In this document: piece by piece, positions 1 through 25,342 of the stretch
Position numbering within the stretch: position 1 is the stretch's first letter
Layout: each line of letters starts with the position of its first letter
From: a virus
IMG/VR virus record: IMGVR_UViG_3300007541_000194
Span: 1-25,342 of that record
Reading direction: 5' to 3' (one strand)
DNA length: 25,342 nt
The notes under the pieces: generated by a model
What the model was told of the DNA's origin: nothing
Seen by the model: the letters and a program-made list of their open reading frames with translations, nothing else
The model's database searches: none
Translations under genes and position numbers: made by a program

Positions 1-231
1 CTCGCACTTGAACTGGCAGCACAGGCCGAGCAGGCCTACTTGGTTGCCGTGGAGTTGGCCGACCAAGCCGATGAGGCCCTTGAGGCCGTAATCGGTGATC
101 TGGGAGATGACCAGAAGAGTGAGGCCTACAGGGTCGCTGAGACGGCTGAGGATGGCGTTGACTGCGAGAGCCTTGATCTCAAGGCAACACGCATTGATGC
201 TTGGGCCACCTATCTGGAGGACGTCAAGTGA
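1..231 (+). CDS. Partial small helical protein, 5' end outside window
   Basis: The reading frame is open from base 1, so the gene starts to the left of the window. A TTG at 40 is the first in-frame start-type codon, but the residues before it (LALELAAQAEQAY) continue the same Ala/Glu/Leu-rich pattern. The visible 76 residues are acidic and rich in Ala, Glu, Asp and Leu in a heptad-like arrangement, suggesting a helical or coiled-coil protein. No family is recognised. The stop TGA overlaps the GTG start of the next gene (GTGA), which implies translational coupling in the early operon. Confidence 0.7.
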   Translation, partial: LALELAAQAEQAYLVAVELADQADEALEAVIGDLGDDQKSEAYRVAETAEDGVDCESLDLKATRIDAWATYLEDVK

Positions 232-527
232 GCACCCACAAGCCGGGACAGGCACTTTGGGACCGTATCCAGACGCTGCGCGACGAGCATGGCGTGGACG
301 TAATCTACCGGACTTCTCGCGAGGGCGATGCGCCGTACGAGGTTGACCTGCTGCAAGCAGGGCTCACCGTATCGCGCCACACCAACGACGACATGGCGTA
401 CGACGCCTATGTTCAGGAGTTCATCCAGAGTCTTGAAAAAGCCTACGCGGGTGGATACTCTTGGGTAGAGCGCCTTGAGATCAAGGTCTCATTCGCTGAG
501 CAGGCACTGGAGGAGGATCAGCAATAG
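228..527 (+). CDS. Hypothetical early phage protein (99 aa)
   Basis: I chose the GTG at 228 because GGAGG lies 7 bases upstream and the codon overlaps the previous stop (GTGA). The upstream ATG at 201 would bury the start deep in the preceding gene. The product is a soluble, acidic 99-aa protein (begins STHKPGQALWDRIQTL, ends EEDQQ) with mixed alpha/beta character and no motif I recognise. The TAG stop at 525-527 is immediately followed by, and partly inside, a hammerhead-like ribozyme. If the ribozyme cuts, this gene's mRNA would end in the stem III hairpin 23 bases past the stop. Confidence 0.75.
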   Translation: MSTHKPGQALWDRIQTLRDEHGVDVIYRTSREGDAPYEVDLLQAGLTVSRHTNDDMAYDAYVQEFIQSLEKAYAGGYSWVERLEIKVSFAEQALEEDQQ

Positions 528-582
528 CCGAAACCGGGCACGGCCCGGTCTGCCGGGGATAGTCTCCCGGCACTGACGAGGC
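527..582 (+). ncRNA. Hammerhead ribozyme, type II, copy 1
   Basis: All conserved hammerhead parts are visible in type II order. Stem II is GCC (527-529) with GGC (580-582). Then come GAAA at 530-533 and stem III CCGGGC/GCCCGG (534-539/543-548, loop ACG), closed by the required A533-U549 pair. The predicted cleavage site is after C550 of the GUC triplet. Stem I is a perfect 7-bp helix (551-557/566-572) with loop GATAGTCT (558-565), and the core CTGACGA occupies 573-579. An outer stem II helix GAGG/CCTC (513-516/587-590) is possible. Cleavage would leave a 2',3'-cyclic phosphate upstream and a 5'-OH downstream, each next to a hairpin. Self-cleavage is inferred from the motif, not shown. Confidence 0.88.
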
Positions 583-608
583 AGACCCTCACGAGAACAG
601 GAGAGAAC

Positions 609-881
609 ATGTTCACGGAGAACACACTGAAGTACCTGCGCGAAGAGGCCGCTGATCCGGTTGAAGCGTTGCAGGAGTTGATTGACACCGGGCAGGCATG
701 GCGCATGCAGGGATCGGTGGGACGAGCGGCCGCGTACGCCATTGAGGCAGGGATCTGCATTCTTGGCGAGTCAGGCCACACCGACTACTGGGGCAATTAC
801 GTGCCGTCCCGGTACGAGGTCAAAGCAGGCACGAAGGGCAGCGTTGAGTACGCAGCCCGCATGCAAGAGATGGAGGTTTAA
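609..881 (+). CDS. Conserved hypothetical phage protein (90 aa)
   Basis: The ATG follows AGGAGAGAAC in the leader just downstream of ribozyme copy 1. The protein has an N-terminal helical part and a C-terminal GHTDYWGNYVPSRYEV segment followed by GTKGS. From memory, small proteins of this type are common in the early regions of actinobacterial phages and have no assigned function; I cannot confirm this by search. It forms a pair with the membrane gene at 883, and the pair is bracketed by the two ribozymes. Confidence 0.85.
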   Translation: MFTENTLKYLREEAADPVEALQELIDTGQAWRMQGSVGRAAAYAIEAGICILGESGHTDYWGNYVPSRYEVKAGTKGSVEYAARMQEMEV

Positions 882-882
882 C

Positions 883-1104
883 GTGAAGGAGTTTATCGCA
901 ACATACCTGCTCGCCACGGTGGCGGCAGCGGTGGCGTACGCCGTGTATGGCCACCTTGGGCTCTCTGTTCTGGTCCTCTTCGGTACGGTCGGTGCGATCG
1001 TTACCGGATGGGTGATCGGCGACGAGATCAAGATGAGGATTGACGAGCGACTGCGCGCTCACTACGCTGAGAAGAGCCAGACCAAGAAGAGCGAAGTCTG
1101 GTAG
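883..1104 (+). CDS. Small two-helix membrane protein (73 aa)
   Basis: The GTG at 883 lies one base after the TAA of the previous gene, with GGAGG 6 bases upstream. The upstream ATG at 682 in this frame would run through the previous gene and is rejected. Residues of about 5-23 and 27-48 form two hydrophobic helices. A charged C-terminal tail rich in Arg, Lys and Glu (RIDERLRAHYAEK) is probably cytoplasmic. The function is unknown; small early membrane proteins of phages often target the host envelope, but that is general knowledge rather than evidence here. The TAG stop (1102-1104) leads directly into ribozyme copy 2. Confidence 0.8.
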   Translation: MKEFIATYLLATVAAAVAYAVYGHLGLSVLVLFGTVGAIVTGWVIGDEIKMRIDERLRAHYAEKSQTKKSEVW

Positions 1105-1158
1105 CCGAAACGCCCTTCGGGGCGTCCTCCGGGGATAGTCTCCCGGGGCTGATGAGGC
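1104..1158 (+). ncRNA. Hammerhead ribozyme, type II, copy 2
   Basis: Same architecture as the copy at 527-582. Stem II is GCC (1104-1106) with GGC (1156-1158), extended by GTCT (1096-1099) with AGAC (1159-1162) across a GGTA bulge. GAAA is at 1107-1110. Stem III is CGCCC/GGGCG (1111-1115/1120-1124) capped by a TTCG tetraloop and closed by A1110-U1125. Predicted cleavage is after C1126 of GUC. Stem I (1127-1133/1142-1148) has one U-G wobble and the identical loop GATAGTCT; the core CTGATGA is at 1149-1155. Stems I and III differ from copy 1 by paired changes that keep pairing, and position N7 of the core, which tolerates change, differs (C or U). Confidence 0.9.
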
Positions 1159-1187
1159 AGACACCTTGAGAACAGGGGAGAACACAC

Positions 1188-1283
1188 ATGGAGTATGAAC
1201 AGGACACAAAGCGCATGAGGCTACTAGCGTTGATTATCTTCGCGGCCTTGATCCTAAGTGGACTAGGGAAGGAGGTGCTCTGA
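1188..1283 (+). CDS. Single-pass membrane micro-protein (31 aa)
   Basis: A short ORF from ATG 1188 to TGA 1281-1283, with AGGGGAG 5-6 bases upstream in the leader that follows ribozyme copy 2. The product has a charged N-terminus (MEYEQDTKR) and one hydrophobic helix (about residues 11-26), then a short charged tail. It overlaps the next gene by one base (TGATG), and its 3' end AAGGAGG supplies that gene's ribosome binding site. It may therefore act as a coupled leader peptide, a small membrane effector, or both. Confidence 0.65.
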   Translation: MEYEQDTKRMRLLALIIFAALILSGLGKEVL

Positions 1284-1567
1284 TGAGCACAAGGAAGCTG
1301 AACGTACCGGCACTGGGGTTTGAGATCGTGGTGATCGGAGCAAGCGACAAGACCAACAAGGCCATCGCTGATGCGCTGGAGAAGAAGGTCGTTGAGGAGG
1401 CAGAAGACAATCCGTGCAAGGAGTGTGGCATGCCAGACCTTGATGGGCTCTGGTACACCGGACTATGCGAGATCTGCCACGATGAACTCGTGTCGCGTAG
1501 CGTGAAGGCTGCCGTGTACGAGATTCAGAACCCCAAGAAGAAGAGCAAGAAGGGTGGTCAGTCATGA
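1283..1567 (+). CDS. Small zinc-ribbon-type protein (94 aa)
   Basis: The ATG overlaps the preceding stop (TGATG) and has AAGGAGG upstream. The C-terminal half holds two CxxC pairs (CKEC and CEIC about 19 residues apart), which fits a single structural zinc ribbon; the second pair is followed by a His. The N-terminus (about residues 1-42) is a beta-then-helix segment. The tail is very basic (PKKKSKKGG), suggesting nucleic-acid contact. No specific family is recognised. It overlaps the next gene by 4 bases (ATGA). Confidence 0.8.
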   Translation: MSTRKLNVPALGFEIVVIGASDKTNKAIADALEKKVVEEAEDNPCKECGMPDLDGLWYTGLCEICHDELVSRSVKAAVYEIQNPKKKSKKGGQS

Positions 1568-2208
1568 GCGAGGTTAAGTGCTTCGGGTGCGAGAGCACCT
1601 TTGACACGGACTCCGGCGACGGTGGCCGCTGGTCTGAACTGCGCAATGCAGAGTATTGCTGGGGCTGCTTTGAGTCGGACATTGAGTCTGCCTCTGTGGT
1701 CACGGTGTACAAGCCCGGCAAGGAGGAGGACCGATACCTTATCGGCTCCAACTGGATCGTTGATGGCGAGTACTACGAGGAGCTCCCTCGTGAGCAGTGG
1801 GCCCGGTTCAGCCGGACCTACACACGCACGGATGCATGGCGCGGGTACTTCGTGACCACCCTTGAGGGGTGGCACGAGGTGGCCGAAGGCGTGAATCTGT
1901 GGGGCGAGGGCTCCAAGATTGACAGCATGGCCGAGAAGATCAAGTACGCGTGGGAGGCAGAACTTCTGCCCTTTGACGTGGCCTTCGTGGTTGACCGCAC
2001 GAGCAACGTGTTTGCTGCGGGCGTATCAATCTTCGTGCCGCAACACCGGGTCAAGGACTTTGAAGATCTTCTTCTCAGCCTTGATCCGTATGGTTGCAGC
2101 AAGTGCGGCATTGCGTACGTCCCGGAGGACTATGTGCCTCCGGTCAAGGTGGGCGATGAACTGATCTGCACAAACTGCGTAGAAGGAGTCGATCCTCATG
2201 CAGAGTAA
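1564..2208 (+). CDS. Hypothetical protein with terminal zinc-binding pairs (214 aa)
   Basis: This is the largest gene of the early block. It has CxxC pairs at both ends: CFGC near residue 6 and CWGC near residue 32, then CSKC and CTNC near the C-terminus, so two zinc knuckles flank a central region of about 140 residues. The centre is acidic and aromatic-rich (for example IVDGEYYEELPREQW) and not recognised. The start ATGA overlaps the previous stop, and the 3' end overlaps the micro-ORF at 2198. A role in binding nucleic acid or a host protein is possible, but there is no catalytic motif to support a firmer call. Confidence 0.8.
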   Translation: MSEVKCFGCESTFDTDSGDGGRWSELRNAEYCWGCFESDIESASVVTVYKPGKEEDRYLIGSNWIVDGEYYEELPREQWARFSRTYTRTDAWRGYFVTTLEGWHEVAEGVNLWGEGSKIDSMAEKIKYAWEAELLPFDVAFVVDRTSNVFAAGVSIFVPQHRVKDFEDLLLSLDPYGCSKCGIAYVPEDYVPPVKVGDELICTNCVEGVDPHAE

Positions 2209-2275
2209 GATCATGGTTGCCCTTATGGCCTACGTGGTGTATCTTTTAGTGGCAATGGCAAGTAGTTTGCAGTAA
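2198..2275 (+). CDS. Membrane micro-peptide (25 aa)
   Basis: The ATG at 2198 has AAGGAG 8-9 bases upstream and overlaps the end of the previous gene out of frame. The 25-residue product (MQSKIMVALMAYVVYLLVAM...) is essentially one hydrophobic helix with two positively charged residues near the front. It fills the gap before the gene at 2286. It resembles the micro-protein at 1188-1283 in size and type. There is no homology evidence; the call rests on the ribosome binding site, position and composition. Confidence 0.5.
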   Translation: MQSKIMVALMAYVVYLLVAMASSLQ

Positions 2276-2285
2276 GGAGGAGAAC

Positions 2286-2549
2286 ATGAACTGCATTGAT
2301 AAGGGACTAGAGCACAATCCACACTGGGAGGACGGCATCTGCATTAGGTGCGGGGTCGACTGCCACTTTGAGCCGGTGGTATTCACCGGTTCAGCGCACG
2401 GCTGCCACTACCAGATCCGGGACACCGGGATGGGGCAGCCAATGCGTTATGAAGTCGTTAATCCGGAGACTCGTGAGTCGGCCGTTGGCTACGTCTCGTC
2501 ATATGGCGACGCGTTCAAGGCCATCGACCGCTTCGCGAGGATCCAGTAG
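2286..2549 (+). CDS. Small cysteine-rich phage protein (87 aa)
   Basis: The ATG follows AAGGAGGAGAAC, a near-ideal ribosome binding site. Residues C3, C19, C22 and C26 together with several His (H10, H13, H27) could build a zinc knuckle in the first 30 residues. The rest is a small alpha/beta domain with the segment MRYEVVNPETRES. No family is recognised. Its TAG stop overlaps the GTG start of the next gene by one base. Confidence 0.8.
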   Translation: MNCIDKGLEHNPHWEDGICIRCGVDCHFEPVVFTGSAHGCHYQIRDTGMGQPMRYEVVNPETRESAVGYVSSYGDAFKAIDRFARIQ

Positions 2550-2854
2550 TGAGGACGCAGGGGGATTCGCCCCCGGCAATATACCCAAACAGGACCTGCG
2601 ACCTGAGGTCGGAGCTTTACGCATTGTGGAGCACCACGAGCAAGGAGCTCCGTGATAAGGGGCACTTCGTGCCGTACCTCACGCGCAACCCGGAGATGGA
2701 GACCGACCTAGTCGGCGACTGTCTCGCATGTGAGGGCCTCGTTGCAATTGACGTGCAGGATGGCCGGGCCTATGGCTCGATCCTCCGCATTGCGTGCGGC
2801 GACCCCTATATCCCGGCCGAGCGGGGAGGCGACGATGAAGATCTTGAAGTCTGA
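2549..2854 (+). CDS. Hypothetical early phage protein (101 aa)
   Basis: The GTG start shares its first G with the upstream TAG stop; GAGG lies about 9 bases upstream. The sequence has a helical middle (RSELYALWSTTSKELRDKG), then a CLAC pair and an acidic C-terminus (GGDDEDLEV). A segment PEMETDLVGDCLACEG suggests a small metal or structural site, but there are too few ligands to assign one. Function unknown. It overlaps the next gene by 20 bases. Confidence 0.7.
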   Translation: MRTQGDSPPAIYPNRTCDLRSELYALWSTTSKELRDKGHFVPYLTRNPEMETDLVGDCLACEGLVAIDVQDGRAYGSILRIACGDPYIPAERGGDDEDLEV

Positions 2855-3083
2855 ACTGGAGGCTCTACGCAGGCACGAGGCCAACGCGATTGCCTACGAG
2901 CAGACCGTCAAGGAGATCATCAAGACGATCCGCTCAGTCGAGGGTGACATCCATGGCGATGACCCGGAGAAGGCAGCGTGGGCCGAGGGATGGGTCGCGT
3001 GTGCTGTTGCGATGGCGCAGGGGTTGAAGCAAGCGAAAACAGGCCCGGTCAGGGCCTTGTCGGATGAGGTCTTTCCGTTCTAG
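2835..3083 (+). CDS. Hypothetical helical protein (82 aa), last gene of early block
   Basis: ATG 2835 has GGGAGG 6 bases upstream. The in-frame ATG at 2730 would bury 105 bases in the previous gene, so the shorter form is preferred. The protein is mostly helical: an N-terminal coiled-coil-like segment (LKSELEALRRHEANAIAYEQ), an acidic turn, then a helix rich in Ala and Trp. Function unknown. It ends 33 bases before a strong terminator, so it closes the rightward operon. Confidence 0.75.
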   Translation: MKILKSELEALRRHEANAIAYEQTVKEIIKTIRSVEGDIHGDDPEKAAWAEGWVACAVAMAQGLKQAKTGPVRALSDEVFPF

Positions 3084-3115
3084 TATTCACCCACAGGGTC
3101 GTTCTCCCCTGTACG

Positions 3116-3148
3116 AAGGCCCCAGGTCGTATGACCTGGGGCCTTTTT
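3116..3148 (+). terminator. Rho-independent terminator of the rightward early operon
   Basis: A 13-bp hairpin, arms 3116-3128 and 3133-3145 with loop GTAT, is followed by TTTTT. The weaker hairpin ACAGGG/CCCTGT (3093-3098/3107-3112) lies just before it. Convergent genes meet here: the leftward operon's last stop codon (3147-3149) lies in the T tract. Read leftward, the same hairpin is followed by only two T residues, so it is a good terminator rightward and a doubtful one leftward. Confidence 0.9.
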
Positions 3149-3413
3149 ATTTGTCATCCTCGATGAGGTTGACTGCGTCTCCCATGGTGAGCTCCTTGCG
3201 GTTCACCGTCCTCCTCAGATACTCCGGAGGGTGGATTCCATGGTCCCTGTAATAGGCCCATAGCCCCTTGCCTCCCGGAGCGAGGTAGCCTAAACGCTCT
3301 GCGTCTCCTCGGAAGAAGAGGTCTGCGTCGTCGCAATCTCGAAGGCCTCGGCCAGGACCTCGACCATCTCCTCGCTCAGTGCTTGCTGCATGCTGATGAA
3401 GATCGTGCCGCAC
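3147..3413 (-). CDS. Hypothetical protein, 3' part clear, start unresolved
   Basis: The frame ending TAA at 3147-3149 reads as protein from about 3300 leftward (LGYLAPGGKGLWAYYRDHG, then PPEYLRRTV) and has G/C in most third codon positions. The competing frame, ending at 3154, does not. However, no ATG, GTG or TTG lies near the end of the preceding gene. The nearest upstream in-frame start is a GTG at 3413 with no ribosome binding site, and an ATG lies at 3509. Alternatives are a frameshift joining it to the zinc-ribbon gene at 3290-3514, or a sequence error. It would be the last gene of the replication operon. The start given is provisional. Confidence 0.4.
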   Translation of the reverse strand: MRHDLHQHAASTERGDGRGPGRGLRDCDDADLFFRGDAERLGYLAPGGKGLWAYYRDHGIHPPEYLRRTVNRKELTMGDAVNLIEDDK

Positions 3414-3514
3414 TTCCAGTTTAGGCACTCGTGCCTCCGGTATACTACGCCGTCCACCGTCACCGGAGTCCGGTGTCTCCGGTAATCTAGGCCGCCGCAC
3501 GCGGGGCACTTCAT
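3290..3514 (-). CDS. Small zinc-ribbon protein (NrdR-like ribbon, 74 aa)
   Basis: I start at ATG 3514, which overlaps the stop of the membrane micro-gene at 3511 (ATGA). The longer form from 3604 would overlap that gene entirely in another frame. The protein opens MKCPACGG, has a basic stretch (RRHRTPV), and then a CLNWKC pair, giving a four-cysteine ribbon over residues 3-35. This is like the N-terminal zinc ribbon of NrdR or of the phage Ogr/Delta activators, but neither full family is present. The C-terminal half is an acidic helix with a Ser/Thr/Glu tail. A DNA-binding regulatory role is possible but unproven. Confidence 0.7.
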   Translation of the reverse strand: MKCPACGGLDYRRHRTPVTVDGVVYRRHECLNWKCGTIFISMQQALSEEMVEVLAEAFEIATTQTSSSEETQSV

Positions 3515-3630
3515 TTCATCAACGCCATCGCCACCGCAAACAGGACCAACGCGGTCACCTGTCCGCAGAAGAAGATGACGAGGTCGTGGTTTCTCCGGGC
3601 CCATGAGGAAACCGGGGAGCTAGTCTTCAC
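3511..3630 (-). CDS. Single-pass membrane micro-protein (39 aa)
   Basis: The GTG start at 3630 overlaps the end of the previous gene, and the TGA stop overlaps the ATG of the zinc-ribbon gene (ATGA). The ORF therefore fills an otherwise empty gap with coupling at both ends. The product has a basic N-terminus (SSWARRNHD) and one strong hydrophobic helix (about residues 17-38) ending in Lys, so N-in topology is expected. Function unknown. No clear Shine-Dalgarno sequence was seen, so expression would depend on coupling. Confidence 0.6.
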   Translation of the reverse strand: MKTSSPVSSWARRNHDLVIFFCGQVTALVLFAVAMALMK

Positions 3631-3859
3631 TGGGTTGATAGGCACTTTCCCCTCCATTCTTCAGGTATGCCAGCTTGACCTCGGCCACCGCTTCGGCAGT
3701 CGCAATCCGCTCAGCGTATTCAGCTTCGACCATCTTCTGCGCGACCCATCGGTCAGTCTTGGCAGTGACTAGTCGCAGAAACTCCTGCGCTGCTTCTTGC
3801 CTGATCTTCCCGGCATCGACTGCAGACTGAATGTACTCTGCTCCAAGCTTGTTAATCAT
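3620..3859 (-). CDS. Hypothetical helical protein (79 aa)
   Basis: The start ATG at 3859 overlaps the upstream stop (ATGA), the usual arrangement in this operon. A GTG at 3889 would extend the protein by 10 residues into the previous gene without a better ribosome binding site. The sequence is almost all helix (INKLGAEYIQSAVDAGKI, then KMVEAEYAERIATAEAVAEV), rich in Ala and Glu, and could be a coiled coil. No family is recognised. Confidence 0.7.
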   Translation of the reverse strand: MINKLGAEYIQSAVDAGKIRQEAAQEFLRLVTAKTDRWVAQKMVEAEYAERIATAEAVAEVKLAYLKNGGESAYQPSED

Positions 3860-4047
3860 TTCGCAGCCTGGCAGGTTCGGTGCTGCCACACCATGAGGTC
3901 ACGGCGAGGGCCATACGATATCGACTGCACCCGCCACGCCTGATTCAATCCATCGATCTCCTTCGCACACAGCGAGCAGATCGCGCCCTTCCACCTTGTC
4001 TGTAATCTTGGCCCTCCAGAGCCCTTCTGTGTCTTTACGGCTGCCAT
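3856..4047 (-). CDS. Small CxxC protein (63 aa)
   Basis: It starts with ATG at 4047, overlapping the primase stop (TAATG). It has a basic N-terminus (VKTQKGSGGPRLQTR) followed by CSLC, a spacer of about 30 residues, and a closing HRTC pair, consistent with a single CxxC...HxxC zinc site over residues 24-59. Such tiny zinc proteins near replication genes are common in phages and usually unassigned. Function unknown; DNA or RNA binding is plausible from the charge. Confidence 0.7.
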   Translation of the reverse strand: MAAVKTQKGSGGPRLQTRWKGAICSLCAKEIDGLNQAWRVQSISYGPRRDLMVWQHRTCQAAK

Positions 4048-4901
4048 TATGCCGCCTCTCTCGCTGCTCTCAGGGTCACCGCAAGCCAGCGGTCCCCGCT
4101 CTCAGCGTACTTCTCCCCGATGCCATTCGGGTACGCCGCAAAGATCTCGCGGATAGCTTCCTCGCTCCATCCGTAGCGGATCATCCAAAGGCACGCCTTG
4201 AAGGCGGCCTCAGAGCGTGCCCCTTTAGGCGCGCCCTCCTTGACAATTTGCTGCAGCCAATCCGGAAGCTTGACGAACGAGGCCACGTCCGTGACCACCG
4301 CCCTTGGCTTTTTGACCACAACCTCCTCGACCGGGAAGTCTCCAGGCCTGTATCGCCGGGCATCATCGAACCTGAGCAGCCGTACCGGAGCAGGCGTGCC
4401 CTTGTAGTTCGTGGTCCCCGGTACTCGCAGCACCCTTGAAGCGTCAGACACTGCGTCGCCACCGACCGCTCGTGCGATGACCTTCATCGATGACTGGGCC
4501 TGTGCCATCTCGACCGGCTCGCTCAGGAACCAGTACGCATGGAACCCATGCCCGGAGTCAACGATTGCAGAGGCCGGGATCTCAAACATGTTCAGGCTCG
4601 TAGCTGCCTCAGTCTTCGAAGCGAAGTTCTTGGCATCAACGTCTGCCCAGATCACGTTCGTGCTAGGCGCAGCATCTGCTGCCGTGCCCCTTTGCCGGAC
4701 CCTTGGAACCACGCCGTAGTACACATCCCACCCCTCGACCATGAAGGTCAGGCAGTCAGCTTCAGCACGGACAATCCCGAGGCCATCGCGCAAAGGGTAG
4801 AACCTCTGCGTGATTACCTTGCGGTCTCCGTCCGGCCGCATCAGGCGCAGCTCTCCATACATCTCGGACCTCCCCCAGATCGACTCCAAAAACGAGCTCA
4901 C
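4047..4901 (-). CDS. Archaeo-eukaryotic-type primase (RepB-like primase-polymerase)
   Basis: This 284-aa protein probably lays down primers for phage DNA replication. Signature elements are the metal-binding WADVDAK (D87, D89), SGHGFHAYW (H118, H121) and the basic DASRVLRVPGTTNYK segment. This D-x-D, H, R/K order is typical of archaeo-eukaryotic primase superfamily enzymes related to RepB primase. A C-terminal helical part (about 210-284; RSEAAFKACLWMIRYGWSEE) resembles the small domain that follows the catalytic core in this group. There is no helicase domain, which fits the separate DnaB gene upstream. The start is GTG 4901, overlapping the previous stop (GTGA). Confidence 0.85.
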   Translation of the reverse strand: MSSFLESIWGRSEMYGELRLMRPDGDRKVITQRFYPLRDGLGIVRAEADCLTFMVEGWDVYYGVVPRVRQRGTAADAAPSTNVIWADVDAKNFASKTEAATSLNMFEIPASAIVDSGHGFHAYWFLSEPVEMAQAQSSMKVIARAVGGDAVSDASRVLRVPGTTNYKGTPAPVRLLRFDDARRYRPGDFPVEEVVVKKPRAVVTDVASFVKLPDWLQQIVKEGAPKGARSEAAFKACLWMIRYGWSEEAIREIFAAYPNGIGEKYAESGDRWLAVTLRAAREAA

Positions 4902-5386
4902 GCCTCAACAAGCTCTCGCTGCTGCACGAGGTTCTCGATTGGCATGAGCGACTCTTGCGGGACAAAGAAGGCCGAAGGCCTGTCACCGTATGATTCAGCC
5001 CACGCTTCCTGCTTCGCGTCGCCACCACGGATGAAGCCGACCACCTCGAAGGATGGGGCCACCCCGGTCACAAGCACGAAGATGCTGTCGTCCTCGTCGT
5101 TCGGCCTGACGATCAGGTCGTACGTGCTCTTGCTCCTGGTCCTTACTTGGATCGTGCCGACGTCCGGCTTCTTAAAGGTGTTGACCGATCCATCCCAGTA
5201 CATGCCGAGAAGTTTAGCCACGACCATCTCGCCGCAAGCCCCCTCGATATGCTTGGTCCACCCGTCCTCACCATTGAATCCATGGGCATCCTGAAGATTC
5301 TTTCGGAGAGACTCCGTCTGTCGTCGTACTCCGACGTTGACTGCGAGCTCAAGCTCGTACCAACTGAGGTCAACCCTGACCCCCAT
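4898..5386 (-). CDS. Conserved phage protein, possible PD-(D/E)XK-fold
   Basis: A 162-aa protein between SSB and primase. It has the pattern WTKHIEGACGEMVVAK, then PDVGTIQVRT, then IFVLVTG and VVGFIRGGDAKQ. The order Glu (in EGACGE), Asp (in PDVG), and a QxR strand resembles a restriction-endonuclease fold. The expected catalytic lysine is Arg here, so a nuclease function is uncertain and the fold may be retained without activity. From memory, similar proteins occur in many phage replication modules without a firm role. It starts at ATG 5386, overlapping the SSB stop (TGATG). Confidence 0.75.
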   Translation of the reverse strand: MGVRVDLSWYELELAVNVGVRRQTESLRKNLQDAHGFNGEDGWTKHIEGACGEMVVAKLLGMYWDGSVNTFKKPDVGTIQVRTRSKSTYDLIVRPNDEDDSIFVLVTGVAPSFEVVGFIRGGDAKQEAWAESYGDRPSAFFVPQESLMPIENLVQQRELVEA

Positions 5387-5736
5387 CAGAATGGTACCGC
5401 CGCGCTACCGTCAGCCTTGAGCCACTCAACAATGCCAACCCGGCTGGCCACGATGTTGTGGTAGGCCTTGCCCTGGTACTCACGCACCGAGGTGTAGCCT
5501 TCGACTGCGACCTTCGCGCCCTTGTAGATGGCCTCAAGGATCACCGGCTGAAGGGCCTCTTTGAACACGGCGACGTCGTACCAGATTGGATCTGGACCCT
5601 TATCGCCCTTGCTCTCTGGGTACCCTGTCTGCACTGCGAGACGGAAGGTTACGATCTTACCCTTCTGGGTATCCTTCGTCTCCGGCGTTCCACCGACTGC
5701 TCCTACTGTTGCCAAGAACGTTCCTTTGCTAGGCAT
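5386..5736 (-). CDS. ssb: Single-stranded DNA-binding protein (SSB-like OB fold)
   Basis: A 116-aa protein with the layout of an SSB OB fold: first strand (GTFLATVGAVGG), a strand in FRLAVQTG, DPIWYDVAVFKEALQP, then GAKVAVEGYTSVREYQGK and a closing strand. The phrase 'KVAVEGYTSVREYQGKAYHN' matches the well-conserved strand 4-5 region of bacterial SSBs. The long acidic tail ending DDDIPF of host SSBs is absent; this one ends in AAVPF. It would coat unwound phage DNA alongside the DnaB and primase of the same operon. The ribosome binding site TAGGAGG lies inside the end of the upstream nuclease gene. Confidence 0.85.
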   Translation of the reverse strand: MPSKGTFLATVGAVGGTPETKDTQKGKIVTFRLAVQTGYPESKGDKGPDPIWYDVAVFKEALQPVILEAIYKGAKVAVEGYTSVREYQGKAYHNIVASRVGIVEWLKADGSAAVPF

Positions 5737-6073
5737 TTTCTTTTCCTCCTACGCTATCGATAAATTCTCCGAGCTCGAGCGCAATGTACGCTCGCTTCGG
5801 CTTACCCGGTCCGTCTGCACTGACGAAGACGACACCGCGCTGTTGACCCGCCACCGGAGTGAGCGAGTTGAGAAGGCTCCAAACCTTCTCACTAAAGTTC
5901 GATGGCCCAGACTTTACCTGGATCACGATCCACTCGTCGTGCTTTCCACCGTCGACCTTGCTCCCGAACATCCCAGTCCGGCTGATGCCGAGCTGCTTGC
6001 ATGCCCAGAGCTCAAGCGCGTTGCCACGCTTGCGATTGTTGCGCCCCCTCCGGGAGGCAGCAGCATCCTTCAT
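5729..6073 (-). CDS. Holliday-junction-resolvase-like PD-(D/E)XK nuclease
   Basis: The start is ATG 6073, with GGAGG 5 bases upstream and overlap with the previous stop; the longer ORF start at 6121 lies inside that gene. The 114-aa protein has RKRGNALELWACKQLG (E21), then DGGKHDEW (D46) and VIQVKSG (Q52, K54). This is the E...D...QxK metal site of archaeal-type resolvases and VRR-NUC-like nucleases. It likely resolves branched DNA formed in recombination or before packaging. It is about the normal length for the minimal fold. Confidence 0.8.
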   Translation of the reverse strand: MKDAAASRRGRNNRKRGNALELWACKQLGISRTGMFGSKVDGGKHDEWIVIQVKSGPSNFSEKVWSLLNSLTPVAGQQRGVVFVSADGPGKPKRAYIALELGEFIDSVGGKENA

Positions 6074-6402
6074 AGGCTCCTCCTGTCCCTGAGGAAGACC
6101 GGGGTGTTCGGCCCGACCCAACCGCCTGTGACGTTGAACTCCATGTACTCCACCGCGTCAAGGTAGATCTGCTCTGGTTCGATCTCTCTCTGCTCGAACT
6201 CAGCGTCCTTCCTAAACATGGTGATCAGGATGTCAAGACACTTGTCGTAGTCGTAGATCGCCACAGCGTGGCTGAAGTGCGTGCCAAACCCAATGAACGC
6301 TTTCTCGAATCCATCGGCCATGAGCGCGCTGTCCTGAGCGTACTCAGGGACGTCCATCTCCTCGTTGTGTGCGACGATTGCCATGTCTTTCATCTTTCCC
6401 AT
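6070..6402 (-). CDS. Conserved hypothetical phage protein (110 aa)
   Basis: ATG 6402 has AGGAGG 5-6 bases upstream; later ATGs (6393, 6384) are possible but less well placed. The protein is acidic. Its C-terminal segment DAVEYMEFNVTGGWVGPNTP is a pattern I recall from other phage proteins of unknown function found near replication genes. A central GFGTHFSHAVAIYDYDKC could hold a metal or active site, but nothing specific can be assigned. Confidence 0.75.
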   Translation of the reverse strand: MGKMKDMAIVAHNEEMDVPEYAQDSALMADGFEKAFIGFGTHFSHAVAIYDYDKCLDILITMFRKDAEFEQREIEPEQIYLDAVEYMEFNVTGGWVGPNTPVFLRDRRSL

Positions 6403-6411
6403 GAGTGCCTC

Positions 6412-6888
6412 CTACTCAATGACCTCAATCGATACCTTCTGGAGGCCGAGGCTGAGGTCAACCCCGAGCTCCTTGAACAGAGCCGGCGCAAGATCCACGA
6501 TGCGGTTCTTGGCCGGGCACTCACACCAGTCTACCACAAGGGCGACCACACTGCGACCGGTCTTGAGGTTGGTGATCCTGATTGGGTATGGGTTCATTCC
6601 GTATCGGAAGTTCTTTACCGCTCGCAGGGCTGGCCCTGCTGCCGCGTAGTACTTCACCCCGGCCCTGCTGTACCAAGTGCTCTGTCCGCTACGCTTGGCG
6701 TCGAACCATGATGCAACCCCAACGATCACGTTGGATGGCTTTGCCTCCGGCTCCGGCTCCGGGCTCGGGGATGGTGTTACCTGTACAGACACCGGGGTCA
6801 TCAAGCCTTCGGACTTGCCGATGCCGTACCCGCTGAAGAACGATGCGATCACACACATCGATGTCACGAATGCGATATAGATCCTCAT
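6412..6888 (-). CDS. Exported RlpA-like double-psi beta-barrel protein
   Basis: A 158-aa protein. Residues 4-22 form a signal or anchor helix after MR, residues of about 36-52 are a Pro/Glu-rich linker (PSPSPEPEPEAKPS), and residues 55-158 look like an RlpA-type barrel. The hallmarks are GVASWFDA, IRITNLKTGRSVV, VVDWCEC, and the closing RIVDLAPALFKELG followed by GLQKVSIEVI. RlpA barrels act on peptidoglycan, some as lytic transglycosylases through an Asp in the VxDxG-type position, here VVDW. The protein would act outside the membrane at the cell wall. It is odd inside a replication operon, directly after DnaB (ATGA overlap). Whether it is catalytic is unknown. Confidence 0.75.
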   Translation of the reverse strand: MRIYIAFVTSMCVIASFFSGYGIGKSEGLMTPVSVQVTPSPSPEPEPEAKPSNVIVGVASWFDAKRSGQSTWYSRAGVKYYAAAGPALRAVKNFRYGMNPYPIRITNLKTGRSVVALVVDWCECPAKNRIVDLAPALFKELGVDLSLGLQKVSIEVIE

Positions 6889-8150
6889 GAAACTGCCTCC
6901 TTAACTGCATTGTACGGAGGGAATGTCATGGTGGTAAAGTCGAACTCGACCTTCACCAACCCGACAGGACCCTGCCGATTCTTGAGAACCTCGATATCCA
7001 TTTCCCTGGTACCGAGCTCCCTCTTCAACCCGATGACGATGTCAGCGTCCTGCTCGATGGCCCCGGACTCCCGGAGGTCGTGCAGTTTCGGGTGTTGATC
7101 GTCTCGAAGTTCAACCGCACGGTTGAGCTGAGACAGCACGAGCACAGGGCAGTCGAACTCTCGGCCAAGGGCCTTGACGTTTCGGCTAATCCTTGTGACG
7201 CGCTGGACCTCAGAGTCCGTGCCGTCGTCCTTCAAGATCTGCATGTAGTCGATGATGATGCCACCGATGCCGCCAGCCAAGCTGCGTAGTTTGGCAGCCG
7301 CAGCGCGCACCGAACCGGTGGTTGCGTGAGGGTCGTCGAGGTACCAGATCCTCATGGTCTCTCTCTTTGCAAGAACCTCGATGGCAACCTTCTGCTCGTC
7401 CCCATTGAGCTGCCCACGAATCACCTTCGACGCATCGAGGTGGCCAAGCCGTGCAACAGCACGGTCCAAAAGCTGAGGCACGGTCATCTCGATCGAGACA
7501 AAGAGGATCGGATGCTGGCTTTGCTCAGCCCAGTTGTCGGCCACGTTATCGGCCAGCGCACTCTTGCCGACAGATGGACGAGCGGCCACAACGATCATCT
7601 CCCCGCCATGAGCAGGGGTAAGCAGCCTATCCAGCCCTCCGATATTGTAGGAGAGCCCATTGATGCCGGACATCCTTGCGACCTGGACGTCCTTGTACAT
7701 CTCGACTGCACTGTGTGGGGACAGAAGTGATCCGTCCTCCGCGTTCGACATGATCGAGGTGGTGGCCTGTGACAGGGCAGTCAGAAGGTCCTGCCTGGAC
7801 TCCTCCCGGTGCGCCTTGTCGATCAACTTCTCGAGCGCAACGATGAGGCGACGACGGAATCCGTCTCGCCGCACGATCTCTGCGTACTCTTCGGCTGGTG
7901 CCCGGTGGCCTTGAGTCATCTGGGTCAGGAGGGCGTTGAGGCCGACGCCATCCTGACCCATGGAGGCAATGTCTACCGACTTGCGCTCCTGCGATAAACG
8001 TACCATCGCGCTATATGCGCGGCGATACTCTGGCACATAGAAGTCCTCTGCCGTCAGCTTGTCGCTGACGAGCGGTATCTGAGCCGGGTCAAGGAGTAGC
8101 CGGGTCAGGAGGCCAGCCTCGGCCCCCTGGTTAAACGGCAACTGCTCCAT
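6885..8150 (-). CDS. dnaB: Replicative DNA helicase, DnaB family
   Basis: A 421-aa hexameric helicase that would unwind DNA at the phage replication fork. The N-terminal helical domain (LPFNQGAEAGLLTRLLLD, then DFYVPEYRRAYSAM) is as in DnaB. The RecA-like core has Walker A ARPSVGKSAL (K196), VSIEM, Walker B GIIIDYMQIL, the H3-type VLVLSQLNRAVE and the H4-type LRESGAIEQDADIVI. The length is slightly shorter than cellular DnaB (about 470). No intein is present. The ATG at 8150 overlaps the annealing-protein stop (TGATG). Confidence 0.97.
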   Translation of the reverse strand: MEQLPFNQGAEAGLLTRLLLDPAQIPLVSDKLTAEDFYVPEYRRAYSAMVRLSQERKSVDIASMGQDGVGLNALLTQMTQGHRAPAEEYAEIVRRDGFRRRLIVALEKLIDKAHREESRQDLLTALSQATTSIMSNAEDGSLLSPHSAVEMYKDVQVARMSGINGLSYNIGGLDRLLTPAHGGEMIVVAARPSVGKSALADNVADNWAEQSQHPILFVSIEMTVPQLLDRAVARLGHLDASKVIRGQLNGDEQKVAIEVLAKRETMRIWYLDDPHATTGSVRAAAAKLRSLAGGIGGIIIDYMQILKDDGTDSEVQRVTRISRNVKALGREFDCPVLVLSQLNRAVELRDDQHPKLHDLRESGAIEQDADIVIGLKRELGTREMDIEVLKNRQGPVGLVKVEFDFTTMTFPPYNAVKEAVS

Positions 8151-8728
8151 CAGCCGACCTTGGCCGTATCAGATGCGAGTTGGAACCGCGTGCCCTTCGT
8201 CTTCAGCTCTTCAAGGATGACGTCAACGTGCTGGTAGGTCAGACCCTCGCTTGAAGGAGTCCCTGCTACCAGCGCAAACAGCGCCTTGATCTGCTCTTCG
8301 CCAAGGCCCTGCTTCTTTGCCTCGGCAAACACCATGCGCTTCATGGCGTCAGTGGCGAGCTTGCCAGTAGAGGAGGCAGCCTTGGCCTCCCCCTGTGCCT
8401 GCTTCACTGCGACCTCCTCCTTGGAGGCGATGCCACGGTGCGCTGCGATGCCAAGACCGAGAGAGAGCGCACGGCCTACCGCTGAGGTGGCTGCGTTCTC
8501 AAGCTCCGACCCCCTTGTAAACCCGGTCTTGCCCGGGATCTCAAGCGAGCTGTAGTCCACTCCTGGCTTTGGGTCCTGAGGGTTGCGGTACGCATACGCG
8601 CGCACCACCACAAGCTTGTCCGAGAGCGATGCGATCTCCGTCTGGATGCTGCCCTCCGGGTATCGCTTGAAGAACTCTGCCACCCGGTCCTTGACCTCGA
8701 TGTAATTACTGAGTCGATCGTCTGCCAT
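8150..8728 (-). CDS. ERF-like single-strand annealing protein
   Basis: I choose ATG 8728 because AAGGAGG lies 7 bases upstream; ATG 8734 is only 1 base from that site, and ATG 8776 is deep in the previous gene. The 192-aa protein carries GSELENAATSAVGRALSLGL (about residues 73-92), the conserved helix of ERF-type recombinases, preceded by a beta region (VVVRAYAYRNPQDPKPG). It lies immediately after a Cas4-like nuclease, the usual exonuclease-plus-annealase pairing of phage recombination systems. The C-terminal part is divergent, so membership of ERF rather than another annealing family is likely but not certain. Confidence 0.7.
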   Translation of the reverse strand: MADDRLSNYIEVKDRVAEFFKRYPEGSIQTEIASLSDKLVVVRAYAYRNPQDPKPGVDYSSLEIPGKTGFTRGSELENAATSAVGRALSLGLGIAAHRGIASKEEVAVKQAQGEAKAASSTGKLATDAMKRMVFAEAKKQGLGEEQIKALFALVAGTPSSEGLTYQHVDVILEELKTKGTRFQLASDTAKVG

Positions 8729-8730
8729 GT

Positions 8731-9483
8731 TCATGCCTCCTTGTCTTCGTCCCAGCACTTCGTCTGGAACTGGCAATATCCGCAGAGCCAGTTGCGCTGC
8801 AGCTTACCCTTCTTAACCTCCGGCTTGAGCCGCTCTGGCAAGGTGCCAGAAGACTGGTGCGACTCCAACCGATTGATGCGGGAGATCAGGTCAGCGTCGC
8901 CCTCGGCAGTCCACTCGACCGGGTACTCCTCCATCATCATATCATCCTTCGAGACATAGATGATTCGGGCCTTGGTAAGGTCCGAACCAAGTGGCTCGAT
9001 GGCGTGCTCTTGCGGCGTTCCTTCGTTGACGATGCCGCCGTAGTAGCGCAGTGCATGCAAGTACGCACGCACCTGGCCAACGTGCTCTTCCTTGGGAAGC
9101 TCTTTATACTTGAACGCGTAGCTGTTGATTGTCTTGAACTCGAGCACCTCGTACGAGCGATCGTGGTGCTGCACAAGCATGTCAACAGATCCGACAAGCT
9201 TGATGTCGGCTGCGTTGACCTTGACCTCGTCCCACGCCTGGGCCACGTAGGTATTCGAGTGCTTCAACGCACCCTGGATGAAGTCGTGCATGATCTGCCC
9301 GACCTCAAGGATGCGATAGCTCCGGTCATCCCGGTCATCGGTTGGGGTGGTGCCTCGCACTTCGTAGATGGTCTTGCGGTCGCATCCGTACAGGCCGGAT
9401 GGGTGCCACATGCCATCGGGCTGACGGGGCTTGGCCGTAGCCCTGATGTATTCGTTCAGGGCCTGAGCAACAGTAAACGTCAT
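8731..9483 (-). CDS. Cas4/RecB-like PD-(D/E)XK exonuclease
   Basis: This 250-aa first gene of the operon has the RecB-family metal site H66, D101 (LVGSVDML), E115 and K117 (VLEFKT), with a downstream VGQVRAYLHALRYYGG (QxxxY motif). Cysteines C34, C234, C237 and C243 match the Cas4 pattern of one early and three late cysteines that bind a 4Fe-4S cluster. It probably resects DNA ends for the annealing protein encoded next. No CRISPR array or other cas gene is nearby, so it is a phage recombination nuclease, not a CRISPR adaptation gene. The ribosome binding site is GGAGG 4 bases before the ATG. Confidence 0.9.
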   Translation of the reverse strand: MTFTVAQALNEYIRATAKPRQPDGMWHPSGLYGCDRKTIYEVRGTTPTDDRDDRSYRILEVGQIMHDFIQGALKHSNTYVAQAWDEVKVNAADIKLVGSVDMLVQHHDRSYEVLEFKTINSYAFKYKELPKEEHVGQVRAYLHALRYYGGIVNEGTPQEHAIEPLGSDLTKARIIYVSKDDMMMEEYPVEWTAEGDADLISRINRLESHQSSGTLPERLKPEVKKGKLQRNWLCGYCQFQTKCWDEDKEA

Positions 9484-9497
9484 TTGGCCTCCGTTCT

Positions 9498-9519
9498 CCT
9501 AGCAGCAGCGCTGCCTAGG
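9498..9519 (-). promoter_or_regulatory. Inverted repeat at the start of the replication transcript
   Basis: CCTAG (9498-9502) and GCAGC (9505-9509) pair with GCTGC (9510-9514) and CTAGG (9515-9519), leaving CA unpaired in one arm. The predicted transcription start of the leftward promoter falls at about 9518, so this repeat would be the first thing transcribed. It would fold just upstream of the GGAGG site of the nuclease gene. It could be an operator, an mRNA-stabilising 5' hairpin, or both. Confidence 0.55.
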
Positions 9520-9524
9520 TAAGG

Positions 9525-9553
9525 AGTCTACGCCCTGCCTGACAGGCTGTCAA
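9525..9553 (-). promoter_or_regulatory. Sigma-70-type promoter of the replication operon
   Basis: Reading leftward, a perfect -35 box TTGACA (9548-9553) is separated by 17 bases from a -10 box TAGACT (9525-9530; four of six consensus bases). The expected start is near 9518, about 35 bases before the ATG at 9483. It lies just past the late-operon terminator, exactly where an independent promoter is needed. Confidence 0.8.
9540..9552. promoter_or_regulatory. Palindromic putative operator over the -35 box
   Basis: TGACAGGCTGTCA is a perfect palindrome with 6-base arms and a central G. It covers five bases of the -35 box. A dimeric repressor bound here would block the promoter. No repressor gene is recognised in the window. 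Confidence 0.55.
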
Positions 9554-9563
9554 GCGCCAAAAG

Positions 9564-9593
9564 AAAAAGCCCCTGGCACAAAGGCCAGGGGCT
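9564..9593 (-). terminator. Rho-independent terminator of the late operon
   Basis: Read leftward, a 10-bp hairpin (arms 9584-9593 and 9568-9577, 6-base loop) is followed by TTTTT (9564-9568). It lies 15 bases after the holin stop codon. A second inverted repeat GGGGCT/AGCCCC (9594-9599/9601-9606) directly precedes it and could compete for folding. Confidence 0.9.
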
Positions 9594-9608
9594 GGGGCTC
9601 AGCCCCGC

Positions 9609-9902
9609 TTAGATATCGAACTGCTTCTCTTCGGCAGCCTTATCCTCAGGCGTCTTCTCCTTGATCCCGAACTGCGTGTTCTTCGGATCGAGGAACTTGA
9701 TCAGGATCTGGAGACCAGATGCAAGACCAGCCGAGAGAATGGTTCGGAAGTCACCGCCACTGATATCCAGGAGCGGGATGCCGAGACCAAGGGCGACTGA
9801 GATCGAGACAGTGATGAACGTGCGGCCGAACTCAATGAGTGCCTCGTCAACACCAGTGTTGTCGATGACCCAACGAATTCCTGCCTTAAGATCTGAGTAC
9901 AT
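9609..9902 (-). CDS. Holin, phage r1t-like
   Basis: This 97-aa membrane protein follows the peptidase gene, with AGGAG 5 bases before the ATG. Two hydrophobic segments (about residues 28-45, ITVSISVALGLGIPLL, and 54-70, ILSAGLASGLQILIKFL) are followed by DPKN and a charged tail (KEKTPEDKAAEEKQ). This layout fits small two-helix holins such as the r1t group, which make the inner-membrane holes that trigger lysis. It is the last gene of the late operon, 15 bases before its terminator. The exact family is not certain. Confidence 0.75.
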   Translation of the reverse strand: MYSDLKAGIRWVIDNTGVDEALIEFGRTFITVSISVALGLGIPLLDISGGDFRTILSAGLASGLQILIKFLDPKNTQFGIKEKTPEDKAAEEKQFDI

Positions 9903-9910
9903 TGTTTCTC

Positions 9911-10525
9911 CTATTTGTATTCGACAATGACAACATGCTTGTGCGGGGCCCCATTGTCCTTGCCGGCAACGCGCTTGGAGTCAGCAATCTGCTTGAGCTG
10001 ATCCTCGGTTACCTTCACGCCGAACTTCTCCTTGCCCTTACCAGAACGTGTTGGGCAGGCCCATTGCCACCCGTCTACAGCATCCCACCCTGCCGCAGTC
10101 ATGTGGCCGTAGCCTTCCTTAATGTGCTTCGGCCCCTTAGTCTGCCAGTACTTCTGCCACTTCTTGTGCCATTCACTGATCTCGACATCGGGATACCCGA
10201 CAGCCTGCTGGACCCAAATAATGAGTCCTGCTCCACGGTGCGCTGAGAGAACGACATCGTCCCATGACTTCGCATACCGGGCGGTTCCACCAAGGACCTT
10301 GACAGTCTTGATGAGTTGGCCCAGTGATGACCCGTTGTCGCTCACTCCCTCCTTGTCAACTATGCCTGTGGCTTTAGTCTTCGCCTTGATGCCGTCTCCG
10401 GCACTCGGGTCGATGAGGTACTTCGCCGCCCAGGCCAAGGCAGCCGACGCAGAACTCGGGCCGCAATCGTCTAAGATGCCGCCCTTTTCTACGTGATCGA
10501 GCTGACTCTTCACCTTGAATTTCAT
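9911..10525 (-). CDS. C39-like cysteine peptidase, putative endolysin
   Basis: A 204-aa protein with LDDCGPSSASAALAW (nucleophile C21) and EGYGHMTAAGWDAVDGW (H141 and a following Asp) gives the Cys-His-Asp order of papain-like C39 peptidases. Actinobacterial phage lysins often carry such a domain at the N-terminus to cut peptide crosslinks in peptidoglycan. The flanking small membrane proteins support a lysis role. There is no separate wall-binding or amidase domain; after the catalytic His there is only a Lys-rich end (SGKGKEKFGVKV). A role as a virion-associated peptidase is the alternative. Ribosome binding site GGAGGG before ATG. Confidence 0.75.
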   Translation of the reverse strand: MKFKVKSQLDHVEKGGILDDCGPSSASAALAWAAKYLIDPSAGDGIKAKTKATGIVDKEGVSDNGSSLGQLIKTVKVLGGTARYAKSWDDVVLSAHRGAGLIIWVQQAVGYPDVEISEWHKKWQKYWQTKGPKHIKEGYGHMTAAGWDAVDGWQWACPTRSGKGKEKFGVKVTEDQLKQIADSKRVAGKDNGAPHKHVVIVEYK

Positions 10526-10696
10526 TTATTCCCTCCAACGCATTGGTCCCGTGACCAGCCAAGAGATCGTCAGTAAAACGAAAAGAGTTCCCATTACGGT
10601 CTGAGTCTGGCCTTCGGGGAGAACTACTACCGCGAACAAAAGTCCGAGAATTGTCCATGCTCCTCCGATGAGATCGTTTACGATGTTCTTAATCAA
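10526..10696 (-). CDS. Small two-helix membrane protein, lysis cassette (56 aa)
   Basis: The ORF runs from TTG 10696 to TAA 10526-10528 and exactly fills the gap between two genes. The TTG overlaps the upstream stop (TTGA), and the TAA abuts the next ATG; a GGGG-rich site lies upstream. Two hydrophobic helices (about residues 11-28, [16 protein letters not shown], and 35-50, [14 protein letters not shown]) are joined by an EGQTQT turn, and the tail MRWRE is charged. It is probably a second holin, an antiholin or another lysis accessory. Confidence 0.75.
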
Positions 10697-11844
10697 GACT
10701 TGTTCCCCTTTCTACTAGAAGAGCTGGATGAAGATGACGGTCCCCCTACTGGACCCCCTCCTCCTGTGCCACCGGCCCTCGCCATTGCTGCAGATACCGC
10801 AGCGCTTGCGACTTGGCTAATGACCACCGCAACCGCGACAGGTTGCGCCTCCTCTTTCTCCTCGGGGTCTAAGTCCTTTCCGATTTCTCCAATGTTTAAT
10901 ATCGCTTCAAATGATGCGCCGAATACTTCGGCAACTTGTTCGGCAGCCTCTCCAAATGCTTCCGCAATTTCCTCAACCGCTTCCTCTACACCTAGCAGTT
11001 CGTCAGTTGGCTCAGGAGAAGGCTCAACGCTAGGCTCAGGCTCAGGGCTAGGCTCGTCAGTAGGATCAGGACTCGGCTCAGGTTCCTCTGAAGGCTCTGG
11101 CTCGGGCGTCTCTTCGGGCTCGGGAGTCGGCTCTGGTTCTTCACTTGGCTCCGGCTCTGGCTCTACCGAGGGCTCAGGCTCTGGAGTCGGTTCAGGAGTT
11201 GGATCAGGAGTTGGCTCTGGCGTAGGCTCCGGAGTTGGCTCAGGCGTCGGCGAAGGTTCCGGCGTCGGCGTCGGTTCGGGCGTAGGCTCTGGCGTTGGGC
11301 TCGGCTCTGGAGATGGATCAACAGATGGCTCCGGCGTTGGCGTCGGTGTAGGATCCGGCGTCGGGCTTGGTGTTGGCGCTGGGCCTACTACCCAGGTTGT
11401 GTTTGTGATCTGAAGAAAGCCAGCCCCGCAGCACGAGTCCGTGCTCATAATCCGGAATCCGAACAGGCCGCCAGCCGCGATGTAGACGATCTGGCTGCCG
11501 CTCTGTTGCAGCGGGTTGTAGCCAGCCTGATCCCAGATCGCGAGGTCAGTCCAGCTCTCATCGAGCAGCATCTGTGCGCGATCGTAGAAGGCACCATCAG
11601 TCGTCCAGTACGCCCAGTCAAAGGTGACCGTCTCGCCAATGGACGAATCAGTCGTCAAGCCGGTCACCGTGTTCTGCCACGGGTACTCAGGACCAGCATT
11701 ATTGCTGCCCTCAATCAGGATTGATCCATCGGTCAGCGTGATTGTGCCGTTGGAGTCAACCTGCTGGTCCCACTGGTCTGTGCTGTCTAGGGCATACGCC
11801 TGAGCTGGCAGTGCCAGCAGGAGGAGGATGATGATATAGCGCAC
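10693..11844 (-). CDS. Secreted Pro/Glu-repeat surface-type protein
   Basis: A 383-aa protein from GTG 11844 (GGAGG 5 bases upstream). The signal peptide [18 protein letters not shown] is probably cut after ALA/AYA. Residues of about 20-152 are a beta-sandwich-like domain ([23 protein letters not shown]) resembling exoprotein domains seen before sorting anchors in bacteria. Residues 155-280 are [11 protein letters not shown] repeats. Residues 283-345 are helical ([17 protein letters not shown]), and there is a hydrophobic stretch ([19 protein letters not shown]), then a Gly- and Ser-rich tail ([14 protein letters not shown]). It probably sits across or outside the envelope. It lies between nucleotide genes and lysis genes; adhesion, superinfection exclusion and spanin-like roles are all possible. 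Confidence 0.75.
11005..11383 (-). repeat. Degenerate hexamer/dodecamer repeats coding for PEPTPEP
   Basis: About 380 bases of short, imperfect tandem units (read leftward, mostly Pro-Glu-Pro-Thr/Ser codons with varying third bases). The third-base variation shows selection for the peptide rather than recent DNA expansion. Local copy-number change by slippage is still likely. Confidence 0.85.
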
Positions 11845-11856
11845 GTAGCCCTCCGG

Positions 11857-12246
11857 CTAAACGAGCGCTGCTACCTCCATCACTGCAGCGCTTAGGTCTT
11901 CGACCACTAGTGTTGAGTGGTAACGTAGCCACTTGGGGGCATTCTCTTTGGAGATCCCCCAGACCACGATTGGAATATTCTTTTCCCACGCGAAGTACAC
12001 TTCCATTGCAGTCCCCCACCCCGGGACTCGTCCGTCAACAAGGAGCGCATCGCACTTGGCGATTAGGCTTTTGTCAACGTTTACAACGGAGCTGTCGCTC
12101 TCGTCTACTTCGTAATGATGTGGATCAACGGCAGAGCAATTAGTAAAGTCGGACAGCCTGGCAGAAGCCTCTGCTCTCCACTCCATCGCATGGTCTGAGT
12201 CGACCAGCTCCATTGCCCCTGCAAGATAGACCTGCGGACTACTCAC
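11857..12246 (-). CDS. Nucleoside 2-deoxyribosyltransferase-like protein
   Basis: A 129-aa protein with VYLAGAME near the start, LIAKCDALLVDGR (D66) and GWGTAMEVYFAWEKNIPIVV (E82 in the position of the catalytic Glu). This is the layout of nucleoside 2-deoxyribosyltransferases, which move deoxyribose between bases. The small size is near that of the minimal fold. It would alter the deoxynucleotide pool, or make a nucleotide for DNA modification together with the neighbour upstream. It starts at GTG 12246, overlapping the upstream stop by 8 bases. Related family members bind nucleotides without this activity, so the substrate is unknown. Confidence 0.8.
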   Translation of the reverse strand: MSSPQVYLAGAMELVDSDHAMEWRAEASARLSDFTNCSAVDPHHYEVDESDSSVVNVDKSLIAKCDALLVDGRVPGWGTAMEVYFAWEKNIPIVVWGISKENAPKWLRYHSTLVVEDLSAAVMEVAALV

Positions 12247-12613
12247 AGTCCACCTCTTCTATAAGGCGCTCAGACTCTGGTTCTGTTTCATCAGAAAGTG
12301 GAAGCCCCCACAGCCCACGGTGAAGCGCCAGGGCAATCATTGCATAGTTGGCAATGTCCTTGAGCGCGTCCTCAAAGGTGTCTGTTGCCTCTCGGTCTAT
12401 AATCGGATTGAGGACAACCTGCCCGTTTACGACGTTCCCTTGGAGGGACTGACGCACACGTGCGACCTTATCGTCAGCTAATCTATTAACGACGCCGTAG
12501 ATCCCTTGGTTCCTGATATTCTCTGGGCCATACTTTCGCTGGCGCTCCACGAGAAGATCAAACGTTTCATCAAAGATCTGTGCAAATGCCTGCTGAAACG
12601 TTGCTGGTCTCAT
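12239..12613 (-). CDS. Nucleotide-modification-associated domain (DUF1599/Nmad1-like) protein
   Basis: I start at ATG 12613, which overlaps the exonuclease stop (ATGA); the ORF from 12739 is inside that gene. The 124-aa all-helical protein has ETFDLLVERQRKYGPEN, VVNRLADDKVARVRQSL and EDALKDIANYAMIALAL. These match the MazG-like helical proteins of the DUF1599 type: acidic metal-binding helices and a closing DIANYA. Members are linked in the literature to phage nucleotide modification or NTP clean-up. The next gene is a deoxyribosyltransferase-like protein, which supports a nucleotide role. Confidence 0.75.
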   Translation of the reverse strand: MRPATFQQAFAQIFDETFDLLVERQRKYGPENIRNQGIYGVVNRLADDKVARVRQSLQGNVVNGQVVLNPIIDREATDTFEDALKDIANYAMIALALHRGLWGLPLSDETEPESERLIEEVDCE

Positions 12614-13392
12614 CGGTGCTTGTTCCTGATGAGTGGCTTGAGATGCTCGTAAACGTCGCGAAGAACAAGTACGTCTGCTTCGCAATGCTCGCCGACCTTG
12701 TCCAACGCGGTCAGGTCCCCGGCCATAGCCAAGTTCCATGTGTCAAAATCTAGTGGCGTCTTGGAGTTTCCGGTATTGAAGAACTCCTGAACCCCGGCAA
12801 GTCGGCTAGTGCCGATCCTTGCGGAAGATCCCTTGGAGTAGTACATCAGGTCGACGTGAACTCGGTCGCCACGAAGGATTGGCTTTCCTCCCTTAAGGAG
12901 GCGGGCATTCATGAACGGACAGTCAAATAGTTTTCCGTTCCAGGACACCCACTCGCCGTCATACTTCTCGAGCTCCCGTGCGTACGCGTCGACCAGCACG
13001 CTGTCGTCGATCAGCGTCTTGCCAGGATAGTCCTTGAGTGAGAAATTCTTGACGTTGCCCCATGAGTCCGCGATCGAACCCCACAGCATGCGTCCCACGT
13101 GGGCCTTGAGGCCGGTGGTTTCGATGTCAAAGAAGGCGACTCTTGGCCCAACGTAGCGGTCCTTCGGCACCTCAGCGAGGCTAAAGTTCTGCTCGTCCTG
13201 AGATACGACCCGGGCCTTCTCCCCCGATTCGATCTGAGCCTTGATCCTTCGTAGCCTGTTCCTAATCTGGTCTTCAGAGAATGGCCACCCAAGCTTTTCA
13301 GTGAGGATTGAGGCAAGCTTGGAGGCTGGTGCCCCCTCGTTTGCGGACTCCGTCGCCAAAAGCGCCCGGTCCATATCGTTTGTCCAAAGCAT
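12610..13392 (-). CDS. DEDD-type 3'-5' exonuclease (RNase H-like) with N-terminal HTH
   Basis: A 260-aa protein. The N-terminal 55 residues (LWTNDMDRALLATES, DQIRNRLRRIK) look like a helix-turn-helix of the Myb/SANT kind. The nuclease core follows, with VAFFDIETTGLKAHVG (D89, E91), SWNGKLFDCPFMNARLL, VDLMYYSKG and EHCEADVLVLRDVYEHL. These supply the four acidic metal ligands of the RNase_H_2 / DnaQ-like group. It probably trims single strands in replication or recombination, yet it is transcribed with the late genes. It has its own leader with two overlapping hairpins (13399-13428) covering the AGGGAG ribosome binding site. Confidence 0.85.
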   Translation of the reverse strand: MLWTNDMDRALLATESANEGAPASKLASILTEKLGWPFSEDQIRNRLRRIKAQIESGEKARVVSQDEQNFSLAEVPKDRYVGPRVAFFDIETTGLKAHVGRMLWGSIADSWGNVKNFSLKDYPGKTLIDDSVLVDAYARELEKYDGEWVSWNGKLFDCPFMNARLLKGGKPILRGDRVHVDLMYYSKGSSARIGTSRLAGVQEFFNTGNSKTPLDFDTWNLAMAGDLTALDKVGEHCEADVLVLRDVYEHLKPLIRNKHR

Positions 13393-13398
13393 TTTGTA

Positions 13399-13428
13399 CT
13401 CCCTAAGTTAGGGAAGCATAAAGCTTCC
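13399..13428 (-). promoter_or_regulatory. Two mutually exclusive hairpins over a ribosome binding site
   Basis: Read leftward, hairpin A pairs GGAAGC with GCTTCC (13423-13428/13412-13417, loop TTTAT). Hairpin B pairs TCCCTA with TAGGGA (13409-13414/13400-13405, loop ACT). They share bases 13412-13414, so only one can form fully. Hairpin B hides the AGGGAG ribosome binding site of the exonuclease gene. Confidence 0.5.
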
Positions 13429-13447
13429 TAAACAATAGGGGTTAAAA

Positions 13448-13497
13448 GCGCCGCCTTTTGAACAATTGTTTCAATGACCGCTTAGGCCAGGCGGCGG
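13448..13497 (-). terminator. Stem-loop after the tail genes, possible weak terminator
   Basis: GGCGGCG and CGCCGCC (13490-13496/13449-13455) form a stem followed, reading leftward, by CTTTTAA. The 34-base loop itself contains the inverted repeat TTGAA/TTCAA around CAATTG. It would reduce, rather than stop, read-through from the tail genes into the nucleotide genes. Confidence 0.5.
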
Positions 13498-14067
13498 TTA
13501 GATCCCGTTTGCCGCGATCACGTGAACGAACACGCCGGTGGCATCGGTGCCTGAGGGATTGACCACCCTCACGTCTACCGTCGTAGTAGTCCTGGCCTCG
13601 ACAATGGCATATAGCTGGTTGGTCGCAGCCGCGTCAGCCAATACTCCGGCGACAACGATGTAGGTTGCGTTTGCCATGGTCTCGCTCAAGCTTATCGTTT
13701 GCGTTTCCGACGTGGCTGTCGTGACCGTGCCGAAGCTTGCGGTTCCGGAGCTGATCCCGGACAGAAGGGAGGTGGCCACCGATCCGGTAATTTTTGACCC
13801 AGCAACGTCCGAGATCTTGGCGTCAGTGACGGCTGCGTTCTGGATTTTAGTATTAGTCACGGCATCAGTTGCCAGCTTGGCTGCGGTGATTGAGCCATCG
13901 GTAACAGATGTTCCGGACACGGAGCCATCCTCAACGAACCCGATTGGGTTTACGTTCCCTGCCCCGGTATCAACAAGCTCGTAGGATGTGGCGTTATGGT
14001 TGTCGAGTACGGCCCATGGGCCTCTCCTCAACATTCTAAACTGATCGTCGATCGGCTGTTCTGCCAT
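13498..14067 (-). CDS. Short tail fibre-like protein with trimer-type repeats
   Basis: A 189-aa protein. After an N-terminal 30 residues (LRRGPWAVLDNHNATSYE) it has repeats of the form DGSITAAKLATDAVTNTKI then AAVTDAKISDV, with a period of about 12-15 residues. Such repeats are usual in phage fibres. The C-terminal 80 residues are beta-rich (TATSETQTISLSETMA, VDVRVVNPSG) and could be a small receptor-binding head. It follows the hub-like gene (TAATG overlap). It is short for a fibre, so it may be a connector to a fibre encoded elsewhere. Confidence 0.75.
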   Translation of the reverse strand: MAEQPIDDQFRMLRRGPWAVLDNHNATSYELVDTGAGNVNPIGFVEDGSVSGTSVTDGSITAAKLATDAVTNTKIQNAAVTDAKISDVAGSKITGSVATSLLSGISSGTASFGTVTTATSETQTISLSETMANATYIVVAGVLADAAATNQLYAIVEARTTTTVDVRVVNPSGTDATGVFVHVIAANGI

Positions 14068-15170
14068 TATGATCCCGGCTTTGGCGACAATAGTAACTGC
14101 ACCTTTTCCGTCCCCCTCTTCAGCACTACCCTTGTCCCAACGACAAGGTAGTATGCATTGATGCTTGTAATGCCGTAATCGATATCAAGCTTGATTGTGT
14201 CGGACAAGTTGAACGAGGACCCAGTGGTGTTTGGCGGTTGAAGCGTGCCCGGGTGGATAGCAACCGCAATTGCCGGATCTGTCCTGACCGCCCTGGCCAG
14301 GCGAAGCTTCGACACCCTGTCCAGCTCGTCGCCGTCCCTCACATAGGACAGGTAGATGGACTCCTGCCTTCTCCCGTATGTCGTAACGCCAGACCCGGAT
14401 GTCTGGGTCGTCCTTAGGCTGACGTTATTTGGCTGGCTTCCGACAGCAAGGATCTCATTCCTATAGTCAATTGGCGTTGCAATATCGGAGAACGCCTGGA
14501 TGTGTTCGTCCCCCCACCGGAGTATCACGTCGTTCCTCTGTACCCCACGGTTCTTCCAGAAGTTGAATGTCCCTGACGGGGTGATCTCGAATACAACAGT
14601 GTTGGTTGTATCGCTCATTGAAAACGCAGCGAGCTCCCTCATCGAGAATAAGATTCTCTTGTAGTACAGCTTGTAGCTTGGCAGCACCAAGGCAGTCGCT
14701 CCGGAAGAAACTGTTACCGGAGCCTCGATAGTCCCAGTCGTTGTCCACCTTAGGTTTGAGTTGGCAAGACCCATTCGAGCTCGGTCCCAAAGCGCATCGA
14801 CAATAACGTCTACCTGCGAGGAGGTAAATGATTGGTCCCAATCTGAATGCATCCAGAACAATCCGGACTCGTAGCCGTAGCAATAAAAGATTACGTCGTC
14901 AGCATTGGCGTCGTGCTCCATAAGCCAACCGCCCCAAACAAGGTCGGAGTTTCGGTAGATCCTGACGTGCGCCTTGCCCTCGTACCCGCGAAGCAACGTA
15001 ATCTTTTCGTCTTCCTGGTTAACTGTGAAGAACGCCTCTGGAACGTCATTGAGGTATCTACCCCATCCAAGGTTCTTAGCGTTCTCGAACTCAACGAGAA
15101 GGTCGCCGACTCCATAGCTTGTAGTGTCAGCGAATTTGAATACCTGAACCCGATACGTCGGGATGCTCAC
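14067..15170 (-). CDS. Tail baseplate-hub-like protein
   Basis: A 367-aa protein. The N-terminal part (DLLVEFENAKNLGWGRYLND, VPEAFFTVNQEDEKI, ARIYRNSDLVWGGWLMEHD) and the middle (DDVIFYCYGYESGLFW, DIATPIDYRNEILAVG) fit the ReqiPepy6 gp37-like / gp27-type tail proteins that form the baseplate hub in Siphoviridae-type phages. These proteins follow the distal tail protein, as here. The C-terminus ends in a beta region (YYLVVGTRVVLKRGTEKVQ). No peptidase motif is visible. ATG at 15170 overlaps the previous gene. Confidence 0.75.
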   Translation of the reverse strand: MSIPTYRVQVFKFADTTSYGVGDLLVEFENAKNLGWGRYLNDVPEAFFTVNQEDEKITLLRGYEGKAHVRIYRNSDLVWGGWLMEHDANADDVIFYCYGYESGLFWMHSDWDQSFTSSQVDVIVDALWDRARMGLANSNLRWTTTGTIEAPVTVSSGATALVLPSYKLYYKRILFSMRELAAFSMSDTTNTVVFEITPSGTFNFWKNRGVQRNDVILRWGDEHIQAFSDIATPIDYRNEILAVGSQPNNVSLRTTQTSGSGVTTYGRRQESIYLSYVRDGDELDRVSKLRLARAVRTDPAIAVAIHPGTLQPPNTTGSSFNLSDTIKLDIDYGITSINAYYLVVGTRVVLKRGTEKVQLLLSPKPGS

Positions 15171-16024
15171 AGGCTAAAGGCCCTGCTCCAAGACAAGGAG
15201 AACGATGAGACATTGGAGGTGTTTGCCGCAGCAAGTGTCATCCCGCTTTCCGGCATCATCTCCCAGAACTCACCGGACACGTAGATGCTTGGGGTCTCGG
15301 TTGTACCGACGCTTACCTTTTTGTTGGCGAAGTCAACCGTCACAACCTCACTGTTGCTTCTGGCAGACAGGTTCAGCGTGAGCGTCTTGGTGCCAAGGGA
15401 TGACGTCAGGGAGATTGAGTATGTTGCGCTTCCAGCCCCGCCCATGTTGAGCGTCAGCGTAGGCCAGGACCGGTAGGTCGCAAGGCTGTTGTCAATAGAT
15501 CCAGTTGCCGCCTTCGTTGTGGCCGTGCTCAGATACCTACGAGGGTCGGATACGACCAACTCGATCGTGAACGGCGAGACAGTCCCGGTGAACTGGCTGA
15601 CGGTCGGGGTAGGGATCGTCCTTGGCCTTGCAAGATATTTGCAAGAGATGAGCCCAGATGGGTAATTGAGGTAGTCGTCGGTTGGCGTTGAGAACAGCAC
15701 GTTTACCAACGAGGTGGCAGTAGGGTAGGTAATCGTCCCGGGGTCAAGGTATTCTGCCATGGAGCTTATCTTATCGTAAAGGCTCCCCATCGTCTTGGCC
15801 CTGATCATCCCATCGATTCGGATTAGGAAGTTTAACTTCCTTGATCCGTACATCTCCAGGCCATCGCGAAACTGACGTGCCTCGGTAAGAGTATCTACGG
15901 CAGTCGAGACAGCAATTGAGTTGACCTCATAGGTATTGTCATGATCATCGTCCGGGCTGTTAAGGACAAGGCCGTTAATCGTAATCGGCAGCCTCTTCCC
16001 ATCGTTGTCGAAGATCCCAATCAT
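15167..16024 (-). CDS. Distal-tail-like (Dit-like) protein
   Basis: I start at ATG 16024, which overlaps the adaptor stop (ATGA); the ORF start at 16054 is inside that gene. The 285-aa protein has LEMYGSRKLNFLIRIDGMIR, then SSMAEYLDPGTITYP and SPFTIELVVSDPRRYLS. These lines are typical of the two-domain distal tail proteins of siphophages. The beta-rich C-terminus (SRSNSEVVTVDFANKK) is like the second, galectin-like domain. Its direct position after the head-tail adaptor, with no tail tube or tape measure between them, is unusual. Confidence 0.75.
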   Translation of the reverse strand: MIGIFDNDGKRLPITINGLVLNSPDDDHDNTYEVNSIAVSTAVDTLTEARQFRDGLEMYGSRKLNFLIRIDGMIRAKTMGSLYDKISSMAEYLDPGTITYPTATSLVNVLFSTPTDDYLNYPSGLISCKYLARPRTIPTPTVSQFTGTVSPFTIELVVSDPRRYLSTATTKAATGSIDNSLATYRSWPTLTLNMGGAGSATYSISLTSSLGTKTLTLNLSARSNSEVVTVDFANKKVSVGTTETPSIYVSGEFWEMMPESGMTLAAANTSNVSSFSLSWSRAFSL

Positions 16025-16650
16025 CCCTGTCGCCCCGGAACAGGCTTCTGCCACGTCTTGCGCTCAGCCTTGAGTCGACGGGCCTCGGTCTCTGCTTCGT
16101 TGATCATCTGTAGCATCTCGTTGATCGAGATGTTCTGGGTCTGGTTTCTGCTCAGCCAGGCCGTGAACCGCTGCCGGTCTCCGGCAAGCCGACGGTACGC
16201 CTCTGCCCTCGCGTATGCAAGGACAAGCTGGACGAGATCGTCTGGGATTAGGTGTGTTGTCGTATCGTATTTCGTGTATGCCAAAAGGCGCAGGATGCCT
16301 CCCTGGTCGACAACGATCGGGGCAACGTGAAGCTGGGCGGTCCCGTTATCAACATCCCCAACGAGTTCCCACGCGGCACCGTCGAGGGCCCCGTACTCAT
16401 CGCCACCAGAGGTGTACCATTCGCATCGAGCGACATGGTGGATATTTGAAGGAAGGCTGTAGTGGTATGTATCGGCAACCAGGGTCACCGTCTTTGAGGT
16501 TGGGCTGTACTGATAGCTGTGGCGCGGCCACAGTCGAGCAACTGACCAGCGAACGAGGTCGTCAAGCTCAGCAGTAGACCACGTCTCGGCGTTCGTGTCG
16601 CGAACGGCGATCGCAAGATATTCCCTCAGTGTTGCAAGGTCATTTGCCAT
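16021..16650 (-). CDS. Head-tail adaptor protein
   Basis: A 209-aa protein with an N-terminal helical part (LREYLAIAVRDTNAETWSTA, ELDDLVRWSVARLWPRH), a beta part (SKTVTLVADTYHYSLPSN) and a long C-terminal helical region (RAEAYRRLAGDRQRF). This is the layout of the phage SU10-type or gp6-type adaptors that attach below the portal and join head to tail. Its position after the capsid genes supports this. ATG 16650 lies about 55 bases after the decoration gene, with a hairpin between them. Confidence 0.7.
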   Translation of the reverse strand: MANDLATLREYLAIAVRDTNAETWSTAELDDLVRWSVARLWPRHSYQYSPTSKTVTLVADTYHYSLPSNIHHVARCEWYTSGGDEYGALDGAAWELVGDVDNGTAQLHVAPIVVDQGGILRLLAYTKYDTTTHLIPDDLVQLVLAYARAEAYRRLAGDRQRFTAWLSRNQTQNISINEMLQMINEAETEARRLKAERKTWQKPVPGRQG

Positions 16651-16669
16651 ATATTCTCCAATCGGATCC

Positions 16670-16691
16670 CCCGGGGGCCGAAGCCCCCGGG
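16670..16691 (-). promoter_or_regulatory. 9-bp stem-loop between decoration and adaptor genes
   Basis: CCCGGGGGC pairs with GCCCCCGGG around a 4-base loop. No T tract follows it in the leftward direction, so it is not a standard terminator. It lies after the capsid and decoration genes and may stabilise the upstream mRNA or lower read-through. Confidence 0.6.
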
Positions 16692-16706
16692 TTCACCACT
16701 CCTAGC

Positions 16707-17174
16707 TTAAACCGCTAGTGCCGTCAGGTCGCCAGGGACTCCACCGATCGCAAAAGCGTATACGGTTGGAGCTCCGGTAACCCAAGTCGTGCCGGTCGTA
16801 TCAGTCGTCTTGCGACCAATTCGGACAGCAGTCGGACCCTCGAAGGGACCGCACTTAAATACAGCGGCTCCGGATGGCTCAACACCAGCGGCGTTCAACG
16901 CGCCACCGGCCAGGGCCGTACCGGTCGAATCGTCAGAAGCGACAGCGAGCACATCGGTGGCAGCGGACCAGGTCACGCCACCATCCTTGCTGTACTCGAC
17001 AACGTCGATCCCGGCCGTTCCAGCCGTACCATCGTTTACCTGAACGATGACCAATCGATCAACACCCGTGACATCATATGCCTGGGTATTGTCCGTCGTG
17101 CCATCGAGATCATCCGCAGTGGCAAGAACTTCGTTCTTGCTTACTGCAGCTCGAATGCTTCTTCGTGCTACCAT
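16707..17174 (-). CDS. Putative capsid decoration protein
   Basis: A 155-aa beta-rich, Gly/Thr/Ala-rich protein encoded right after the major capsid gene. It contains one Asp-box (SKDGGVTW, S-x-D-x-G-x-x-W), a turn found in beta-propellers and some surface proteins. The remainder (TAGTAGIDVVEYS, GPTAVRIGRKTTDTTG) suggests one or two beta-sandwich units. Head decoration is inferred from gene order, size and composition; a minor capsid or tail protein is also possible. Start ATG 17174; the gap to the capsid gene is 18 bases. Confidence 0.6.
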   Translation of the reverse strand: MVARRSIRAAVSKNEVLATADDLDGTTDNTQAYDVTGVDRLVIVQVNDGTAGTAGIDVVEYSKDGGVTWSAATDVLAVASDDSTGTALAGGALNAAGVEPSGAAVFKCGPFEGPTAVRIGRKTTDTTGTTWVTGAPTVYAFAIGGVPGDLTALAV

Positions 17175-17192
17175 TTTATAGTCCTTTCAGTA

Positions 17193-18140
17193 TTACAGCG
17201 AAGTTGCTGCAGACTCTACTCGATAGTAGTAGCTGTTCGACAGCACGGCGCAACCGAAGTTGACCTTGAAGCCGATCAGCTCTTCCTGTCCGAGCGGATC
17301 CTGGTGATCCCCGCCTGGGGCCACGTAATACGTCTTGAGCGTCTGAAGCTCACCCGCGCCCCAGCCCTTGATGTTTCCGAGGGCGATGCCCGCGTGAACC
17401 GTCGTGGTGCTGGCGAAGGTTGCCGTGTTGACAACTTCCATAATGCGGAAGCCTTCCATGCGGCCAAGCTCACCACGGAGGAGGGTCTCCGGCGTGGCGT
17501 ACTTGTTCACATCGATGAACGCACCCGTATTGGTGTCGTTGCGGAGATCGAAGCCCTGCTCAGGCGAGATCCACAATCGGTAGTATCCGTCCCCGAAGGT
17601 TGGGATGCTGTTCTTGTACATCGTCGCGCGAAGCTTGCGGAGGTCCGCAGCCTTGAGCTTGGCCGTTGACGAGAGGCCAGCACGAGTCGTGTTGGCATCG
17701 CCGTTTGATTCAGTTGCGTAGAAAGCGGTACCACCGGCGGCCACGATATCTCGGGTGATCTTATCGATCGCCTGAGCCGCGACGCGCGAGAGGCGCTCCG
17801 AAGCAATTGAAGTAATCTCAAGCGGGCTCTTTACCTTGGCAATATCGGTGATCGAAATAAGATCGCCGTACTGTTCCGTGGAGACTGAGACCGTCGAGAT
17901 CGACATGCTGCGCTTGTCTGGGCGAGTACCCTCGGTAAGAGGGGTCGTCGTTCCGGAGAAGCTAAGGTCAGGAACGCTCACGAACTTGAGCGTGTCGAAC
18001 CCTGGCATGAAGTCACCCTGCTCTGCGTAAGCCTGGTCAGCGAAGACCAGCTCTGCGCGCAGGTTCTCAAGGACCTTCTTCTGGACCTTGAACGTAATCG
18101 CTGCACTTAGTGCAGACGAAGCGAACTGTGCATCTGTCAT
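17193..18140 (-). CDS. Major capsid protein, N4-gp56 family
   Basis: A 315-aa protein of HK97 fold, N4-gp56 type. The N-terminal part is VLENLRAELVFADQAYAEQG. Then come SGTTTPLTEGTRPDKRSMSI and SVSTEQYGDLISITDIAKVK, the P-domain-like LTEG...QYG...TD signature, and the ending GDHQDPLGQEELIGFKVNFG with YYYRVESAA, typical of this group. The adjacent coiled-coil scaffold gene upstream supports the call. There is no N-terminal protease or delta domain, so assembly relies on the separate scaffold. The ribosome binding site AGGGAA lies 4-5 bases before ATG, and a hairpin lies upstream. Confidence 0.9.
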   Translation of the reverse strand: MTDAQFASSALSAAITFKVQKKVLENLRAELVFADQAYAEQGDFMPGFDTLKFVSVPDLSFSGTTTPLTEGTRPDKRSMSISTVSVSTEQYGDLISITDIAKVKSPLEITSIASERLSRVAAQAIDKITRDIVAAGGTAFYATESNGDANTTRAGLSSTAKLKAADLRKLRATMYKNSIPTFGDGYYRLWISPEQGFDLRNDTNTGAFIDVNKYATPETLLRGELGRMEGFRIMEVVNTATFASTTTVHAGIALGNIKGWGAGELQTLKTYYVAPGGDHQDPLGQEELIGFKVNFGCAVLSNSYYYRVESAATSL

Positions 18141-18154
18141 TTTATTCCCTACGT

Positions 18155-18172
18155 CGGGAGGTTGCCCTCCCG
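18155..18172 (-). promoter_or_regulatory. 7-bp stem-loop before the capsid gene
   Basis: CGGGAGG pairs with CCTCCCG around a TTGC (GCAA on the coding strand) loop. It lies in the 40-base gap between the scaffold and capsid genes. The coding-strand GCAA tetraloop is a stable GNRA loop. It may protect the capsid mRNA's 5' end. Confidence 0.6.
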
Positions 18173-18180
18173 CCTAATCC

Positions 18181-18729
18181 TCAGCGCTTGCCAAAGGTCT
18201 TCAAGATCCTATCGGCGATATCTTCGGTGAGTGTCGTACCGTCTGGCATGACTACACCTCCGAAATCACGGCGCGGAGGGTTGATTGGATTTACGTCCGG
18301 GACTTCAGTTTCCTCCTGCTTAGCAGGAGTCTGGGCCTTCGCAATAGCAGCTCGGATTTCCCGAATTGTTTCCAACTGGGTCTTTGTGCTATCGGCCTGA
18401 AGAAGCTTTTCAAACACTGGCATCTCGTCCGGGTAATCCCGGCTGAGCTTTAGAAGCTCATTCTCTCGAGACAGCTTGTCAAGCTGTTCAGACAATTCCT
18501 TCTGATGGAGCTGTGCCCGCTCATCCTCGGACAGGCCGGCGGTCTTTAGCTCCTTCAGTTCTGCTTGCGCCTTGCTGAGGACCTCATCCTTTTCAGCAAT
18601 TACGCGTTGTAGTCCCTTAAACCGGGACTCGAACTCCTCTCGGACCTTCTCGATTTCTGGCGAAGGGGCTGCGGGCGCAGATGCGCTGGCGCTAGTATCC
18701 CCACCCTGAACGGCGAGTTGTTCCTCCAT
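18181..18729 (-). CDS. Capsid scaffold protein
   Basis: A 182-aa acidic, helical protein. It has an Ala/Ser/Pro-rich start, then a long coiled coil at about residues 25-115 (EIEKVREEFESRFKGLQRV, KDEVLSKAQAELKELK, LDKLSRENELLKL) and a C-terminal helix that is basic at its tip (DIADRILKTFGKR). This is the pattern of phage scaffolds, whose C-terminus binds the capsid protein. Position directly before the capsid gene agrees. Ribosome binding site AGGAGG lies 8 bases before ATG. Confidence 0.85.
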   Translation of the reverse strand: MEEQLAVQGGDTSASASAPAAPSPEIEKVREEFESRFKGLQRVIAEKDEVLSKAQAELKELKTAGLSEDERAQLHQKELSEQLDKLSRENELLKLSRDYPDEMPVFEKLLQADSTKTQLETIREIRAAIAKAQTPAKQEETEVPDVNPINPPRRDFGGVVMPDGTTLTEDIADRILKTFGKR

Positions 18730-18740
18730 GAGCGTTCCTC

Positions 18741-21700
18741 CTAATCTCCGACGAAGGGGAGCACATCAAATGTCCCCTCTCGTCCTGCTTGGGACAGCAG
18801 CTCGAGCGTGTAGCTCGGGCCGAGTACCATCATTCTTCCTGCCATGCTGATCGGGTCCTGGGCGGCATACTCAGGGAAAACCCCAAGTGCGCCACCAAGA
18901 TACCTTGGACCTCGTGACAGGGTTACCCCGATATCCCCCGGGGTAATAGGGAGCAACATTTGTGCAGTACGCCACAGTGACGGATTGTTCTCGAACATCG
19001 CAGCGTACTCACTGTTGTTTTCAAATTGGTCCATGTGGATCTGGCGTAGTCGCTCCAGTCGAACCACATTCTTTAGCGTGCCTTCTCCGGCAGCATCAGT
19101 CAGGACATTGTACAGCCACCTTGTGGCCTTAAGCTGGTAGCTAAATGGCCAGTACAGCCAGTAGCTGTTAAGAATTCTTTCAAGGTTAGATCGGCTGGTA
19201 TTGCCTCGCAGCACGCTAATGTGTGATGCATACGAGGACTCGTTTAGCTCGTACAAGCGCTGGAGGAGTGGAGACATCTCTCGCTTATTATCCTTCAGGA
19301 TGTCATCAGCCATTCCCTCCATGCCCGCCCTGTGGCCCTTCTGATCCCAGACGTATAGCTCCTCATCAAGGATCTGAGCCAACGGCTTACCCTGCTGTTG
19401 CTTCTGAAGTGCAAGAAGCCTTCGGCGAAGTTGGTCAGCCCTTTCAAGCATTTGCTCTGGCGTGACGTCTCCAAGGCGTCGAATGATCGGGTCGCGCTGG
19501 CCAATAAAGTTTATGGCCTGCTCGACTGCCTCAAACTCTCCGGTCTTTGGGTTTACACCAAACTCACGAAAGAGCTGAGCCCCATTGCGCTCGCGCGCAA
19601 CCTCAAGTGCCCTAGTTCCGTACCCAGTTAGTCGTCGCATATCCGAGAAACCAGCGTCAAGTCCGGCAAGTGCGGAGGTTGGGATTCCATCAATCTCTGC
19701 TCCCATCACAGGAAGTCCTCGCTGACGATGCGTTGCATATGCTGCATCTTCCAAGGCGGTGTTAGCCCCGCGCACGCGCGTGGCTTGTAGGCCATACTTC
19801 GTGCCGTTGATAACGTCAGCCTCAAACTTGTTCATTGCCCACCATCGTGGGTCAAGCATGAATCGGAAGAACGGGTATGCAAATCGGCTTACGGCACGTG
19901 CGCCCTGGGAAACCCTGGTTGGCTGATACGACTCGTATACATCCTTAAGCGCCCTGGTAACAAATCCCTTTGCTCCAGGAACACCAGCCTGAGTATCTAG
20001 GTATCGGTAGTAGCGAGATTGCGCGCGGTCAACAAGCTGCCAGAAGTTTCCCTCTCCAACCTTCTTAACCACATCTGCCTTGAATGCAAGCTTTGCCTTC
20101 GAGTTAATGACCGACGGCCAAACTGCCCCAACTGTCTTGTAGACAGGAAGCCCCATAAATACGGCCTCGTCAACGGACTCCTTGAGGAGGGCAAGGAATC
20201 CGTTGACTTCGGCCACCGTAGCTCCCTTTGACAGGAGCTCGCGGTACAAGAATTGCCTTGCGGTGTTGGAGTTCTTACCTGCGCCAACTGGCTTTGTAAG
20301 CCAGTCAATAAACCGCAACGGGCCCGATACAATTGGATTGTCAAGAATCATTGAGTCATAAAGCCCAGTCCTCGTCTGTGTGACTCGTGCGATATATCCC
20401 TGGCCAGGAGCCGGAGGGATTGCAAGGCCTGGAGCCTCAGAAAGCGTGTACTTGCCCTTGCTGATAACGTCAGCGCCAAGACCGGCAAGCTGGAGCTGGA
20501 GGTCTTGGTCAACTCCCTTCATGCTTGGATGCCATCGAGGCATTGGAACAAGCTTCTCAACCTCGGCGTCCTTAGCTACATTTGCAAGAGCCTCATCCTT
20601 CTGGCCGGCACTTCCTTTAAGGTCGTCTTCCATCCTGGACAGGATATTAAGTAGGCTTTCCTGATCCTTGTTTCGTGGAGAGATAACTGCATCATCGCCG
20701 CGCCGGAACAAGCTTTCAAACGCAGCTTCAATTTCCGGGTTCAGCCTATTGCCCTTGAGGTCGGAGAACTTATAGACGCCGCCACTAACGCGATCATATA
20801 GCCCAAGGAGCCACTGACGGAACTTTTCAAATACTGGCACAAGGGTCTTGATCGGTGCCTTACCCTTTCTGAGCCACACGTTAAACGCGTCGGCAAACTT
20901 CTCTTCCTGCGCGCGCGTCCACACGTACCGACCAGAATCGTCAAGCTTGGCCCCGGCCCACTTAGATGCAGCCTCCAGGGCCTCACCCTTAAGGAGGGTG
21001 CCACGGAATACGTGGGCAAACTCATGGGTTGCAGTAGTCCAGCTCGAACCCTCAAACCCCTTAATAAGTGCGCGGCCATTCTCGAGGAACTCGGTCGACC
21101 CAATGACCTTCTCACCATCCTTCTTAAAGTATTTGGAGAGAAGGTTTGGGTTGAACGCCTGTACGGCATCCGTTGGCCTTGTGAATCCTGCAGCCCGCAA
21201 GGTATCGAGGCCGTTCTGGACGTCATTGAAGTCTGCTCGTGGAAGCTTGTTTGCGTTCTTGTAGAGCAGCGAATGTGGTTCGACCTTGCCACGGAAGGCG
21301 TCCCATCGGAACCATTGATATGCACCGCGACCAACGTTTGCAAGTCCCGGAATAGCCGCTGCCTCTGCGGCCTGGAGGGCGCCGAGGTACTCGTCCATGA
21401 CCTGCACTGGACTTTCTCCGTAAACGGGGATGTCCTTGCGAGGTGTTCGGATGCTTTCCGGAATCTCCGAGTATGCACGCTCAAGTTCGTCAGACATCTT
21501 CGCCCTAACGCCAAGAGATCGGAATGGTGCGTTAACCGTTTCTGCCTCGCCCCGGAGCGCCTTAACCATGGTGTCGGCGTATGCCTTGCCTCCTGGGACA
21601 GCATTAAGCCGTTCGACAAGTGCAGCGAGGTCGCCCTTTTGCTCTGCTGCCTTGAACAGGTCAAGAGACATTTGCAGGTCAATGGTGCCGCGATTCAAAG

Positions 21701-24700
21701 TGGTTGGCTGACCAAGCTCAACAGCAAAGTTTCCGACTTTTACCCCAACCCCCTTGATCATCAGAAGTCGGTCAGCTAGATTCTCTGCAGTCTCTCCTGC
21801 GCGAATAGTAAACCAGCTTGGGTTGGAATCAGCAAACTCAGAGATCATGGCAATGCGCTGGTACGCCTGCGTCTGGTTAGTTGAACCGATACGAATGTCT
21901 GGGTTTGGGAAGTATCCATCAGGCCCAACAAGTTTTCGAAGGTTTTCCTGACGGAACTTTGGGTCTGCCCCAGGCGCGGTTGGATACTTGGAGATTTCGG
22001 ACTCTGGAAGATACATGCGGTAGTGCCGCATAATCTCTCGCCCCATGTCCTTATCGGCAACGCCTCGATCTCGCGCCTTACGAACGAACGAGGCCATCTG
22101 CCCAACATCGTCAAGGTCCCTTGCCCTAATGACCATGTACTGAGCTTCATTAATTGGCAACGCTGTTTTGTTTGCGCTTGTAAGAGCAAATGAGATCCGG
22201 TTCACAAGATCGACTGGGTCAGAGAAGTCTACGGTTTTTCCGGCCCAAAGCTTGCTGTAAAGCTGGAATCGCATTTGATCTGGCAGCATTGACGGGACAA
22301 TTCCCTGCGAGCGAATAACAACCTCGTCTGCCAACGAATAGGGGGCAGGGTTTGCAAGGAACTCCATCCCTCCCGGAAGTGCAATGTCTGTGGCACCAGG
22401 GTTGAGCGAGCTTCCGGGGATGACCTCAACTGGATGATACCCCGATAGGCTTTCGTCCTTTAGCTTTTTCCCAAGAGCCACCATGTCGTCGGTCGGCCTA
22501 AATTCTGTCGCTGCCTGGATGGCGCGCTCAAGACCTTCAGGCGTCTTTGCCCGGGCAAACTTATCAGCAAGGACTGCAGACTCTTTGGCGAATAGGGCAT
22601 CTGGGTTTACGTCACCACCACGCATGACGCCGTAGAGCACGCTGTCGTATACATCCTTGACTGTGCGGCCAGTGACCGCAGCTTCGGACCGCATCGCTGC
22701 GTCCCACAACTCGGCAAGCGCATTTGCTTCTTCGTCGCTCGTGTTGAAGGCTTGCTTGACCCCCTTAGAAAATTCACTGACTCGCGAAGCTTGCTGCTCG
22801 GCCATCTCCTCTGCCGCGCGGATACGCGCGGATTCAGTGGTTCTCTGAAGCCTAGAAATGTCAGACCCAAGAGCCCCAAGAACACGCTGCTTTTCGGCTG
22901 GAGTTACAACCCTGGACAGTTCATCGAGAACTTCGTCTTGAAGCGCCTGGTATTCCGGCGTACCCGGTGTCTCCTTAGAAAGACTTTTTGTTACCGACGA
23001 GAAGTTGGACGGGGAGAAGGGACGATCAAGGTCACCAGCGGTTCCTCGGAAGACTCTGTCTTCGGCTCCAGCGAGGCCTGCAGTTCCTGTTCCGTCGGCC
23101 ACCATTCCGGCAGGACGAAGTTCGGCAGAGTCCCCAAGGGCTCTGAAGAATCTTGCGTCTCCTGTGTTAATTCCGTTGGTTGCTGCTTGTTCAATTCCAC
23201 TGACTGTTACCTCCGGCTTCCCTAAATATGATACGGCCTCACCCTTGAGGTCGTTAACAATAAGCTCAGCATACACGCCCTCGACCCTCGTTGTCGGGGA
23301 CGAACCACCAGTGACCTCCGAGATTGCCTTTGCAAGGACAAGTGTCCTCCCCCGGGCCTTAAGCCCGCTCAGGTCGGCAGTCTTTGCCATGATCTGGATG
23401 GTACCTGCTTCGCGATCGATAGTTGACCCGATAGGCCCGTAGGAATCCGCAATAGCGTCGACAATTTTTTGGGATTCTTCGCCGCTCATTGCGCGTCCAA
23501 TAGAGAAGGTCATCCTGTGGTAGTTTGGCTTGAAATTTGCAGATCTTCGTAATTCGTCTGAAAGCACTAAGAGGACGGCATCTTGCTGATCGTCAAAGAC
23601 CTTGCTGCCGCCTCTTAACGCAATGACAGCAGCCTCTCGAGGACCCTTCAAAACCTTGGAAAGGTCTCCCGCGTCGGCTGGGTTCTTGGCCCCCCTGGAA
23701 GGTAGGGCAATATACATCGACGGCTCTGCGCTCTTTTGCCAGACCCCTATAACGGGCTTGGAGGTTACTACGGTGTACCCGTGGTCAGTAAGATGCTTGC
23801 CAATGTTCTGTTCGTACACGGCAACTGTTTCGTTTGCCCGAACGGAAAGAGCCTGCTGTACGCTCAAATCTCCTTCAAGTCCAACGCGAGCTTTAATATT
23901 ATCTCGGAATCTTGAGACGAAGATTTCTGTGACATCTGGAGACCAGTCAAGATCCGGACTTCCGTCAGCTTTGACAGGTCCTCGGGGAACTACAAGGTCA
24001 TCTACAGGGGCAGCAGCTTCTCGTGCGCCCCATGGCCCGGTCAGCTCATTGAGGGTTGGGGCTTCAGCAAGTTCTTTCTGGATAATGGAGTCAAGGTTGT
24101 CAAAAGTTTCGTCAGCATCACGGAGTAGGTACTCTCGCCATACGTTTGCATTCTGGGCAGATTCAGGGCTAAGGACTGCGGAGTTGTCCTGGATAATTCT
24201 TTGCAGGTTTGATGCGCTAATCTTTCCATTAACAGCCGCAGCAGAAAGCTCCGCTCGTAAACCGAGCCAATGCTCCTTGGCAAATACGCCATCAAAGTTT
24301 CGAAGAACAACCTTTCCGTAATTGTCTCCGGTTGCCCAGACACGCTCGGCAAGAGGAAGGAACCTTACCCAGTTGTCAATGATTCCAGATCCAGAAACCC
24401 TAGCCTGTACGCCGCCCGTAAGCTCCTCTACCCCTCGAAGGTTTGCAACCCATGCGTCAACTGCTTCGTCAACTGCGGCCGGGGGAATTTGCCCTTCGTC
24501 AATAAGTCGTGCAAGGTGATCATCAACATTTTTTGAAAGCATCTCACCGTGCATTGCATAGGATGGCATGCTCCCCGGAGTGACCCTGTAGGCGTCACCA
24601 AGGGATGGGGCAATACCATTAACCTTGTGGACTTCAGATCCGTGGAAAGCAACGTACCGGAGAATCTGCGCCTTAAATGAGTTCCATGGGTAGTCTCCGC

Positions 24701-25342
24701 CAAATCTCTCTTTGACGTATGCAACTCGAGCAGAATACTTTGACTTATTCGCATTTGGCATATCGTCTGACAAGCGCATGATTAGCGCTCGGTCAATAGA
24801 ATATAGTCTTCGGAATTCAGTCTGAACTTTGCCAACAGTCGCACCCTTAGCAGACGATGTTACCGCTCGATACGGGTACTTCCATGCAGAAAGAACGTTC
24901 CATGCAAGGTACTTGTCGGAAAGAGGCTTCTCCTCCTCAAGGTCATTGATAAACTTGTAGAGGCCGCCAACAAAGAAGTTGTCCTCATCGCCATTGGCAA
25001 TCAGCTCGGTTGCAGCGCCAAGACCGGCCTGACCTGCGGTGAACGCGGTGGAAGAGATAAGGTATTTCTGGTACAGGCTTGGGGTGTAGCCCTTATATGT
25101 GACGCGGCCAGTAAGTGCGCGTCCGTAGGACTTTGCGGCTCCCTTGAGAATTCCACCGGCAACTTCTGCAGTAGTGCCAATCCTGGTACCAGTAATTGCC
25201 TCTTTGATTGACGTGCGATAACCAGGTAGCGTTAGTCGGTAAGCATTGTTTCCAACTGCCATCGAGCCAGTCTGCCACGCGTTCGATACGGCATGTGCGG
25301 ACTCCGCTGCCTTATTAAGGATTGGAGCAGTCTTAGCTGCGC
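18741..25342 (-). CDS. Giant polyvalent virion protein with zinc metallopeptidase domain (partial)
   Basis: The frame is open to the right edge, and the 26 residues before the first Met (25262) read as protein (KTAPILNKAAESAHAVSN) with no ribosome binding site at that Met. The gene therefore probably starts outside; more than 2190 residues are visible. Numbered from that Met, HEFAH at 1413-1417 plus EEKFAD (1453-1458) form a gluzincin-like zinc site. Long Ala/Glu helical stretches lie around residues 740-930. The C-terminal 700 residues (FRFMLDPRWWAMNKFEADVI, NSYWLYWPFSYQLKATRWLY) resemble large-polyvalent-protein-associated domains of phage and plasmid proteins thought to be injected with the DNA. 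Its position before the scaffold is where portal and MuF-type genes lie. Substrates are unknown. Confidence 0.8.
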   Translation of the reverse strand, partial: AAKTAPILNKAAESAHAVSNAWQTGSMAVGNNAYRLTLPGYRTSIKEAITGTRIGTTAEVAGGILKGAAKSYGRALTGRVTYKGYTPSLYQKYLISSTAFTAGQAGLGAATELIANGDEDNFFVGGLYKFINDLEEEKPLSDKYLAWNVLSAWKYPYRAVTSSAKGATVGKVQTEFRRLYSIDRALIMRLSDDMPNANKSKYSARVAYVKERFGGDYPWNSFKAQILRYVAFHGSEVHKVNGIAPSLGDAYRVTPGSMPSYAMHGEMLSKNVDDHLARLIDEGQIPPAAVDEAVDAWVANLRGVEELTGGVQARVSGSGIIDNWVRFLPLAERVWATGDNYGKVVLRNFDGVFAKEHWLGLRAELSAAAVNGKISASNLQRIIQDNSAVLSPESAQNANVWREYLLRDADETFDNLDSIIQKELAEAPTLNELTGPWGAREAAAPVDDLVVPRGPVKADGSPDLDWSPDVTEIFVSRFRDNIKARVGLEGDLSVQQALSVRANETVAVYEQNIGKHLTDHGYTVVTSKPVIGVWQKSAEPSMYIALPSRGAKNPADAGDLSKVLKGPREAAVIALRGGSKVFDDQQDAVLLVLSDELRRSANFKPNYHRMTFSIGRAMSGEESQKIVDAIADSYGPIGSTIDREAGTIQIMAKTADLSGLKARGRTLVLAKAISEVTGGSSPTTRVEGVYAELIVNDLKGEAVSYLGKPEVTVSGIEQAATNGINTGDARFFRALGDSAELRPAGMVADGTGTAGLAGAEDRVFRGTAGDLDRPFSPSNFSSVTKSLSKETPGTPEYQALQDEVLDELSRVVTPAEKQRVLGALGSDISRLQRTTESARIRAAEEMAEQQASRVSEFSKGVKQAFNTSDEEANALAELWDAAMRSEAAVTGRTVKDVYDSVLYGVMRGGDVNPDALFAKESAVLADKFARAKTPEGLERAIQAATEFRPTDDMVALGKKLKDESLSGYHPVEVIPGSSLNPGATDIALPGGMEFLANPAPYSLADEVVIRSQGIVPSMLPDQMRFQLYSKLWAGKTVDFSDPVDLVNRISFALTSANKTALPINEAQYMVIRARDLDDVGQMASFVRKARDRGVADKDMGREIMRHYRMYLPESEISKYPTAPGADPKFRQENLRKLVGPDGYFPNPDIRIGSTNQTQAYQRIAMISEFADSNPSWFTIRAGETAENLADRLLMIKGVGVKVGNFAVELGQPTTLNRGTIDLQMSLDLFKAAEQKGDLAALVERLNAVPGGKAYADTMVKALRGEAETVNAPFRSLGVRAKMSDELERAYSEIPESIRTPRKDIPVYGESPVQVMDEYLGALQAAEAAAIPGLANVGRGAYQWFRWDAFRGKVEPHSLLYKNANKLPRADFNDVQNGLDTLRAAGFTRPTDAVQAFNPNLLSKYFKKDGEKVIGSTEFLENGRALIKGFEGSSWTTATHEFAHVFRGTLLKGEALEAASKWAGAKLDDSGRYVWTRAQEEKFADAFNVWLRKGKAPIKTLVPVFEKFRQWLLGLYDRVSGGVYKFSDLKGNRLNPEIEAAFESLFRRGDDAVISPRNKDQESLLNILSRMEDDLKGSAGQKDEALANVAKDAEVEKLVPMPRWHPSMKGVDQDLQLQLAGLGADVISKGKYTLSEAPGLAIPPAPGQGYIARVTQTRTGLYDSMILDNPIVSGPLRFIDWLTKPVGAGKNSNTARQFLYRELLSKGATVAEVNGFLALLKESVDEAVFMGLPVYKTVGAVWPSVINSKAKLAFKADVVKKVGEGNFWQLVDRAQSRYYRYLDTQAGVPGAKGFVTRALKDVYESYQPTRVSQGARAVSRFAYPFFRFMLDPRWWAMNKFEADVINGTKYGLQATRVRGANTALEDAAYATHRQRGLPVMGAEIDGIPTSALAGLDAGFSDMRRLTGYGTRALEVARERNGAQLFREFGVNPKTGEFEAVEQAINFIGQRDPIIRRLGDVTPEQMLERADQLRRRLLALQKQQQGKPLAQILDEELYVWDQKGHRAGMEGMADDILKDNKREMSPLLQRLYELNESSYASHISVLRGNTSRSNLERILNSYWLYWPFSYQLKATRWLYNVLTDAAGEGTLKNVVRLERLRQIHMDQFENNSEYAAMFENNPSLWRTAQMLLPITPGDIGVTLSRGPRYLGGALGVFPEYAAQDPISMAGRMMVLGPSYTLELLSQAGREGTFDVLPFVGD

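Follow-up and report, generated by a model that had tools for sequence, protein, structure and literature searches.

Serial type II hammerhead ribozymes as candidate punctuation of a phage operon mRNA, with the upstream stop codon built into stem II

The window, i.e. the whole stretch of DNA that was analysed (25,342 bases), is an entire IMG/VR virus record and possibly a fragment of its phage; near-identical DNA was not found among known phages. Its left part carries a block of small genes on the + strand. An upstream gene at 201-527 (108 aa from TTG in the ORF list, or 99 aa if the start is the GTG at 228), whose product matches no Pfam or PHROG family at E<=0.01, is followed by a 90-aa gene at 609-881, which falls into phrog_3908 (E 4e-8, function unknown) and matches DUF7417 slightly below that family's cut-off, and by a 73-aa gene with a GTG start at 883-1104, which is membrane-like by eye and has no family match. 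Two hammerhead motifs on the + strand flank the latter pair: copy 1 (527-586) and copy 2 (1104-1163). Further downstream the block closes with a terminator-like hairpin of 14 pairs (3115-3146, + strand), a class that is weak evidence when taken alone, because four such sites lie in 1-4000 against 2.2 expected in shuffles. It is plausible that the ribozyme gaps sit in an early operon: the + strand block ends in this strong hairpin, and in a longer relative it starts near a TTGACA-like element (by eye).

That copy 1 is a type II hammerhead had been claimed in a first-pass annotation from the sequence alone, which proposed a covariance-model search of the window as a check. Rfam cmscan with the Hammerhead_II model (RF02276) bears the claim out, with a match at 526-590 (58.8 bits, gathering cut-off 37, E 5.4e-10) and a second one at 1103-1166 on the + strand (61.4 bits, E 1.1e-10), both above the cut-off, and these E-values exclude a chance match. 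Base-by-base reading found every base of the earlier description of copy 1 in its place: the invariant core consists of CUGACGA (573-579), GAAA (530-533), the A533-U549 pair and the GUC triplet (548-550), with the predicted cut between C550 and U551. Stem I (hairpin 551-572, the would-be 5'-OH end of the downstream mRNA) has seven pairs, U551-G557 with C566-A572, and a possible extra pair G558-U565; stem III (hairpin 534-548, the would-be 3' end of the upstream mRNA) has six pairs, C534-C539 with G543-G548 around the loop 540-542, in addition to A533-U549. C528 and C529 lie 5' of GAAA and G580-G581-C582 lie 3' of CUGACGA, and stem II comprises the three pairs G527-C582, C528-G581 and C529-G580. 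As the annotation had it, the element begins within the TAG of the upstream gene (525-527) and precedes the next ribosome binding site, the AGGAG at 599-603 in front of gene 609-881; G527 of this stop codon is stem II base 11.3 and pairs with C582. Absent from the earlier description is a pseudoknot between the loop I strand GUCU (562-565) and the 3' tail AGAC (583-586), with counterparts in relatives, and because its second strand is 583-586, the element extends to 586.

The claimed topology, with stems I and III closed by loops and stem II open, is the minimum-energy fold of the bare 527-586. Both bare 60-mers, 527-586 and 1104-1163, fold into the exact hammerhead with a 3-bp stem II. Copy 2 starts in the TAG at 1102-1104, has a UUCG-capped stem III and a predicted cut between C1126 and C1127. 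One of 200 shuffles folds as stably as copy 1 and 13 of 200 as stably as copy 2, so that the stability of copy 2 alone is unexceptional. When flanks are included (515-610 and 1092-1192) the predicted minimum keeps stem III, and stem I wholly in copy 1 and mostly in copy 2, but stem II is absent from both, which counts against the role as mRNA punctuation proposed below, in a program that cannot model the pseudoknot. Likewise the cut-site segment of copy 1, GGUCUGCC, is complementary to its tail, GGCAGACC, and a misfold is possible there, which also speaks against that role. We considered the 8-nt complement GGUCUGCC / GGCAGACC as a switch and rejected it by eye; copy 2 does not have it.

A scan allowing one core change found only copies 1 and 2 in the window, both on the + strand, and Rfam detected no third hammerhead at E<=1. 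No RNA family other than Hammerhead_II exceeded its gathering cut-off on either strand of the window in the Rfam cmscan, where the sole extra match at E<=1 was a sub-threshold suhB-like terminator; a tRNA search of the window was negative. Outside the small-gene block, the - strand encodes a RepB-type primase (4047-4901, Pfam RepB_primase, E 2.8e-9), and the same phage has a DnaB-like helicase at 6885-8150. The protein encoded at 10693-11844 on the - strand, which has no Pfam match, shows a long P-E-P-T/S repeat and, by eye, an N-terminus that resembles a signal sequence, and a protein of 2173 aa (18741-25262, - strand), without a Pfam family at E<=0.01, occupies the right quarter of the record.

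Judged by its relatives, the window contains only the truncated end of a longer hammerhead array. Contig 3300025646_000152 (L123, 36.5 kb; window coordinate = L123 minus 1423) shares 100% protein identity with the window across the seven genes compared and extends further to the left, where it brings the array to six intact type II hammerheads in series, with first bases at 432, 739, 1044, 1333, 1950 and 2527. Six other phages carry such copies: five in L125, two in L133, four in L021, five in L224, five in L233 and four in L291. These seven phages form a group of 31 copies, 30 of them distinct, of which 25 (24 distinct) are non-leader copies. L123, L125 and L133 were found by protein homology (in the comparison among relatives one query, gC, was in a wrong frame), L021 by a core pattern without TAG, and L224, L233 and L291, among the matches listed, by a core pattern that demanded TAG. 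Rfam undercounts such arrays, because only four of the six copies in L123 are found at the cut-off and five at E<=0.001. A longer array is present in record G008 (L023), with 10 Hammerhead_II matches at E<=0.001.

The placement of the copies is regular: all 31 lie on the coding strand of their operon, and the two copies of the window, the six of L123 and the five of L125 flank single genes or short blocks. Over the initial 2.6 kb of L123 each intergenic gap beyond an overlap or a base or two contains a ribozyme; past this region the genes overlap or almost touch. Vice versa, the window genes need no hammerhead, because it is absent from 19 loci that have one or few of them in common (L126-L129, L134-L148). 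In six of the seven phages the first gene is preceded by a leader-like copy that lacks a stop codon and has A, not G, at 11.3; L133 has no leader copy.

A cut in the leader ribozyme would free a GC-rich leader RNA of about 170 nt, situated between that ribozyme and the TTGACA-like element (by eye; L123:1-435, L125:300-683), in a region where L123 51-747 aligns with L125 at 84%; this may be a separate small RNA. In two array copies (L125:1894 and L291:1980) the cleavage triplet is GUA, not GUC; cutting is expected with GUA too, and these copies may be slower variants.

For a broader sample we used a wider set of at least 120 loci from a core pattern that leaves the stop and the stem II positions free, keeping copies with at least 4 pairs in stem I, 3 in stem III and 2 in stem II and dropping identical repeats; L021 is counted both here and in the seven-phage group. 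Among the matches listed, this gave 141 copies in 94 of 120 loci and none in 26, with 0 copies in one shuffled version of these loci (1.17 Mb); 141 copies in 1.17 Mb is not a rate, because the loci were chosen by the core pattern.

Conservation concerns the core, the stems and, to a lesser extent, the pseudoknot. Over the 30 distinct group copies, a standard pair is formed in at least 28 at each counted position of stems I and III, most positions having several pair types; the weight of this compensation lies in the variety of pair types, because the finder itself demands stems. When one core change was allowed and the stems were demanded, the seven phages yielded 28 intact cores and none changed (12 and 0 in L123, L125 and L133, found by protein homology; 16 and 0 in the four core-pattern phages), with a stricter stem rule that omits three of the 31 copies. 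In 124 loci (L003-L122 plus four stretches of cultured phages), the 106 copies that match the pattern being excluded, 40 cores are intact and five changed among the matches listed. Three of the five have CCGA in place of CUGA, taken to be the U4C change, whose lower activity in vitro is stated in the main text of Perreault et al. (2011, PMC3088659). The catalytic core thus appears to be under selection, being intact in homology-found and in pattern-found phages.

A pseudoknot run of at least four complementary bases is present in 25 of the 31 group copies, and the runs differ (GUCU, CGCC, UCACC, GCCC, GCCCC). Its lack in the other six counts against the punctuation model, as do the minima predicted with flanks, in which, the pseudoknot being ignored, stem II is missing in 28 of 30 copies, stem I wholly in 10 and stem III in two. 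In the wider set, among the matches listed, 45% of the 141 copies have the pseudoknot, compared with a mean of 28% and a maximum of 36% after the tails had been exchanged; stem III is often capped by a very stable tetraloop, with a central UNCG or GNRA in 75 of the 112 even-length hairpins of the 141. Unlike these usual tetraloops, a longer common core of stem III, GCAUAGGCAACCCUUCAGC or one close to it, recurs in L125:1015, L133:4909, L021:1649 and the leader copies of L224, L233 and L291. Such GCAUAGGCAACCCUUCAGC-type stem III hairpins are possibly a protein site or a mobile half-ribozyme.

Taken together, the Rfam matches, the fold of the bare element and the compensatory stems in relatives support the identification of the gap RNAs of the window as type II hammerheads, and from sequence we infer that both copies are catalytically active.

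In the seven phages, 23 of the 25 non-leader copies start in TAG, the G of which is stem II base 11.3. Since the longest-ORF rule sometimes picks a wrong frame, the stop codon counts of the group were retaken from the TAG itself; the stop positions of the wider set and of Alvy and Tefunt given below come from that rule and share its error. The fusion is found in 14 of 14 non-leader copies of L123, L125, L133 and L021, which were found without demanding TAG, and in nine of 11 in L224, L233 and L291, which were partly selected by the TAG pattern; the two exceptions, GCG (L224:4733) and TAA+G (L233:5973), both retain G at 11.3. The pair 11.3/10.3 is G-C in 24 of 24 distinct non-leader copies, and A-A or A-C in the six leader copies. 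The conclusions on the TAG and on the core stand, because the subsets free of pattern choice (14 of 14 and 12 against 0, respectively) agree. TAG-fused copies were also found in bacterial contigs, including Streptomyces genomes, in a search that demanded TAG. By title and abstract start, we found no report of a stop-codon fusion of hammerheads among the papers listed from the open-access literature, which omits most subscription papers.

In the wider set, among the matches listed, 131 of the 141 copies lie within 60 nt after a same-strand stop of a frame of at least 40 codons (the remaining 10 have no qualifying upstream stop), the stop being at -5 to -10 from GAAA in 105 and at -5 or -6 in 54. 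Where it is at -5, its third base can pair with 10.3 in 15 of 15 copies, one of them by G-U. Where it is at -6, the third base is 11.4, and among the matches listed TAG faces C10.4 in 20 of 22 copies, against 0 of 17 for the remaining stops (Fisher 3e-9); U lies opposite TAA in six of 13 and opposite TGA in none of four. Shared ancestry inflates this covariation, because the signal weakens under strict dereplication: among the matches listed it amounts to 12 of 14 vs 0 of 14 at 70% (p 6e-6), 7 of 8 vs 0 of 8 at 65% (p 0.001) and three remaining copies at 60% (p 0.33). TAG is the stop in 34 of 54 copies that overlap it and in five of 77 that do not, with a baseline of 198 TAG among 914 long ORFs of the wider-set loci, again among the matches listed. 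Of 119 listed copies with a stop and a following start, 86 overlap the stop or begin no more than 3 nt from it, where 43 are expected, and with at least 15 nt of free room such placement occurs in 37 of 61 against nine expected, the expectation coming from a uniform model, which is crude.

Our preferred reading, which we consider probable, is that these self-cleaving type II hammerheads act in cis as punctuation in a polycistronic phage mRNA. Its computed basis is the structure, conservation, position, stop-codon pairing and serial arrangement, and from these we infer cutting in the cell, stabilisation of the products and gating by ribosomes. Because relatives carry up to six copies in a row, the phage probably cuts one long message into messages of one or two genes. 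Each copy would cut the operon RNA during transcription, just past the upstream stop codon. Hammerhead cleavage leaves a 2',3'-cyclic phosphate and a 5'-OH end: the upstream message would end 23 nt after the stop codon in stem III, with the cyclic phosphate, and the downstream message would start at its first base with the stem I hairpin and a 5'-OH, the ribosome binding site close behind. Both new ends would carry a hairpin, because a type II cut falls between stem III and stem I. Each resulting piece of the operon RNA would hold a single gene or two closely coupled genes; in the window, the predicted cuts at 550/551 and 1126/1127 would free a 576-nt message (551-1126, + strand) with the genes 609-881 and 883-1104. 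RNase E-type decay that depends on a 5'-monophosphate is hindered by a 5'-OH and by terminal hairpins, and 3' exonucleases are hindered by 3' hairpins. The end hairpins may hence slow both kinds of decay, and the units may be expressed independently of their neighbours. In addition, a ribosome on the UAG would cover stem II and GAAA and delay the cut until its departure: since the UAG supplies a stem II base, a terminating ribosome should hold the ribozyme open.

Several rival explanations, partly compatible with the punctuation model, have to be weighed against it. The hammerhead could be a regulated switch, cutting in response to a ligand or to whether a ribosome sits on the UAG, and toggling the downstream gene instead of only trimming the message. 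The UAG does lie within stem II, in 23 of the 25 non-leader copies of the group and in all 14 from phages found without demanding TAG, and the wider set, among the matches listed, links TAG with G at 11.4 to C10.4 (20 of 22 vs 0 of 17 for other stops). However, the downstream ribosome binding site lies outside both window ribozymes, so that no obvious exposing or hiding results, the saving of space also accounts for the overlap, and a requirement for a pairing base would by itself account for the TAG bias. We therefore regard a switch as unlikely.

The genes between the ribozymes vary among related phages while the ribozymes remain alike. In a blastn comparison of L123 and L021, four of the six aligned stretches match ribozyme region with ribozyme region, and the other two are a 36-base ribozyme tail with a gene start, and one common gene. 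Two genes of L123 recur in other neighbourhoods: that of 77 aa in L291 (36% identity) and that of 82 aa in L233 (57%). The two hairpins of a ribozyme are likewise found in changing combinations: one 29-nt stem III is common to two copies with different stem I, one 17-nt stem III is paired with three different stem I hairpins, and one 21-nt stem I is common to two copies with different stem III. This reshuffling of half-ribozymes, together with the alignments, fits recombination at the ribozymes, as far as the few events can suggest. We rejected the idea that ribozyme halves travel with their genes: L123 and L125 agree in the stem I that precedes the 90-aa gene, but L133 has a different one.

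Both the ribozyme-to-ribozyme alignments (four of six) and the reshuffled halves would also be expected if the elements were primarily joints at the DNA level, i.e. repeats where gene cassettes recombine, with the ribozyme as a hitchhiker or its cutting as secondary. We consider this improbable, given that recombination requires neither an intact core nor compensatory stems nor the placement of 31 of 31 copies on the coding strand; moreover, catalytically dead copies are not as common in the arrays as intact ones. The punctuation model can be extended to a broader picture, which we put forward only tentatively: the operon may be a string of exchangeable cassettes with a hammerhead on the stop codon at nearly every boundary, where the terminating ribosome delays the cut and each cassette receives protected ends. 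If this is true, any inserted gene would be translated and terminated, and its message released and protected, with no effect on the neighbouring genes, and it would be explained why the type II topology, with a hairpin on both ends, is favoured in phage operons.

Comparable arrays occur in cultured phages. Searching annotated phages with the DNA of copy 2 gave 34 records, 32 of them Streptomyces phages, when weak matches to E 1 are counted. The fetched stretches of Alvy, BartholomewSD and Tefunt contain nine, nine and eight Hammerhead_II matches, respectively, and resemble the window group in having serial type II hammerheads within a block of small genes; the fetched annotation of these three phages includes no hammerhead feature, and we found no hammerhead arrays of Streptomyces phages by title and abstract start among the papers listed from the open-access literature (most subscription papers lie outside it). 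In contrast to the window group, the stop is mostly unfused in Alvy and Tefunt: in their 12 scanned copies it lies at -6 to -9 in three, at -11 in one and beyond -20 in seven, and one has none. UAG fusion is therefore not universal. A single Hammerhead_II, fused to TAG, is present in Roseobacter phage CRP-7, and Dulem virus 39 has two hammerheads. In Alvy two hammerheads stand nearly back to back (L303:1484-1617; 1484-1550 and 1553-1617) and are predicted to free a very short RNA. Annotated genes overlap hammerheads on the same strand in Alvy (gene 84, L303:2902-2976) and Tefunt (gp79, L307:1552-1782), and for this reason these gene calls or their starts are doubtful.

Other systems resemble the proposed one in part. 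The glmS ribozyme and phage operons processed by RNases likewise have mRNA cut near genes; unlike the hammerheads, glmS requires a metabolite and sets decay, and RNase sites require a host protein. The RAGATH RNAs, whose name refers to their position near genes associated with twister and hammerhead ribozymes, also keep ribozyme company with certain phage genes, but are different RNAs; one RAGATH-27 match is present in Dulem virus 39. A link to the block of phage infection by aminoglycosides (PMC9239200), a paper that cites aminoglycoside binding to hammerheads, was dropped; Alderaan, the phage of its infection RNA-seq, has no type II hammerhead.

The closest precedent is the work of Perreault et al. 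(2011, PMC3088659), whose main text describes type II hammerheads with a pseudoknot and in clusters flanking prophage genes or gene blocks. They are like those of the window in their core, open stem II, closed stems I and III, pseudoknot, phage genes and clustering (PMC3088659, main text). In the same text, processing into operon- or gene-length mRNAs was proposed and the functions were called unproven; cutting in vitro was observed for tandem hammerheads from three bacteria, and for the triple of Agrobacterium tumefaciens also in E. coli; and in a halovirus, a hammerhead whose core is variant has its cut no more than 3 nt from the 5' end of a transcript. Four of 18 consensus hammerheads assayed there gave no cleavage, which weighs against the punctuation model. 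The A. tumefaciens triple around ardA is likewise serial and cuts polycistronic RNA in vitro and in E. coli, according to that text (PMC3088659), but it involves other genes, three copies and another host. The window group differs in that 23 of 25 non-leader copies are UAG-fused and up to six stand in series; the term 'stop codon' is absent from the main text of the paper (PMC3088659). Our comparison would add three points: the copies stand in a serial array, the UAG forms part of stem II, and the genes that separate the copies are exchangeable.

One further use of the array is conceivable: the unit between two cuts might refold through halves that share stem II (GGC/GCC) and be closed into a circular mRNA, by the reverse reaction or by the RtcB of the host. 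Hammerhead chemistry leaves ends of the right kind, and the G-C at 11.3/10.3 in 24 of 24 distinct non-leader copies makes halves of different copies compatible. Yet circles have no known use here, the leader copies differ at 11.3, and spliced or circular products were undetected by Perreault et al., according to their main text (PMC3088659), and we think circularisation quite unlikely. That the copies are inactive fossils or chance matches is very improbable: some consensus hammerheads are inactive according to the main text of PMC3088659, but E-values near 1e-10, 0 matches in shuffled sequence and intact cores across whole arrays speak against it.

By title and abstract, we found no answer after 2011 in the open-access literature to the function of bacterial and phage hammerheads. 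Arrays between genes (up to six copies here, 8-9 in cultured Streptomyces phages) make this function directly testable, both a division of the operon into messages of gene length and a timing of the cuts by ribosomes. In the window group they fill precisely the space that separates the stop codon from the ribosome binding site, and the stop is part of the fold. Such compact stop-plus-cut insulators may be of use for synthetic operons.
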